A DNA stretch of 64,000 nt from Novosphingobium sp. 9U (GTDB lineage Bacteria; Pseudomonadota; Alphaproteobacteria; Sphingomonadales; Sphingomonadaceae), in NCBI RefSeq assembly GCF_902506425.1, contig NZ_LR732469.1, positions 649,084-713,083 of the forward strand, read 5' to 3'. Position numbers and translations under genes: made by a program. Within the stretch, counting starts at the first letter, position 1; each line of letters begins with the position of its first letter. This document shows, piece after piece, positions 1 through 64,000 of this stretch. The notes below the pieces were generated by a model that saw only the letters and a list, made by a program, of their open reading frames with translations, was not told the DNA's origin and made no database searches.

Positions 1-1
1 C

Positions 2-1123
2 AGCAAGGATCTGCGCTGCTTGGGGCCGGGCCTTGCAGCTTACTTCGTCAAGGGCGCGCTCGACCGGGGCATCCCGCTCCTCACGGGAACGAGCGCGGAG
101 GAACTCATCGGCGATGGCGAGCGGATCATCGGCGTTCGCGCGGTGCGCGAGGGCAAAGACCTGTTCATCAAGGCTGAGCGCGGTGTCGTTATCGCCGTCA
201 GCGGCTACGAGCGGAACCCTGAACTCGCCAAGACCCTGAGCAACGTGCTCGAGCCCGTTTCGATGGTGATGAGCACCGTCGATGGTGCGCACTTCCGCCT
301 TGCGGGCCCGGTCGGTGCCCGGATCGCCCGCGTGCCCGATCCGGCGAACTTGGGCATCCACATGCCCGGTGAGGAGCACGACAATGGTTCGGCACTGTGG
401 CGCGGCTCGCTGCCGTTCCTCGGCCTGCCGCACACGATCGTCGTCAATCGAGCGGGCAAGCGCTTCGCCAATGAGGCCTTTTACCGCTCCGTCTACTATG
501 CGGTGGATGCGGTAGACGGCGCAACGCAGACCCACCCGAACTATCCCTGCTGGGCTGTCATCGACAGTCAAGCACGCACCAAATACCCGTTCGGCTCCTT
601 CATGCCTGGCGACGAGCTACCTGAAGGACTCGCTGTCAAAGGCGAGACACTCGCCGAGCTTGCCAGCAAGATCGGCGTCGATCCGCAGGGGCTGACCGAA
701 ACCGTCGAGCGCTTCAACGGCTTTGCTGCAGCGGGCGAGGACCCCGACTTCAAACGTGGCACGTATCCCTGGGGCGCGGCCATGACCGGTGACCTCAACC
801 ACAAGCCCAATCCCAATCTCGGCACGCTCGAACAGGGACCGTACTACGCCATCGAGCTCAAACGGATGGGCGGCGGCGGCATCACCGGCACCGGCCTGCT
901 CGCAGACAACCACTGCCGCGTGATCGGCTGGAACGACAAGCCGATCGAAGGCCTCTACGTGGCCGGCAACTCGATGGCGCGGCTCGATACCGGTGCGGTG
1001 ATGCAGAGCGGCATCTCCAACGCTCGGGGCATGACGCACGGATACCTCGCAGGGCGCCACGCGGCAGGCAAGCCGAGCGACCTGCTTGACCGCAAGCTCG
1101 CCAGCGAGCCGGTGCCAGCGTGA
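2..1123 (+). CDS. FAD-dependent oxidoreductase, 5' end outside window
   Basis: The frame is open to the left edge, so the N-terminus with the dinucleotide-binding motif is not visible. The C-terminal part fits the FAD_binding_2 family (fumarate reductase flavoprotein / 3-ketosteroid-1-dehydrogenase type). It ends with the run GGGGITGTGLLAD, then IEGLYVAGN and a Gly/Ala-rich GAVMQSGISNARGM segment typical of the FAD-binding end of this family. Members oxidise or reduce C-C bonds next to carbonyl groups with FAD. The stop overlaps the next start by four bases (GTGA), so it is the head of the visible operon that runs to 3777. The substrate is unknown. A steroid or terpenoid ketone is possible from the family, but nothing in the window proves it. 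Confidence 0.8.
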   Translation, partial: SKDLRCLGPGLAAYFVKGALDRGIPLLTGTSAEELIGDGERIIGVRAVREGKDLFIKAERGVVIAVSGYERNPELAKTLSNVLEPVSMVMSTVDGAHFRLAGPVGARIARVPDPANLGIHMPGEEHDNGSALWRGSLPFLGLPHTIVVNRAGKRFANEAFYRSVYYAVDAVDGATQTHPNYPCWAVIDSQARTKYPFGSFMPGDELPEGLAVKGETLAELASKIGVDPQGLTETVERFNGFAAAGEDPDFKRGTYPWGAAMTGDLNHKPNPNLGTLEQGPYYAIELKRMGGGGITGTGLLADNHCRVIGWNDKPIEGLYVAGNSMARLDTGAVMQSGISNARGMTHGYLAGRHAAGKPSDLLDRKLASEPVPA

Positions 1124-1689
1124 TCGACACCGAACAGAAGGTCGTCATCGAGGCACCGATCGAGACGGTCTGGGCTTTCGCGCGGGATATCAGAGCCTGG
1201 GCTCAACTGATGCCGGGCCTGCAGGACTGCGACGTCATCGACGATGACAACTCGCGCTGGACCTTGAAGGTCGGTGCCGGCGCACTCGTGCGGGTCGTCA
1301 AGGTGGCGGTCAGCGTCGATCGCTGGGCCGGGCCTGAAGAGGTCGACTTCACGTACAAGCTGGAAGGCGACCCCGTGAAGGGCGGCGGCACCTACCGTGC
1401 TCGCAGACTGAGCCCCACGGAGACCGAGATCGCGCTTGCCGTGCGGGTCGAAGGTACCGGACCGATGGCGCCGATGTGGGAAGCTATGGGCCGCCCCCTC
1501 CTGCCCAAGTTCGCGCGCGGCTTTGCCGAGCAGTTCAAGGCCGAGATCGAGCAAGCGAACCCACCCGTCGCGGCCGCATCGGCAGAGCCTCGCGGTGCCG
1601 AGCCGACCACGCCGCCGTCGGGACTTGTGGCGCGGATAATCGCGTTTGTTCGCACGCTGTTCGGCCGGGCGGCCGGCGCATCTAAATAA
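1120..1689 (+). CDS. SRPBCC / CoxG-like protein
   Basis: 189 residues starting at a GTG that overlaps the previous stop. Residues 1-145 read like an SRPBCC (START/Bet v 1-like) ligand-binding domain: the opening VVIEAPIETVWAFARDI, the later GGGTYRARRLS and the closing long helix are typical of CoxG and polyketide-cyclase-like members. A Pro/Ala-rich linker follows and then a hydrophobic C-terminal stretch (about 168-185) that could anchor it to a membrane, as in CoxG-type proteins. These proteins bind hydrophobic small molecules or help to assemble enzymes. Translational coupling to the flavoprotein suggests that it works with it. No catalytic role can be assigned. Confidence 0.7.
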   Translation: MIDTEQKVVIEAPIETVWAFARDIRAWAQLMPGLQDCDVIDDDNSRWTLKVGAGALVRVVKVAVSVDRWAGPEEVDFTYKLEGDPVKGGGTYRARRLSPTETEIALAVRVEGTGPMAPMWEAMGRPLLPKFARGFAEQFKAEIEQANPPVAAASAEPRGAEPTTPPSGLVARIIAFVRTLFGRAAGASK

Positions 1690-1706
1690 AAAGGGAAGAG
1701 GCTGCC

Positions 1707-2141
1707 ATGAGCGAAGAAAACAAGGCTGTCGTCATCAAGTTCATTAAGGCGTTCAGCGACGGAGATGCCGAGACCGCCAAGACCTGCTTGGCGCCCGATG
1801 CGATGACCATCGCCAAGGGGTTCGGCAAGCTTTCGGGTCCGCGACCGTACGAACTCATCGTCGCTACCACCGCTCTGTTCAAGGAAACGGTTCCGACCGG
1901 CCTGCGCCCCGACTTCAAGACCGTCACGGCCGAGGACAACCGGGTCGTCGTGGAGTTCGAAGGCAATGCGGTCCTCGCCAACGGCGCGGACTACTGCAAC
2001 CAGTATTGCATGGCGTTCACGATCGAGAACGGCCTGATCAAGAACGTGAACGAGTACTACTGCACCATCCTTGCCGACGATCGGATCCTGCCGCTGCTCG
2101 CCAGCGTCGAGGACCAGCGTCACGAAATTGACGCGATTTAA
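1707..2141 (+). CDS. SnoaL-like / NTF2-fold protein
   Basis: 144 residues with an AAGGGAAGAGG ribosome binding site just upstream. The start MSEENKAVVIKFIKAFSDGD and the later NRVVVEFEGNAVLANG and NQYCMAFTIENGLI are the helix and sheet pattern of SnoaL-like polyketide cyclase / NTF2 cone folds. Family members are isomerases, hydratases or dehydratases of small ketones and lactones, or have no enzyme activity. It lies 17 bases after the SRPBCC gene and 19 bases before the SDR gene, inside the catabolic operon. The fold call is fairly safe. The reaction is not known. Confidence 0.7.
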   Translation: MSEENKAVVIKFIKAFSDGDAETAKTCLAPDAMTIAKGFGKLSGPRPYELIVATTALFKETVPTGLRPDFKTVTAEDNRVVVEFEGNAVLANGADYCNQYCMAFTIENGLIKNVNEYYCTILADDRILPLLASVEDQRHEIDAI

Positions 2142-2160
2142 GCTGGGCGAGAGACGAATC

Positions 2161-2916
2161 ATGACCAGGAAAGTAGCGCTCGTGACCGGCGCGGCTGCGG
2201 GTATCGGCGCAGCGTGCGCTCGGCGCCTTGCCCGCGACGGTGTCGCTGTTGGAGTTCTCGACCTTGATGCGGAGCGCTGCGCCGACGCGGTGGCAACCAT
2301 CGCGGCCGACGGTGGCCAGGCCATCGCGCTGGGAGCCGACATCTCGGACCGCGCGCAAGTGAAGGCAGCGCTGGCACAGCTGCGCGAGGCGTTCGGGCCG
2401 GTGTCCATCATCGTCAACAATGCGGCGATCACCGGCTACGTACCGTTCCTCGAAATGACGGAGGAGCAGTGGGAGACAGTGCACCGCGTCAATCTGACCG
2501 GGACCTTCATCGTCACCCAGGAAGCGCTTCCTGACATGATCGAGGCATCATGGGGCCGCGTCATCAACATCGCCTCATCCGCAGCTCAGACCGGCGCGCC
2601 ACGTATGGCGCATTATGCTTCGTCGAAAGGCGGCATGATCGCGCTCACGCGTACGCTGGCGGTTGAGTTCGGTCCTTCGGGTGTCACCGCGAACGTGATC
2701 CCGCCGCGCTTCATCACCGGCACGATCATGTCCGAGCATTCGTTCGCCAACTCCAAGCAGCCGATGAGCCGGGAGGCGCTCGCCGCCAGCGGGCCGATCT
2801 GCCGCGAAGGTCAACCTGAGGATATCGCCGGTGCCGTTGCCTGGCTCGCATCCGATGAGGCTGGCTTCGTGACGGGTCAGGTGATCGGTGTGAACGGCGG
2901 CCGGATCATCGCCTGA
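2161..2916 (+). CDS. SDR family NAD(P)-dependent oxidoreductase
   Basis: 251 residues. The start is taken at ATG 2161 (MTRKVALVTGAAAGIG) and not at the longer upstream frame, because the Rossmann strand begins here and GGGCGAGAG precedes it. Classical SDR features are visible: TGxxxGxG cofactor loop (TGAAAGIG, residues 9-16), NNAA near residue 86, the catalytic Ser in IASSAA, and YASSK with the Tyr-Lys pair near 155-159. The acid in the first beta-alpha unit (LDLD) suggests NAD(H) preference. It would interconvert an alcohol and a ketone in the pathway of this operon. The loop after the active site (PPRFITGTIM) is where substrate specificity lies, but the substrate cannot be read from it. Confidence 0.85.
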   Translation: MTRKVALVTGAAAGIGAACARRLARDGVAVGVLDLDAERCADAVATIAADGGQAIALGADISDRAQVKAALAQLREAFGPVSIIVNNAAITGYVPFLEMTEEQWETVHRVNLTGTFIVTQEALPDMIEASWGRVINIASSAAQTGAPRMAHYASSKGGMIALTRTLAVEFGPSGVTANVIPPRFITGTIMSEHSFANSKQPMSREALAASGPICREGQPEDIAGAVAWLASDEAGFVTGQVIGVNGGRIIA

Positions 2917-2946
2917 ACCAGACGAGACAATATCGGGAGTTGCGCG

Positions 2947-3777
2947 ATGAAACTGAACTACGAAGTCTTGAAGCCGACTATCGGTGCGCGTGTCGAACTG
3001 AGCCGCGATCAGATCGGCGACCCGCAAGTCGCCCAGGACCTGCTCGAACTGCTCGAGCAGCACACCGTATTGGCGTTCCCGCAGGTCAACTTCACGAACG
3101 ACGAGCAGCTCGCCCTCACCGACGCGTTGGGTAGCCGCGTCAACATCGCCGCGAGCATCGCCGGCCGCGAGAACTCCGACGAGGTCTATGAAGTGACGCT
3201 CAACGAAGGCGCCAAGATCGAGAAGGAATACGTGCTCGGCACGTTCTTCTGGCACATGGACGGCCTGACGGTCGATCTCACTCCGCCCAAGGCCACGGTC
3301 CTCAGCGCCCGACGCCTGTCACCCACCGGCGGCCAGACCGAATTCGCAAGCACCAAGGCCGCGTACGCCGCGCTTTCCGAAGAGGAGAAGGCAGAGCTGC
3401 AGGACCTGCGCGTGCTGCACACGGTCACAGCTTCCTTGCGCGAAATACTGAGCGAGGAGGAAGTCGATCCCGTGCGACGCACCTTGCGCCACGAGCATCC
3501 CCTCGTCTGGAGGCGTGCCGATGGCACGACGTCGATGGTCCTGGGCTCGACCGCGGACCTGATCATCGGCAAGAGCAAGGCTGAGAGCCGGGCGATCCTG
3601 GCGCGCCTGCTCGAGTGGACGGTGCAGCCGGCGTTTACTTACCGCCACAACTGGCAGGACGGTGACTGCGTGGTCTGGGACAACACCTCGGCGCTGCACC
3701 GGGTCGTTCCCTACGCGCAGGACTCAGGGCGCATGATGCACCGCACGACCATCGCCGGGGTAGAAGCCGTCCATTAA
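2947..3777 (+). CDS. TauD/TfdA family 2-oxoglutarate dioxygenase
   Basis: 276 residues, the usual length of Fe(II)/2-oxoglutarate oxygenases of the TauD/TfdA group. The iron-binding facial triad is visible: WHMD with His103 and Asp105, and the distal His251 in TSALHRVVPY. Arg266 in MMHRTTI is the likely 2-oxoglutarate anchor. These enzymes hydroxylate or cleave ethers, sulfonates and other small substrates. It is the last gene of the operon that starts before the window, 30 bases after the SDR. Substrate unknown. The family call is strong. Confidence 0.85.
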   Translation: MKLNYEVLKPTIGARVELSRDQIGDPQVAQDLLELLEQHTVLAFPQVNFTNDEQLALTDALGSRVNIAASIAGRENSDEVYEVTLNEGAKIEKEYVLGTFFWHMDGLTVDLTPPKATVLSARRLSPTGGQTEFASTKAAYAALSEEEKAELQDLRVLHTVTASLREILSEEEVDPVRRTLRHEHPLVWRRADGTTSMVLGSTADLIIGKSKAESRAILARLLEWTVQPAFTYRHNWQDGDCVVWDNTSALHRVVPYAQDSGRMMHRTTIAGVEAVH

Positions 3778-4095
3778 GCGTCGTCTCGCGAGGGAAGCAT
3801 AGGTGAGCAACGGACAGGTTACATGTGTCCCGGCGTTAAGCTCAGCAAGATCATGGGCGTCTCCTAAGACTGGCTTGGTGAGCTGTTTCGTGCCACATGA
3901 GGCCTGATGCACGCTTCGCTACCTTCCAGACATCCATTGCGTTCATGACCTCCGCATTGCACCGGCGCCGACCATGCCATGAACGTTCAGGAGCACCTGC
4001 CAGCCTTGGATGACGAGCAGTTCTGCGAGATGTTGTGGTCGCTGCCTGAAGTGAAGCGTGTCCTTATTGAGGGGAACAGGGGATGAGGGCTTACT
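3778..4095. other. Intergenic region with one tiny ORF
   Basis: 318 bases between the dioxygenase operon and rlmJ, which face each other. The only open frame I can see is 3979-4086 (+), 35 residues beginning MNVQEHLPALDDEQFCEML. It has no clear ribosome binding site and I recognise no family. It may be a remnant or a chance ORF. No strong terminator hairpin was found. Confidence 0.3.
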
Positions 4096-4926
4096 TCAAG
4101 CGCCTAGCCAATCGCATGTGATCGCGCCCCTATGCCCTTCCGGCGCCAGCGCGCACCGCAGGGCTTCCAACAGCGGCGGCAACGCTTGGGTGAAAGCGTA
4201 GGGCGGATTGACGATATAGAGGCCGGCGCCGTTATAGATGCCGGGCTGATCGCTATCGTACAACCAGTGCTCCACCGACAGCATCTTCGGAATGCCGAGC
4301 TTGCGCAATTGCTCCTTCCACCGCGTATGCGTGCCCCGATCCTTCAGCGGGTACCAGATCACCGTCACACCATGCGCCCATTTGCGACACGCGGCAGCGA
4401 GGGTGGCAGTGATGCGGGCGCGTTCATCGGTCTGCTCGTACGGCGGATCGACCACTACCACGCCACGTGCAGTGCGGGGCGGTAGCATCGCCAGCCAAAG
4501 CTCATAGGCATCGCGCTCATGAACGGCAGCGGATGTATTACGCATCGCGCGGCGCAGGGCACTGGCGTCCTCGGGATGCTTCTCGTTGAGGATCAGGAAG
4601 TCTTGCGGGCGCAGAAGCTGTGCAAGGATTCGCGGCGAGCCGGGATAAAGGTGCGGCTCGCGCCCGACATTGACCGCTTCTACGGTGGCGCGATAGTCGT
4701 TCAGCAAGGGGTTCGTGTCCGTAAAGGCACGCAGCACGCCTTGCACGGCCTCGCCAGTACGTCGTGCTTCCTCGCCGCCAAGATCGTAGATCCCGCAGCC
4801 GGCGTGTGTGTCGATCAGGGTCAGCGCGCCTTGTTTCTGCTGCAAGGCCCGCACAAGCGCGATCAGCAGGCTGTGCTTCACGACATCGGCGCTGTTGCCG
4901 GCATGAAATGAATGTCGATAGTTCAT
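4096..4926 (-). CDS. rlmJ: 23S rRNA (adenine2030-N6)-methyltransferase
   Basis: 276 residues, matching RlmJ in length and all along the chain. The N-terminus MNYRHSFHAGNSADVVKH is the family signature. LTLIDTHAGCGIYDL (about 36-49) forms the S-adenosylmethionine site, and VVVDPPYEQ (DPPY at 160-163) is the adenine N6-methyltransferase catalytic motif. It methylates A2030 of 23S rRNA before ribosome assembly. It is a single gene on the minus strand with no operon partners, and appears intact. Confidence 0.93.
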   Translation of the reverse strand: MNYRHSFHAGNSADVVKHSLLIALVRALQQKQGALTLIDTHAGCGIYDLGGEEARRTGEAVQGVLRAFTDTNPLLNDYRATVEAVNVGREPHLYPGSPRILAQLLRPQDFLILNEKHPEDASALRRAMRNTSAAVHERDAYELWLAMLPPRTARGVVVVDPPYEQTDERARITATLAAACRKWAHGVTVIWYPLKDRGTHTRWKEQLRKLGIPKMLSVEHWLYDSDQPGIYNGAGLYIVNPPYAFTQALPPLLEALRCALAPEGHRGAITCDWLGA

Positions 4927-4995
4927 GGTGACTCAAGGATCCGACGGCGTGCCGTCATACGTGCTGTTGGACGCGCTTGCAGCATGACTGCTGGT

Positions 4996-5232
4996 TCACA
5001 GCCGGCCAAAAACCTTCAACGCACATCGGTGCAGGGACTCAAGCCACCCGGTGACGGTCGACACTAGAGGCGGAGACGCACGGATCCGGTCGTGTAGCAA
5101 TCTCTGATCCTCGATGAGCCGGAACCGACTGATGTAATCGCGAAGCGCATGTTGCGCGCCTTCGATTGCGCGGAGGCAGCCTGGTGGACTTTGGCTCTCC
5201 TCCGCGTCGACCTCTTTAATTGCCTTCGGCAT
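4996..5232 (-). CDS. Small hypothetical protein
   Basis: 78 residues if started at ATG 5232, which lies inside the last codons of the upstream gene (its stop is at 5216-5218), so the two would be translationally coupled. The middle part (AIEGAQHALRDYISRFRL) looks like an amphipathic helix, with no signal peptide or membrane segment. I recognise no family. An in-frame start further upstream (5322) is possible but would overlap the neighbour by 100 bases. Confidence 0.35.
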   Translation of the reverse strand: MPKAIKEVDAEESQSPPGCLRAIEGAQHALRDYISRFRLIEDQRLLHDRIRASPPLVSTVTGWLESLHRCALKVFGRL

Positions 5233-5536
5233 CGACTGTGAACACCACTGGCTTGCCTCGGGACATCGGCTCCCAACCGGCTGACATAGCGGCGCGCACG
5301 CACCGCGAAATCGTGGCGTCATCGAGTTGAAGACGACCTGGCGGCAAGCCCTTCAAAAGCCGCTTAGGTGGCGGAAACTGTACCCTTGCTTCGCGCTTGG
5401 CATCACGCTGGAGTAGGGCAATCGTCATTCCTTTCCAACCTTCGTCATCCGAATGGTGCGGTTCACTTTGGAGGTGCCAATCGTATAGCGCGCCATCGAC
5501 ATCGACGGTGCCGCTCTTGCTCTGGGATTTCGACAT
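5216..5536 (-). CDS. Hypothetical protein
   Basis: 106 residues, soluble, with no recognised domain. It begins MSKSQSKSGTVDVDGALYDW, followed by a hydrophilic stretch and a Pro-rich centre (VQFPPPKRLLKGLPPG). The C-terminal half has ISRCVRAAMSAGWEP and ends at KPVVFTVDAEGN. This layout resembles short conserved alphaproteobacterial proteins of unknown function, but I cannot name a family. It may be coupled to the small ORF that starts in its last codons. Composition is similar to neighbouring genes, so I treat it as real. Confidence 0.6.
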   Translation of the reverse strand: MSKSQSKSGTVDVDGALYDWHLQSEPHHSDDEGWKGMTIALLQRDAKREARVQFPPPKRLLKGLPPGRLQLDDATISRCVRAAMSAGWEPMSRGKPVVFTVDAEGN

Positions 5537-5815
5537 CGGGCGGCTCTAGCATGCTATCTCCACCAAAGCACAGAAGCTGTCGACACGTTGTCGACGGCCA
5601 CAAACGGTCGGGGCGGTTGCCCTTCCTGCGGAAAAAGCCAGTCGGCACGGCGAACGCCACCATCGCAAAGGCTGAGGCAACAGCGCTCAGTGAAGGGCCG
5701 TTCTGTCGAACTTGTGAGATGATCGATGCCATGACTGGTGCACAGCACAGGCAAACGAACATCGCGAAGGGCCCGAGAAGCGGCACAAGGCTGTGCCGTG
5801 GCCCGGGCCCCTGCA

Positions 5816-8248
5816 TCACCAAGCCAGGTTCACGCGCGCATAAAGGAAGCGACCGTTGAAGCCGAAAGGCGAGTAGTACGGGAACGCGGTGCCGCCATTG
5901 TTGTAGTTGATCACGTTGGTGTCCGGCACGCGATCGGGATAGACGTCGAACAGGTTGTTGACGCCAATCGCGACGTTGGACTTGCCGAACAATGGCGCAC
6001 GCAGCTCGGCATCGACGATGACGTGCTTGCCGGTCTCGACGTAGTCGACCAGGCTGGAGGCCGGCTGGGTGACGCTGCCGTAGTACGTCGCGCGCACCAG
6101 GCCGCCGAAGCCGGACTTGTTCCAGTCGACCTGGCCGGTCAGCTTCTCGCCCGGAGTGCCGTCCTCGATGCTGACGATGCGCTGCTGGCCGAACAGCGCG
6201 GGCACCGTGATCGTGCCGGTGCCGGTGGGCACGCGGGTGAGCTTCACGTCGTTGAGGTTGCCCGCCACGGTGAAGTCGAAGTTGCCGGCCGCATCTGTCG
6301 CCACGCGATAGTGGGCGACGAGGTCGATACCCTTGGTGGTCGAGCGGATGCCGTTCACGAAGAAGCGCGCTGCGCTCACGTTGAACGGCCGCAGCAGTGC
6401 TGTGATCGCGGGGCTGGCGTTCACGCCGGTGCCGAGGTTATCCGACAACGCGAGCTGGTCGCGCAGCTTGATGCGATAGGCATCCACCGTGAGATCGAAC
6501 CCGCCCGAGCGGAAGACGAAGCCGCCCGACAGGTTGAACGACTTCTCGGCATCGAGCGCCTTGCCGCCCAGCGCGGTCGCGACCGGGCTGGTGGACGGAA
6601 AGGTGCCGGTATCGACGATCGCGGCCGCGCCGTTCACGTTGGTAACCTGCGGCTGCGTCAGCGTGTAATACTGCTGCTGCAGCGAAGGTGCACGGAAGCC
6701 GGTCGAGACCGTACCGCGCAGTGCGAAGCTGTCCGTCAGGTCATAGCGGGCTGAGAACTTGCCGGTACCTGTCTCGCCAAAGTCGGAATAGCTTTCGCCG
6801 CGCGCCGCCAAGCCGAGCAGCAGCTTGCCAAGCTGTGCCTCCAGGTCAATGTAGCCGCTCACGTTGTCACGATGGCGGCTGAGCGCGTTAGCGGGCGAGA
6901 ATCCCTGGAAACCTTGCGCGCCGCTACCCAGCGTGGTGGTAGCGCCGAGCGGACCGCGCGCGTAGCTCTCAACCTGTCCTTCGCGGATCTCGAAGCCCTC
7001 GTTGCGATACTCCACACCCCAGGCGACGTTCAGCGAGTTGCCCTCGGCAAAGTCGAACTTCTTGCTGACATCCAGGCCGCCGACGATCTGGTCGTAGATC
7101 AGCTTGCCGTCATAGAAGTCGGTCGGCGAGGCAGCGCCATAAGTCGAGTTGATCGAGTTGCGAGTGTGCAGCGTCAGTTCGTTGCGGCCGTAGGAGACGC
7201 TGAGGTCGACATTCCAAGTGCTCAGTTCACCTCGGATGCCGAGCGCGGAGTTGATATCATCGGACTTCACGTTGATCTTGGGCAGGAAGCCGGTGGGGTA
7301 GATCGCGGCGACGTTGTTGGCGTTGGTGGCTAGGCGCGGGAAGGCCGCGCCGGTGCTGTCGCGGTTCTGATAGCCAGCGTAGCCGTAGACCGACCACACG
7401 TCGTTCACCGGTGCGCCGAAGTTGGCGAAGACGGTGTACTGCTCGACTTCGGGATCGCCGAAGCGGCTGGTCACGTCGTTGGGCGTCACCCGACGATCGA
7501 GGTCGCCGCGGCTGGTATATCCGCGCTTCAGGTAATCGCCCGAGATTGTCAGGAAGCCGTTCTCGCCGAGGCCGAAGCCCTGCCAGACTGAGGCGTTGTA
7601 AGTCTTGCCGTCGTGGCGGTCGCGGCTCTGGCGCGCGGTGTCGACACTGGTCTCATATTGGCCATAGCTTGCCGAGGCGCCGCCGCCGGAGCGCGCTTCA
7701 CGCAGGCGCAAGTTGATGACACCGGCGATCGCGTCCGAGCCGTACTGCGCGGATGCGCCGTCACGCAGCACTTCGACACGGTCGAGTGCAACGGTGGGAA
7801 CGGTGTTGAGGTCGAACGCCGCCGAGCCGCGGCCGACCGAGCCGTTGGTGTTGAGCAGCGCCGACGCATGGCCGCGGATGCCGTTGATCAGCACCAGCGT
7901 CTGGTCGGGGGAAAGGCCGCGCAGCGTGGCTGGGCGGATTGAATCAGTGCCGTCAACCGCCGCCGAGCGCGGAAAATCGATGGAGGGCGTTACGTTGGAA
8001 AGCGCCTGCCCCAGCTCGCTGGTGCCCTGCGACCGCAAGGCGGCAGCCGAGAGCACGTCTACCGGCGAGGCAGTGTCCAGCCGCTGGCGGCCGGCGACAC
8101 GAGTGCCGGTTACGATGATGTCCTCGCCCGTCGCGCCTAGATCGGCATCGGAAGCGATCGTCGCGCGCGCATCCTGCGCCGAGGCAAGGCCGGGTGCCAG
8201 CATAGCGGTGAGCGAGCAGGCAATCAGGGCTGCAGTGCGCGTGTTCAT
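5816..8248 (-). CDS. TonB-dependent receptor
   Basis: 810 residues. The start at ATG 8248 has a GGAGA site at good spacing and gives a signal peptide of about 23 residues ending ASA-Q. A plug domain follows: DIIVTGTR near residue 36, then TLRGLSPDQTLVLING and RVEVLRDGASAQYGSDAIAGVI. A long beta-barrel rich in aromatic and Gly residues ends in Trp (RVNLAW). It would import a substrate across the outer membrane with energy from TonB-ExbBD. There is no N-terminal signalling extension. The gene stands alone, and the palindrome found at the island promoters is absent upstream. The ligand is unknown. Confidence 0.9.
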   Translation of the reverse strand: MNTRTAALIACSLTAMLAPGLASAQDARATIASDADLGATGEDIIVTGTRVAGRQRLDTASPVDVLSAAALRSQGTSELGQALSNVTPSIDFPRSAAVDGTDSIRPATLRGLSPDQTLVLINGIRGHASALLNTNGSVGRGSAAFDLNTVPTVALDRVEVLRDGASAQYGSDAIAGVINLRLREARSGGGASASYGQYETSVDTARQSRDRHDGKTYNASVWQGFGLGENGFLTISGDYLKRGYTSRGDLDRRVTPNDVTSRFGDPEVEQYTVFANFGAPVNDVWSVYGYAGYQNRDSTGAAFPRLATNANNVAAIYPTGFLPKINVKSDDINSALGIRGELSTWNVDLSVSYGRNELTLHTRNSINSTYGAASPTDFYDGKLIYDQIVGGLDVSKKFDFAEGNSLNVAWGVEYRNEGFEIREGQVESYARGPLGATTTLGSGAQGFQGFSPANALSRHRDNVSGYIDLEAQLGKLLLGLAARGESYSDFGETGTGKFSARYDLTDSFALRGTVSTGFRAPSLQQQYYTLTQPQVTNVNGAAAIVDTGTFPSTSPVATALGGKALDAEKSFNLSGGFVFRSGGFDLTVDAYRIKLRDQLALSDNLGTGVNASPAITALLRPFNVSAARFFVNGIRSTTKGIDLVAHYRVATDAAGNFDFTVAGNLNDVKLTRVPTGTGTITVPALFGQQRIVSIEDGTPGEKLTGQVDWNKSGFGGLVRATYYGSVTQPASSLVDYVETGKHVIVDAELRAPLFGKSNVAIGVNNLFDVYPDRVPDTNVINYNNGGTAFPYYSPFGFNGRFLYARVNLAW

Positions 8249-8566
8249 GAATTCTCCGTATTCAAGAGTGTGGAGCTCCAATACACAACTGCGCTTGTAG
8301 ACATACCTCTTCCATATGCGGGCAGCAACATTCCGCGGGACCGATGCTGAGCTGCAACACTAACCGGCCGCGTTGTCAGCGCTTGCCTCGCGGGCCTTCC
8401 CTCTTCCAGCGTGACCAGGTTCCGGCTGTTCCGATCGCGCTCTTGGCTCGCGAACTTCCGACACTTACTTCCGCGCGTCGATCACCGCTCAAAGCCACGT
8501 ATCCGGCGCATGAGAGGCCGATCTGGAGCGAACCCGTCGTTCTACCGAAGCAAGGCCAAGCGCAAA
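8249..8566. other. Intergenic region upstream of TonB receptor
   Basis: 318 bases between the end of the histidine kinase gene and the start of the receptor gene, both on the minus strand. It should hold the receptor promoter. I see no clear terminator hairpin, RNA gene or convincing small ORF. Open frames on the plus strand here have atypical composition and run into the kinase gene. Confidence 0.4.
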
Positions 8567-11947
<3,381 letters not shown>

Positions 11948-11948
11948 G

Positions 11949-13466
11949 CTAGCTGCGCAGCGCTCCCGAACCGGTCTCGCCGCGGCTTGCCATCAAGGTC
12001 TTGGTCTCACCCGAGAACGTGGGCACGCCGGTCAGGACACCCTGGAAGTCGTTGAGCGGCTCGCCCAACACGAGCCCGCCGCGGTCGATCTGAAACTCAC
12101 GGATCGTGCGTTCGTGACGGGCCGTGCGCGTCTTGATCACCGAGATCGCCTGCCGAACCTCTCCGCTCGCCTCGAAATAGCGCAGCTGAACGACGGTATC
12201 GGAGAGATAGCTCAGATCCACGTCCGACCGGATATCTCCTGTCACGCCGTGCAGGCCAAGGATGAGCAGACTGATCACTCCCTTCTGACCAAGATAGCTG
12301 AGCATCTCGTGCATCTGGAGCACAAGGAACTGCTCGTTCGACATCGACTGCAAGTAGGCATTCAGGCTGTCGACCACCACCACCGTTGCATGGTGGCTCT
12401 CCACCGCGTCCCGCACCGCAGCAGCGAATTCGCCGGGCGACATCTCGGCCGGATCTATCGCACGAACCTGTAGCTGACCACTCTCGAAGTAAGGCCGCAG
12501 ATCCATGCCCAGTGAAGCGCTTCTCGCCAGAAGTGTCGGCAGGCGCTCGTCGAACAGGAAATAGGAGGCATTCTCGCCGCGCTTTAGAGCAGCGATCATG
12601 CATTGGACGCACGCCGTGGTCTTGCCGACACCTGCCGGCCCGGTGAGCAAGGTCGACGTTCCGGGCACAAGTCCGCCGCCGAGCAAGGCGTCGAGCGCCG
12701 CTGAGTTGGTCGTGGCCGCACCGCCGATGTCGGCTCCTGCGTGCTCGGACGCAACGAGCCGAGGAAACACGCGCAAGCCACCCCGCTCAATCTCGAAATC
12801 GTGATAGCCGCCGCGAAACGGCACGCCGCGCATCTTCACGACGTGGAGGCGGCGCCGCTGCGCGCCGAAGCTTGCCAAGTCCTGATCGAGAGAGATGACG
12901 CCGTGGGCAATGCTGTGGAGCTGCAGATCGCTGCCCGTGGCGCCTTTGTCGTCCAAGATGAGAACGGTGCACTGGCGCGTCGAAAAGAAGTGCTTCAATG
13001 CCAGGATCTGGCGGCGGTAACGGACAGGGCTTTGGGCCAGCAAGCGTAGTTCGGAGAGGCTATCGAGCACGACCCGCCTGGGCCGAACTTCGTCCACTTT
13101 GGCCATGATGTTGCGAACGGTCTCGCCCAGCTCGACCTCGCTAGGATGCAGTAAGGTCTGTTCCTGGTCGTCGGCAAAGCCGTCCGGCGGCACCATCTCG
13201 AATAGCCGAAGGCTGTCCAGCGACCAGCCGTGCGACTGGCCGACGGCGCGCAGTTCTAACTCGGTCTCTGCAAGGGTGATGTATAAGCCCGTCTCATTAT
13301 GCGCCGCCCCTGCGAGTAGAAAGCCCAGCCCAAGCGTCGTCTTGCCTGTTCCGGGTGTCCCTTCGACCAGGTACATGCGCTCAGGTGTGAGCCCGCCGTT
13401 GAGGATGTTATCCAACCCCGGGATGCCGGTGGATTCCAACGACGGCATTGAAGCGCTCGGCGACAT
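11949..13466 (-). CDS. KaiC-type double RecA ATPase
   Basis: 505 residues with two KaiC/RecA-like domains. The first has Walker A GTPGTGKTT (residues 36-44) and a Walker B region at RRVVLDSLSEL. The second has GPAGVGKTT with Lys about 282 and VVVVDSLNAYL. The start MSPSASMPSLESTGIPGLDNILNGG is typical of KaiC-domain proteins. No kaiA or kaiB is next to it, so a circadian clock role is not implied. KaiC homologues paired with a large histidine kinase occur in many non-cyanobacteria, where roles in stress response or signalling have been proposed. It is the first gene of the two-gene unit with the hybrid kinase. Confidence 0.87.
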   Translation of the reverse strand: MSPSASMPSLESTGIPGLDNILNGGLTPERMYLVEGTPGTGKTTLGLGFLLAGAAHNETGLYITLAETELELRAVGQSHGWSLDSLRLFEMVPPDGFADDQEQTLLHPSEVELGETVRNIMAKVDEVRPRRVVLDSLSELRLLAQSPVRYRRQILALKHFFSTRQCTVLILDDKGATGSDLQLHSIAHGVISLDQDLASFGAQRRRLHVVKMRGVPFRGGYHDFEIERGGLRVFPRLVASEHAGADIGGAATTNSAALDALLGGGLVPGTSTLLTGPAGVGKTTACVQCMIAALKRGENASYFLFDERLPTLLARSASLGMDLRPYFESGQLQVRAIDPAEMSPGEFAAAVRDAVESHHATVVVVDSLNAYLQSMSNEQFLVLQMHEMLSYLGQKGVISLLILGLHGVTGDIRSDVDLSYLSDTVVQLRYFEASGEVRQAISVIKTRTARHERTIREFQIDRGGLVLGEPLNDFQGVLTGVPTFSGETKTLMASRGETGSGALRS

Positions 13467-14096
13467 TCTCGACCTCCAGTTATCGGCGATCGCCTGATGA
13501 TGCGACCATCACGATTCCTCCAAACCGCGCCAGTGGTCGCTTTTCAGGCATCGGCAAACAGAACAACGCACGAGGAGCGTATCAGAGCCCGATACGTTCC
13601 GGATGTGTTTGTCCCCGAGGTCACATAGCTCCAGCTTGACGAGGATCCCGAGCGATGATGCCAGTAGAACGCCACGCCACTTCATCGCCGAACGAGTATA
13701 GCGGCCGGATGGCTTATTTGGGTTGAACCTGCGGGCAAACCGAACATCTCACGCGCAGATTCACACAGCTGCAGCCTCGCGCGGACCTGCCTGCACCGGA
13801 ACTGCGCATGCCGCTCTTGACCAACAAGCTTGCGCGCACCGACCCGTCAGCAGACACGCAGGGCACTTGGCCATCCCGCGAGACCTACCACTCGTTCATC
13901 TCGCTTCGCCAGCGGGTATCAATCACCATCGGCGACCTGAGCTTCGGCCACTTTTACCAAGGGTTGCAGCAGATGCCCTTCACCGGATTCTCTGGTTGAG
14001 AAAGGGCAGGTCCGGGCTCGCCGTTCAATCGGCAGTTGCGAGGCAAACGGACCGAAATGGCGTGCATTGAACATAGCATTGATCCTGGAATTGCAC
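13467..14096. other. Long intergenic region, no convincing gene
   Basis: 630 bases between the KaiC-like gene and the phosphotransferase gene, both on the minus strand. The right part lies downstream of the phosphotransferase and the left part must hold the promoter of the kaiC-kinase unit. Open frames at 13723-14070 and 13808-13999 (+) have no recognisable family, no good ribosome binding site and odd amino-acid use, so I do not call them genes. The region could be decayed coding DNA. Confidence 0.4.
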
Positions 14097-15164
14097 CTAC
14101 TTACACGCTTCCATGCTCTGCATGGCGAGCGTGACTATCCGCGGCAGGCTCTTGGCACGCTCGCGGGCATGCTCGGATGCGGCGGTTCCCCGTAGGACGC
14201 GACCCTTTATGCCGTGGAAGATCGCAGCGAGGCGGAAGAAGTTGAAGGCGATGTAGAAGCCGTAATCGGCCTGCGAAATCAGCGGACGCTGTACGTTGCG
14301 GCAGTAGGCAGCGCAGTACTCCTCCTCCGATGGGATGCCGAGCGCCGCGAGGTCTGCGCCGCTCAATCCAGCGACGATTTCGGGCGGCATGCGGAACATC
14401 ATGGCATGGTAGGCGAAGTCGGCCAAAGGGTGTCCCAAGGTCGAGAGTTCCCAATCCAGAACCGCTAGCACTCGCGGCTCGGTGGGATGGAAGATCATGT
14501 TGTCGCAGCGAAAGTCGCCATGAACGACACGGGTCTCGTCTCCCGGGGGGATGGCCGTGGGTAGCCACTCGATCAGCCGATCCATGCCCTCATCTCGCCC
14601 TGCCTCCTCGTCGGCGAGGTATTGCTTGGACCAGCGAGCTATCTGACGCTCGAAGTAGTTCCCGGGCTTTCCATAGTCGGCTAAGTTGATCGCCCCCGGG
14701 TCGAAGCGATGAAGTGCAGCGATCGTCTCGTTCATCGCCTCGAAGTAGGCGCCGCGCTCGGCTCTGCTCACGTCGGGAAAGGTAGCATCCCAGAAGATGC
14801 GGCCTTCGACCATGTCCATGACGTAGAACCAGCTGCCGATCACGGTGTCGTCAGTGCAAAGCCCGAACACATGCGGCACCGGAAAGCCGGCGCGACCGAC
14901 CGCGGAAAGCACTCGCGCCTCGCGCTCCACGGCGTGCGCTCCCTTGAGCAACGGCCCAGGGGGCTTGCGCCTCAAGACGTAGGAGCGCAGCGGCGTCACC
15001 AGCTTGTAGGTCGGGTTGGACTGCCCCCCCTTGAACTGCTCGACACGCAACGGTCCGGCATAGCCAGCGACGTGCTCAGCCAGCCACGCTGCCAAGCGTG
15101 CTTCATCGAAACGATGCGTCTCGCGCACATCTGTGGTCCCGGCGTTGGCGGCCGCGTCGAGCAT
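14097..15164 (-). CDS. APH-type phosphotransferase (LvaA/ACAD10-11 kinase-like)
   Basis: 355 residues. ATG 15164 overlaps the stop of the upstream acyl-CoA dehydrogenase gene by one base (TAATG), so the N-terminal extension of the open frame is not used. Aminoglycoside-phosphotransferase fold: GGQSNPTYKL near 47-56 as the nucleotide loop, VVHGDFRCDN with the catalytic Asp217 and Asn222, and LAVLDWELSTLG with the metal-binding Asp237. Members paired with acyl-CoA dehydrogenases, such as LvaA of Pseudomonas putida and the kinase half of ACAD10/11, phosphorylate the hydroxyl of hydroxyacyl-CoA. Translational coupling to a dehydrogenase supports that role here, as inference. Antibiotic resistance is unlikely. 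Confidence 0.82.
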   Translation of the reverse strand: MLDAAANAGTTDVRETHRFDEARLAAWLAEHVAGYAGPLRVEQFKGGQSNPTYKLVTPLRSYVLRRKPPGPLLKGAHAVEREARVLSAVGRAGFPVPHVFGLCTDDTVIGSWFYVMDMVEGRIFWDATFPDVSRAERGAYFEAMNETIAALHRFDPGAINLADYGKPGNYFERQIARWSKQYLADEEAGRDEGMDRLIEWLPTAIPPGDETRVVHGDFRCDNMIFHPTEPRVLAVLDWELSTLGHPLADFAYHAMMFRMPPEIVAGLSGADLAALGIPSEEEYCAAYCRNVQRPLISQADYGFYIAFNFFRLAAIFHGIKGRVLRGTAASEHARERAKSLPRIVTLAMQSMEACK

Positions 15165-16354
15165 TACACGGGCGCTCCTTGCTGCTGTGCCGCCTTCCAA
15201 TCGCGCTTGATCTTCTTGGCGAGGCTCCACTTGTGGACTTCGGTTGGCCCATCGTAGATGCGGAATGCGCGTATTTCGCGGAACACCTGCTCGACGATGG
15301 TGTCGGCCGTGACGCCCGAGCCGCCCATGACTTGCACGCAGCGATCCGCCACCCGCATGAGCGCTTCGGATACGGCGACCTTGGTCATCGAGCTTTCCGC
15401 CGTTCCGAGTGCCCCCGTGTCGAGCACGTCGGCGCACCATTCGATCATCAACTCGGCTTGGCGTAGATCGATGAGGTTTTCAGCCAACATAAAGCCGACA
15501 CCTTCGTGGTCGATCAGGAGCTTGCCGAAGGCCATGCGCCTGTTGGCGTAATCGGTCGCGATCTCGTTGGCGCGCACGCAGGCACCCAGCCAGCGCATGC
15601 AATGTGAAAGCCGCGCTGGGCTCAGCCGCACTTGCGCGTACTGGAAGCCTTCGCCCGCTTCTCCCAGCATCTGGTCGGCGGGCACGCGCAGGTTGTCGAT
15701 CGTCACAACGGCATGGCCGCCAGGCATGGAGCTGTCGATCGTGTTGGGCACATGATCGATGCGGATCGCCGGGTCAGGCAAGTCGACAAGGAACATGCAT
15801 GCGCCCTCCTCGGCCTTGGCCATGACGATGCCGACTTGCGCGCCTTGCGCGCCGGTGATGAAGGCCTTTCGGCCATTGATAAGCCAGTGATTGCCGTCAC
15901 GACGGCAAGTGGTGCGCATCATCGAAGGATCGGATCCGGCACCGCCTTCGCTTGCGGGCTCGGTCATGAAGAAGGCGGAGCGCGCACGGCCTTCGACCAG
16001 TGGTCTGAGGAACCGTTCCTTTATGTCCGCCGAGCCCACCTTGCCAAGAAGGTACATGTTGCCCTCGTCAGGCGCGCCCGTATTGCAGGCGAGCGGTCCT
16101 AGTGGTGACAGCCCTGTGCGCTGGAGCACGATGGCGGTTTCGCGCTGCGATAAGTGGCTGCCGTCGGGCAGGATATGCGGGGTCAAGACGCCGGCTTCTC
16201 TTGCTTTGTCCTTAAGCTCGGCGACGAGTTCCTCAGTGGGGCAATCGTGATGATCGCGGCGAGGATCGCGCTCATAGGGAACCACGACGTCGCGAACGAA
16301 AGCCTCGACGCGGCTTGCGATCTTGGCAGTAACTTCAAGGCCGGCGCCACTCAA
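15164..16354 (-). CDS. Acyl-CoA dehydrogenase family protein
   Basis: 396 residues. I start it at TTG 16354, because AAGGAG lies seven bases upstream and the longer frame begins in non-protein-like sequence. ACAD features: FFMTEPASEGGAGSDPS (FAD and substrate loop), WLINGRKAFITGA, RMAFGKLL, and the C-terminal VMGGSGVTADTIVEQVFRE and IYDGPTEVHK. It may be an FAD enzyme acting on an acyl-CoA. Together with the adjacent APH-type kinase it forms a split version of the ACAD10/11 or LvaC/LvaA arrangement, in which phosphorylation of a hydroxyacyl-CoA is followed by phosphate elimination. It lies 70 bases downstream of a TonB receptor gene, with a hairpin between them. Confidence 0.83.
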   Translation of the reverse strand: MSGAGLEVTAKIASRVEAFVRDVVVPYERDPRRDHHDCPTEELVAELKDKAREAGVLTPHILPDGSHLSQRETAIVLQRTGLSPLGPLACNTGAPDEGNMYLLGKVGSADIKERFLRPLVEGRARSAFFMTEPASEGGAGSDPSMMRTTCRRDGNHWLINGRKAFITGAQGAQVGIVMAKAEEGACMFLVDLPDPAIRIDHVPNTIDSSMPGGHAVVTIDNLRVPADQMLGEAGEGFQYAQVRLSPARLSHCMRWLGACVRANEIATDYANRRMAFGKLLIDHEGVGFMLAENLIDLRQAELMIEWCADVLDTGALGTAESSMTKVAVSEALMRVADRCVQVMGGSGVTADTIVEQVFREIRAFRIYDGPTEVHKWSLAKKIKRDWKAAQQQGAPV

Positions 16355-16383
16355 CTGATTGCTCCTTGATTGACCGTCGAAGA

Positions 16384-16407
16384 GGCCGCGACCCTGAGGT
16401 CGCGGCC
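16384..16407 (-). terminator. Hairpin between receptor and dehydrogenase genes
   Basis: A perfect 10-bp inverted repeat (GGCCGCGACC / GGTCGCGGCC) with a 4-base loop. No T-run follows on the minus strand, so it may partly terminate the receptor transcript or stabilise RNA ends rather than stop transcription fully. Confidence 0.5.
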
Positions 16408-16424
16408 GATTAGGTCGACGGAGC

Positions 16425-18725
16425 TTAGAAGTCGTAGCCGACGGTGATGCCGTAAGTTGCCGGGCGCGCCGCGTAGCGCACGATGGTGTCCTGACCGGCA
16501 ACGACATTGGTCCAGTAATACTTTTTGGTGATGTTCTTTCCCCAGATGAACGCACGCAAGCCCGCATCCGAAGTCACGCCCAGCTGCCCGTCCAGCAGGG
16601 TGAAGGCACCGATCTTGTAGTCAGGCGTTTCACCCACGATTGCATAGGTCTTGCTGCGATACGTGAGCTGCGGGCTGATGAAGGCCTTCAAGCCGTTGCC
16701 GATCTCGGTTTCGTAGCGGGCGTTGGCGCCGACTTGCCATTCGGGCGTGAACGGCACGCTCGAGCCGGCGAAGTCTGCGGTGACACCGCCGGCATTGACG
16801 CCGGTGTAGCGGTCGATCTTCGACTTCACGTAGACGGCCGACGCGGTGAGGCTCAGGCCGTCCGTGGGGCGGGCCGTCACTTCCAACTCGCCGCCGTAAA
16901 GGTGTGACTTGGGGATGTTGATCAGCGCGTCGAGCACACCGAAAGTAGCGTCGATCAGCTTGGACCTCAGCTGCTTGTCCTTGTAGTCCATGTAGAACAC
17001 GGCGCCGTTCACCTGCACCGCACGATCGGCAAGCGTCGCCTTGAAACCGCCTTCATAGTTGACGATCGATTCCTGCGTAGCCGGCGGGTATTGCAGCGTG
17101 GAGGATGCGTTCAAGTTCCCGAAGCCGCCAGCCTTGTAGCCCTTGGCGATGTTGACATAGAATAGCAGGTCGCTGTTCGGCTTGTAGTCAATGCCGCCGC
17201 GCCAGGAGACATTGTTCTCCTTCAGCTTGCCGAAGTAGGGCTCACCGTTGAAGAAGTTCTCGTCCAACTGGAAGCAGTCGTTGATGCCAAGCGCAGGACG
17301 GTTGGGATCACCCGACAACAGGCGCGAGAACACGGTGAAGAGTGCCGCGGTGCCGCCATCTCCGCCATCATGGTTGCAGATCTCTGCGGTGCGGTTCGAC
17401 TGGGTGTAGCGTAAACCACCTTTCAGCGTCACCGTGGGGGTGATATCCCATTCGACGTTGCCGAAGCCTGCGTAGTTCTTCATCCGCTGGACGGAGTAGT
17501 TCTGGCTCGAGATGATGCCAAAGTTGTAGAACGCGGATGAGTCCGCATAAAGCAGGCGCTCGTCGTAATCGACGGCGTCATGACTATAGTTCGCACCGAC
17601 GACCCAGCGCACGCCCGCGCCGCTGCCATTCGAAACGCGCAGCTCTTGTGAGAAACTGCGGATCTTGCCCTTGTAGGGATCGAGATCGATATCGGACAGC
17701 GCTGTGCCGTCCTGATCCATCTCGCCGCGCTCCTTGAAATGCGTATACGCCGTGATCGAGGTCAGCGTGAGCCCGTCCGCGAACTCCCAGTCGCCGCGCA
17801 ATGCTGCCTGCTGCAAGTCGCGCTTGCCGTACATGCCATTTTCCGGACTCCAGTCCGCCGCGCGTGGCTTCAATGGCGAACGGGGATAGTTGAGCACGGG
17901 CGCCGTGTTCGACACTGCCTGTTGGTTGAAACGGTAGTACTGCACTGCCTGCGGATCGCTGCCGTCGTGCCAGGCATTGAGGTTCAACTCAAACTTGAGC
18001 GTGCTCGACGCTTCCCAGTCCAGCAACAGGCGCCCGGCGAGCTGCCGCGTCTTGCCGTTTTTGGCATCGCGCGTGTAGCTGCGCTGCCACTCGTCGGCAC
18101 GCTCGCCGCGCACGGCCAGGCGCGCGTTGAGTCCAGGCGCGAGCGGACCACTGATGAAGGCATTGCCGATGACATCGTTGAAACGACCATAAGTGAGGTC
18201 GGCACCAGCGGCAAAGTCGCTGGTCGGCTTGGCAGCGATGTAGTTGATTGCGCCACCGGTGGAGTTTTGTCCGAATAGCGTGCCCTGCGGCCCTTTGAGA
18301 ACTTCGATGCGCTCAAGATCGAAGGCCGTTAGATTGGTCAAGATCGGAAACGGCAGCGGGACCTGATCGAGATAGACGCTATTCGCCGGGTAGGAGCCGA
18401 GGGAGGTATCGTAGAAGCCCACGCCGCGCAGCGTGTAGACTGGCGTATTGTTTGCGCTGTTGGTGTAGGTGAGACCCGGAACGGCTTTGGCAATATCATC
18501 CACCGACTGGATCTGCCGCTCCTGCAGCGCACTGGCACCAAGCGCGGTGATCGTCAGGCCAACGTCGTTGATGCTCTGCTCGCGCTTGTTGGCGGTAACC
18601 ACGATTTCGCCGGTGTTGCGCGGCGACTCGGCAGCCTCTTGCGCTTGAACCGAACCCGCGGTGGCCATCACCGCCAGAGCCCCGAGGGACACGCTCGCCA
18701 GCGTGGATCTGCGCATCATACCCAT
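16425..18725 (-). CDS. TonB-dependent receptor of the catabolic island
   Basis: 766 residues from ATG 18725, chosen for the GGGGAG site nine bases upstream and the signal peptide MGMMRRSTLASVSLGALAVM that follows, with a likely cut after VQA. The plug shows GEIVVTANKREQSINDVG, then YTLRGVGFYD and RIEVLKGPQGTLFGQNSTGG. The barrel ends in Phe (TVGYDF), as expected for BAM recognition. This is the FecA-like/sphingomonad degradation-type receptor group. It would carry the island's substrate over the outer membrane. The promoter region has the island palindrome at 18818-18828 with a TTGACA box next to it, so control by the divergent GntR gene is likely. Confidence 0.9.
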   Translation of the reverse strand: MGMMRRSTLASVSLGALAVMATAGSVQAQEAAESPRNTGEIVVTANKREQSINDVGLTITALGASALQERQIQSVDDIAKAVPGLTYTNSANNTPVYTLRGVGFYDTSLGSYPANSVYLDQVPLPFPILTNLTAFDLERIEVLKGPQGTLFGQNSTGGAINYIAAKPTSDFAAGADLTYGRFNDVIGNAFISGPLAPGLNARLAVRGERADEWQRSYTRDAKNGKTRQLAGRLLLDWEASSTLKFELNLNAWHDGSDPQAVQYYRFNQQAVSNTAPVLNYPRSPLKPRAADWSPENGMYGKRDLQQAALRGDWEFADGLTLTSITAYTHFKERGEMDQDGTALSDIDLDPYKGKIRSFSQELRVSNGSGAGVRWVVGANYSHDAVDYDERLLYADSSAFYNFGIISSQNYSVQRMKNYAGFGNVEWDITPTVTLKGGLRYTQSNRTAEICNHDGGDGGTAALFTVFSRLLSGDPNRPALGINDCFQLDENFFNGEPYFGKLKENNVSWRGGIDYKPNSDLLFYVNIAKGYKAGGFGNLNASSTLQYPPATQESIVNYEGGFKATLADRAVQVNGAVFYMDYKDKQLRSKLIDATFGVLDALINIPKSHLYGGELEVTARPTDGLSLTASAVYVKSKIDRYTGVNAGGVTADFAGSSVPFTPEWQVGANARYETEIGNGLKAFISPQLTYRSKTYAIVGETPDYKIGAFTLLDGQLGVTSDAGLRAFIWGKNITKKYYWTNVVAGQDTIVRYAARPATYGITVGYDF

Positions 18726-18817
18726 CTTCAGGTTCTCCCCTGCCATGCGAGCGGAGGCTTGGCGCCCCTCATCTCTTCGTAACCGTCGTATCGAGCCGTA
18801 CCTGCGATCTGTCAAGA

Positions 18818-18828
18818 TCGTTTGACGA
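18818..18828. promoter_or_regulatory. Palindromic operator, copy 1 (receptor / gntR)
   Basis: TCGTTTGACGA, matching the consensus TCGTyCGACGA except at the centre. It lies between the divergent receptor gene and gntR gene. On the minus strand a TTGACA box (18810-18815) follows the operator directly, as expected for repression of the receptor promoter. Confidence 0.7.
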
Positions 18829-18927
18829 TTTCGTGAAATGAGACTGCCGGATCAAATTGTATTGATCGTGGACGCATGAAGGTCATCGCGCTAAGCTCCT
18901 ACAATTCACACACAAGGCGACGACAGG

Positions 18928-19665
18928 ATGGCAACCCGGACAAGCGACAGGACCGATACCGACACTCTCGACACTGCGGCCGAAACCACGAAGGCAGATA
19001 CAAACGTCGGCAGCGCGGCAGATAAGGTGTCGGAAGCCATCATTCGCGGCATTCGTGCCGGCGTCTTTGTTCCGGGACAGCACCTCGTCGAACCGGATCT
19101 GACGCAGCGCTTGGGGATCAGTCGGGGGTCCTTGCGCGAAGCGCTCAAGCACCTGGCCGCCGACGGGATCGTGACGCTCAACCGGTTCCGCGGCGCCTAC
19201 ATCGCTACCCTCGATCGCAAGGCCGTTCTGGACCTGTTGCAGACACTCGAGCCTTTGGCATCGCTAGCAGCGCGCCTCGCTGCCGACCACTGCGACACAG
19301 ACGCGAAGCGTGCACAGATCATCAGTGCGGCAAACGCGATCGACGAAGCCAATCGCAGCCACAATCGCGCCCTTTATCTCGAACTTCGTCGGCAGTTCTA
19401 TTCCGTGCTCGTGGCGATCGGCGGCAACGGCGAGCTGGAGCGTGCGATGCCACTGACCCGCACCGACCTGTTCCGCGCCCAGATCGAGTCGATCCAGTCC
19501 GAGAAGCAACGTGTCCGCCACGCGTCAGGCTATAGCAAAATCGCCAAGGCCGTAGCAGAAGCCAATCCGGCCGCTGCCGAGCGCGCCGTGCAGCGCCATT
19601 TCGCCGGCACGCGCAAGACAATCGAAGAATTGCCAGACTTGGCGTTCGCCAGCTTCAGTTCCTGA
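18928..19665 (+). CDS. GntR/FadR-type transcriptional regulator
   Basis: 245 residues. After a polar N-terminal tail (1-30), a winged helix (about 31-97) shows the GntR pattern LVEPDLTQRLGISRGSLREALKHLAADG and then a wing, NRFRGAYIATLD. Residues about 105-235 are all-helical like the FCD effector domain of the FadR subfamily, with VAEANPAAAERAVQRHF at the end. The acid/His metal site of FCD is only partly clear by eye. It stands among the island genes, divergent from the receptor. FadR-family regulators bind short palindromes with GT..AC cores, which matches the four 11-bp sites near it. Ligand unknown, probably a pathway intermediate or acyl-CoA. Confidence 0.88.
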   Translation: MATRTSDRTDTDTLDTAAETTKADTNVGSAADKVSEAIIRGIRAGVFVPGQHLVEPDLTQRLGISRGSLREALKHLAADGIVTLNRFRGAYIATLDRKAVLDLLQTLEPLASLAARLAADHCDTDAKRAQIISAANAIDEANRSHNRALYLELRRQFYSVLVAIGGNGELERAMPLTRTDLFRAQIESIQSEKQRVRHASGYSKIAKAVAEANPAAAERAVQRHFAGTRKTIEELPDLAFASFSS

Positions 19666-19736
19666 GCCAAGCGCACCGCGAAGCGGGGCCGCACAAAAAG
19701 CGATGCTTCGCTGATCTTGTTTTTTGCTAGACGAAA

Positions 19737-19747
19737 TCGTCCGACGC
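19737..19747. promoter_or_regulatory. Palindromic operator, copy 2 (EthD operon)
   Basis: TCGTCCGACGC, one base from the perfect palindrome, in the 124-base gap between gntR and the EthD-like gene. It lies 43 bases before the EthD ATG, a position suited to block RNA polymerase. Confidence 0.65.
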
Positions 19748-19789
19748 TTTACACCTGTGATCGGGATTGGATAGCAGGGCTACAAGCCT

Positions 19790-20119
19790 ATGATTCGGAT
19801 CAGCGCGGTCTATGCGAACGAGCATGGCAGCCGCTTCGATACGCAGTATTACCAGCACCGGCACGAGCCGTTTGCGACCGATCTGCTGACGCCGCATGGC
19901 CTCTTGGGCCTACGCACGACGTTAGGTGAAGCCGCGCTGGACGGAGCGGCACCGCCCTTCTGGGCAATATCCGAACTGCTCTTCGCCTCACGCGAAGTAT
20001 TCGACGCCGCCTTATCCCATTGCGGCGAGGCGCTGTTCGCCGACATCATCAACTACACCGATGTCGCCCCCACGCTGCAGGTCAGCGTGCTCGGAAGCGA
20101 CTGGAACAAGGGAGCCTGA
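19790..20119 (+). CDS. EthD-like small protein
   Basis: 109 residues, the usual length of EthD / Dabb-like ferredoxin-fold proteins. MIRISAVYANEHGSRFD, then YYQHRHEPFATDLL follows the family pattern in which a short strand leads into an xHxP-type motif. Such proteins are isomerases, decarboxylases or helpers in ether and aromatic degradation. It is the first gene of a three-gene plus-strand operon and has an island operator before it. Specific reaction unknown. Confidence 0.6.
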   Translation: MIRISAVYANEHGSRFDTQYYQHRHEPFATDLLTPHGLLGLRTTLGEAALDGAAPPFWAISELLFASREVFDAALSHCGEALFADIINYTDVAPTLQVSVLGSDWNKGA

Positions 20120-20120
20120 C

Positions 20121-21329
20121 ATGGACACGCAATTGCTGAACACGCCGACCCGCTACGTGCGCAATGCGATGGAAGACATCGGCATGATCACGGCACTGGA
20201 CGAGTTCCTGAACCACCAGATTGTCGACACCTTCGCCTCCGTCAGCACTTCGGAACTGAGCTGGACCGAGAAGATCTGGACTGCGATTGTGCGCAAGGAC
20301 GGCACTCTTGGCATCGATTTCGGGCTCGGCCGCTACCACAACCGCGGCGTGCTCGATGGCTGGGCTGCCGTATCACGCGGCAGCGAACAGTGGACGGTGC
20401 GCGCCAATCGCGAGTTGCGTGACGATCCGCTCACCACCGAAGTGGGGCCGCTGAGCTATGAGATCATAGAGCCGCTGCGCCAGGTGCGTTTCGCGTGTGC
20501 CCGCAACGACCAGCAGCCAATCGCCTACGACATCACCTTCACCGCCGAGTTGCCACCCTTCTTCGAGGACCGCCACAAGCAGAGGGAGAAAGATGGCTTC
20601 CGCATTGGCTCTGACGTCATACGCTACCATCAGGTCGGGGTGCCGTCGGGCTGGGTGGAGCTCGAAGGTGAGCGGATCGAGATCAACCCCGATGATTGGA
20701 CGCAGTATCGCGATCATTCCTGGGGTACTCGGCTCGATGTCGGTGCGCACAATCCCGATATTCGCCCGACCTCCGACTTCGGCGACGTGAAATTCGGCGA
20801 AGGCGAATACGTGCTGATCTGGAGCCCGTTCATGCTGGTTTCGCCGAGCGGCGAAAAGATCGCGTACCACATGTACTTCCAGTCCAAGCAGGGCCGCATC
20901 TTCTACTCATCCGGCTATCGCAATCTTCCGGACGGCACGCAGGAGAAGATCGCCCGCGTTCGGCCCGAACTGCGCTTCGACGACGTGACGCGCCGACTGC
21001 TCGGCGGGCAATTGCACTTCGACATGCTTCAGGGCGGATCGCACACGATCGAGGTGGAAGTGGTGGGTACCTCGGGCGTGCACCTCGGGCCCGGTCTCTA
21101 TCTCGGCTTCGACGGGCGCAAGCACGGTTCGTGGCATGGTCCTCTGACGGTGGAGGGCGAGAAGTTCGACAACACGCTCGACCGCAAGACGCTGGAGCGC
21201 ATCCGTCAGCTCCGGGACTGCCCGATCAAGGTCACCGAAGGCGACTGGATCGGCTACGGCATCATGGAGACCATCATCCACGGCGAGCATCCCGACATGG
21301 GGCTCACCACCGCGAATTCGCTGGTCTGA
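20121..21329 (+). CDS. Conserved hypothetical protein with RDHSWG motif
   Basis: 402 residues. Start at ATG 20121 with GGGAG eight bases upstream, one base after the EthD stop. The protein is beta-rich with no signal peptide. The motif QYRDHSWGTRLD near residue 195-205 resembles a central motif in AttH/CrtC-like and DUF7064/DUF7065-type proteins that have two lipocalin-like halves, but I cannot confirm this. It is sandwiched between an EthD-like gene and a second APH-type kinase in the same regulon, so it is likely to act on or bind the hydrophobic pathway substrate. No catalytic residues can be named. Confidence 0.6.
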   Translation: MDTQLLNTPTRYVRNAMEDIGMITALDEFLNHQIVDTFASVSTSELSWTEKIWTAIVRKDGTLGIDFGLGRYHNRGVLDGWAAVSRGSEQWTVRANRELRDDPLTTEVGPLSYEIIEPLRQVRFACARNDQQPIAYDITFTAELPPFFEDRHKQREKDGFRIGSDVIRYHQVGVPSGWVELEGERIEINPDDWTQYRDHSWGTRLDVGAHNPDIRPTSDFGDVKFGEGEYVLIWSPFMLVSPSGEKIAYHMYFQSKQGRIFYSSGYRNLPDGTQEKIARVRPELRFDDVTRRLLGGQLHFDMLQGGSHTIEVEVVGTSGVHLGPGLYLGFDGRKHGSWHGPLTVEGEKFDNTLDRKTLERIRQLRDCPIKVTEGDWIGYGIMETIIHGEHPDMGLTTANSLV

Positions 21330-21334
21330 CCGCG

Positions 21335-22318
21335 ATGGCGCGCGACACCGAGAAGCTGGCAGCGGGTCTTCGGGCCTGGCTGCCTCGCGGAGAGCGGATC
21401 ACCGGGGTCAAGACCCTGTCCGCCGGTCACTCGAACGAGACTTACCTGGTTGAAGGGACCAATGAGATCCTGCGCATGCCGCCGTCGGAGGAAGGTTTGC
21501 TGCCGCCCTACGACATGGTGCGCCAGCATGCGGTCCTCTCCGCCGTCGCGGCCAACGCACCTGAGGTGCCGCTTCCGCCCGTGCTGGAACTTTGCGACGA
21601 TCCGCGGGTGCTGGGTGATCCCTTTTTCCTGATGGGTTGCATCAAGGGTGAAGCTTTCGAGTACAGCGTGCCCGAGTGGCTTGCCGCTGACCCGGACGCC
21701 GGCGCCGACCACGTCTGCCGCCAATGGTTCGATGCGATCATCGCGCTGCACAACATGCCCGCCTCGGCAATGCCACCCGGTGCACGAACGGTGCAGCAGG
21801 AGGCGCAGCACTGGCTGGAGGTCGCACGCGGGGCGGACTCGGTGCCGCCACTGATCTCAGTGCTGGAGGACCTCGCTGCGCGCCCGCCACGAACATCGGG
21901 TGCGCCGACGCCGGTGCATGGTGATCCCAAGCACGGCAACTGCCTGTGGCACGAGGGCCAACTTACAGGGTTGCTCGACTGGGAAATGGCCCAAGTGTCG
22001 GAGCCGCTGCTGGACCTTGGCTACGTGTTGATGTTCCATGATCAGGGTGAGGCGTCGCTCGCCAACGCTGGCTTCGAGTTGCCGGGCTGGTGGTCGCCGC
22101 AACGCATGATCGACGAGTGGGAAGCCGGCACCGGCCGCACTGCCGTTGATGTGGCGCGCTATGGCGTGCTCGGCCAGGCCAAAGTGGCGGCGATCATCTC
22201 GGTGGGTGCGTTCCTGTTCAACTCGGGCCGCATCGCCGATCCACGCTTCCAGGCGTTCGGAGCGCTGATCCCATCCTATACCGCCTTGCTCGAACGGCGC
22301 GCCATGGCTGCTGGCTGA
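21335..22318 (+). CDS. Second APH-type phosphotransferase
   Basis: 327 residues, start ATG 21335, five bases after the previous stop. APH fold: LSAGHSNETYLVEG as the nucleotide loop, PVHGDPKHGN with the catalytic HGD and Asn, and GLLDWEMAQVSEPLLDLG with the metal Asp. It resembles the acyl-CoA-linked phosphotransferase family and not the drug-resistance kinases. It is the last gene of the EthD operon and ends in a strong terminator. Two such kinases in one island, plus the dikinase below, point to pathway intermediates activated by phosphorylation. The actual substrate is not known. Confidence 0.82.
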   Translation: MARDTEKLAAGLRAWLPRGERITGVKTLSAGHSNETYLVEGTNEILRMPPSEEGLLPPYDMVRQHAVLSAVAANAPEVPLPPVLELCDDPRVLGDPFFLMGCIKGEAFEYSVPEWLAADPDAGADHVCRQWFDAIIALHNMPASAMPPGARTVQQEAQHWLEVARGADSVPPLISVLEDLAARPPRTSGAPTPVHGDPKHGNCLWHEGQLTGLLDWEMAQVSEPLLDLGYVLMFHDQGEASLANAGFELPGWWSPQRMIDEWEAGTGRTAVDVARYGVLGQAKVAAIISVGAFLFNSGRIADPRFQAFGALIPSYTALLERRAMAAG

Positions 22319-22345
22319 TCTCCCCAACTCGCCCGCCCACAAGAG

Positions 22346-22379
22346 AAGGGGCAGGTCCGCGAAGGACCTGCCCCTTTTT
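22346..22379. terminator. Bidirectional terminator
   Basis: A 13-bp GC-rich stem (AAGGGGCAGGTCC with its reverse complement) and GCGA-like loop followed by TTTTT on the plus strand, with A-rich sequence on the other side. It lies between convergent genes ending at 22318 and 22408 and can serve both. Confidence 0.85.
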
Positions 22380-22407
22380 CGTGCTCCGAGTGTGCGACCC
22401 TCGGGGC

Positions 22408-22803
22408 TTATGCGGCTTCGATCTCGATCAGGTCGTTGCCGAACTCGATGAGTGCTGAGGCGTCGACGAGCACTGCGCGGACCTTGCCGGACGCGGGGCT
22501 CAGGACCTCGGTCTTGCGCCCGAGCACATCGACCAGAGCAATGAGATCGCCAGCAGCCACTTGTGCGCCTGCTTCGCAATGCGGTTCGAACAGACCGAGG
22601 TGCGGTGCCTTGACCCTCGCAACCTGAGGCACGTCCCTGACCTGCTTCGGCTCCGGCGGGCCCGCGAGCAGCGGGTTAGGACCACCCTCCTTGCGGGCAA
22701 GGAACATCGTCCAGTCGGCTGAGCGGAAGAACAGGTCCTTCAGCGAGGATCGCTCGAACTGCAGGAGCATCGCGCGAATCTCGTGAATGGGCATTGTCGT
22801 CAT
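22408..22803 (-). CDS. Biotinyl/lipoyl-like domain protein without the usual lysine
   Basis: 131 residues. The N-terminal part (1-45) contains LLQFERSSLKDLFF, like the start of BCCP. Residues 58-130 form a biotinyl-type domain: VKAPHLGLFEPHCEAGAQVAAGDL and then VDVLGRKTEVLSPASGKV. In true BCCP the turn reads E-x-M-K-x, and the other BCCP of this window has VEVMKLF. Here the aligned residue is Gly95 (VDVLGRK), and the nearest Lys is at 97. It may therefore not be biotinylated. ATGA overlap with the dikinase gene upstream. A structural or regulatory role is possible. It ends an operon of four genes. Confidence 0.7.
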   Translation of the reverse strand: MTTMPIHEIRAMLLQFERSSLKDLFFRSADWTMFLARKEGGPNPLLAGPPEPKQVRDVPQVARVKAPHLGLFEPHCEAGAQVAAGDLIALVDVLGRKTEVLSPASGKVRAVLVDASALIEFGNDLIEIEAA

Positions 22804-24515
22804 GAGTCCTCCAAAGCGACGAGGAGGGCCGGCAGAACCGGCTCCGTGATCATCCGACTCACGCCCGCGCGACGCGCGATGCGGGCGATCTCGGCGTTGG
22901 CGAGCCCGCTGCCGCGTGCAGCATCCTGACCCTGCAATGCCGCGGCGAGTTGCTCGTGCGTACCCTCCGCAAGCAGGCGGTCGACATCGATGCCGTCGTC
23001 GCTCTCCGCAGGGCGCAGCACTTCGACGGCCGAGCGCTCACGCGCCCAACCGATGAGACGCGACAGGCGCGCATCGTCCTGCTCCGAGGGGACCTGTGTC
23101 TCCAGTGCGCCGGCGTAGACCTTACCGGTGGCGCCATCGACCGTGACAGTCTGGCCCGCCTTCGCAACCGCGCCGGCACCGACACCGACGACACAAGGCC
23201 GTCCCAATGCGCGGCTGACGACGGCAGCATGCGAAGTGGATCCGCCTTGCTCGGTGACGACTGCGCGCGCCGCGATCATGCCGTGGACGTCATCAGGGCT
23301 GGTCGTCGCGCGCACCAGGATCACCGCTTCGCCCGCAGCTGCGCGGCGCTCGGCCTCGTCCGAATCCGCGACCAGAACACCGGTGGCAACGCCGGGGCAA
23401 GCGCCCTCGCCGGTCGCCACGGTCTCAGCGCCGTCAGCCGCACCTGGCACCAGTCGTGGCAGCAGCAGCGTCGAGACCTGCTCAGCACTGACACGCGACA
23501 AAGCGGTGGCGGCATCGATGCGGCCTTCGCTCACCATGTCGACGGCGATGCGCACGGCGGCCTCAGGCGCCCGCTTGGCCGAGCGCGACTGCAGCAGGTA
23601 GAGCTTGCCCGATTGCACCGTGAATTCGATGTCCTGCACGTCGCCATTCTCGCGTTCGAGCATGTCGCTCGCCGCCAGCAATGCCGCGTGTGCCTGCGGC
23701 ACATGCGCGTGCATGGCGTCGAGCGAGAGCGGCGTGAACTTGCCCGAGACCACATCCTCACCCTGCGCTCGTGGCAGGTACTCGCCATAAGGCGCGGGAT
23801 CGCCCTGCAGCGGATTGCGACTGAATAACACGCCAGTGCCGCTCTGCTCGTCGAGGTTGCCGAACACCATGGCCTGGATGGTCACCGCGGTGCCCATGTC
23901 GTGCGCGATGTTGTTGTGATCACGGTAACGCCTCGCCCGGCGCGTGTTCCAGCTTTCGAACACTGCGTGGACCCCGCCCAGGAGCTGGCTTTGCACGTCC
24001 AGCGGGATCTCGCCGCCTGCCTTCGCGATCTCGCCACGCCACATCGCCGAGCCGCCCCCATGCTCCAGTTCGACCGGCTGCTTGAGCACGATCGCGCTGT
24101 AGAGCTCCAGAAAGCGTCGGTGCGTGTCGCAGGCGAAGTCGGCCAGCCCGGTCTCGGCCGCCAGTGCGGCCTCTCCGTCATCGTCGATGCCAAGGTTGAG
24201 CACCGTGTCCATCATGCCGGGCATCGAGATCGCCGCGCCCGATCGGATCGAGAGGAGCAACCGCTTGTCGCCGCCGCCAAAGGTGCGTCCGGTACGCTCC
24301 TGCAGCCAATTGAGGCCCTCCGCGATCTCCGCTTCCAAGCCCTCCGGCATGGCGCCGTGCTCCAGGTATGCGAGGCAGGCCTTGGTGGTGATCACGAAGG
24401 CCGGCGGCACGTCGAGGCCGAGGGCGGCCATGCGCGCCACCGACCAGGCCTTGCCGCCGATGAGCGCGCGGTCGGGCAGGCTGCTGCCGTCGAGCAGCGT
24501 GGTCCATTGCGCCAT
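22800..24515 (-). CDS. Pyruvate phosphate dikinase-like kinase lacking the PEP barrel
   Basis: 571 residues from ATG 24515, with GGGAGG seven bases upstream (an ATG six bases earlier is too close to it). Clear PPDK N-terminal ATP-grasp signs: LIGGKAWSVARMAALGLDVP, LSIRSGAAISMPGMMDTVLN, GTGVLFSRNPLQGD, AQGEDVVSGKFTPL and DIEFTVQSGKLYLLQSRS. The swivelling phospho-His domain follows, with His429 in EQGGSTSHAAVVSRA. The C-terminal PEP/pyruvate TIM barrel of normal PPDK (about 870 residues) is missing. It could phosphorylate His429 with ATP and pass phosphate to another acceptor. The adjacent gene 25126-25875 provides a second His domain. The fold is shared with phenylphosphate synthase and HpeHI/Acv-type kinases. 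Confidence 0.85.
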   Translation of the reverse strand: MAQWTTLLDGSSLPDRALIGGKAWSVARMAALGLDVPPAFVITTKACLAYLEHGAMPEGLEAEIAEGLNWLQERTGRTFGGGDKRLLLSIRSGAAISMPGMMDTVLNLGIDDDGEAALAAETGLADFACDTHRRFLELYSAIVLKQPVELEHGGGSAMWRGEIAKAGGEIPLDVQSQLLGGVHAVFESWNTRRARRYRDHNNIAHDMGTAVTIQAMVFGNLDEQSGTGVLFSRNPLQGDPAPYGEYLPRAQGEDVVSGKFTPLSLDAMHAHVPQAHAALLAASDMLERENGDVQDIEFTVQSGKLYLLQSRSAKRAPEAAVRIAVDMVSEGRIDAATALSRVSAEQVSTLLLPRLVPGAADGAETVATGEGACPGVATGVLVADSDEAERRAAAGEAVILVRATTSPDDVHGMIAARAVVTEQGGSTSHAAVVSRALGRPCVVGVGAGAVAKAGQTVTVDGATGKVYAGALETQVPSEQDDARLSRLIGWARERSAVEVLRPAESDDGIDVDRLLAEGTHEQLAAALQGQDAARGSGLANAEIARIARRAGVSRMITEPVLPALLVALEDS

Positions 24516-24517
24516 CG

Positions 24518-25129
24518 TCATTCCTCCCGCTCACGGCCCATGATGCGCAGCAGTTCTTCGTGCAGCTCGAACCAGACGGTGTGGTAGCTGTCTCGACGGA
24601 TGTCGCTGACCCACTCGTGGTCGCCGTCTTCCGAGGCTTCCAGCGCCGCGAGGAGCTTGTCGGCGTAGTACTTCAGGCGCGGCAAACGGCTGGCAAGGCG
24701 CTGCAGGATCGGCTCGGCCTGCTCGTGCAAGCCCCCGAGCCGGTCGATCACCGCCTCGTCATGCGCCTTGTCGCTGTGATCGTTCGCCACTTTGGCGCCG
24801 CCCACGTCGAGAGTCTGCCAGTCGGTGATGATCTGCTTGAGCGTGCGATTGATCCGCTCGAAGCCCTCGTAGGCGCCGACGAACACCGCATCCTCACGCA
24901 GCGTCCCGAAGTGACGAGGGTAACGTGCCACCAGGGCCACGCCGGCAAGCGGCGTCAAGGCATAGGCGCCACGCGCCTCGACCATGCGGCCGGTGGCGAC
25001 GGCGCTCTCGATCACCGCCTGCGCGTGCGCCTCGGGCACGCCGGCCAGCTTGGCGATCGCGGGCAGCGGAGCGTGGCGCTTGATGGCGGTTGCGTGCAGC
25101 ACGAGGTCGCGCTCGTTCATGGCGGTCAT
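24518..25129 (-). CDS. Hypothetical protein of the dikinase operon
   Basis: 203 residues. ATG 25129 overlaps the upstream stop (ATGA) and its own stop lies a few bases before the dikinase start, so it is cotranscribed. Residues 1-75 look like a winged-helix fold (LAGVPEAHAQAVIESAVATG, then a wing at GAYALTPLAG). The rest is helical and polar (RINRTLKQIITDWQTL, HEQAEPILQRLASRL). It has no recognised enzyme motif. Its fixed place between two PPDK-like parts suggests a structural subunit or substrate-binding part of a three-component kinase. I do not recognise a named family. Confidence 0.65.
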   Translation of the reverse strand: MTAMNERDLVLHATAIKRHAPLPAIAKLAGVPEAHAQAVIESAVATGRMVEARGAYALTPLAGVALVARYPRHFGTLREDAVFVGAYEGFERINRTLKQIITDWQTLDVGGAKVANDHSDKAHDEAVIDRLGGLHEQAEPILQRLASRLPRLKYYADKLLAALEASEDGDHEWVSDIRRDSYHTVWFELHEELLRIMGREREE

Positions 25130-25875
25130 GCCGCATCCTCCAGAACCCACACGCGTGCGACGCGTTCGACGCCCTGCTGGTAGTCTTCGGTGGTCTTGGC
25201 TGCAGCCGTGACCTCGACGGCGATGCGATCGCCTTCACGGATCCCGGTGACCTTGGCGTTCATCACGCAAGGGATATTGTACTCGCGCGTCAGAATGCCG
25301 AGGTGCGATCTCACGGAGCCACCAGCACAGACGACGCCCGCGAACTGGTCGATGATCGGCGCCGTGAGGGTTCCGCCCGAGTCGTCTATGATGGCGATCG
25401 AGCCTTGCGGCACCCCGTTCGACAGCAGCTCCATCACGCGCTCGTTCGAGCGCACGTAGAGCGCGCGGCCGACCACGTCCTTGGCATGGCGCACGACGTT
25501 GTCGCCGATGCCTCGCAGCGCCCTGCCCTCGGCGTCCGTCTCGCCGGTGGGTGCATCCGGATGAGCGAAGCCGGCGCCCTCTTCTGCGGCCGAGCCGTCC
25601 GCCTTGTGTGCCTCTGGTCGCTCGACGACGGACACGCGCGCCGACCAGTCGAAGCGGTGGCCGCTGGCAAGAATACGCGCTTCGACGGCCTCTATATCCT
25701 CCCGTGTGACCAATCGATCCGAGCCCGCGAAGACGAAGTCGTTCCAATCCTGTCCTGACTCGCGCAGACGCGCCCGCACCTTCTCACGCACGAGATCCAG
25801 CACCGCCTCAACCAACGGGGTGGCCGGCGGTTTGGCGTGCAGCACGTCGTCGATAGGCAATTTATCGCAGCCCAC
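25126..25875 (-). CDS. PEP-utilizing enzyme mobile-domain protein
   Basis: 249 residues with GTG start at 25875 and GGGAGG just before it. The second half is the swivelling phospho-His domain of PEP synthase/PPDK: GVPQGSIAIIDDSGG, then CAGGSVRSHLGILTREYNIP with the likely catalytic His191. The N-terminal half (1-120) is not the ATP-grasp fold and has no family I can name. It is the first gene of the operon of four. With the PPDK-like gene it makes a split phosphotransfer system with two His domains. By analogy with phenylphosphate synthase or AcvAB/HpeHI, this piece may move phosphate to an organic acceptor. That is inference. Confidence 0.8.
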   Translation of the reverse strand: MGCDKLPIDDVLHAKPPATPLVEAVLDLVREKVRARLRESGQDWNDFVFAGSDRLVTREDIEAVEARILASGHRFDWSARVSVVERPEAHKADGSAAEEGAGFAHPDAPTGETDAEGRALRGIGDNVVRHAKDVVGRALYVRSNERVMELLSNGVPQGSIAIIDDSGGTLTAPIIDQFAGVVCAGGSVRSHLGILTREYNIPCVMNAKVTGIREGDRIAVEVTAAAKTTEDYQQGVERVARVWVLEDAA

Positions 25876-25947
25876 GATCCCTCCCGATCATTCTTGTGCC
25901 ACCAAAATGACGCAAGCCTCAGCAGCTGTCAACATTATTGGATGAAA

Positions 25948-25958
25948 TCGTTCGACGA
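25948..25958. promoter_or_regulatory. Palindromic operator, copy 3 (dikinase operon / surE)
   Basis: TCGTTCGACGA, in the divergent 143-base gap between the dikinase operon and surE. On the minus strand a TTGACA box lies about 16 bases further on (25927-25932). A site here could control both directions. Confidence 0.7.
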
Positions 25959-26018
25959 TCTTGACCGCTTTTATTGGCTCGAATAAGTCCCGGCGAACAA
26001 CAATCGGGAGGAATGTCG

Positions 26019-26792
26019 ATGTCTCAGGATCCACCCCGCGTGCTGCTCGTCAACGATGACGGCATCGACGCGCCAGGACTCGTCATGCTGGAGCAGGTGG
26101 TGCGCGGGTTCACCGACGACATCTGGGTGGTCGCGCCGGACGAAGAACGTTCGGGTGCCGGGCACTCGTTCTCGACCACGCTGCCGATCCGCGTCAAGCA
26201 GCGCGACGAGCGACACTTCGCGGTCAAGGGCACGCCGACGGATTGCGCTTTGCTGGCGATTTACGAGTTGATCGAAGGCAAGCGCCCCGACGTGCTGATC
26301 TCGGGCATCAATCGCGGTCCGAACCTGGCCGAGGACATCACCTATTCGGGCACGGCTTCGGCGGCGATGGAGGGGGCCTTGCTCGGCATCCCCGCCATCG
26401 CGCTCAGCCAGTGCTTCCGTCCGCCCGCCGCGGTGCCGTGGGACAATGCCGAGCGTTATGCCGGCGAGGTGATCGAGAAGCTGCTGCGCTTCGATTGGAA
26501 GCCTGGCATGTTCATCAACGTCAACTTCCCAGAGTGCCCGGCCGACCAGGTCACCGGCATGCGCGTGACCGAGCAGGGCCAGCGCCCGCCCGGCGCCTTC
26601 ATCCCCGAGAAGCGCGTCGATGCCCGGCATTTTCCGTACTACTGGGTCAAGATCGCGCTACCCGCCGGCGGCCATGCGCCGGGCAACGACTTGCAGGCGA
26701 TGCTCGATCGCGAGATCTCGATCACGCCCATGCAGCTCGACATGACTAGCCGTGCGGCGATCCCTGACTTGCAGGAGTTGTTCGCGGCCTAA
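26019..26792 (+). CDS. surE: SurE-type 5'/3'-nucleotidase or phosphatase
   Basis: 257 residues from ATG 26019, seven bases after GGGAGG. SurE family signs: RVLLVNDDGIDAPG (metal Asp13-Asp14), VVAPDEERSGAGHSFST, FAVKGTPTDCALLA and SGINRGPNLAEDITYSGT. SurE is a metal-dependent phosphomonoesterase usually acting on nucleotides. It normally sits next to pcm or nlpD, which are not here. Instead it is divergent from a dikinase operon and shares its operator. I infer that it may remove the phosphate from a pathway intermediate. The family call is strong. The catabolic role is a hypothesis. Confidence 0.85.
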   Translation: MSQDPPRVLLVNDDGIDAPGLVMLEQVVRGFTDDIWVVAPDEERSGAGHSFSTTLPIRVKQRDERHFAVKGTPTDCALLAIYELIEGKRPDVLISGINRGPNLAEDITYSGTASAAMEGALLGIPAIALSQCFRPPAAVPWDNAERYAGEVIEKLLRFDWKPGMFINVNFPECPADQVTGMRVTEQGQRPPGAFIPEKRVDARHFPYYWVKIALPAGGHAPGNDLQAMLDREISITPMQLDMTSRAAIPDLQELFAA

Positions 26793-26830
26793 GCCTTGGC
26801 GGACATTCCGCCACTCTTCACCCATCTCAC

Positions 26831-26870
26831 CACCTTCGTCATACCCGCAAAAGCGGGGGTGACGAAGGTG
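26831..26870. repeat. Palindromic intergenic repeat
   Basis: An 11-bp perfect arm pair (CACCTTCGTCA / TGACGAAGGTG) outside and TACCCGC/GCGGGGG inside with an AAAA loop. It lies between the convergent surE and thiolase genes. It resembles dispersed proteobacterial palindromes of the CCCGC-AAA-GCGGG type, and would also act as a bidirectional terminator. Confidence 0.75.
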
Positions 26871-26881
26871 AAGGAGACGGT

Positions 26882-28105
26882 TCAGTCTCGCGCCAGGATC
26901 GTCACGGCGGACATGCCATCTTCCACGCCGTAGAACCCGCCGGAATTCTCTGCCACACCGATCCGCGCGCCTTCGACCTGGCGCTGTCCGGCCCGGCCGC
27001 GCAGCTGCGTGACCAACTCGTGGATCTGCGCCGCACCCGTCGCGCCGAGCGGGTGCCCCTTCGACACCAGCCCGCCCGAGACGTTGACCGGCACCCGGCC
27101 GCCTAGCGCGGTATCGCCCAGCTCTGCCGAAATTCCGGCTTCGCCCGGCGCGCACAGGCCGAGCGCTTCGGTCTGGATCATCTCGCCGATCGAGCTGGCG
27201 TCATGCACTTCGGCGAAGTCGACGTCCTCCGGTCCGATCCCCGCGCGTGCATAAGCAAGCGTGGCTACCTTGCGCGTGACGTGGTTGGCATAGTCGTCGC
27301 AAGCCCGGTTGCTGCCGGTGCGGTTCTCGGCCGCGAGAACCCGGATCGGCTCGCCGGAGAAGCGCTTGGCCATCTCGGCCGAGCAGACGATCACCGCCGC
27401 CGCACCGTCACTGATCGGCGCGCACATGGGGTTGGTCAGCGGCCAGGCGACTTGCGGAGCGGCGAGGATCTCCTCGACGCTCATCGGCTCGCGATATTGG
27501 GATAACGGGTTGAACTGCGAGTGGTTGTGGTCCTTCGACGCCACCGCCGCGATCTGCGCCTGCGTCGAGCCGTACGTGCCCATGTGCAGTCGCGCCTGCG
27601 CCGCATAGGCCTCCATCAACACGTTCGGGCTGGTCGAGACTTTGTCCGCGGGCACAGGCTCGAGCAAGTCGCGCGTACGCTCCAGATACCCCTGCGCCTC
27701 GACGAGGTCGCGCGGCTGCTGGAACACTGCGAAGCGCTTGGCCCGATCGTCGCTATACAGCTTCTCCACCCCGACCACGAGCGCCATCTCGGCCAAGCCG
27801 GCGCGTACGTGATCTACCGCGAGGTGCAGCCCGACAGTCGAGCTGGCACAGGCCGCCTCGACATGGAACCCGCGCACACCGGCGATGCCGAGCGGCCGCA
27901 GCGCATATTCGCCGGGGATCGACATTTCGCCGGCAAAAAACCCCTGGATGACATTGGCGTAGACCGCCATGTCGACTTGCTCGCCCGCGAGCCCGGCATC
28001 CTCGAGCGCGAGGCGGACGGCCGCTTGCGTCAGTTGCTCGTGCGTCTTGTCGAGGTGCCGGCCAAAGGGCGTCATGCCGACGCCCAAGATCACCGCCTCG
28101 CGCAT
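26882..28105 (-). CDS. Thiolase family protein (SCP2-like)
   Basis: 407 residues. Nucleophilic Cys86 in HVEAACASSTVGLH, PISDGAAAVIV, AEVHDASSIGEM and the C-terminal GGLVSKGHPLGATGAAQ with the catalytic His. The second Cys of classical thiolases (CGG) is replaced by NSGGFYG, as in SCP2-type thiolases. The start overlaps the ligase stop by one base. It is the last gene of the carboxylase operon. If the pathway gives a beta-keto acid that is made into a CoA thioester, this enzyme would cleave it with CoA to acetyl-CoA and a shorter acyl-CoA. Confidence 0.85.
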   Translation of the reverse strand: MREAVILGVGMTPFGRHLDKTHEQLTQAAVRLALEDAGLAGEQVDMAVYANVIQGFFAGEMSIPGEYALRPLGIAGVRGFHVEAACASSTVGLHLAVDHVRAGLAEMALVVGVEKLYSDDRAKRFAVFQQPRDLVEAQGYLERTRDLLEPVPADKVSTSPNVLMEAYAAQARLHMGTYGSTQAQIAAVASKDHNHSQFNPLSQYREPMSVEEILAAPQVAWPLTNPMCAPISDGAAAVIVCSAEMAKRFSGEPIRVLAAENRTGSNRACDDYANHVTRKVATLAYARAGIGPEDVDFAEVHDASSIGEMIQTEALGLCAPGEAGISAELGDTALGGRVPVNVSGGLVSKGHPLGATGAAQIHELVTQLRGRAGQRQVEGARIGVAENSGGFYGVEDGMSAVTILARD

Positions 28106-29655
28106 CAGATCGCCCTTCCCGCCGCTGCCCAGTGCACTTTACGCAATTCGGAGCGCAGCACCTTGCCCGCGTTCGAACGAGGAAGGCTGGCGATAACCTC
28201 GATGCGCTTGGGCGTCTTCACCGGTCCAAGCCGCTCGCGTGCCTCAGCCAGCAAGGCTGTGACATCGACCATGCAGCCCTCGCGCGGTTCGACGACGGCG
28301 ACAACGGCCTCCCCCCACTTCTCGTCCGGAACGCCGATGACAGCGCAGTCCTGAACCTGCGGGTGCGCCATCAGCGCCTGCTCGACTTCCGCGGGGTAGA
28401 CGTTGAAGCCACCCGAGATGATCATGTCCTTCTTGCGATCGACGACGTAGAACCAGCCCTGCTCGTCGCGCACGCCGATGTCGCCGGTATGATGCCAGCC
28501 AAACGCCGAGACCTCTTCCGTCGCCTGCGGGTTCTTGTAGTAGCCTTGCATCACCAGCGGCCCACGGACGACGATCTCGCCGCGTTCGCCTGGGCGAAGG
28601 ATACGGCCCTCATCGTCCATGATCTCGACGATCGAGAGCAGGTTCGCGCGCCCGCAGCTGCCAGGATGCGCCAGCTCGCCGTCGGGACTCAAGTGCTCGT
28701 GCGGCGGCATCGCGGTCACGCACATCGGCGCCTCAGTCTGGCCGAAGCTGGCGTTCATCACCGGGCCGAGCACGTCAATGGCTTCCTTGAGCCGGTCGAG
28801 CGACATCGGTGCGCCCGCGTAGGAGATGTACTCCAGGCTGGAAAGGTCCGCTTCGCGCACACCCGGCTCGGCCAGCAGCATGTAGATCGCGGTCGGCGGC
28901 AGGAACATATAGGTGACGCGGTGGCGTTCGATCGCCTGCAGCACCATGGGAGGCTCGAAGCGCGGCAGCACCACGACGGTCCCGCCCAGCGCCATGCTGG
29001 CGAGCGCGAGCGGCCCGGCGGCATGCGTCATCGGCGCCGCGACGAGATTCACCGGAGGGCCCTTCATCGGCATCGAGGCGACCAGGCTGGAGACGAGCGC
29101 CTGCCAGTTGCCATTGGAAAGCATCACGCCCTTAGAGCGGCCGGTCGTGCCGCCGGTGTTCGCCAGGAATGCCAGCTCGTCAGCCGCACCCGATCGGCGC
29201 TGGGCAACGGGGTCGTCGCTTTCTACCAGCATGTCGCCGAGGAACGCGTCAGCTTCAGCAAACGGCACATCGAGCGCGATGAAGCGACGGATATTTGGGC
29301 ACTGCGTCCGAAAGCTGGCGACGCGTTCCGCGACCTCGGAGTGGATGAACAGCGTGTCGACGTCGAGCAGGTCGAGCAGGTAGGCGTTCTCGTCGACCGA
29401 GGCGCGGTTGTTCGCCATGACCCAAACGCCATCCGCGCGAAGGATGCCCAGGATGGCTTCGAATGCGCGCGCGCTGTTGCCGCTGAGCACCGCGGCATGC
29501 CCGCCAGCGGGGAAGCCGTTCGCGATCAAGGCACGCGCAATGGCGTCGCTGCGCGCCTTGACCTCACCGTAGGTGCTGACGGTCTCGCCCTCGACCATGC
29601 ACGGGCGATCGCCGCCCATGCGCGCACCCCGGTCGAAGAAGTCGATCATCCGCAT
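28105..29655 (-). CDS. AMP-forming acyl-CoA synthetase
   Basis: 516 residues, typical ANL superfamily length. Motifs in order: LANTGGTTGRSKGVML (P-loop), YISYAGAPMS, SFGQTEAPM, GWHHTGDIG with the ribose-binding Asp, RKKDMIISGGFNVYP hinge, and PRSNAGKVLR with the catalytic Lys. It activates a carboxylate with ATP and forms a CoA thioester. It lies 16 bases after the carboxyltransferase-like gene and overlaps the thiolase gene. In this context a beta-keto acid made by the carboxylase is a plausible substrate, as with benzoylacetate-CoA ligase in acetophenone degradation. That is inference. Confidence 0.88.
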   Translation of the reverse strand: MRMIDFFDRGARMGGDRPCMVEGETVSTYGEVKARSDAIARALIANGFPAGGHAAVLSGNSARAFEAILGILRADGVWVMANNRASVDENAYLLDLLDVDTLFIHSEVAERVASFRTQCPNIRRFIALDVPFAEADAFLGDMLVESDDPVAQRRSGAADELAFLANTGGTTGRSKGVMLSNGNWQALVSSLVASMPMKGPPVNLVAAPMTHAAGPLALASMALGGTVVVLPRFEPPMVLQAIERHRVTYMFLPPTAIYMLLAEPGVREADLSSLEYISYAGAPMSLDRLKEAIDVLGPVMNASFGQTEAPMCVTAMPPHEHLSPDGELAHPGSCGRANLLSIVEIMDDEGRILRPGERGEIVVRGPLVMQGYYKNPQATEEVSAFGWHHTGDIGVRDEQGWFYVVDRKKDMIISGGFNVYPAEVEQALMAHPQVQDCAVIGVPDEKWGEAVVAVVEPREGCMVDVTALLAEARERLGPVKTPKRIEVIASLPRSNAGKVLRSELRKVHWAAAGRAI

Positions 29656-29671
29656 GGCGCGCGCCTGCCCC

Positions 29672-31129
29672 TCAGCGCCGCATCGAGAGTTCGAGCTGGC
29701 TGGATCGCACCTGCACCAGTGGCAAGCTCGCGACCTTCATCAGCCTCGCGACCTGATCGAGCTCGGGCGACGACAGCGTCGGGTAGTCGGGCCGCGGCGC
29801 GCCGGACAGCCGCATGCGATCGATGTCCGTGGCTGGCACCAGTGCGCGCAGCAGCAGTTCATCGTCATCTCCGCCGGTACCGTGCCGGCGGTGCAGCTCG
29901 GCGCGATCGGGCTGCTCGGGCGGGCTCGCCAGGATCTCCTTGGCGCGTGGCTTGGACATGATGCGGTCCATCACGTCGGCATCGATTGGCGCCACGGGTT
30001 CGCCGTAGAAGCCTGCCGCGTACTGGATCACCTCGTCGGGCACCACCGAGTAGCGTTGGCCGGTGACGATGTTGAGCACCGCCAGCGTGCCGACCAGCTG
30101 CGCGAACGGCGTCGCCATGCCGGGATAGCCCAGCTCGCGCCGGACGCGGGCCACTTCCTCCAGCACGTCAGGCAAGCGGTCGAGCATATTCTGCTGCACC
30201 AGCTGCGCGCGCAACGTGCCCATCATGCCGCCCGGGATCTGGTGCTTGAGCGAGGTCACGTCGTACTCGAAATGCTGGTTCACCAGGAACCCGGCCGCCT
30301 TGCCGACGCGCTCGAAGTGATCAGCGACCGGCTTGAACATTGACGTATCCAGGTTGTGGGTATGACCCAACATCTCGACGTTCTTGGCCATGATCTCGAC
30401 CGAGGGGATCGACGGCCCGTTCGCCATCGGCCGCACCGCGGTGTGGATCGTGGTGACGCCGAACTCGATCGCATCGATGTACGACTTGGCCGACTGGCCG
30501 AGCATGTTGTTGGCATGCATCTCGATCGGCTTGCCGCGCGCTTTGGCCTTGATCGCCGGCACCAGCGTGGAAATCCGATCGCGATCGAGCACGCCACCAG
30601 TGTCGTAGAGCAATAGGCTGTCGACCTCATCCAAGGCAGAGAGCTTGTCCGCCTTGTCCGCGTAGTAGGCATCGTCGTGCACCGGCGACAGCGTGAACAG
30701 CATCGTGCCCGCCACCTGGCAGCCATACCCCTTCGCGACCTTGGCCAAGCGGTGCATCTTGTCGATGTTGAACAGCACGTCATAGAGCCAGAAGCTGCGC
30801 ATGCCGTGGGCGCAGAGCCGATCCACCCAAATGTCCATCAGCGCATCGGGCGTGAAGCCGAAAGTCACCGATCCGTTCGAGCGGCACCCGGCACGCAGCG
30901 GCGTCTCGGGCATCGCCTTGACCAACATGTCGAGCCCGGCCCAGGGGTCCTCCTGGCAGTGGCGGATCAGCACTTCGAACAGCGAGGAGCCGGCCAGGCT
31001 GATGATCTGATAGCCGGTCTTGTCGATCAGCGGCGCGACGGGCAGCGCCATGCCGGCCTGCATGCGCATGCCCCACAGGCTCTGCTGGCCATCGCGCAGC
31101 GTTTCGTCGAGGAAGTTGATGTGCGCCAA
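29672..31129 (-). CDS. Carboxyltransferase-like TIM barrel (OadA/PycB type), altered metal site
   Basis: 485 residues from TTG 31129, with GGAG eight bases upstream. The longer frame would overlap the biotin carboxylase gene by 49 bases. The opening HINFLDETLRDGQQSLWGMR is the carboxyltransferase start (compare LRDAHQSL of oxaloacetate decarboxylase and pyruvate carboxylase). In those enzymes Asp, a carboxylated Lys and two His bind the metal. Here the Lys place reads LLLYDTGGVL (Tyr175) and the His pair reads IEMHANNMLG (His205 kept, Asn207 in place of His). The DTGG and AIEFGVTTIHT framework is kept. It likely transfers CO2 from biotin to an unusual acceptor. Lower confidence for mechanism than for fold. 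Confidence 0.8.
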   Translation of the reverse strand: MAHINFLDETLRDGQQSLWGMRMQAGMALPVAPLIDKTGYQIISLAGSSLFEVLIRHCQEDPWAGLDMLVKAMPETPLRAGCRSNGSVTFGFTPDALMDIWVDRLCAHGMRSFWLYDVLFNIDKMHRLAKVAKGYGCQVAGTMLFTLSPVHDDAYYADKADKLSALDEVDSLLLYDTGGVLDRDRISTLVPAIKAKARGKPIEMHANNMLGQSAKSYIDAIEFGVTTIHTAVRPMANGPSIPSVEIMAKNVEMLGHTHNLDTSMFKPVADHFERVGKAAGFLVNQHFEYDVTSLKHQIPGGMMGTLRAQLVQQNMLDRLPDVLEEVARVRRELGYPGMATPFAQLVGTLAVLNIVTGQRYSVVPDEVIQYAAGFYGEPVAPIDADVMDRIMSKPRAKEILASPPEQPDRAELHRRHGTGGDDDELLLRALVPATDIDRMRLSGAPRPDYPTLSSPELDQVARLMKVASLPLVQVRSSQLELSMRR

Positions 31130-31134
31130 AGGGG

Positions 31135-32502
31135 CTACTCCGCTGCCATGCGCTGGTCGGTGAGCAAATCCTGCTCCAGCCAACGGGTATGGATCTGATT
31201 GGACCGGAAGTGCTCGTCGCGAAGAATCTCGCTGTGGAGCGGAATTGTGGTGGGCACGCCTTCGACCTCGAAGCTGTCGAGTGCGCCGATCAGCTTGTCG
31301 ATTGCAGCGTCACGCGTCTCGGCATGGACGATCAGCTTGCCGATCATGCTGTCGTAGAAGGGCGGGATGCTCGCGCCTTCGCTGATGTGACTGTCGAGGC
31401 GGATGCCCTCGCCTTCGGGCGGACGCCAGCGAGTTACAGTGCCCGGAACCGGCACGAAGTCGCGCGCCGGATCCTCGGCATTGATGCGGCATTCGATGGC
31501 ATGGCCGGTCAGGACCACGTCCTCCTGGCGGACAGACAAACCTTCGCCCCTGGCGACGCGCAGCTGCTCGCGCACTAGGTCGCGACCAGTGACCATCTCG
31601 CTGACCGGATGCTCGACCTGGATGCGCGCGTTGACTTCGATGAAATAGATCTCTTGGCGCAGGACATCGTAGAGGAACTCGCACGTGCCCGCATTGCGGT
31701 AGTTGACGCTCTTGGCGAGGTTCACCGCGGCGGCGTGCAGCTGACTGCGCAATGCGTCAGGCATGGCGACGCAAGGCGCCTCCTCGATCACCTTCTGATA
31801 GCGGCGCTGCACCGAGCAGTCGCGCTCACCGAAGTGGACGACCTCGCCCCGCCCGTCGCCGACCAGTTGCACTTCGACGTGGCGCGCTTCGGGCACGAAG
31901 CGTTCCATGAACAAGGTGCCGTCATTGAACGCCGCTTGCGCCTCGGCACTGGCACGGTGGAAGCCAGCTTCGACTTCGCCAGGACCGTTGACGATCACCA
32001 TGCCGCGCCCACCGCCGCCGGCCGCGGCCTTGAGCAGGACGGGGTAGCCAAGGCCGTCGGCGATACGCCGAGCGTCGGCGGCCGAAGCGATCTCGCCGCT
32101 GCCGGGCACCAGCGGCACTCCGGCGGCGGCCGCCATCTCGCGGGCGCGCAGTTTGTCGCCGAGCGCGTCGATCATGTCGGCTTCGGGGCCGACGAAGGTA
32201 ATGCCGTGCTCGACGCAAAGGCGCGCCAGTTCAGCACGTTCCGAAAGAAAACCATAGCCGGGGTGCAGCGCGTCGCAGCCGCTGGCCTTGGCGGCCTGGA
32301 CGACGAGCCGCGCATCGAGGTAGCTCTTGGCGGCGGGACCGGGACCAAGCACCAGCTTGCGGTCGGCAAGCTGCGCGGCCATGCTGTCACGATCGGCATC
32401 GGACACGCCGATCACCGTCTCCAGGTTGAGACCTTGCGCGGCGCGTAGCACCCGCAGCGCGATCTCGCCGCGGTTGGCGATGAAGAGGCGGGACAGGGCC
32501 AC
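31135..32502 (-). CDS. Biotin carboxylase subunit
   Basis: 455 residues with GTG start at 32502, four bases after the BCCP stop. Clear AccC-type ATP-grasp enzyme: LFIANRGEIALRVLRAA, DALHPGYGFLSERAE, LKAAAGGGGRGM (Gly-rich ATP loop), GERDCSVQRRYQKVIEE and FIEVNARIQVEHPVSEM with the catalytic Glu/Asn/Arg set, and the C-terminal VPVPGTVTRW. It carboxylates biotin on the partner BCCP with ATP and bicarbonate. It is not the housekeeping accC, as no accB of fatty-acid type is next to it and it lies in a catabolic operon with its own BCCP and carboxyltransferase-like gene. Confidence 0.92.
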   Translation of the reverse strand: MALSRLFIANRGEIALRVLRAAQGLNLETVIGVSDADRDSMAAQLADRKLVLGPGPAAKSYLDARLVVQAAKASGCDALHPGYGFLSERAELARLCVEHGITFVGPEADMIDALGDKLRAREMAAAAGVPLVPGSGEIASAADARRIADGLGYPVLLKAAAGGGGRGMVIVNGPGEVEAGFHRASAEAQAAFNDGTLFMERFVPEARHVEVQLVGDGRGEVVHFGERDCSVQRRYQKVIEEAPCVAMPDALRSQLHAAAVNLAKSVNYRNAGTCEFLYDVLRQEIYFIEVNARIQVEHPVSEMVTGRDLVREQLRVARGEGLSVRQEDVVLTGHAIECRINAEDPARDFVPVPGTVTRWRPPEGEGIRLDSHISEGASIPPFYDSMIGKLIVHAETRDAAIDKLIGALDSFEVEGVPTTIPLHSEILRDEHFRSNQIHTRWLEQDLLTDQRMAAE

Positions 32503-32506
32503 CGCG

Positions 32507-33025
32507 TCAGGCCTTCTGGATCACGAACAGCGGCTGACCGGCCGGGACCAAGTCGCCGTCGTTGGCCAGAACCCGCACGATCTTGCCTGGGGCCCCGGCG
32601 CGCACCGCGGTGAACAGCTTCATGACCTCGACCAGGCAGACCTCGGTCTCGGCCGAGACGGTCGCGCCGACTTCGACGTACGGCGCTGCGCCAGGTTTCG
32701 GCGAACGGTAAAAAGTGCCGAGATACGGAGCGTTCACGAAGACTTCGCCGTCCGCCGCCGTTGGCGCTGCGTTGCTGGACATAGGTGCGGCCGCAACCGG
32801 GGCCGTTGCATTGGGCGAAGCTATGGCAGGTGCAGCCGATGCCGCGCTCACCGAAACTCGCGCGCCGTCCAGCCCCGGCGCCTGTGAGTCATGCGAGAGA
32901 TAGACTTCCAGCTCTCCGCAGCGGGCATGCAGCTCACGCAGGCCTGAGGTGCGGAACTCCTCGACCAGCAGCTCGAATTCGCCCAGCTCCGGAGCGGTTG
33001 ATTTCTGATCGTCGTTGCCGCTCAT
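32507..33025 (-). CDS. Biotin carboxyl carrier protein
   Basis: 172 residues. N-terminal 50 residues resemble the docking part of AccB (ELLVEEFRTSGLRELHARCG, then LEVYLS). A flexible Ala/Pro linker (about 55-92) follows. The biotinyl domain (94-172) has VNAPYLGTFYRSPKPGAAPYV and the attachment site VEVMKLF with Lys136. It carries biotin between the biotin carboxylase and the carboxyltransferase-like protein. ATGA overlap with the unknown gene upstream. Together with the variant biotinyl-like protein at 22408 it gives two carrier-like proteins in one island. Confidence 0.9.
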   Translation of the reverse strand: MSGNDDQKSTAPELGEFELLVEEFRTSGLRELHARCGELEVYLSHDSQAPGLDGARVSVSAASAAPAIASPNATAPVAAAPMSSNAAPTAADGEVFVNAPYLGTFYRSPKPGAAPYVEVGATVSAETEVCLVEVMKLFTAVRAGAPGKIVRVLANDGDLVPAGQPLFVIQKA

Positions 33026-34572
33026 GCGCGTGCACTCCGAATGGTTTCGACTTCTTTGCGAGTCAGTCCCGCCCCCTTACCCGCCAGCGGCGAGCCCTCC
33101 TGCTCCAGGCGATAGAGCGCCTGAACCGCTTCGGCTTGCGGCGCGTACTTGGCGCTCGTGTCGCAGATGAAGCGGTACTCGGGCGCCATCTGTGCCGGCT
33201 TCGATGCCTGCGCCCTGGCGTTGTACTCGGCCAGGGTGAGGCGGCCTGCCGTGGTGGTGTAGAGGTCCTGCTTGGGTCCGTGATGGGTGATACCAGGGCC
33301 GATCGGCGCCAGTTTCGGCGCCTCCCCCCCGCGCTGCAGCACCGAGTAGGGGATCTGGGAGAGATAACGCACCGGATTGTTGTTGTGCTGCATCATCGCG
33401 TATCCGCTCAGCTGTTGGCTCGGCAAGGAGACCAGCCCGACCAGTTCGCCCAGGAAATCGCGGCCGAACTCATCATTGAACAGGCTGCGGAAACGATCGG
33501 CGCGCGGGTCGATCGTCATCCAGTCGTTGACATCGTAGACACCGGCGATGTGGGCGATCTCCTTGATCAGCGAGAAGTAGACCAGCGCGCCCGCGTCCAT
33601 CATCTCGTCGCGAGACCAGCCGGCCATGCGCTTCCAAAGCTCGACTGTCGCCTTGCGGATGCGATCGGTCAGGTCCTCGAAGGTAGACGCCAGTTCCTCG
33701 GCGGAGCCCATTCCGACCGGGATGTAGCCGCCCGACAGCGCGTCCGACGTGTAGAGGCCGACGCCGGTCAGCTTGTCGGCGGTGAATTCGGGCCGAGATT
33801 CGAAGCTGCCCCAGTCATCCATGAGGTAGAAGTGACAACCGGTGGCTTCCATCGTGACGGTCAGGTTGCTGAAGGGGATGTCGCCGGCAACGCCGTCGAG
33901 CCAGGGATAATCGCCTTCCGCCAGATCCGAAAAGTCGCGGATGATCATCTCGCGGTCGGCCGCGAGCTTGTACGGTCCCGAATTGTTGAGCGCGCAGCGG
34001 CTTTCGCACGATACCAGGAAGCCGTACTGCGAAATGGTCGCCAGGAAGGTCTGTGCGGCAGCACCGAGGCGGTCACCCGGCTTGCAGGGCAGCAGCTCCG
34101 AGTGGAAGCGCTGCACCCGGCGCTCGGGCAGAGACTGCACGCGCTGGCCGAACTCGCGTGCGTTGAGGTGGCCATCTTCGCGCTGCTGCGCCAGCTTGAA
34201 GCGGCGCCAGAAGTCCATGACGTAAGCAACGTCCTCAGCCGCATCGTCCGGGCCAAGCATGCCGAAGTTGATCAGGATTTCGCGGCCGATAAGATAGAAC
34301 GTCGGCAGCGCCCAACCGGGCAGATTGCCCAGCTTGCCGCCAAGCAGGCGAGTGCGGTCACCGATCTCCTCGGCGGGCATCACGGCCTCGGCTTTACGCA
34401 GCAGCTCCGGGTAGCGGTAGAAGCAGCACAAGTACGACAGCAGCATGTACGAGGGTACGGGGAACAGCTTCGACTCTTGCACAGTGCGGGTCACGCACAG
34501 CCAGTAGGTATCGTCGCCGATCGTCTGGATCGCATTGTTGGCTTCCAGCAAGCGAACGTAGTCGGTCATCAT
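33022..34572 (-). CDS. Unknown 516-residue protein heading the carboxylase operon
   Basis: 516 residues. The start is ATG 34572 or the ATG three bases later, next to AGGGG. I do not recognise a family. It is mostly soluble and has features of a globular enzyme: WLCVTRTVQESKLFPVPSYM near the N-terminus, SQYGFLVSCESRCALNNSG (a CESRC pair), MEATGCHFYLMDDWGSFE, and GPGITHHGPKQDLYTTTAGR. No ATP loop, Rossmann motif or signal peptide is visible. It is the first gene of the operon and overlaps BCCP by four bases, so equal expression with the carboxylase is expected. It could be another carboxylase subunit or a substrate-specific enzyme. It deserves structural prediction. Confidence 0.75.
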   Translation of the reverse strand: MMTDYVRLLEANNAIQTIGDDTYWLCVTRTVQESKLFPVPSYMLLSYLCCFYRYPELLRKAEAVMPAEEIGDRTRLLGGKLGNLPGWALPTFYLIGREILINFGMLGPDDAAEDVAYVMDFWRRFKLAQQREDGHLNAREFGQRVQSLPERRVQRFHSELLPCKPGDRLGAAAQTFLATISQYGFLVSCESRCALNNSGPYKLAADREMIIRDFSDLAEGDYPWLDGVAGDIPFSNLTVTMEATGCHFYLMDDWGSFESRPEFTADKLTGVGLYTSDALSGGYIPVGMGSAEELASTFEDLTDRIRKATVELWKRMAGWSRDEMMDAGALVYFSLIKEIAHIAGVYDVNDWMTIDPRADRFRSLFNDEFGRDFLGELVGLVSLPSQQLSGYAMMQHNNNPVRYLSQIPYSVLQRGGEAPKLAPIGPGITHHGPKQDLYTTTAGRLTLAEYNARAQASKPAQMAPEYRFICDTSAKYAPQAEAVQALYRLEQEGSPLAGKGAGLTRKEVETIRSARA

Positions 34573-34629
34573 CCCCTGCCCTTGTCTTGTTGAGATGCTT
34601 GTGGACCAGCCGCTCTGAGTCTGTCAATA

Positions 34630-34640
34630 TCGTCCGACGA
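34630..34640. promoter_or_regulatory. Palindromic operator, copy 4 (carboxylase operon / bioB)
   Basis: TCGTCCGACGA, a perfect palindrome, in the 125-base gap between the divergent carboxylase operon and bioB. On the minus strand TTGACA (34622-34627) follows directly, as at copy 1. Confidence 0.75.
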
Positions 34641-34697
34641 TTTTGATCGGAAGATCTTCGTTCATGCCGCGGAGCGAAGGAGTGGGGAGTGGGTGCC

Positions 34698-35156
34698 ATG
34701 AAACATGATCAGACGTGTCCAGAAGTAGTCAGCTTGGAGAGGAAGCTGGACTTGGCGCCTGTTCCATCCTCGGTATCAGCCCGCACCGACTGGACCCGCG
34801 ACGAGATCGCCGCACTGTTCGACCTGCCGTTTACCGAACTGGTCTATCGCGCCGCCGAGGTGCATCGGCTCAGCTTCGATCCAGCCGAAGTGCAGCTCTC
34901 GACGCTGCTGTCGATCAAGACCGGCGGGTGCGTGGAAGATTGCGGCTACTGCTCGCAGTCCGTCTCGGCCAACAGCGGCGTCAAGGCGACCAAGCTGCTC
35001 GAAGTGCAGCAGGTGCTGCAGCGCGCGGCCCAGGCGCGTGACCAGGGCTCGACCCGCTTCTGCATGGGTGCTGCTTGGCGCAACCCCAAGGACCGCGACA
35101 TGCCCGCCATCATCGAGATGGTGAAGGGCGTGCGCTCGATGGGCATGGAGACCTGC
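34698..35156 (+). pseudogene. bioB: Biotin synthase, 3' truncated
   Basis: About 153 codons of a normal BioB start (full enzymes are about 320-350 residues). The radical SAM cluster motif CxxxCxxC is intact (Cys78, Cys82, Cys85 in [13 protein letters not shown]), and [16 protein letters not shown] and VRSMGMETC follow. Similarity stops after METC at about 35156. The next codons encode a repeat (35166-35186) and then run in the wrong strand of yidC. The TIM barrel is cut in half, so no active enzyme is expected. It is divergent from the biotin-dependent carboxylase operon and shares its operator, so it was probably the island's own biotin supply. Confidence 0.88.
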
Positions 35157-35165
35157 ATCCCCCAA

Positions 35166-35186
35166 CCCCTCCCCGCCGGGGAGGGG
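35166..35186. repeat. Short palindrome at the bioB break
   Basis: CCCCTCCCC / GGGGAGGGG, arms of nine bases around a three-base loop, preceded by CCCAA. The same arms occur twice inside actB (59024-59045 and 59104-59125). It sits exactly where bioB similarity ends. Confidence 0.75.
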
Positions 35187-35210
35187 GGAAGCAAATGCTG
35201 CCGCTTCGGC

Positions 35211-37004
35211 TTACCCCTTGGCCGCGACGGCCCGCTTCTTGTTCGCCGCGTCCTTTTCCGCCTGCGCCTTCAACCCCGGATGGCGGCTGTAGAGGAACTT
35301 CTGCTGCGCGATCGTCAGCAGGTTGGACGTGCACCAGTAGATCAGCAGGCCGGCCGCGAATGGCGCCATGACGAACATCATGAACCAGGGCATCAGCATC
35401 ATGACCTGCTGCTGCGCCGGGTCGCCTTGCGCCGGGTTCAGCTTGAACTGCAGGAACATGGTGATGCCCAGGATCACCGCCAGCACGCCGATGCCGAGGA
35501 AGCTGGGGGGATCGAACGGCAGCAGGCCGAACAGGTTCAGGATGTGCAGCGGATCGGGCGCGCTCAAGTCCTTGATCCACAGCACGAAGGGCTGGTGGCG
35601 CATCTCGATCGCCAGCATCAGCGTCTTGTAGAGCGCGAAGAACACGGGGATCTGCAGGAACACAGGCAGGCAGCCGGCAAGCGGGTTCACCTTCTCCTGC
35701 TTGTACAGCTCCATGATCTTCTGCTGCTGCGTCTGCTTGTCGTCCTTGTAGCGCTCCTGGATCGCCTTCATCTTGGGCTGGATCGCGCGCATCGCCGCCA
35801 TGCTGGCGAACTGGCGCTGCGCAACCGGGAACATGATCCCGCGCACGATCACCGTCAGCAGGATGATGGCGACGCCGAAGTTGCCGACGAGGCGGAAAAG
35901 CGAGGTGAGCAGCCAGAAGATCGGCTTCTCGAACCAGCGGAACCAGCCCCAGTCGATCGACAGGCCGAAGTTGGTGATGCCGCCATCCTCGTAGCGGTCG
36001 AGCACTGAGTGCTCCTTGGCGCCGGCAAACAGCTTGGTGGTGCGGGCGAGCTGCTGGCCGGGCTGCACGAGTGCCTTGTCGTAGACGAGGTCTGAGCGAA
36101 ACAGCGAGTTGCCGAGGCTGCGGAACGTGCCTGCGGCTTTCGCATCAACAGGTGCGATTGCCGACATCCAGTAAACATCGGTGAAGCCAATCCAGCTGGC
36201 GTTCGCTTCCTTGGTGAGGACGCCCTGCTTCGACAGATCAGTGCAACTCATGAAGAAGAAGCAGCCGCTTCCATCATAACTAACACTGAAATCGACCGAT
36301 CCATCGAACGCGCCGATTGGTCCGGAGTGCACGTTCCAGCTATTGAGGCTTGCGGTTTTGCTCGTTCGGTTGAGCAGGCCAAATGGTTGAACGGTCACGG
36401 CCGCGGAGCCACGGTTAGCCACCCGCTGCGTGGCGGTGATCAAGTAATCGTTGTCGATCGCGAAGGTGATCGCGAACGTCTGCCCAGCGCCGTTCTGCGC
36501 GGTCAGCGTCACCGGGGTCTGCGGCGTGAGCTTGGCACCCGCCGGAGCGGTCCACACGGTCGTGGCATTGGGCGTGGCGACGCCATCACCCACCCAGCCG
36601 AACTGCGCGAACTGCTGCGCCGGCGTGCCCGCGGGCGAGTAGATGCGGACTGGGCCCGAATCCTTCTTTACCGTCTCGCGGTGGCGGTTCAGCACCAGGT
36701 CGTCGAGGATCGCACCCTTGAGGTTGATCGAGCCCGAGACGCCCGGCGCCACGATCGGCACGCGGCCCGACGAGGCAAGCGCCGTCTTCAGGTCCTGCTG
36801 CTCCAGCTGCACTTCGGCAGCATCGCGCAGGCCGCCTTCTCGCGTCGGCTTGATCGGGCTGACCGCCTTGTCGGCGCCGCCGTTCTGGACCACTTGCGTG
36901 GGCGTCTTGCTCTGCGGGTAGAAGTAGCCGACGCCCGCGTCCCATCCGAACAGGACGAGCGCGGTCAGCAGGACCGCCAGGATGATGTTGCGCTGATTTT
37001 CCAC
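35211..37004 (-). CDS. yidC: Membrane protein insertase YidC
   Basis: 597 residues, the size of Gram-negative YidC. N-terminal anchor [17 protein letters not shown], a periplasmic beta domain (about 60-350), then the conserved insertase core from about 360: [25 protein letters not shown], the [14 protein letters not shown] coiled coil and [14 protein letters not shown]. It inserts and folds inner-membrane proteins with or without SecYEG. It follows yidD, rnpA and rpmH in the standard order. The gene that usually follows in related genomes (engB) is missing, because the catabolic island and the truncated bioB begin 54 bases away. Confidence 0.95.
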
Positions 37005-37068
37005 GAAACCTGTTTTTCCGTTACTTGCGGCCGCTCGACGTCAGAGCACAAGGCTCTGGGCCTAAGAT

Positions 37069-37296
37069 CTAGGGAACTGGATCCGGCCCATGCCCACCCC
37101 ACGGGTGGCAGCGCAATATACGCTTGATCGCCAGCCAGCCACCCTTAATCGCACCATGCTTCCCCAGCGCCTCGATGGCGTACTGCGAGCACGATGGCGC
37201 GAAGCGGCAGGTCGGCGGCATGATCGCGGAAGGGCCGAGTTGCCAGGCGCGTGCTACCAGAATCAGCGCTCGGCTCGGAAGATCGAAGAGCTTCAC
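37069..37296 (-). CDS. yidD: Membrane protein insertion efficiency factor YidD
   Basis: 75 residues. GTG 37296 overlaps the rnpA stop (GTGA). Contains the family core [22 protein letters not shown] and [14 protein letters not shown], with the conserved Cys residues and an amphipathic N-terminal helix. It helps insert proteins together with YidC. The place between rnpA and yidC is the usual one. Confidence 0.93.
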
Positions 37297-37661
37297 TTGC
37301 GCTTGCCCGCTGATTTTCCGCGCCGAGGGCGCGCCGGATCGCCCTTGCCCTCTTGTGCGCGGGTGAGTGCGGCGACGAGTTCGTCCCGCAATAGCGCAAA
37401 GTCCCGTTCCACCCCACCACCGCGGCCGATCAGCACGTGATCGGTGTCGGCGAGCCCGTGAAGTGGAAAGACCTCGCGGGCGAGCGCCCGAAAGCGGCGC
37501 TTCATGCGGTTGCGCACGACCGCGTTGCCGATCTTCTTGGTGACGGTGATGCCCAGCCGCCGTCCCTGGCCTTCGTTGCTCCGCGCCAGCAGCACGAAGC
37601 CGGGCCGTGCGACGCGCAGGCCACCGTTGGCGGCCAGGAAGTCCGCCCGCCGGGTCATCAT
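37293..37661 (-). CDS. rnpA: Ribonuclease P protein component
   Basis: 122 residues from ATG 37661. The frame is open to a TTG at 37718, but family members begin near [13 protein letters not shown]. The RNR motif [21 protein letters not shown], which binds RNase P RNA, is intact. The C-terminus is basic ([12 protein letters not shown]). It processes tRNA 5' ends with RNase P RNA. It lies between rpmH and yidD and overlaps yidD. Confidence 0.9.
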
Positions 37662-37817
37662 GATGTAGGGCGCAGCCACGGGCTTGCCGGTTGCCGACGC
37701 GTCGTCCGCACCAAACAAAGCGGCACCGCACCTCGCCTCCGCACCCTGAGATCGGGCATGCGGAAGCGAGATGCGGCGCCGCCAAGCAGGGGCATCACGC
37801 CCCGGCGCGAGCCTGGA

Positions 37818-37952
37818 TCAGGCCGACAGCTTCTTGCGGCCGCGTGCACGGCGTGCGCGCAGCACCTTGCGGCCACCCACGGTCGCCAGGCGAGCGCGGA
37901 AGCCATGGCGGCGAGCGCGGACGAGGTTGCTGGGCTGGAACGTGCGCTTCAT
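37818..37952 (-). CDS. rpmH: Ribosomal protein L34
   Basis: 44 residues, [20 protein letters not shown] then a basic tail ending KKLSA, the full and highly conserved L34 sequence. It is the first gene of the rpmH-rnpA-yidD-yidC block. Start at ATG 37952. Confidence 0.96.
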
Positions 37953-38294
37953 GGCGAAACCTCAAAAACTGGCGCCGTCGCGGCGCGCTGCTAACTGGAC
38001 ACAGGACAAAGGCGCCCCAGCAGGAGCGACCGAGATCAGGCTGGCGCGGTTAGATGAGGTGGCGATTCGAGTCAAGGTGGATGGCGACCGCTTGATCCTC
38101 CCCTGCAACGGGAGGTGGCAGACGCGAAGCGGCTGACGGAGGGGTGTCGCCCTCTCAGTAGCGCGCTTCGCGCGCGCCACCTCCCCTTGCAGGGGAGGAT
38201 CTAAGAGTGATCTACTTACAAAGTTGTAACTCGACACCACCACGGCCGCGCTTCATCAACCGTCCAATCGTCGGCGAGGGAGAGCCAGCACAAG
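37953..38294. other. Intergenic region with promoters and repeat
   Basis: 342 bases between the divergent rpmH and yifB genes. It should hold both promoters. About a third is taken up by the large inverted repeat at 38094-38201. No RNA gene or small ORF was found. Confidence 0.5.
38094..38201. repeat. Large inverted repeat element
   Basis: Two 26-base arms (38094-38119 and 38176-38201) that are reverse complements with one mismatch, starting GATCCTCCCCTGCAA. The spacer of 56 bases contains its own GCGCGCTTCGCGCGC hairpin. The Cys-Cys-rich CCTCCCC core is like the repeats at 35166 and in actB. It looks like a mobile palindromic unit without coding capacity. Confidence 0.75.
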
Positions 38295-39803
38295 ATGGTC
38301 GCGCTCGTATCGACGGTCGCCTACCTGGGCCTGGAGGCGCGCAGCATCGAGGTGCAGTGCCAGGTGGCGCCCGGCATGCCGGCCTTTCACGTCGTCGGTC
38401 TGCCCGACAAGGCGGTAGGAGAGAGCCGCCAGCGGGTCACCGCCGCGCTCTCCGCCATGGCCCTGGCGCTGCCACCCAAGCGCATCACCATCAACCTCTC
38501 GCCCGCCGACTTGCCCAAGGAAGGCTCGCACTACGACCTGCCGATCGCGCTGGCACTGCTCGCGGCGATGGGCGTCGCCGATGCCGAGCAGCTGGCAGAC
38601 TTCGTCGCGGTGGGCGAACTGGCGCTCGACGGCCGGGTGATCCCCTCACCCGGCGTGCTGCTGGCTGCGCTGCATGCGAGCGCCATGGACAAGGGCCTGA
38701 TCTGCCCCGCCGCGCAAGGCTCAGAGGCGCGCTGGGCGAGCGGCGTACCGGTGGTCGCCGCTCCCAACCTCATCAGCCTGCTCAACCACCTGAAGGGCAC
38801 GCAAGTGCTGCCCACGCCCGAGCCCGGCCAGGCCAAGCCGCCCACGCGCGGGCCAGACTTACGCCAGGTGAAGGGCCAGGAAACCGCCAAGCGCGCGCTG
38901 GAGATCGCCGCCGCCGGATCGCACAACCTGCTTTTAATAGGGCCGCCGGGCGCGGGCAAGTCGCTGCTGGCCAGCTGCCTGCCCGGCATCCTGCCTCCGC
39001 TCACGCCGGCCGAGGCGCTGGAGACCTCAATGGTGGCGAGCGTCGCCGGCACGCTGGAGGACGGCCGCATCAGCCGCGCCCGCCCCTACCGTGCGCCGCA
39101 TCACTCGGCTTCGATGGCCGCGCTGACCGGGGGCGGCTTGCGGGTGAAGCCGGGCGAAGTTTCGATGGCGCACCTGGGCGTGCTGTTCCTGGACGAGCTG
39201 CCCGAGTTCCAGCGCGCCGTGCTCGACTCGCTGCGCCAGCCGCTGGAAACCGGCGAAGTCTCGGTCGCACGCGCCAATGCCCACGTCACCTACCCGGCGC
39301 GGGTGCAACTCGTCGCCGCGATGAACCCGTGCCGCTGTGGGCACCTGGGCGACCCGGCACTCGGCTGCAGCCGTGCACCCCGCTGTGCAGCGGATTACCA
39401 GAGCAAGGTGTCTGGACCTCTCCTGGATCGCATCGACTTGCACATCGAAGTCGACCCGGTCAGCGCTACGGATCTTTCGCTGCCGCCGCCGACCGAGGGC
39501 AGCGAGCAAGCCGCCGCCCGCGTTGCCCGCGCCCGCGCAATCCAGACCGCGCGGCTGGAGGGCACCGCCTTGCGCACCAACGCCGAACTCGACGGCGAGA
39601 CCCTGGACGCACACGCCACGCCCGACGAACCGGCCCGCAAGCTCCTCATGCAAGCTGCAGAAGCCATGCGCCTCTCCGCCCGCGGCTACACCCGCATCCT
39701 GCGCGTCGCCCGCACGATTGCAGACCTGGCAGGAGCGGAACAGATCGGCCGCATCCATGTCGCGGAGGCCCTGAGCTACCGGCGGCAGGCCCCGCGAGCA
39801 TAG
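38295..39803 (+). CDS. YifB/ComM family AAA ATPase
   Basis: 502 residues, full family length. N-terminal fold of Lon-protease type (YLGLEARSIEVQCQVAPGMP, then VVGLPDKAVGESRQRV), Mg-chelatase-like AAA core with Walker A GPPGAGKSLLAS, Walker B VLFLDELPEFQ, the sensor RVQLVAAMNPCRCGH, and the C-terminal SARGYTRILRVARTIADLAG. ComM members are helicases that help branch migration in natural transformation. It is a single plus-strand gene ending at a bidirectional terminator region. Confidence 0.92.
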   Translation: MVALVSTVAYLGLEARSIEVQCQVAPGMPAFHVVGLPDKAVGESRQRVTAALSAMALALPPKRITINLSPADLPKEGSHYDLPIALALLAAMGVADAEQLADFVAVGELALDGRVIPSPGVLLAALHASAMDKGLICPAAQGSEARWASGVPVVAAPNLISLLNHLKGTQVLPTPEPGQAKPPTRGPDLRQVKGQETAKRALEIAAAGSHNLLLIGPPGAGKSLLASCLPGILPPLTPAEALETSMVASVAGTLEDGRISRARPYRAPHHSASMAALTGGGLRVKPGEVSMAHLGVLFLDELPEFQRAVLDSLRQPLETGEVSVARANAHVTYPARVQLVAAMNPCRCGHLGDPALGCSRAPRCAADYQSKVSGPLLDRIDLHIEVDPVSATDLSLPPPTEGSEQAAARVARARAIQTARLEGTALRTNAELDGETLDAHATPDEPARKLLMQAAEAMRLSARGYTRILRVARTIADLAGAEQIGRIHVAEALSYRRQAPRA

Positions 39804-39830
39804 AGGCAAACTCAACCGGCTCCCTGACGC

Positions 39831-39863
39831 AAAAAGCCCGGCCCGCGTTGCCGCGGCCGGGCT
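39831..39863 (-). terminator. Rho-independent terminator
   Basis: Stem AGCCCGGcCCGCG with CGCGGCCGGGCT and a TTGC loop. On the minus strand it is followed by TTTTT (39831-39835). It lies just after the stop of the gene at 39890 and also serves yifB from the other side. Confidence 0.85.
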
Positions 39864-39889
39864 CCTCGATAAGGTCTCCCGGAGACCGA

Positions 39890-40411
39890 TTAGTAAGTCG
39901 TGGCCCGCGCCTGCGAGGCATTGTGGCCGCCGTTGCGGTACAGCACCTGGCGAACCTGCTCGGAGTCGGCGCCGGTGTCCTCGACAGTCACGACCACAGC
40001 GCCGTCCTTGAGGCGGTCGTTGTAGTAGCCGGCGTCCTCCTCGCTGATGCCGTGCTTCGTCAGCGTTTCATTGAGCGTCCCGCCGATCGCGCCGACCAGC
40101 GCGCCAATGCCGACCGCCTCGGGCACTGCAGAGGCAGCGATCGCGCCGGCTGCCGCCAACGGTCCGACACCCGGAATGGCGAGCGCTGCGACGCCGAGAC
40201 CCGCGCCCAGCGCGCCGCCGCCCAGGATGCCGCGCAGGACGTTGCGATGGTGCTCGTCGGTGATCTCGCCATCGCCCGAGCGCGCCGTGGTGGTGCCGCC
40301 GTGGTGCGCGATCACCGAGAGGTCGGCATCGGCGATGCCGAGCGAGCGGAGTTCGGAAACGGCGCGCTCTGCTTCGGCGTGCGTGTCGAAAATTGCGGAT
40401 GCCTTGGTCAT
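39890..40411 (-). CDS. Glycine-rich stress-type protein with central hydrophobic segment
   Basis: 173 residues. Residues 1-40 resemble the heat induced stress / general-stress-protein 17M-like domain (MTKASAIFDTHAEAERAVSELRSLGIADADLSVIA). A central Gly/Ala-rich hydrophobic region (about 62-112) with GILGGGALGAGLGVAALAIPG follows, like glycine-zipper membrane segments. The C-terminal part (DAGYYNDRLKDGAVVVTVED) is a small alpha/beta unit. Such proteins are often stress induced in sphingomonads. Function unknown. No neighbour shares its operon. Confidence 0.7.
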   Translation of the reverse strand: MTKASAIFDTHAEAERAVSELRSLGIADADLSVIAHHGGTTTARSGDGEITDEHHRNVLRGILGGGALGAGLGVAALAIPGVGPLAAAGAIAASAVPEAVGIGALVGAIGGTLNETLTKHGISEEDAGYYNDRLKDGAVVVTVEDTGADSEQVRQVLYRNGGHNASQARATTY

Positions 40412-40541
40412 GTCAGATCATCTCCCTAAAGTACGGCTTGATCAGCCGAGGCATCAACAGGGCGGCGAGTCTGATCGTTCCGGGTAATGAGCCGGGCCGT
40501 TGCGATCTGCGATGAAGCGATTGGTTAAGCGTGAGAAACGA

Positions 40542-41612
40542 TCAGGTCTTCAAAGCCGGCAGCACCTCGCGCGCGAACAGCCCGGCGGCCTCACCCCAAT
40601 CGGCGGGATAGAACCCCGGGCCGACGACTACGAGCCGTTCTATCCCCAAGGCGAGCAGCTCCTGCAGGCGCGTGTGGCACTGGTCGGGCGTGCCGACGAC
40701 GGCGAAGCGCTTCACGAACTCGGCGTCGAGCGTGCCGCCCTTGATGCGCTGCTTGGATGCCACGTTGCCGTGCTCGGTCATGTCGTAGCCGTCGCGGATC
40801 CTGTCGAGGTTCTGCGTGGTGGTCGCATCCGTCGGACCGACCTGGCCCTGCATTGTCTGGAACCGCGCGAGCGGCGGCGCCATGTGCATGGCGACCTCCA
40901 GAGCGGTCGCTTCGTCCGGATGACAGACGACTACCACTTGCGCACCGTAGGACACGCCGCTCTGGTCCAAGCCTGCCACACGCCGCGCCCCGCGTGCGAG
41001 GTCCAGCGCCCAAGCCATGCGATCGGGATCGGCGCCGACGCTGAAAGTGACCCGCTCGGCCACCGGTGATGCCATCGCGATCACCTTCGGTCCCGTCGCC
41101 GCGACGTCGAGCGGAACCTTGCCCTGGCCTTCGGGAAGCCACTTGAGCCGGACGCCGGTCGGGCGGGCACCCAGCGCGAGCGAGTGGATCGAAGCTGCGT
41201 CGCCCGCCGAGCCGTACGCCTCGAACGCGATCTCGCCGCCTGAGAGCAGGACTTGCAAATGCCCGATCGCCTGTTCGAAGCGCTTGAGACCCACGGGCGC
41301 ATGGCCAAGCCAGGCCAGCGCAGAGTCGCCGCGGCCGATGCCCAGCACCGCGCGTCCCTGCGAGATCGCCTGGATCGTCGCCGCCGCGCCGGCGGTGACG
41401 GCCAGGTCCCGGGTGAGCGGGTTGGTGACCCCGGTCGAAAGCTTGATCCGCTCGGTCGCGCTCGCCCAGACCGCCATCAACGCGTAGGGATCGGCGCTGA
41501 GACATTGGGAGTCCATGAACATCTGGCCGTCCCAGCCCTCGGCCTCGACCGCACGGGCTTCTGCTGCGCTTGCCGTGGTGTTCGAGCCGCCCGCTCGCCA
41601 GATCTCGCGCAT
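40542..41612 (-). CDS. LLM class flavin oxidoreductase
   Basis: 356 residues with the luciferase-like TIM barrel pattern: EAEGWDGQMFMDSQCLSADP, LSTGVTNPLTRD, AISQGRAVLGIGRGDSALAW and later VVGTPDQCHTRLQELLALGI. The family uses FMN or F420. The actual cofactor and substrate cannot be read. It is a single minus-strand gene with no catabolic partner next to it, 84 bases from a hydrolase gene. The start MREIWRAGG is internal to the usual fold start, so a slightly longer N-terminus is possible, but no better start was seen. Confidence 0.82.
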   Translation of the reverse strand: MREIWRAGGSNTTASAAEARAVEAEGWDGQMFMDSQCLSADPYALMAVWASATERIKLSTGVTNPLTRDLAVTAGAAATIQAISQGRAVLGIGRGDSALAWLGHAPVGLKRFEQAIGHLQVLLSGGEIAFEAYGSAGDAASIHSLALGARPTGVRLKWLPEGQGKVPLDVAATGPKVIAMASPVAERVTFSVGADPDRMAWALDLARGARRVAGLDQSGVSYGAQVVVVCHPDEATALEVAMHMAPPLARFQTMQGQVGPTDATTTQNLDRIRDGYDMTEHGNVASKQRIKGGTLDAEFVKRFAVVGTPDQCHTRLQELLALGIERLVVVGPGFYPADWGEAAGLFAREVLPALKT

Positions 41613-41696
41613 CGCCGCTCTCCCCGCTTGTTTGGCGTATCTGAGGCCGCGTGTGGCTCGGGGTCAACTGGAGGGCACCAGAAGGTCAGAGGGCGA

Positions 41697-42473
41697 TCAG
41701 ACTCGATCCAACTGGCGCAAGACCTCGACACTGACTTCCGGCGCCGAGGCAAACCCTAGATGAGTGCAGCGCAAGGCCACCGCGCGGTCGCGCTCATCCG
41801 GCCAGCCCGCGGCCGAGCGCGGATGCACGACACCGTCACGCGGGCTCCACAAAGCGATGGTGGGCACCGGCGGCTTGCCGCGCAGCTCGCATTCCACCGG
41901 CGGCGCATCGACCGAATGCCCAGTGATCACCTGGTAGGCACGCCAGGCATTGTTGGCGCGCGGGCTGCCGGAAAATGGCGTGCCCAACGTGATGACGCAG
42001 GACACCGACTCCTGCTGGCGCCGGGCGATCTCACGCGCGAACAGGCCGCCCAGGCTCCAGCCGATGAGCGCGACAGGCGCCTGGTGCTGGCGCGCGAGCA
42101 TGCCCACACGCCGCATGAGGAAGGCGAAGTTCTGCTCGGTTGGGCCCAGGTTGAAGCCCAGCCCCCACTCGTGCACCTCATGCCCGGCAGCCCGCAGCGC
42201 GTTGGCGAGCGGACGCATGCGCGCCGGGTGCGCACCGAAGCCGGGCAGCAGCATGATCGGCTGCGGACGCAGCGCCTTCGCGGGCTCGCCGACCGATCGC
42301 CGGACGCCGCGCCGCAGCGAGGCCAGCTCTCCCCACAGGAAGCGCAAGGGCGGAGCACGCACGCCTTCGGGTCGCGGCTCGCGCGCCAAGGCCGAACGGC
42401 GCGCGATCTCTCCGCGCGCACGGACCGCCCGCTCGCCTGCCAGTCTCCAGAAATCGTTCGCAGTTATCGCCAC
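41697..42473 (-). CDS. Alpha/beta hydrolase
   Basis: 258 residues. Alpha/beta-hydrolase signs: [15 protein letters not shown] (oxyanion loop), [14 protein letters not shown] with nucleophile Ser140, a later Asp in [11 protein letters not shown] and a C-terminal His in [10 protein letters not shown]. Likely an esterase or lipase of the PGAP1/triacylglycerol type acting in the cytoplasm, as no signal peptide is seen. Divergent from uvrB. Substrate unknown. Confidence 0.8.
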
Positions 42474-42649
42474 TTGCCTGCCTGCTCACCTACGGGTTGC
42501 ATCCCAACGCCGCATCGGGATCGAAGGTTTCCGCTATCGCATACGTCCCGCAACGTCACCTGAACCGCGTGAGTGTAATCGAACTGTCATGGAAAGCCGC
42601 CGCAGCAGCCACGTTGCAGGTCGCGGCCGCATACCCCATATGTTCCGCC

Positions 42650-44836
<2,187 letters not shown>

Positions 44837-44838
44837 GT

Positions 44839-44862
44839 ATCGGGACAGAGAGCTGTCCCGAT
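44839..44862 (+). terminator. Hairpin after uvrB
   Basis: Perfect 10-bp inverted repeat ATCGGGACAG / CTGTCCCGAT with a four-base loop, two bases after the uvrB stop. There is no T-run, so it may be a weak or factor-dependent terminator. Confidence 0.55.
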
Positions 44863-44937
44863 GCCGTCCGTAGAGGTGCGATTTAAATCGATGCATGCCA
44901 CGGCTAACGTAAAGCCATAAGGCACATCGAGGCAGCC

Positions 44938-45222
44938 ATGATCCGCTCGTTCAGCGACAAAGAGACTGAGTTAATCTGGAACGCGCCGCAAAGCCGTAAA
45001 CTCGCATTGGACATGCAGGCCGCGGCACTGCGCAAGCTCCGCCAGCTCAACCGCACACAACAGCTCCACGACCTGCGCGTGCCGGCCGGCAATCGGCTTG
45101 AGCAGATGAAAGGCTACACCCCTTCACGATAAAGTCTCCGGATCAACGACCAGTGGCGGATCACCTTCCGCTGGTCCGATGGAGGCGCGGACGATGTCCG
45201 GATCGAGGACTATCACAAGTGA
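44938..45222 (+). pseudogene. higB: HigB-type toxin with in-frame stop
   Basis: The frame 44938-45222 encodes a complete HigB/RelE-fold toxin of 94 codons: MIRSFSDKETELIWN, SRKLALDMQAAALRKLRQLN, LHDLRVPAGNRLEQMKG and RINDQWRITFRWSDGGADD. Codon 65 is TAA (45130-45132), where relatives have an amino acid just before the RIND core. The reading frame is unchanged on both sides, so this is a nonsense change and not a frameshift. The truncated 64-residue product lacks the C-terminal catalytic strands and should be inactive, unless the stop is read through. It overlaps the antitoxin gene. Confidence 0.85.
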
Positions 45223-45514
45223 GGACGACCTGTTGGACAACGTCCATCCGGGTGACATCCTGCGCGAAGATTTCCTGATCGGGACCGAGATTCCCGTAAG
45301 CGAAGTTGTCACGGGGACCGGGATCGACGCTGCGCATTTCGCCGCGATCCTCGCCGGAACGGCTTCGGTCGATGCAACCGACGATCTGCGCCTGGCGCGT
45401 TACTTCCGCATTAGCGAGGGCTTCTTCATCGGCCTCCAGATCGACCATGATCTTGAGGATGCACGCCGCGCTCACGGCGATTCGCTGAACAGCATTGTCC
45501 AGCGCGCCGCGTAG
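45194..45514 (+). CDS. higA: HigA-type antitoxin, XRE family
   Basis: 106 residues from ATG 45194, inside the end of the toxin frame, as usual for higBA pairs. HigA signs: NVHPGDILREDFLIGTEIPV, then a helix-turn-helix in ... AHFAAILAGTASVDATDDLRLARYF, and GFFIGLQIDHDLEDARR. It would bind the toxin and repress the operon. The helix-turn-helix has an unusual insert and weak similarity in the recognition helix. With the toxin broken, it may be retained as a repressor or be decaying. Confidence 0.8.
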   Translation: MSGSRTITSEDDLLDNVHPGDILREDFLIGTEIPVSEVVTGTGIDAAHFAAILAGTASVDATDDLRLARYFRISEGFFIGLQIDHDLEDARRAHGDSLNSIVQRAA

Positions 45515-45516
45515 GC

Positions 45517-46893
45517 TCACCGCTCCAGCGCCTCACCCGTCCACCCGCCGCCTAGCGCCCGATACAGCGTCACCCGCGCCGTGAGTGCATCGGCGCGCGT
45601 CTGCACAAGCGCCAGTTCGGCCGAGAGCAAGCCGCGTTGAGCGTCGAGTTCTTCCAGGAACGGCGAGTAGCCGGCGCGGTAGCGGTTGCGGGCGAGGCGG
45701 TAGCTTTCGGCCAGGGCGGCGCGCTGGGCGGTGCCGATGCGCAGTTGTTCGTCGGCGCTGACGACGCCGGAGAGTGCGTCGTCCACTTCGCGGAACGCAG
45801 TCAGCGCAGTGCGGCGGTAGCTTTCGGCGGCCTGGTCGCGCTGGGCGGCGGCGCCCTCAGCGCCCGCCCGCAGGCGGCCGCCTTCGAACAGCGGCGCGAG
45901 CACGCTGCCGCCGACCGACCAGATGGTGATCGGATCGCCGAGCAACGAGGAGACGACCGCGCCCGCGGCGCCGGTCAGGCGCACCGTCGGCAGGAAGCGC
46001 TTGCGCACCGCCGACAGCGAGCGGTCGGTGGCGACCAGCGTCTCCTCCGCCTGCACCACGTCCGGCCGGCGCGCGAGCAGCTGGGAGGGCAGGCCTTCCG
46101 GAATCGGTGCCGTCACCAGCGTAGCGAGCGAGGCACCACGCGCGACTGGCCCCGGCAAGTCGCCGGTCAGCAACCGCAAGGCGTTCTCCTGCCGCGTGAT
46201 CGACTCCTGCGCGGCCGGCACCAGCTTGGCAGCGGCCTGGTAATCGGCTTCGGCCTGTTCCAGTTCCAGCTTGGGCGAGTAGCCCTCCTCCACCCGGCGG
46301 CGGATGAGGCGCAGCGAGTCGGAACGCGCCGCCAGCGTCTCGCGAGCGACGTTCAGCCGGGCGTCCAGTGCCAGCAGCGTCAGGTAGCCGCTCGCCGCCG
46401 TCGATGCGACCGACAGGCGCACTGCATCGCGCGCGGCCTGGCTGGCGATCCACTGCGCACGGGCAGCGGCGCGTGTGTCGGCCAAGCGGCCGAACAGGTC
46501 GATCTCCCAAGCGGCCTGGATCTGCGGCTGGCCAGAGGTGGACTCGCTGGGCAGGCCGAACGCGTTTACCGTGCGCGCCTGGCTCACGCCGCCTGAGGCA
46601 TCCAGCGTCGGCAGCAAGGCCGCCCGCGCGTTCAGCTCGGCGGCACGCGCCTCCCGCACGCGACCGACAGCTATGGCGATGTCGGGATTGCGCTCCAATG
46701 CCCGCTCCACCATCGCGACCAATTGCGGGTCGCCGAAGCCGCGCCACCATTGCGCCTCGAGCGGTGCTTGCGCCGCAACCTGGGTGCGCCAGTCGGTCGG
46801 CGCGACCACAGGCTCGACCGCTGCCGTCTCGACCCGGGGTCCGGCACACGCTGCCGCCAGCAGCACCAGCGTTGCGCCTCCAAACCGATTCAT
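45517..46893 (-). CDS. Outer-membrane efflux lipoprotein (NodT/OprM type)
   Basis: 458 residues from ATG 46893, which overlaps the HlyD stop (ATGA). The signal is a lipoprotein type: LVLLAAACAGP with lipobox Cys16. It has two TolC-type repeats with long coiled-coil helices (WWRGFGDPQLVAMVERALERN near the start, LARRPDVVQAEETLVATDRS in the middle, RVTLYRALGGGW at the end). It forms a trimeric outer-membrane and periplasmic channel for the HlyD/MFS pair upstream. It is the last gene of the minus-strand series. Substrate unknown. Confidence 0.87.
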   Translation of the reverse strand: MNRFGGATLVLLAAACAGPRVETAAVEPVVAPTDWRTQVAAQAPLEAQWWRGFGDPQLVAMVERALERNPDIAIAVGRVREARAAELNARAALLPTLDASGGVSQARTVNAFGLPSESTSGQPQIQAAWEIDLFGRLADTRAAARAQWIASQAARDAVRLSVASTAASGYLTLLALDARLNVARETLAARSDSLRLIRRRVEEGYSPKLELEQAEADYQAAAKLVPAAQESITRQENALRLLTGDLPGPVARGASLATLVTAPIPEGLPSQLLARRPDVVQAEETLVATDRSLSAVRKRFLPTVRLTGAAGAVVSSLLGDPITIWSVGGSVLAPLFEGGRLRAGAEGAAAQRDQAAESYRRTALTAFREVDDALSGVVSADEQLRIGTAQRAALAESYRLARNRYRAGYSPFLEELDAQRGLLSAELALVQTRADALTARVTLYRALGGGWTGEALER

Positions 46894-48029
46894 CCCCCGG
46901 TCGCCACGCGTACTTCGACCGACATGCCGGGCCGCAGCCGCTGCGCCGCTGCCTGGTTCGGATCGATGCGAATGCGCACCGCGATACGCTGCGCCACCTT
47001 CACGAAGTTGCCGGTCGCATTGTCCGCCTTGAGCACCGCGAACTCGGAGCCGGCCGCCGGGGATACGTTCTCGATCCTGCCGCGCAGGCGTTGGCCGCCC
47101 AGGGCGTCGACCTTGAAGGTCACCGCCTGGCCGATCCGCATGGTGTGGGTCTGCGCCTCCTTGAAGTTGGCGATCACCCACAAGTCGTGCGGCACCAGGA
47201 ACATCAGCTGGGTACCGGAGGTGACGTAGGCCCCTTGGCGCACGCCCACTTCGGACAAGCGCCCGTCGGCAGGCGCCCGGATGCGGGTGTTGTCGAGATC
47301 GATCTGCGCGAGGCGAAGCGCGGCACGCGCGTTCTCGACCCCTGCCTCCAGCCCACCGCGTCCCACGACGACCGAGCGCACGTCCTGCTCGCCCACGCCC
47401 TGCTGCGCCTGCGCCTGCCGGACTGCGGCCTGCGCCGCCAGGAGTGCCGCGCGGGTCTGATCGAATTCCCGCGCGGAGATCGAACCATCGGAGACCAGCG
47501 CCCGCGCGCGGCGCATGTCGGCCTCGGCCCGAACCTCTTGCGCCTGTGCGCTCGCCACGCCGGCTGCCTGCCCGGCTAGCGCCGCCTGGCGCGATCGCTC
47601 GGACTGCTGCGAGTTCGCCAGCGAGGCCAGCTGCGCCGCGACGTTGGCCTTGGCCTGCGCCACCCGCGCGGCATAGATGCGGTCGTCGATCGTCGCCAGA
47701 ATCTGGCCCTGCTTGACCAGCTGGAAGTCCTGCACCGGCACGCTGGTGATGTAGCCGTTCACCTGCGGGCTGATCACGGTGACCTTGCCGCGCACATAGG
47801 CGTTGTCGGTCTCCTGTGCCCAGCCGGCGAACGGCGGCAATTGCCAGGCGTACAGGATCGCCAGTACCGCGGCGATGCCGATGAGGACGATGACCACCAC
47901 GGTCAGCCCGCTCTTGGGCGGCGGTCGCCATCCTGCGACGGGAACCTCGGGCGGCAATTCCGCAGAGGTGGGCACCGCGGGCGATGCCTCTGCCGTCGCC
48001 GCGCCGCGGATCTGATCTTGCTCGTCCAT
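46890..48029 (-). CDS. HlyD/EmrA-type membrane fusion protein
   Basis: 379 residues from ATG 48029, which overlaps the transporter stop by one base (TAATG). One N-terminal transmembrane helix (VVVIVLIGIAAVLAILYAW, about 43-61), then a barrel-sandwich (lipoyl-like) part at ISPQVNGYITSVPVQDFQ, a long Ala/Gln-rich coiled coil (about 110-220), and the second half ... ADGRLSEVGVRQGAYVTSG. It bridges the MFS pump and the outer-membrane channel, as EmrA does. Family call strong. The cargo is unknown. Confidence 0.88.
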   Translation of the reverse strand: MDEQDQIRGAATAEASPAVPTSAELPPEVPVAGWRPPPKSGLTVVVIVLIGIAAVLAILYAWQLPPFAGWAQETDNAYVRGKVTVISPQVNGYITSVPVQDFQLVKQGQILATIDDRIYAARVAQAKANVAAQLASLANSQQSERSRQAALAGQAAGVASAQAQEVRAEADMRRARALVSDGSISAREFDQTRAALLAAQAAVRQAQAQQGVGEQDVRSVVVGRGGLEAGVENARAALRLAQIDLDNTRIRAPADGRLSEVGVRQGAYVTSGTQLMFLVPHDLWVIANFKEAQTHTMRIGQAVTFKVDALGGQRLRGRIENVSPAAGSEFAVLKADNATGNFVKVAQRIAVRIRIDPNQAAAQRLRPGMSVEVRVATGG

Positions 48030-49729
48030 TACTTCTCCGCCGCCGGGGACGCTGCCTGCGACTGTTGTTGCAGCGCAAGCACCGGCGACAGCTCGCCGCG
48101 CCGACGTATCGCCGCTCTGATCGAGAGGCTCCACAGAAAGGTCAAGGTCGCCAGGACGCCGATCAGCAGGAAGACGTCATTGTACGCAAGAATGTTCGCC
48201 TCGCGCGCAACGGTTCGGGCGAGCAGCGCGACGCCTTCGGCGTTGCTCAAGGTCGGGTCGCCGATGACACCCGTCACACTCGCGCCCGTCCCACGGACCC
48301 GCGCCGCGACTTGCGGATCGGTCAGAACGATGGACTGCACCAGCTCGTGCGAGTGGAATTTCTCGCGCAGGATCTGAAATGTCCCGAGAAAGGCGCTGCC
48401 GACGAGACCGCCCAGGCTCTGGCTGAGGCCGAACAGGACCGAGAAGCTGATGAAGTGCTGCGGCCCTGCGAGCAGCGTGCGCGAAATGCCGATCACCATG
48501 GCATGAGCCAGAAAGAGGAACGAAGCGAAGCCGATCAAGGCCTGACTGAGATAGAAGCTGCTTGGTCGAGTGAGGTTGGTGGTATTCGCATCCATGAACG
48601 AGCCGAGCGCGATAAGCAGCACGGCCAGGATCAATGCGCGGCTGGGATCGGTCGCATCAAAACGCCAGATCGCAACTGCCAAGCCTGCCAGCGATGCGCC
48701 GACGATGACGAGGTTCAGAATGACCATCTGATCGTTCAGCATGCCCAGCGTCGTGAACAATCCTACGGAGCCGAACGCTTGCTCCGACAAGAGCACACGA
48801 ATCGCCACAGCCGTCATGATCAGGCGCATCATCTCGCGCGTGCCCAGCCACCGCGTGTTGATCAGCGGATTGGCGCGCTTGTGCTCCAGCGCGAGCGCGA
48901 CGACGATCAGGACGATCCCCGTCGCCAGGCTCCAACCCATCCAGGGCCGCTCGGTCCACCACTCGATACGCCCTTCGGTCAGCATGGCGATGAGCAGCCA
49001 AAGCCCGGGCGCAAGCAGCGCGAAGGTCACGAAGTCCTGCAGCTCGAATACCTTGACGCGCAGGCTGGGCGGCAACGGCAGCGACATGACTGCCGCGAGC
49101 GTGGCGAGCACCAGGCCAAGCTCGCACCAGTAAAGCATGTGCCAGTCCCCGCTCACCAGCAGCCCGGGCGAGATCGCGCGCGCCAGCGGCGATGCCAATT
49201 GCGGCACCGAGATCCCGATCATAATGCCCGACAGTCGCTTTGCCGCGGGCATTCCCTGGATGATGTAGAGCAGCGCCAGCGTAGAGAGCGCAGAGGCCGC
49301 AAAGCCGCTGGCCGCACGGACAGTCAGCGAAGACCAGAAACCGTGCACCAGCAGATGCAGCACCGTAGTGGCCGCGTAGATCGGCAGCATGATGCGGATG
49401 AACGGTTGCAGACCGAACTGCTGGCGATACTTCATCAACAGCAGGTTGGCCGTGGTGTTGGTCATCAGATAGGCGGCCGAGAGCATAGCGCTCTGGTCGG
49501 TATCAAGCCCCAGCGTGCCTTGCGCGAAGTTGAGGTTCACGCCCACCAGGGCATTGCCCAGCCCGCCCGTGACCCCGAGCAGAACGCCGATCAGCAGATA
49601 GGCGGCGCGGCGACCAACGGGGTGCTCCGGATTGTGGGGCGAGCCGGGCATCGTCGGCCGCTCATGCGGCTTGAACTGGTACTCGACCACACGCTCGGGC
49701 GAACCACGGCGGATCATCTCAACCGCCAT
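48029..49729 (-). CDS. DHA2/EmrB-type MFS transporter
   Basis: 566 residues with about 14 membrane helices, typical of the drug:H+ antiporter-2 group. MFS signs include ... AAYLLIGVLLGVTGGLGNALVG at the start, TDQSAMLSAAYLMTNTTANL and VSGDWHMLYWCELGLVLATLA. With the HlyD and OprM-like genes it makes a tripartite pump. The start at 49729 lies 11 bases inside the CoxIV gene. A start at an inner ATG (MPGSPHN, codon 27) is possible. The pump is thus directly linked to the respiratory operon upstream, which is unusual. Confidence 0.85.
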   Translation of the reverse strand: MAVEMIRRGSPERVVEYQFKPHERPTMPGSPHNPEHPVGRRAAYLLIGVLLGVTGGLGNALVGVNLNFAQGTLGLDTDQSAMLSAAYLMTNTTANLLLMKYRQQFGLQPFIRIMLPIYAATTVLHLLVHGFWSSLTVRAASGFAASALSTLALLYIIQGMPAAKRLSGIMIGISVPQLASPLARAISPGLLVSGDWHMLYWCELGLVLATLAAVMSLPLPPSLRVKVFELQDFVTFALLAPGLWLLIAMLTEGRIEWWTERPWMGWSLATGIVLIVVALALEHKRANPLINTRWLGTREMMRLIMTAVAIRVLLSEQAFGSVGLFTTLGMLNDQMVILNLVIVGASLAGLAVAIWRFDATDPSRALILAVLLIALGSFMDANTTNLTRPSSFYLSQALIGFASFLFLAHAMVIGISRTLLAGPQHFISFSVLFGLSQSLGGLVGSAFLGTFQILREKFHSHELVQSIVLTDPQVAARVRGTGASVTGVIGDPTLSNAEGVALLARTVAREANILAYNDVFLLIGVLATLTFLWSLSIRAAIRRRGELSPVLALQQQSQAASPAAEK

Positions 49730-49994
49730 GCGCGCGGGAGACGAAGTCCGCGAAGGTCAGGGTGAACAGGATGGTGAGCCAGATGAAGCCGGCCATGGCG
49801 GCAAGGCGCGGCAGCCCGCCTTCTCGCCGCATGTCCATGAAGAACCACAGCACCAGCGCGGCCTTGGCCACGGCGATGCCGTAGCTCACCGCCGGGGACC
49901 AAGGCCCGAGCGGCAGGAAGGTCGCGGCGATGGTGGTGGCGAGCAGCGCCAGCAGGATCAGCCAGACAGAGACGAGGCGAAGGGTTGCGGTCAT
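49719..49994 (-). CDS. Cytochrome c oxidase subunit IV
   Basis: 91 residues with three predicted helices (LVSVWLILLALLATTIAATF, SYGIAVAKAALVLWFFMDMR and FIWLTILFTLTFADFV). Small CoxIV/CtaF-type subunit of prokaryotic aa3/caa3 oxidases. It overlaps subunit III (ATGA) and the MFS gene. It may stabilise the oxidase. Confidence 0.82.
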   Translation of the reverse strand: MTATLRLVSVWLILLALLATTIAATFLPLGPWSPAVSYGIAVAKAALVLWFFMDMRREGGLPRLAAMAGFIWLTILFTLTFADFVSRAHGG

Positions 49995-50620
49995 CGGGCG
50001 AGGTACAGCGTCGGGTAGAGGAAGATCCAGACCACGTCCACGAAGTGCCAGTAAAGCGCGGCGTTACCCAGGCTCGTCGCCTCGCGATCCGCGCGTGCCC
50101 AGCCACGCGGCCAGATCATGGCGGCCAGCAAGGCGAGGCCGACCAGGACATGGATCGCGTGCAGACCGGTTCCGATGAAGTAGAGCGTCATGAACAGCGT
50201 CTGCTCGGGACTGGAGAGCTTGGCCGGGTGGAAGCGAGGAACCAGGCCGTCCTGCCATTCCTGGCCGTACTCCACCGCCTTGATCGCCAGGAAGGCGAGG
50301 CCGAGCCCGATTGCGCCGCCCAGCAGCCAGCCGGACTTGCGCGGGGCGCCGGCGCGGGTCGCTTCCACCGCCAGCGCGACGAGCAGGCTGGAGGTCAGCA
50401 GAACGACAGTGTTCGCTGCGCCAAGCCACAAGTGCATCTCGCGGGAGGCTTCGATGTACTGCTGCTTGTGCAGCACCCGCACCGACAGCGCGCCGGCGAA
50501 GACGCCGCCGAACACCATCAGCTCGCTGGCGAGGAACAGTAGCATGCCCAGGCGATCGGCCTCACGCTGGCGGTCGAGCCGGGTGAACGGATCGTGGAGC
50601 GCCTGGCCCGCCTCAGTCAT
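49991..50620 (-). CDS. Cytochrome c oxidase subunit III
   Basis: 209 residues, five helices as in short caa3-type subunit [25 protein letters not shown] is the typical start, with [17 protein letters not shown] and [18 protein letters not shown] at the end. Overlaps subunit I by eight bases. Part of the heme-copper oxidase set 49719-53296. Confidence 0.9.
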
Positions 50621-52298
50621 GGATCGCCTCGGCGCTGGTCTCGCCCTTGCCCGGAACGTTCTGGGGCTCGTCGGGCTCCATCGGGTAGCAGTAGGGCTCG
50701 GTGTCGACGAGCGGGATCTCCTCGAAGTTGTGCTTCGGCGGGGGCGATGGCACCGACCATTCCAGCCCGGTCGCGCCCCAGGGGTTCGGCCCCGCCGGCC
50801 TGCCGTAGCGCAGCGAGTAGAGGAGGTACGTCAGCGGCAGCAGGTATCCCATGCCCAGAACCACCGCGCCCAGGCTCGACATCACGTGCAGCACCTGGAA
50901 CTGCGGATCGTAGACGTGGTAGCGCCGCGGCATGCCTTCGTAGCCCAGCAGGAACTGTGGGAAGAAGGTCATGACGAAGCCTGCGAAGACCAGCACCGCC
51001 GCCACGCGCGACCAGACGTCCGAGTGCAGCCGTCCGGTCATCTTGGGCCACCAGAAATGCAACGCTCCGAAGAAGGCGCTGACCGTGCCGCCGACCATGA
51101 TTGTGTGGAAATGCGCGACCACGAAGTAGGTGTCGGTCACGTGCACGTCGATCGCCAGCATCGCCAGCATCAGGCCGGTCAAACCGCCGACCACAAAAAG
51201 CCCGACGAAAGCGAGCGCGAACAGGAACGGCCCGTCAAGCAGGATCTCGCCTTTGTAGAGCGTCGCTGTCCAGTTGTAGACCTTGATCGCGCTCGGCACT
51301 GCGACGACGATTGAGAGGAACGAGAAGATCACGCTGGCGTAGGGGCTCTGGCCCGAGACGAACATGTGGTGGCCCCAGACCAGGAAGCCGATCACCGCGA
51401 TCGCGATCGACGAGCCGGCGATGAACCAGTAGCCGAACACCCGCTTGTGAGCGGCCGCCGTGATCAGCTCGGAGACGACGCCCATCCCCGGCAGCACCAT
51501 GATGTAGACCGCCGGGTGGCTGTAGAACCAGAACAAGTGCTGGAACAGCAGCGGATCCCCGCCGATGCGCGGGTCGAAGATCCCGACGCCGACGATCCGC
51601 TCGATCGCCACCAGGATCAGCGTGATCGAGAGCACCGGCGTCGCCAGCACCAGGATCACCGAAGTCGCGTAATGCGACCATACGAACAGCGGCAACCGCC
51701 CCCAGGTCATGCCCGGCGCACGGCACTTGTGGATGGTGACGATGAAGTTGAGCCCGGTCAGGATCGACGAGATGCCCGACACGAACACTGCCGTCAGCGC
51801 GCCCATGACGTAGGCGTTGGAATAGGTGGACGAATACGGTGTGTAGAACGTCCAGCCGGTGTCGACCCCGCCCAGCACCACTACTGCGATCGTCACCAGC
51901 CCGCCGAGCATGAATATGTACCATGAGAGCAGGTTCAGCCGCGGAAAGGCCAGGTCGCGGGCCCCTATCATCAGCGGAATCAGGAAGTTGGCGAAGACGT
52001 TGGGGATCGACGGGATCAGGAAGAACCAGACCATGACGATGCCGTGCAGCGAAAAGGCACGATTGTAGCCGTCGTTGCTCAGCAGGTCGGCCTCGGGCGT
52101 CAGCAGATCGGCGCGGATCAGCGCCGCGGCGCTACCGCCGATGGCGAAGAAGAACGTGATCGAGACGAGGTAGAGCAGCGCGATGCGCTTGTGATCGGTG
52201 GTCAGCAGCCATGATCGCAGGCTGTTGCCGGCGTTGAGATAACTGACGGCCTCCTCGGCAGTGTTGGGGATCGCGTCCTGCGAGGTGCGGTTAGTCAT
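50613..52298 (-). CDS. ctaD: Heme-copper oxidase subunit I, A2-type (caa3)
   Basis: 561 residues with 12 helices and all heme a/a3 and CuB His ligands in place, for example [19 protein letters not shown] with the heme a His and [10 protein letters not shown] next to the CuB Tyr/His region, then [10 protein letters not shown] with the heme a3/CuA side. At the D-channel end the classical Glu (HPEVYI) is replaced: the sequence reads [10 protein letters not shown] (Tyr259, Ser260). This YS motif defines A2-type oxidases such as the Rhodothermus marinus caa3, in which Tyr and Ser serve the proton path. It pairs with subunit II carrying heme c. Confidence 0.94.
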
Positions 52299-53296
52299 CG
52301 GCGAGCGCTCCCGGACGGTGTGGATGCCGGCTCCGCTGTGACCGGCACGCCAGGATACTGCCCCACCGGTCTTTCCGGATCGGCCTTGGTCGACTTGATG
52401 TACGCCACCAGTTGCAGCACCTCCTCCTCACCAATGAGGTTGCCATAGGGCGGCATGATCGGCTGGTAGCCTGCCGCGATGTCCTTGTTGGGCAGCATGA
52501 TCGAATCATGGATGTACTGGTCGTCCGCCCGGATCACGCGCCGGTCGCTGAGCGCGACTACCGAGCCGTAGAGCCCCTCCAGCCGCGGCGCGTGGACCGG
52601 CGAGGCGGGGCCATGGCAGCCGCTGCAGCCCAGCTTGACGAACAGCCGCTCGCCCCGCTGCGCCAGGCCGGCGTCGGTGTCCGAGTGCGCCAGCCAGCGG
52701 GCGTAGTCCTCCGGGCGCTGCACGATCAGGCGGCCGATCATCTCGCTGTGATCGGTCCCGCAGTATTCGGCGCAGCGGATCGGGTAGACGCCGGGCTTGT
52801 CGGCAGTGAACCACAGCTGCGAGTAGCGCTGCGGCAGCACGTCCTGCTTGATGCGCAGCGCCGGCACATAGAGGCTATGGATCACGTCCTGCGAGGTCAT
52901 CGTCAGGCGCACGGGACGATCAGAGGGCACGTGCAAGTCATTGATCTCGCGCGCGCCTTCGGTGTGCTGAAACTTCCACATCCACTGCTTGGCGATGACG
53001 TTGATGGTCATCGCCGTGTCGGGCGGGTTGCGCTCGGTCAGGTACATCTTCGTCGACCAGAAGAAGAACCCCAGGATCAACAGGAACGGGATTACCGACC
53101 AGCTCGTCTCAATCCAGATGCTGCGATCCTCGGACGGGCTGCGGTCGGCGCGACGGCCCTTGCGATAGCGCAGCATGAACCAGGCCATCAGCACGAACAC
53201 CGGCGCGGAGAGCAGCAAGACCAGCGCGCCGAAGCTGCCGATCAGCAAGTCGACCTCGCGCGCGTAGGCAGAGGCGGCCGTGGGCCAGAGAATCAT
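52295..53296 (-). CDS. ctaC: Cytochrome c oxidase subunit II with fused cytochrome c
   Basis: 333 residues from ATG 53296, overlapping SCO (ATGA). Two N-terminal helices (about 17-42 and 66-84), then the CuA cupredoxin domain with His140, Cys175, Glu177, Cys179, His183 and Met186 ([12 protein letters not shown]). A C-terminal cytochrome c domain has CSGCH (224-228) and a later Met ligand candidate in IMPPYGN. The fused heme c makes this a caa3-type enzyme. Electrons probably come from the Act complex upstream, either through its own heme c or directly. Confidence 0.93.
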
Positions 53297-54045
53297 GCCC
53301 AGCGCTGCCGTAGCATGACGATCAGGCCGCCGAGCAGCAGCACCGTCACAAGGCCGGCCGCCTGCACCACCCGCTCGATGGTGAGCGTGTGCGCGCCCGT
53401 CTGCGGATCGTAGTGGTAGCACAAGAGGATCAGCTGCTGGAGAAGGCCGCCGGTGCGCCCCGCCTGCGCGTCGGCGATCGCGGCGGTGAGATCGCCCGGA
53501 TCGGGGTTCAGGCCATAGATCCACCGCACCAGCCGCCCATCCGGCGTCAGAACGGCGCTGGCCGCAGCGTGCGCGTACTGGCCGATGCGCGGATCGTAGG
53601 CGTAATGATAGCCGAGCGCATCGGTCACCTGCCGGATCGACGCTTGCGATCCGACCGTCGCTGCTGGCGTCAGATCACTTCGCTGCGCCCGCAGTCGGGC
53701 GAGATCGGCGGCGGCATCGCTCGGCAGCTCCTTGGGATCGATACCGAACGCAACCACGGTGAAGTCGCGCCGTGCGGCGAAACGGTGCTGCGCGGCGATC
53801 GCATTAGCCACACCGGCCAGAGTGACGCCGCACAAGTTCGGGCAGTCGTGCAGCACCGGCACCACCACCAGCACCTTGCCGCCGGCGATACGGCGCAAGC
53901 TGGTCGAGTGGCCCTCGGCGTCTTGGAAGGCACCGTCGAGTGGGATCGCGGCGCCCGGCTTCTCGTCGATCCGCGCGGCGCCGAAGGGGTCAAACGGCGC
54001 CGCGGCGGTGAGAGCCAGCAGGAGCGGAGTGAGCCGGCTGATCAC
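53293..54045 (-). CDS. SCO family copper assembly protein
   Basis: 250 residues with a short N-terminal signal (ISRLTPLLLALTAAAPF), a thioredoxin-like fold, the Cu-binding CPNLC (Cys68, Cys72) and His159 in QYAHAAASA. A C-terminal helix (AAGLVTVLLLGGLIVML) is unusual and may be a second membrane anchor. It delivers copper to CuA of subunit II, which is directly downstream. Overlaps both neighbours. Confidence 0.9.
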   Translation of the reverse strand: MISRLTPLLLALTAAAPFDPFGAARIDEKPGAAIPLDGAFQDAEGHSTSLRRIAGGKVLVVVPVLHDCPNLCGVTLAGVANAIAAQHRFAARRDFTVVAFGIDPKELPSDAAADLARLRAQRSDLTPAATVGSQASIRQVTDALGYHYAYDPRIGQYAHAAASAVLTPDGRLVRWIYGLNPDPGDLTAAIADAQAGRTGGLLQQLILLCYHYDPQTGAHTLTIERVVQAAGLVTVLLLGGLIVMLRQRWA

Positions 54046-54440
54046 GGCTTTGGCTCCGCATCATGCCAGCCCTTGACCGCGGTCTCTTGCATGGCTTGCT
54101 CGACGGACTTGGGCGCACGGCGCAGGTTCGCGACTTGCGCTGCATCGAGGTGCTCGCGGTCGATCCTCGGCGCGCTTTCCAGCGGCGGTGCCGGCGAGCG
54201 GAACTGGCGGGCCGCTACCAGTGCCGAGGTCTTGGGCCACGAGGGTTGTAGCCAGCGCACCAGCGCCCCCATGCCAAGCGCAACGACGCCGACGAACGTC
54301 AGCAAGGCGACGAAGCCCCATGCGATCGGCTTGACCGGCCAGTCGCGAGGCTCGAACCCGAGCTTGCGCGCATGCGCGCCGACATGGTCGGGATTGCGCG
54401 TGCGCTGCGGCCGGGTGTGTGGGTGGAGGTCGCGGATCAT
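54042..54440 (-). CDS. Small membrane protein of the Act/caa3 operon
   Basis: 132 residues from ATG 54440, overlapping ActF and SCO (ATGA at each side). One transmembrane helix (IAWGFVALLTFVGVVALGMGALVRWL, about 42-67) with a basic, Arg/His-rich N-terminal tail and a soluble C-terminal part. I recognise no family. The longer open frame to 55253 is only a shadow of ActF. It may be an assembly factor or an extra subunit. Confidence 0.65.
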   Translation of the reverse strand: MIRDLHPHTRPQRTRNPDHVGAHARKLGFEPRDWPVKPIAWGFVALLTFVGVVALGMGALVRWLQPSWPKTSALVAARQFRSPAPPLESAPRIDREHLDAAQVANLRRAPKSVEQAMQETAVKGWHDAEPKP

Positions 54441-55447
54441 GCCTGCCTCACCCGAGCGAACCACACGCCGGTCAGGCATGTAAAGCCGAGCAGCGCCAGC
54501 ACATAGGCGAACACCGCGACCGCCCCCCGCTCCGGCAGGGCGAACCAGGCGAACTCGATGAGCTTGCCCGCAAGCGCGATGAGGCTGACGGTGATCAGCG
54601 GCACTCTGCGCTTGCGAACCTGGGGCAGCAGCAGCGCCAGGATCGGGCCTAAGCCACAGGCACCCAGCGCCACCGTCGCCGCGGTCCAGCCACCGTGCGA
54701 ACGCACGGCGTACCACTTCACGCCCTCGGGTAGGTTGCCCGACCACAGGATCAGGTAGGGCATGAATTGGAAGTAGGCCCAGAGCAGCAGCAGCGTCAGC
54801 AGCAAGCCGCCGAGCAGGCCAAGCTCCTGTGGCTCGGGCGCAGTCAGGAGGCGAACGATCAGCAGCACGGTGAACCCCGCCGCGATCTCGATCGAGAGCA
54901 TCTGCAGGCCGAACCCAGAGGAGTGAAACCGCGGATCGAGCGACATCAACCAGTCGACCGACGTCAGCGAGGTGCCCATGAGCAGCAGGATGAGCGCCGC
55001 CACGCTCGCCGCTTGCGAGGCTTGGCGGCCCACTTGGTAGCGGGCGATCAGCGCAAAGGCGATGAAGCGGATGGTCGTGCGCACGCCATATTGCACATAG
55101 CCGAGCCAGGCACCTTGGAAGGCGCTGAGCGGCGCCTCGCGCTCCCAATCGTAGATCGCCTCCAGCCCGAGCAGCACGGGCACGAAGCTTGCCGCCGCAA
55201 ACGGCCAGAGCCGCGCTGCCGCCTCGCACACTGGGCGCAGCATGGGCTCCCACTCGCCCCGGATCAGCCGCATCATCGCGAGCAGGAACAGTCCGGTGAG
55301 CGGCAGGCTCTGGAACGCGACCGCCGCTGCCAGCCAGCCGGTCAGCGCGCCGCGTGCAGAAAGGAATGCACAGGCCAGCGAGGCGACCAGCGCCAACACG
55401 CCTACCGCGCTCCGCTCCCGGTCGCGCCCGGAGAGCTCAATACGCAC
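54437..55447 (-). CDS. actF: Alternative complex III subunit ActF
   Basis: 336 residues with about ten helices. RFIAFALIARYQVGRQAS, LTSVDWLMSLDPRFHSSGFG and WAYFQFMPYLILWSGNLPEG are the recognised ActF/ActC-like quinone subunit signs. ActF is a membrane subunit of the quinol:cytochrome c oxidoreductase (alternative complex III). Overlaps ActE by 11 bases and the small membrane protein gene by four. Confidence 0.9.
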   Translation of the reverse strand: MRIELSGRDRERSAVGVLALVASLACAFLSARGALTGWLAAAVAFQSLPLTGLFLLAMMRLIRGEWEPMLRPVCEAAARLWPFAAASFVPVLLGLEAIYDWEREAPLSAFQGAWLGYVQYGVRTTIRFIAFALIARYQVGRQASQAASVAALILLLMGTSLTSVDWLMSLDPRFHSSGFGLQMLSIEIAAGFTVLLIVRLLTAPEPQELGLLGGLLLTLLLLWAYFQFMPYLILWSGNLPEGVKWYAVRSHGGWTAATVALGACGLGPILALLLPQVRKRRVPLITVSLIALAGKLIEFAWFALPERGAVAVFAYVLALLGFTCLTGVWFARVRQA

Positions 55448-55940
55448 GCGCCGGCTCCTGACGACGAGGCGGCAGCCCGGTCGCCTGCAGCGCGCGGATG
55501 TAGGCGACGATGGCCCAACGGTCGGGCGGGCTTACGCGGTCGGCGTAGGAATACATGATGCCATAACCGTTGGTCATGACCTGATAGAAGTGCGTGTCCG
55601 GCGCTGCCTTCAGCCGGTCGGAGTGGAAGTCCGGCGGATGCGGGAACCCGCGCGAGGGAACCACGCCATTGCCCGAGCCGTCCTGCGCATGGCACGGCAC
55701 GCAGTAGATGCCGTAACGCTCGCGCCCGCGCTCGATCAGCGCGAGGCTCATCGGCAGGCGGCGGGTCTCGGCGGCGCGCTGAGGCGCATCGCGCGACACC
55801 ACGCCGGCCGGCGGCGCCTGCATCGCCATACCGTCGGCAAACAGCGGCGCCTTCTCGTAGGAGTCATAGCGCGCCTGCTGCACCATGTTGTCGCCGCAGG
55901 CGGCCAGCAGCACCAAGGGGAGGAGAGCCAGGAGCCTCAT
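55437..55940 (-). CDS. actE: Monoheme cytochrome c, ActE
   Basis: 167 residues. Lipoprotein signal with lipobox LAAC15 at the N-terminus, then YDSYEKAPLFADGMAM, one heme site CVPCH (80-84), and a Met ligand candidate in NGYGIMYSYADRV. Start ATG 55940 overlaps ActD (ATGA). It is the mobile or anchored cytochrome c subunit of the Act complex, passing electrons towards caa3. Confidence 0.92.
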   Translation of the reverse strand: MRLLALLPLVLLAACGDNMVQQARYDSYEKAPLFADGMAMQAPPAGVVSRDAPQRAAETRRLPMSLALIERGRERYGIYCVPCHAQDGSGNGVVPSRGFPHPPDFHSDRLKAAPDTHFYQVMTNGYGIMYSYADRVSPPDRWAIVAYIRALQATGLPPRRQEPARAY

Positions 55941-56479
55941 CGCACCTCCCGCTCCCCGACCTCGGAGACGTTCACCGGCTGCAGCTGCCAGAGTGCCGCG
56001 CGCGCCTCGTAGGCGTCGAAGCTCTCGCCCGCGAGCAAGGCCAAGAAGAACCGATCGTCGGTGGCCAGGCTGAACCGCTCGGCATCGAATATGGGGTGGT
56101 GCAGCCTCGGCAGGCGGTTCTCGATCAGCATGGTGCCGATCCCGGCGAATACCGAGCAAAGCACCATCGTCTCGAAGGTGATCATCAGGAACGAGGGCAC
56201 CGCGATCAGCGGCCGGCCGCCGACATCGAGCGGGTAGTCGAGATTGGTGCCCACCTGCATCAGGAATCCGAGCGCTGCACCGACAATCGCGCCGATCAGG
56301 AACGCCAGCGGGATTCGGCTCTCGCGCCAGCCAAGTGCCTCGGCCAGGCCGTCGAGCGGGAACGGCGAGAACACCTCGATCTGCCAGCCAGCCTCGCGCA
56401 ACTGCCGGGCGCCAGCGAGCAGCGGCTCGGGATCGATGAACTCGGCCAGCACGGCATAGGGAGCGGTTTCCTCAGCCAT
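55937..56479 (-). CDS. actD: ActD, DUF3341 membrane subunit
   Basis: 180 residues. Two transmembrane helices (about 60-80 and 95-115: LAFLIGAIVGAALGFLMQ and VPSFLMITFETMVLCSVF). N-terminus begins AVLAEFIDPEPLLAGARQL, and the C-terminus is acidic. DUF3341 is the small Act subunit. Overlaps ActC by eight bases and ActE by four. Confidence 0.9.
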   Translation of the reverse strand: MAEETAPYAVLAEFIDPEPLLAGARQLREAGWQIEVFSPFPLDGLAEALGWRESRIPLAFLIGAIVGAALGFLMQVGTNLDYPLDVGGRPLIAVPSFLMITFETMVLCSVFAGIGTMLIENRLPRLHHPIFDAERFSLATDDRFFLALLAGESFDAYEARAALWQLQPVNVSEVGEREVR

Positions 56480-57791
56480 GTGCCGCCTCTTCCATCTTCT
56501 CCTTGATCTCGAATGCCGAGATCACCGGCAGGAAGCGCACGAACAGCAGCAGCTCGCAACAGAACAGGCCGATGAAGCCGATGAACAGTGCCCAGTCCCA
56601 GAACGTCGGGTGGTAGAGGTTGACCGAACTGTCGAGCCAATCGCGGTACAGCGTGGTGACGAGCAGCATGAACCGCTCCATCCACATGCCGACGACGACG
56701 CTCAGCGCGATCAGGAACGCCGGCAACGGCGACACCCGCCAACGCCGCCACCACAACAGCTGCAGCGGCACGAAGTTGAACAGCAGCGCGCCCCAGTAGC
56801 TCCAGGCATACGGGCCGCCGTAGCGGTCCTGCAGCGTCTCGAGCTCGTAGCCACCGGCATAGAGTGCGTCGAACACCTCCATGACGTAGCCGTACCCGGT
56901 CATCAGCCCGGTCGCGAGCGTCATGCGGCCGAGCAGGTCGAGGTGTTTCTGGGTGACCAGGTCCTCCAGTCTCAGCATGTGGCGCAGGACGATGGCGATC
57001 ATGGTCACCACCGCGAAGCCGGAGAACGCCGCGCCCAGCACGAAATAGGCGGGGAACACCGTCGAGTTCCAGCCCGGGATCGGCCCGGCGGCGAACAACA
57101 TCGAGATCTCGGAGTGGACCGAGACGACCAGCGGCACGGCGATTGCAGCGGTGATCGTGTACGCCTGCTTCCAGCGCAGCCAGTGCCGCCCCTGCCCGCG
57201 CCAGCCGAGCGCGAGCAAGCCGAAGAACACCTGCCAGCGCCGCTTCCTGGCCCGGTCGCGGGCGGATGCGAGGTCGGGCAGGATGCCGATGTACCAGAAC
57301 AGCAGCGAGACCAGGAAGTAGGTCAGCACCGCGAAGAAGTCCCAGGTCAGCGGGCTCTTGAACTGCGGCCACACGTTCATCGTGTTGGGGTACGGCGCCA
57401 TCCAGTAGAAGTACCACGGCCGCCCCAGGTGCAGGATCGGGTAGAGCCCTCCGCAACTCAGCGCGAACAGCGTCATCGCCTCAGCAAAGCGGTTGAGCGA
57501 ATTGCGCCACGACTGGTTGAGCAGCAGCAGCATCGCCGAGATCAGCGTGCCCGCGTGGCCGATGCCGATCCACCAAATGTAGTTGCAAATCGGAAAACCC
57601 CAGCCGACCGGGATATTGTTGCCCCAGATGCCCGGCCCCTTGATGAACAGCACGATCACCGAGAGCACCAGCAGCGCGAGTAGGCAGAACGAGACGCCGA
57701 ACAGCACCCACCACGTGCGCGGCGCCGGGAAGCGCATCGGGATCGAGACGACCTCTCCGGTGATCCGGCGATAGGCGGCGTTGTCGCTCAA
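56472..57791 (-). CDS. actC: ActC, NrfD-like quinone-binding subunit
   Basis: 439 residues, about ten helices. NrfD/PsrC family signs: NYIWWIGIGHAGTLISAML, FPAYFVLGAAFSGFAVV and RDWLDSSVNLYHPTFWDW. It is one of the two quinol-binding membrane subunits. It overlaps ActB (ATGA) and ActD. Function as part of quinol oxidation in the inner membrane. Confidence 0.93.
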   Translation of the reverse strand: MSDNAAYRRITGEVVSIPMRFPAPRTWWVLFGVSFCLLALLVLSVIVLFIKGPGIWGNNIPVGWGFPICNYIWWIGIGHAGTLISAMLLLLNQSWRNSLNRFAEAMTLFALSCGGLYPILHLGRPWYFYWMAPYPNTMNVWPQFKSPLTWDFFAVLTYFLVSLLFWYIGILPDLASARDRARKRRWQVFFGLLALGWRGQGRHWLRWKQAYTITAAIAVPLVVSVHSEISMLFAAGPIPGWNSTVFPAYFVLGAAFSGFAVVTMIAIVLRHMLRLEDLVTQKHLDLLGRMTLATGLMTGYGYVMEVFDALYAGGYELETLQDRYGGPYAWSYWGALLFNFVPLQLLWWRRWRVSPLPAFLIALSVVVGMWMERFMLLVTTLYRDWLDSSVNLYHPTFWDWALFIGFIGLFCCELLLFVRFLPVISAFEIKEKMEEAAHG

Positions 57792-60667
57792 GCGTCTCCG
57801 CTCTCAATCTTGGCGCCGTAGGTCGTGCGCGGGCGGGTGTTGGCGTCCTCCAGCAGCGCATAGTCGCGCCCGTCCGCCTTGCGCTGGCTGACGGCGCTAT
57901 CAGGCCGGGCGATATCGCCGAACACGATCGCCTGGGTCGGGCAGGCTTGTTGGCAGGCGGTGAGCACTTCGCCCTCGGCGATCGGCCGACCGTCCTTGTC
58001 GGCCGTGATACGCGCTTCGGCGATGCGCTGGATGCAGTAAGTGCACTTCTCCATGACGCCGCGATCTCGCACGGTCACATCGGGGTTGCGCTGCGCGACA
58101 ATCTCAGGCTCGGCCTCTCGCGTGTAGTCGAGCCAGTTGAAGCGGCGCACCTTGTAGGGGCAATAGGCCGAGCAGGTGCGCGTGCCGATGCAGCGGTTAT
58201 AGACCTGCAGGTTGAGGCCGTCCGGGCTGTGCACTGTCGCGTTGACCGGGCACCCGGTCTCGCACGGCGCATCTTCGCAATGCATGCAGGGGACGGGCTG
58301 AAACGATTGGCGCGGCTCCTCGGCCGGCCCTTCGTAGTAGCGGTCGATCCGCAGCCAATGCATTTCGCGCCCCTTGGCCACTTGCTCGCGTCCGACCATC
58401 GGCACGTTGTTCTCGGCCACGCAGGCGACTGCGCACGCGTTGCAGCCGATGCAGAGGTCGAGGTCGATGGCCATGCCCCAGGCGGGCTCTGATCTCTGCT
58501 GCGGCTTGAAGAAGTTGCGCTGCTCCTTCTCCTCTTTGGTCTTGGCCAGTGTCTCGCCCGGCTTGTCGACCGAGCGGATCCAATCGTGCCCACCCAGCTC
58601 CCAGTGTGTCTGGGTACAAGCGAGTTGGCGTTCTCCGGAAGCCTTGCGGATCGACACGTCACTGCGCGCCCACGGCTGGCGGGGATCACGCAAGGGGTAG
58701 GCGTCGAACCCGCAGCCTTCGGCCACTTGTCCGCCAGCGCGCCGGCCATAACCCAGGTGCACCAGGATCGTTTGCGCCTCTTGTCCCGGCACGATCCAGG
58801 CCGGCCCCACCAGCGTGCGCCCGCCGGCGCTGATCGAGACCAGGTCCTCGTTGCCGACGCCGAGCCTGGCGGCAAGCTGCGGCGAGAGGTGGACGGCGTT
58901 GTCCCACGTCAGCTTGGTGAGCGGCTTGGGCATCTCCTGCAGCCAGGGATTGGCGGCGAATTGGCCGTCGTGGATGGTAGGGTCGGGGCGGAAGATGAGT
59001 TCGAGCCGCGGCCCGGCGCCCCTCCCCTCCCCGTCAGGGGAGGGGCTGGGGGTGTGGGCTTTCGTCCCCACACCTTGCTCAGCGGCGAGAGGCCCCACCC
59101 CAACCCCTCCCCTGAAGGGGAGGGGCTTGGCCTCGATCACCCCCTTCACGAGCGCCGCCTGCCACTGTGCTTCGTCACCGGACCAGGTCCCACGCACGAG
59201 GTCACGCCCGGCCCGCGCTCCGTCCATCAGCAGCGCCAACACTTCATGTCGCGAACGGACATCCAGGAACGGTCGTACCAGCGGCTGCGTCAGGCTGACG
59301 GTGCCCTCGGCGCAGCGCACGTCGCTCCAGCTCTCGAGCATGTGCGAGAGCGGCAAGTGCCAGTGGCACAGCTGCGCCGTCTCGTCGCGGTGCAGGCCGG
59401 CGTGGAGCCGCAGCGGCACGCGTTCGAGCGCCTGCGCAAAGCCGAGCGCTGCCGGCGCCGAGTATGCAGGGTTGCTCTCCAGCACCAGCAGCGTGCGGAC
59501 CTGCCCCGCCCGCATGGCGCCGATGAGCTCCTGCAGCCCCTCGCTCGCAGTCGCGGAGATCGCGGGAGTGACTGCTTTGCCCTCGTTTCCCAGGGCCCCG
59601 TTGAGCCGGGCAGCCAGTCCAGCCGCCTCCGCGCCATGCTGCGCACCTACGCAGACCAGCCCCTTCCCCCTGTTCGCCCGCAGCGCCGCGGCTGCCGCAT
59701 CGAGCCAGGCCGCCTCTCGCGCTTCGAGCGCGACCGGAGCACCCTGTCCCAACCGCGCCGCCAAACCGGCAAGGAGCACCGGCACCCGCGAGTGCGCCGC
59801 GATCAGCCGTTCCGTCGCAGTGACGCCGGTGAGCGTCGGCGTTGGCTCGGCGGCATAGAGCAGCGCACTGCCCTCGCCCTGCTGGAACGCCCGCCGCCGC
59901 GCGGACCAGCCCCGCGCATGCCAGGTCTGGCGCGGGCCGTTGCCGAGCGGATCGGCGTCGAAACACACCGCCACATGCGCGTTGTCGAGATGCAGCACCG
60001 GCTCCGGCACTCCGCCAAGCGGATCATGCACATGCCAGCGCATCTGAGGCCAGCGCGCCCGCATTGCCGCAATCTGGCGCAGCAGCGTCGGCGATCCGAC
60101 CGGACCGGTCAGCAACCGGAACCCCGCGCCGCCACTGGAGTCGAGCGCCGCCCGCTCGCTCTGGAACAGTGCGGCGACATCGTCCCAGGTCGAGGCATCA
60201 CTGCCCTGCATCGGCGCACCCGAGCGAGCCGGATCGTAGAGCCCCAGCAACGAGGCCTGGGTGAACGCATCGCTCGCGCCGCCGCTCGCCGGGTGGTCGG
60301 GGTTGCCCTCCAGCTTGATCGGCCGCCCGTCCCTGCAGGTGCCGATCACCGGCTGGCCCACCCCGTCGAGCTCCCACGCAGTGGCGTACTTCTGGATGGC
60401 GCCCGGCTCCGCGCCTTCGCGCACCCGCACCATCGGCCAGGCGTCTTCGTCGGCCTTGCGCTCGCAACCGTCCAGCCCGGCGAGTGCGATTGCGCCGGCC
60501 AGGCACTTGAAGAAGCTGCGCCGATCCGTCTCGATCCGAGTCCGCGCCAGTGCCGGGAACTCGCGCGCCACGCGGGCGCGGAACTCGGCGGTGTCGAACA
60601 GCTCCTCCAGCGAGCGCCAGTAGTGCCGCCCCCGGCTGGCCCGTAGCTGCTCAAGCCCGGCGCTCAT
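57788..60667 (-). CDS. actB: ActB, molybdopterin-like/4Fe-4S subunit with repeat insertion
   Basis: 959 residues from ATG 60667 (GTG 60685 also possible). Twin-arginine signal TDRRSFFKCLAGAIALAG. The large domain resembles molybdopterin oxidoreductases but, as in all ActB, does not keep an obvious cofactor Cys or Ser. The C-terminal domain has four 4Fe-4S groups: CIGCNACAVACVAENN, CMHCEDAPCETGCPVNA, CIGTRTCSAYCPYKV and CTYCIQRI with CQQACPTQ. Residues about 515-550 (nucleotides 59020-59130) are a non-homologous insert made of a GC-rich palindromic repeat, translated as KPLPFRGGVGVG...PSPSPDGEG. The frame is kept, so function may persist. Confidence 0.92.
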   Translation of the reverse strand: MSAGLEQLRASRGRHYWRSLEELFDTAEFRARVAREFPALARTRIETDRRSFFKCLAGAIALAGLDGCERKADEDAWPMVRVREGAEPGAIQKYATAWELDGVGQPVIGTCRDGRPIKLEGNPDHPASGGASDAFTQASLLGLYDPARSGAPMQGSDASTWDDVAALFQSERAALDSSGGAGFRLLTGPVGSPTLLRQIAAMRARWPQMRWHVHDPLGGVPEPVLHLDNAHVAVCFDADPLGNGPRQTWHARGWSARRRAFQQGEGSALLYAAEPTPTLTGVTATERLIAAHSRVPVLLAGLAARLGQGAPVALEAREAAWLDAAAAALRANRGKGLVCVGAQHGAEAAGLAARLNGALGNEGKAVTPAISATASEGLQELIGAMRAGQVRTLLVLESNPAYSAPAALGFAQALERVPLRLHAGLHRDETAQLCHWHLPLSHMLESWSDVRCAEGTVSLTQPLVRPFLDVRSRHEVLALLMDGARAGRDLVRGTWSGDEAQWQAALVKGVIEAKPLPFRGGVGVGPLAAEQGVGTKAHTPSPSPDGEGRGAGPRLELIFRPDPTIHDGQFAANPWLQEMPKPLTKLTWDNAVHLSPQLAARLGVGNEDLVSISAGGRTLVGPAWIVPGQEAQTILVHLGYGRRAGGQVAEGCGFDAYPLRDPRQPWARSDVSIRKASGERQLACTQTHWELGGHDWIRSVDKPGETLAKTKEEKEQRNFFKPQQRSEPAWGMAIDLDLCIGCNACAVACVAENNVPMVGREQVAKGREMHWLRIDRYYEGPAEEPRQSFQPVPCMHCEDAPCETGCPVNATVHSPDGLNLQVYNRCIGTRTCSAYCPYKVRRFNWLDYTREAEPEIVAQRNPDVTVRDRGVMEKCTYCIQRIAEARITADKDGRPIAEGEVLTACQQACPTQAIVFGDIARPDSAVSQRKADGRDYALLEDANTRPRTTYGAKIESGDA
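59024..59125. repeat. Palindromic repeat pair inside actB
   Basis: Two hairpins with identical arms CCCCTCCCC / GGGGAGGGG at 59024-59045 and 59104-59125. Between them is a third hairpin (GTGTGGG...TCCCCACAC). The arms match the repeat at 35166-35186. It adds about 37 codons in frame to actB. Confidence 0.8.
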
Positions 60668-60681
60668 GTCAGGCAGCCCGG

Positions 60682-61341
60682 TCACCGGTGACAGATCCCA
60701 CAGTTGTCGAGCTTCTTGGTATCAATGTGCCAGCGCCGGATCGCCGCCGTGCCGTACCGCTGCGCTTGCGCGTCGGACCAGTTCGACCAATCCATGCGGG
60801 TGATCTGTTCGGGCGGCTTCAGCCGCTTGGCCGGGTCGCGATGACAATCGAGGCACCACTGCATCTGGAACGGATGCGCCCGCCAGCTGAGCGGCATCTC
60901 GTCCACCCGGCCGTGGCACTCGACGCAAGGGACGCCGCGCTTCACGTGGATCGAGTGATTGAAGTAGACGTAGTCGGGCACTTGCGCGACGCGGTGCCAG
61001 CGCAAGGGGCGGTTCTCGGCCAGGCTGCGGCGCACCGGCGCCAGCATCGGCGCGCCGGTCCAGATCTGCGAGTGGCAGGTCATGCACACGTGCGTGGGCG
61101 GGAGGCCGGCGTCGGCATGGGTTTCTGCGCCCGCATGGCAATAGCGGCAATCGATGCCCAGCTCACCCGCATGATGCTTGTGGCTGAACGGAACGTCCTG
61201 GTCCTTCGCCCAGCCAGCCTGGGTGGCGTACGTCGAATCCGCATAGCCTGCCATCACCAGCAATGCCCCCAGCACCACGACGACCAGCGCCGCGAGCCCG
61301 GCCCGAAGCCAGGTGTCCGCCGAGGGCGAGAAAACTTGCAA
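60682..61341 (-). CDS. actA: ActA, pentaheme cytochrome c
   Basis: 219 residues from TTG 61341, with GGGGAG six bases upstream. An N-terminal anchor helix ([20 protein letters not shown]) is followed by five CxxCH sites: CRYCH, CMTCH, CVECH, CLDCH and CGICH, as in ActA. It is the first gene of the Act operon and collects electrons from ActB/ActC. The longer frame (to 61635) begins in low-quality sequence that overlaps the divergent radical SAM gene. Confidence 0.92.
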
Positions 61342-61494
61342 TCCGGACTCCCCAAGCCTCTCCCGCGCAACGGACTTCCCATTTGGATGTTCCCGCAATG
61401 CTCGGAAATGATTGCGCAACATAGCGGAAGCACTGAGATCTGTGCTTTTGGGGCAAGCCGCGAACCTCCGCCGCGCCCTGCTCGTTGCCTCGAC

Positions 61495-62598
61495 ATGGAA
61501 ACGCAGCACGAGCTCACGAGCACGAAACCCACGGGCGCACGAACCAGGGCATGGCGCCCACACCGGGTGCTGGCGACCCGCTCGGCGCGGACGTTCGCTC
61601 ATGGGCAAGCCATCCTTGCGCGCGTGGCGGAGCAAGGCATCGAGATTGTCGAGTTGACCGGCGACCGGCTGAACCTCGGCTTCTCGGACGACCCGCGCCG
61701 TGCCTACGCCGAGGCCAAATCGACCCTCGCACTCGTAGTCGCCCCGCCCTCAAAGCGCCGTTTGCAGCCGATCGCACCAAGCGCGGACTGGCGCATCGAC
61801 CTTGCCGAAGGGTGCCCGGCACATTGCAGCTACTGCTATCTCGCCGGTTCGTTGAAGGGTCCACCGATCACCCGCGTCTATGCGAACCTGGAGGAAATCC
61901 TCGGCGCCGTTCCGGAGTATCTCGGCCAGGGTAGGATCACCTCGCGCAGCACGGCCCGGCGCGCCGAGGGCACCACGTTCGAAGCCTCGTGCTACACCGA
62001 CCCGCTCGCGTTGGAGCCACTGACCGGCTCGCTATCAGCCGCGATTACCTGGTTCGGTCGCTGGAACGCCGACGCGCAGCTGCGCTTCACCAGCAAGTTC
62101 GCCGATGTGGAACCGCTGCTCGGCCTGCAGCATAACGGGCGGACCCGGATGCGCGCGTCGATCAACCCGCGCGCTTACGCCCGGTTCGAAGGCGGCACCG
62201 CGCCCGTTCGCGATCGGCTGGCAGCTCTCAGGAAAATGGCGCTCGCCGGCTATCCAGTCGGCCTGACCGTCGCGCCGATCATCGCTGCCGAAGGCTGGGA
62301 GCAGGCGTATGGGGAACTGCTAGCCGAAGCGGGCGAGGCGCTCGCAGAGGTCCCCGCGCTCGATCTCACCGTCGAATTGATCACGCATCGCTACAACAGC
62401 GGCTCCAAGGCGGTGCTCGACAGCTGGTACCCAAGCTCGGCGCTGGACATGACCGATGCCAATCGCGTGACGAAGCGTACGAAGTTCGGCGCCGAGAAGC
62501 AGGTCTACGATGCCACCACCATGCGAGCGCTGCGGCGCTTCTTCGAGAAGCGGATCGCGCAGACATTGCCGAGTGCACGCGTTCTCTACTGGACCTGA
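61495..62598 (+). CDS. SPL-family radical SAM protein
   Basis: 367 residues from ATG 61495. The radical SAM motif CPAHCSYCYL (Cys107, Cys111, Cys114) has the CxxxCxxC spacing. It lies in the spore-photoproduct-lyase-like group by length and by DLAEGCPAHCSYCYLAGSL, ASCYTDPLALEPLTGS, RFTSKFADVEPLLGL and RASINPRAY. It is not a sporulation protein here. Possible role in repair of DNA photoproducts or tRNA or small-molecule chemistry. The N-terminal 30 residues, basic and with no good ribosome binding site, make the start uncertain. Confidence 0.8.
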   Translation: METQHELTSTKPTGARTRAWRPHRVLATRSARTFAHGQAILARVAEQGIEIVELTGDRLNLGFSDDPRRAYAEAKSTLALVVAPPSKRRLQPIAPSADWRIDLAEGCPAHCSYCYLAGSLKGPPITRVYANLEEILGAVPEYLGQGRITSRSTARRAEGTTFEASCYTDPLALEPLTGSLSAAITWFGRWNADAQLRFTSKFADVEPLLGLQHNGRTRMRASINPRAYARFEGGTAPVRDRLAALRKMALAGYPVGLTVAPIIAAEGWEQAYGELLAEAGEALAEVPALDLTVELITHRYNSGSKAVLDSWYPSSALDMTDANRVTKRTKFGAEKQVYDATTMRALRRFFEKRIAQTLPSARVLYWT

Positions 62599-62618
62599 CC
62601 GAGCGGCTGCGATTGAGA

Positions 62619-63089
62619 TCAAGGCTGCCTGAGAGCCTCAATCTCGAGGATTTCGATGGCGTCGGCCTTGCCGCCAAAGGCGACGCGCTCGCCAACTTCG
62701 GCATTCATGATCGCGCGGCAAAGCGGAGCGGAAAACGCCAGCAATCCTGCCTGCGGCTCAGCCTCGTCATCGCCGACAATACTGATCACTTGCTTGCGCC
62801 CGTTCAACGCCAACGTGACGCGGCAACCAAAAGCGACGTGGGTGCCATCGGCGGCTTCGGCGAGGCGCGCAGTCGCTAGCCGCGTGCGCCAATAGCGCAA
62901 CTCACGACGGACCTTGGCGATTTCGGGCTCCTCGGTCGTATGCGGCAAAGACGCCTCGATCGCGGCCACCTTGCTTTCGATCAGCACCAGTCCTCGTGCG
63001 GTCACGAGGTTGGGTCCGGGAGGGATCGGGATCTCGAACTTGGGCTCGAGATGATCGTCATCACCCTCGCGGCGGAATGCAACACTCAT
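62619..63089 (-). CDS. GreA/GreB-family transcription factor
   Basis: 156 residues. N-terminal coiled coil (LVLIESKVAAIEASLPHTTE..EIAKVRRELRYWRTRLATA, about 34-75), then the C-terminal FKBP-like domain with ... HVAFGCRVTLALNGRKQVISIVGDDEA and APLCRAIMNAEVGERVAFGG. The family binds the RNA polymerase secondary channel and rescues backtracked complexes. The acidic tip (D-E pair) of the coiled coil is not clear, so it may be a Gre-like regulator of the Rnk type. It overlaps a small ORF upstream by ATGA. Confidence 0.82.
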   Translation of the reverse strand: MSVAFRREGDDDHLEPKFEIPIPPGPNLVTARGLVLIESKVAAIEASLPHTTEEPEIAKVRRELRYWRTRLATARLAEAADGTHVAFGCRVTLALNGRKQVISIVGDDEAEPQAGLLAFSAPLCRAIMNAEVGERVAFGGKADAIEILEIEALRQP

Positions 63090-63244
63090 CGGTCTTCTTC
63101 ACCTTCTGGCCAGTGCAGCAAGCCGACAATACGGCAGACCAGCCAAAACCGATCAAGGCTTCGCTTTGAGGAGCCCTCGATCCGAAAGCCAGCGGTGTCG
63201 AGAGCATGCATGCGACCATCTTCGTGGAACGCGAGCGGACCCAT
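63086..63244 (-). CDS. Small ORF upstream of the Gre gene
   Basis: 52 residues from ATG 63244: MGPLAFHEDGRMHALDTAGF and then SKRSLDRFWLVCRIVGLLHW to a stop that overlaps the Gre start (ATGA). The protein is well-formed and rich in aromatic residues, so it may be a genuine coupled gene. The same frame stays open upstream for about 23 codons without another start. I recognise no family. Confidence 0.45.
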   Translation of the reverse strand: MGPLAFHEDGRMHALDTAGFRIEGSSKRSLDRFWLVCRIVGLLHWPEGEEDR

Positions 63245-63434
63245 GCGCCTGCCTTCGGGATTGAGGACGCCGTATCGGCGACGCCGGGATGACGGAGCCG
63301 CGATGCAGCCCGATCAATGATGGATGTTTGATGCCATGGTTGAGCAGTTCTTTGGCTGCAGTTGTGCGCTCGCAAGCGGTCTTGCTCCGCGGGTTGCGCG
63401 AGCAGCTAGATCAATCATGTGAGTGTTTGTCTAT

Positions 63435-63612
<178 letters not shown>

Positions 63613-63810
63613 GTGGGCGTTTGAGGCCCTGTAGCAGCGTTGTTTGTCCTTGCGCTTGGGCTTGGACGCGGGGGTTGCTGCGGCCCCGCTGGAAACACGA
63701 AGAGGGCCTGTGAGGGCCCTCTTTGAGGGCCTGCCCTCGTGGTGAGGGTTGGCCCTTTGTCATGTGAATGGGTTTTTTGTGATCCTTACGAAAGCGCGCC
63801 GGCTTCAATG

Positions 63811-63925
63811 CCTGGCGACGTCCTACTCTTCCAACGCTTGAGCGTTAGTACCATTGGCGCTGTCAGGTTTCACGGCCGAGTTCGAGATGGGATCGGGTGG
63901 GTCACTGACGCTATGGTCACCAAGC
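63811..63925 (-). rRNA. 5S ribosomal RNA
   Basis: About 115 bases. On the minus strand it reads GCTTGGTGACCATAGCGTCA, then CGATCCCATCTCGAACTCGG, and ends GTAGGACGTCGCCAGG, the conserved alphaproteobacterial 5S pattern with terminal helix. The 23S gene must lie to the right, outside the window. Ends are set by the helix and may be off by a few bases. Confidence 0.9.
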
Positions 63926-64000
63926 AATGGAGCTGGCGCGTTTCGTATGGGTTTTAATCGATGTTTCCGTGCACTTGATGTGTGATGTGTATCTGGCTGG

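Follow-up and report, generated by a model that had tools for sequence, protein, structure and literature searches.

Whether the cluster of kinase, biotin carboxylase and phosphatase genes found in Novosphingobium sp. 9U represents the Acv/Hpe pathway or another solution to similar chemistry is the question raised by this locus. The Hpe pathway is that of Rhodococcus rhodochrous GD02 (PMC9618137, PMC12167813), and the Acv pathway of Sphingobium lignivorans SYK-6 is homologous to it (PMC13101465). In the latter paper, phosphorylation-dependent biotin carboxylation is described for few bacteria, and growth on hydroxyphenylethanones for four strains or mutants, one of which uses a ring-hydroxylation route instead (PMC13101465). 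The cluster lies in the 64,000-nucleotide stretch of DNA analysed here (the window). Our main reading, to which we assign a probability of roughly 0.55, is that it encodes a phosphorylation- and biotin-dependent carboxylation of a hydroxylated ketone, the chemical steps, their order and the substrate being deduced from sequence. Gene and domain content, conservation across loci, a fused relative of kinase proteins and active-site residues are direct observations. We regard the cluster as a new variant of phosphorylation-dependent biotin carboxylation and not simply as an Acv/Hpe system; the literature searches yielded no publication describing such a cluster.

Genes of the cluster and their conservation

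All genes named in the first-pass annotation were found in place as open frames of the families ascribed to them (Table 1). The gene for dBCCP was absent from that list. The start of H210 was set at 25129 by the codon model; a longer frame reaches 25150. On the minus strand the genes are tightly packed into two runs, which flank the plus-strand SurE gene. In the first run (SWV-H210-PPDKn-dBCCP) the genes are joined by 4-base overlaps, and in the second (U516-BCCP-BC-CT-ligase-thiolase) the junctions are a 4-base overlap, gaps of 4, 5 and 16 bases and a 1-base overlap. The separation of the kinase and carboxylase runs in the window counts against the main reading.

Table 1. Genes of the cluster and of its flank in the window
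Gene product	Position	Strand	Basis of assignment
D402, Rv3169-family protein	20121..21329	+	NF053593 348 bits (cut-off 150)
APH-family kinase, accessory	21335..22318	+	APH domain
dBCCP, 131-aa BCCP-like protein without biotin lysine	22408..22803	-	Biotin_lipoyl 25 bits (cut-off 22.1)
PPDKn, PPDK-type ATP-grasp and swivel domain	22800..24521	-	PPDK_N and PEP-utilizers domains
H210, helper, 203 aa (or 210 aa)	24518..25129	-	no family match
SWV, second phosphohistidine swivel protein	25126..25875	-	invariant His191
SurE-family phosphatase	26013..26792	+	SurE 200 bits; NF001490 305 bits (cut-off 233)
SCP2/BbsB-like thiolase	26882..28105	-	thiolase domains; PRK06064 299 bits and BbsB 195 bits, both below cut-off
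AMP-forming acyl-CoA ligase	28105..29655	-	AMP-binding 231 bits
CT, carboxyltransferase with Tyr175 and Asn207	29672..31129	-	PYC_OADA (PF02436) 98 bits (cut-off 27)
BC, biotin carboxylase	31135..32502	-	Biotin_carb_N, CPSase_L_D2, Biotin_carb_C
BCCP with biotin lysine (EVMKLF)	32507..33025	-	Biotin_lipoyl 57 bits
U516, 516-aa protein, candidate substrate-binding kinase subunit	33022..34572	-	no family or fold match

Related loci were collected through SWV, using two exact peptide motifs together with a check by tblastn, and because of this the scan of 40 loci was not exhaustive. Seven genes (SWV, U516, H210, PPDKn, BCCP, BC and CT) were taken as the core. Within the DNA covered, all seven were present at 24 of the 40 loci, and among the 24 loci that extend over 19 kb or more, 20 had the full set; these counts include near-identical species, and two of the loci, L032 and L041, share one contig. 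The exceptions were L041, an additional SWV-U516 pair whose contig also carries the complete cluster L032; L025 and L039, where the kinase and carboxylase sets are apart and CT was found elsewhere in the genomes; and L042, where BC was not seen and the locus ends within a third CT gene. The completeness of 20 of the 24 long loci indicates that the gene set has been held together beyond chance. The loci span Alpha-, Beta- and Gammaproteobacteria and Actinomycetota, and the distribution is patchy over several classes and extends to plasmids. In Haliea, Roseiarcus and Nocardioides, and on two Rhodococcus plasmids, PPDKn, BCCP, BC and CT are adjacent within a single run. Two additional Nocardioides loci carry kinase modules with no carboxylase match, as does Rhodococcus opacus B4. 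A separate search (A1) of 398 genomes of the phylum gave matches in 12; those outside the window's own genome were rejected, being short and lying in swivel domains that belong to other proteins.

A SurE or tyrosine-phosphatase-like gene was present at 22 of the 24 long loci and not seen at the other two (L032 and L042), the tyrosine-phosphatase-like protein standing at some loci where the window has SurE. The SurE gene of the window is one of three in the genome, and its product could be a nucleotidase instead, another point against the main reading. In Nocardioides, where the gene order is CT-SurE-BKACE, a beta-keto acid cleavage enzyme (BKACE) takes the place of ligase plus thiolase. Both arrangements point to a beta-keto acid as the likely product of carboxylation.

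The kinase proteins

PPDKn scored 675.6 bits with NF004531 (cut-off 456), also 508 bits as a PPDK and 136.5 bits as a PEP synthase, and PPDKs were the top matches in the PDB search (383 bits). Its swivel histidine was kept in 43 of 43 aligned rows. A domain search of the 573-aa protein gave PPDK_N and PEP-utilizers only, and a pyruvate/PEP barrel was not found. SWV is a separate swivel protein, present in addition to PPDKn's own swivel domain; its PDB matches were swivel domains and look-alikes, in a test that barely covered residues 1-100. H210, seen at 36 of the 40 loci, gave no match in family-model searches. Similarly, U516 had no family match, and assignment to a known fold was dropped when PDB-profile and fold searches gave nothing. 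Neither sequence nor fold comparison matched it to the rifampin-binding domain of RPH/HpeH, with which it may nevertheless share kinship.

A 793-aa protein of R. opacus B4 is a fusion of SWV, U516 and H210 relatives. Its C-terminal part matched H210 at 25% identity, and U516 matched the fused protein at 27%, on which basis U516 is probably the substrate-binding subunit of the kinase. The fused gene and a PPDKn relative are accompanied by P450, phosphatase and alcohol/aldehyde dehydrogenase genes, and the 24 kb covered contain no match to CT, BC or BCCP. This arrangement fits a kinase acting on hydroxyl groups and, with its P450, resembles the Cre pathway. CreHI and PpsAB are, like the window kinase, split ATP-dependent dikinases with a swivel histidine, but their ATP-grasp motif is reported to be nearer to that of PEP synthase (PMC12167813), whereas that of the window is PPDK-type. 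According to the same source, the Hpe kinase consists of HpeI, which is ATP-grasp only and of PEP synthase/RPH type, and HpeH, a substrate domain with a C-terminal swivel (PMC12167813). In the window, by contrast, the PPDK half has a swivel of its own and SWV, U516 and H210 are separate proteins. The order of domains also differs: the swivel comes first in the R. opacus fusion and last in HpeH.

The carboxylase proteins

The biotin lysine of BCCP was present in 29 of 29 aligned rows. In dBCCP, aligned by eye with the BCCP of the window, the site is occupied by Gly, and among 17 rows (the window and 16 others) Lys was found in none and Gly or Asp in all. For these residue counts only frames within set lengths were taken, and for this reason cut genes are missing from the alignments.

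CT belongs to the PYC_OADA fold family (PF02436). The structure 2nx9, a PC/OAD-type CT, has a zinc site with Lys178 as a ligand (PMC2881705). Alignment with 2nx9 and transcarboxylase 5S indicated that the window CT retains Asp13 and His205, and that Tyr175 replaces the Lys and Asn207 a His. With D17, H207 and H209 as the other three ligands of 2nx9, two of the four canonical metal ligands are lost in the window CT. Tyr was found in 36 and Asn in 34 of 41 CT rows; these represent 39 different sequences, without the incomplete third CT of L042. Two rows (L076 and L078) do not have the RD motif, since the start of their CT is missing. In the CT tree the window-type proteins were split (100/99) from those of AO1, YC-AE1 and two other CTs, in a tree with flagged long branches (Rox_CT, Arth_CT, AO1_CT and others) where the joining of Rox_CT with the outside CTs is doubtful. 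The window CT was 36-37% identical to the two hpe-like plasmid CTs. A second CT of the window type, with a BCCP, occurs in the same genome with no core kinase gene in the 18 kb covered. The altered CT is therefore not bound to the presence of the kinase, which also counts against the main reading.

The folds of PPDKn and CT are those of pyruvate phosphate dikinase and of pyruvate carboxylase/oxaloacetate decarboxylase. An anaplerotic duplicate of these enzymes was rejected because PPDKn is barrel-less, a further PPDK-type gene with a frame of 898 aa is present in the genome and the metal site of the PC/OAD-type CT is altered.

Proposed pathway, substrate and alternatives

According to the main reading PPDKn would bind ATP and phosphorylate its own swivel histidine, and the phosphate would pass to the substrate hydroxyl directly or through the swivel histidine of SWV. 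U516 would hold the substrate during transfer, with H210 as an accessory. BC would load CO2 onto BCCP and CT would transfer it to the carbon adjoining the keto group of the phosphorylated substrate. Removal of the phosphate would fall to SurE or, at other loci, to the tyrosine-phosphatase-like protein. CoA ligase and thiolase would cleave the beta-keto acid to give acetyl-CoA and R-CO-CoA; with a cyclic ketone they would open the ring. The general logic of kinase, biotin carboxylase, phosphatase and beta-keto acid cleavage is well supported. More tentatively, the system may be a four-protein dikinase with two serial phosphohistidine swivels and a new-fold U516, feeding a metal-free CT (Tyr/Asn for Lys/His) and acting on a ketone outside the known pathways.

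The chain of reactions proposed in the first-pass annotation holds up in part: kinase, biotin carboxylase and phosphatase are co-conserved across classes and a beta-keto acid is likely, but the identification with Acv/Hpe is not supported. Judged by family scores, published descriptions and proxy sequences, the systems have in common a kinase, a three-part biotin carboxylase, a phosphatase, a CoA ligase and an enzyme cleaving a beta-keto acid. They differ in kinase architecture, in the PPDK-type ATP subunit, in the phosphatase (NagD-like HAD protein HpeD in Hpe, SurE in the window), in cleavage (hydrolase HpeF as against thiolase) and in CT, which lies outside the hpe-like clade and has an altered active site, proxies standing in for HpeB in this comparison. 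The proxies came from hpe-like clusters of Sphingomonas bisphenolicum AO1 (pBAR1, L081) and of a Pseudomonas putida YC-AE1 plasmid (L083). As in the window, BCCP, BC, CT and phosphatase are together there, but CT has kept Lys and HxH, and a HAD hydrolase and a Tm-1-like (UPF0261) protein are present; none of the window's core kinase genes was seen in the stretches read. The cluster would thus be a second solution, with another type of kinase, phosphatase and carboxyltransferase, and gene content alone is insufficient to name such clusters acetovanillone pathways.

An equivalent of Acv/Hpe that converts 4-hydroxyacetophenone, acetovanillone or acetosyringone to an aroyl-CoA and acetyl-CoA is accordingly rather unlikely, although the enzyme classes come in the same order, the thiolase is BbsB-like and DUF1302/DUF1329/YCF48/MMPL genes lie beside both the Haliea cluster and the hpe-like cluster of YC-AE1. 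A relative in Croceicoccus bisphenolivorans also speaks for it, but this bacterium has both types of carboxylase: beside a CT of the window type it carries a separate carboxylase with a CT that matches the one of the AO1 plasmid at 100% identity. On that plasmid, from a bisphenol degrader, the CT gene sits with a HAD phosphatase, BKACE and pobA. Against it are also the different types of kinase, phosphatase and CT and the gene content of the 9U genome, in which no PobA scored above the cut-off, no intradiol dioxygenase was found and the one LigB-family gene is clustered with a PF11723 Rieske hydroxylase. 4-Hydroxyphenyl ketones are therefore a weakly supported substrate class, and the substrate in 9U is probably other than 4-hydroxyacetophenone. 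Acetone was disfavoured, since BKACE chemistry on acetoacetate in Nocardioides would amount to futile exchange.

Two adjacent pathways, with kinase and phosphatase acting on one compound and carboxylase, ligase and thiolase on another, would agree with the carboxylase-free kinase modules of R. opacus B4 and Nocardioides, with the kinase-free CT and BCCP of the same genome and with the position of SurE between the two runs; the contiguous PPDKn-BCCP-BC-CT genes of Haliea, Roseiarcus, Nocardioides and the Rhodococcus plasmids make this unlikely. We consider it very unlikely that the kinase makes an enol phosphate of the ketone, as PPDK does with pyruvate. CT would then take a pre-formed enol equivalent and so no longer need its metal site, in keeping with the PPDK-type ATP subunit and the two missing ligands. 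However, the phosphatase kept at 22 of 24 long loci would be superfluous on such a route, the same kind of kinase occurs in P450-type clusters without a carboxylase match, and the second CT of the genome is of the same type with no core kinase genes nearby. The cluster makes three questions testable: which ketone is used, how a PC-type CT works with half its metal ligands, and what role the U516 family plays.

D402 relatives adjoin kinase genes in R. oxybenzonivorans (46%) and R. opacus B4 (28%), so that D402 travels with the system, and an APH-family kinase gene lies beside D402 at many sphingomonad loci.

Composition and conservation of the cluster

The first-pass annotation had proposed phosphorylation-dependent biotin carboxylation, possibly of a 4-hydroxyphenyl ketone or a new relative, by analogy with the Acv and Hpe systems. 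The source genome (4.6 Mb, 75 contigs, listed completeness 100%) contains the window as G000:C1:649084-713083. A frame check and family models confirmed the genes on which the proposal was built as open frames of the families assigned to them. They form two minus-strand runs, U516-BCCP-BC-CT-ligase-thiolase and SWV-H210-PPDKn-dBCCP, between which SurE lies on the opposite strand. The product of the additional gene of the cluster, dBCCP, resembles BCCP but lacks the biotin lysine: in it and in its relatives from sphingomonad loci the site holds Gly or Asp (17/17 aligned rows). It may serve as a structural or regulatory mimic of BCCP.

Features of the window and of related stretches (L-numbers)
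Feature	Location	Strand	Description
APH kinase, acyl-CoA dehydrogenase	14097-16354		adjacent pair upstream of the cluster
D402	20121-21329	+	Rv3169-family protein
D402, APH kinase	20121-22318		adjoining pair
dBCCP	22408-22803	-	BCCP-like
PPDKn	22800-24521	-	PPDK-type half
H210	24518-25129	-	helper
SWV	25126-25875	-	swivel protein
SurE	26013-26792	+	predicted phosphatase
Thiolase	26882-28105	-
Ligase	28105-29655	-
CT	29672-31129	-	carboxyltransferase
BC	31135-32502	-	biotin carboxylase
BCCP	32507-33025	-	biotin carrier
U516	33022-34572	-	516-aa protein
Biotin synthase-like frame	34689-36008
Similar frame	L078:13231-13977
Second CT, BCCP	L073:7386-9397		same genome as the window
Three CT genes	L042:16741-20672		Rhodocyclaceae MAG
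Swivel, U516-like proteins	L079:16812-20013		R. oxybenzonivorans
Tm-1-like (UPF0261)	L081:10173-11405		S. bisphenolicum AO1 pBAR1
Tm-1-like (UPF0261)	L083:5883-7130		P. putida YC-AE1 plasmid

An alignment of SWV (249 amino acids) was used to scan the collection of species genomes and yielded 40 loci, many of them short contigs, which contained U516 (31), H210 (36), PPDKn (34), BCCP (27), BC (25), CT (27) and SurE (31). Among the 24 loci that reach 19 kb or more, 20 have all seven core genes (SWV, U516, H210, PPDKn, BCCP, BC and CT). The exceptions were L025, whose genome has a CT of 82% identity at another site; L039, whose genome carries PPDKn-BCCP-BC-CT elsewhere (L076); L041, a second SWV-U516 pair on the same contig as the complete cluster L032; and L042, where BC was not seen and the stretch ends inside the third of three tandem CT genes adjoining one kinase set. 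Most sphingomonad loci have the gene order of the window. The order is SWV-U516-(ligase)-H210-PPDKn-BCCP-BC-CT in Haliea, Kineobactrum, Roseiarcus and Nocardioides, and the same run, followed by genes for an OB-fold protein, a thiolase and a tyrosine-phosphatase-like protein, is found on R. oxybenzonivorans S2-17 pRB98 and R. pyridinivorans P23 pA.

The cluster is thus a conserved system. U516 occurs in 10 of 249 Sphingomonadaceae genomes, counting the window's own. In the class to which Nocardioides sp. Soil797 belongs, it is found in 6 of 296: Soil797 itself, three small genomes with full-length matches (L098 and L100 with all seven core genes, L099 without BCCP and BC) and two with only weaker matches, to relatives of a fused protein treated in the next section. 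These counts and the Rhodococcus plasmid copies indicate that the system is patchy in distribution and partly plasmid-borne. Two U516 copies (L116 in G887, L117 in G796) have stop codons within the match and are perhaps decaying genes. A 3.9 kb MAG contig with SWV and U516 (L037) is titled Klebsiella pneumoniae, most likely through a binning or naming error.

A predicted kinase of several proteins

By domain models and PDB comparison, PPDKn is the ATP-grasp plus swivel part of PPDK, and its swivel histidine is present in 43/43 aligned rows. SWV supplies a second swivel domain, in which His191 is invariant across 24 rows; its predicted model (mean pLDDT 84, pTM 0.61) matches swivel domains from rifampin phosphotransferase, pyruvate kinase and enzyme I. 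For U516 (mean pLDDT 80, pTM 0.83) no family, PDB profile or fold match was found.

SWV, U516 and H210 are linked by a 793-amino-acid protein of R. opacus B4 pROB02, in which a swivel part is joined to a U516-like part (27% identity, covering residues 25-356 of U516) and an H210-like part (25%). The same 24 kb encodes relatives of PPDKn (40-41%) and D402 (28%) and is annotated with a P450, ferredoxin, aldehyde and alcohol dehydrogenases and a tyrosine phosphatase; the window CT, BC and BCCP had no match there at E 1e-5. Two Soil797 loci contain relatives of the 793-amino-acid protein (L101 whole, 59%; L102 in two pieces) and of the B4 phosphatase, a good PPDKn relative in L102 only, and no CT, BC or BCCP match. 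The Cre pathway includes a P450 step. The B4 module, with its P450 and no carboxylase match, recalls this pathway, in which CreHI is described as phosphorylating the phenol first (PMC9618137, PMC12167813).

From these sequence relationships we infer that SWV, U516, H210 and PPDKn would act together as a kinase that phosphorylates a small molecule on a hydroxyl group. The extra SWV-U516 pair of L041 and the additional swivel and U516-like proteins of L079 are perhaps acceptor modules of other specificity served by one common ATP subunit.

Carboxylase and later steps

BC and BCCP are ordinary in appearance, the biotin lysine of BCCP being present in 29/29 rows. CT belongs to the pyruvate carboxylase/oxaloacetate decarboxylase type. 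Aligned with 2nx9, it retains Asp17 and His207 (as Asp13 and His205) and has Tyr175 at Lys178 and Asn207 at His209. In oxaloacetate decarboxylase this site is described as holding zinc, with Lys178 as the presumed acceptor of the carboxyl group (PMC2881705). Among 41 CT rows (39 different), the Lys178 site is Tyr in 36, Glu in one (R. oxybenzonivorans) and Lys in four outside CTs; the His209 site is Asn in 34 and His in seven. By their residues in the alignment, two L042 copies (Tyr) and the R. oxybenzonivorans CT (Glu), which all keep HxH, resemble intermediate states. The window type is split from the AO1, YC-AE1, NK8 and Arthrobacter CTs with support 100/99, on a tree with flagged long branches. 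A second altered-type CT (64%) with a BCCP lies in L073 (G000:C1:2352000-2369900; at about C1:2360 kb). No core kinase gene was found in this 18 kb stretch, which counts against a strict tie between altered CT and kinase. The pair belongs to another catabolic cluster, whose genes include a P450, two that are acyl-CoA dehydrogenase-like and two that are thiolase-like.

A SurE or tyrosine-phosphatase-like gene is present in 22 of the 24 long loci and was not seen in L032 and L042. The cluster SurE is one of three in the genome, which makes a dedicated role for this predicted phosphatase plausible. The Nocardioides locus, in which no relative of the window ligase or thiolase was found, has the order CT-SurE-BKACE. 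Since free beta-keto acids are the substrates of BKACE, the chain probably yields a beta-keto acid, which supports the logic of the first-pass annotation and disfavours acetone as substrate.

Substrate and relation to known pathways

Several observations count against a 4-hydroxyphenyl ketone (4-hydroxyacetophenone, acetovanillone or acetosyringone) as substrate in this organism. In its genome the best PobA score was 27.6 bits (cut-off 538.7), no intradiol dioxygenase was found, and the one LigB-family gene is clustered with a PF11723 Rieske hydroxylase. This LigB-family gene may nevertheless act on protocatechuate, which would leave room for such a ketone. C. bisphenolivorans H4 carries two kinds of CT at separate sites: one, with BC and BCCP adjoining, is 100% identical to the AO1 pBAR1 CT, and the other is of the window type. 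On pBAR1 that CT neighbours a HAD hydrolase, a BKACE-type gene, a carotenoid-oxygenase-type gene and pobA; in the light of bisphenol chemistry the set looks like a bisphenol/4-hydroxyacetophenone route, so the window-type CT probably does a different job in H4. An aromatic or bulky substrate is suggested by the BbsB-like thiolase (below cut-off) and by DUF1302/DUF1329/YCF48/MMPL genes adjoining both the Haliea cluster and the hpe-like cluster of YC-AE1. A non-aromatic fate is suggested by the APH kinase and acyl-CoA dehydrogenase upstream in the window, resembling the enzyme pair that acts on 4-hydroxyacyl-CoA during levulinate breakdown and ACAD10/11.

Hpe, Acv and MarK were compared by their published descriptions, the AO1 and YC-AE1 clusters serving as proxies for hpe-type carboxylases. 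Hpe is described as comprising HpeI (ATP-grasp), HpeH (substrate domain and C-terminal swivel), HpeCBA, which carboxylates the phosphorylated and not the free ketone, the NagD-like phosphatase HpeD, a ligase and a hydrolase (PMC9618137, PMC12167813); Acv is described as homologous to it, and MarK as a single-component kinase (PMC13101465). The window cluster would work in the same manner, and phosphorylation-dependent biotin carboxylation is likely its general mechanism. Identity with Acv/Hpe is not supported: on these descriptions and proxies the cluster differs in the architecture of its kinase, the type of its ATP-grasp, the family of its phosphatase and the clade of its CT. No publication on such a cluster came up in the literature searches; the kinase make-up, the family of U516 and the changed site in the carboxyltransferase are new here.

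D402 and the adjoining APH kinase are a pair that we take to be similar to Rv3168/Rv3169 of M. tuberculosis, and the Rv3169 family also adjoins kinase genes on two Rhodococcus plasmids. The frame beyond U516 begins biotin synthase-like (Radical_SAM match 76-148, below cut-off), a likeness then lost by eye, and is perhaps a bioB remnant adjoining the biotin-dependent cluster; by eye, the L078 frame resembles it. On the AO1 and YC-AE1 plasmids a Tm-1-like (UPF0261) protein is encoded immediately before the hpe-like carboxylase genes and might be the missing kinase of those two clusters.
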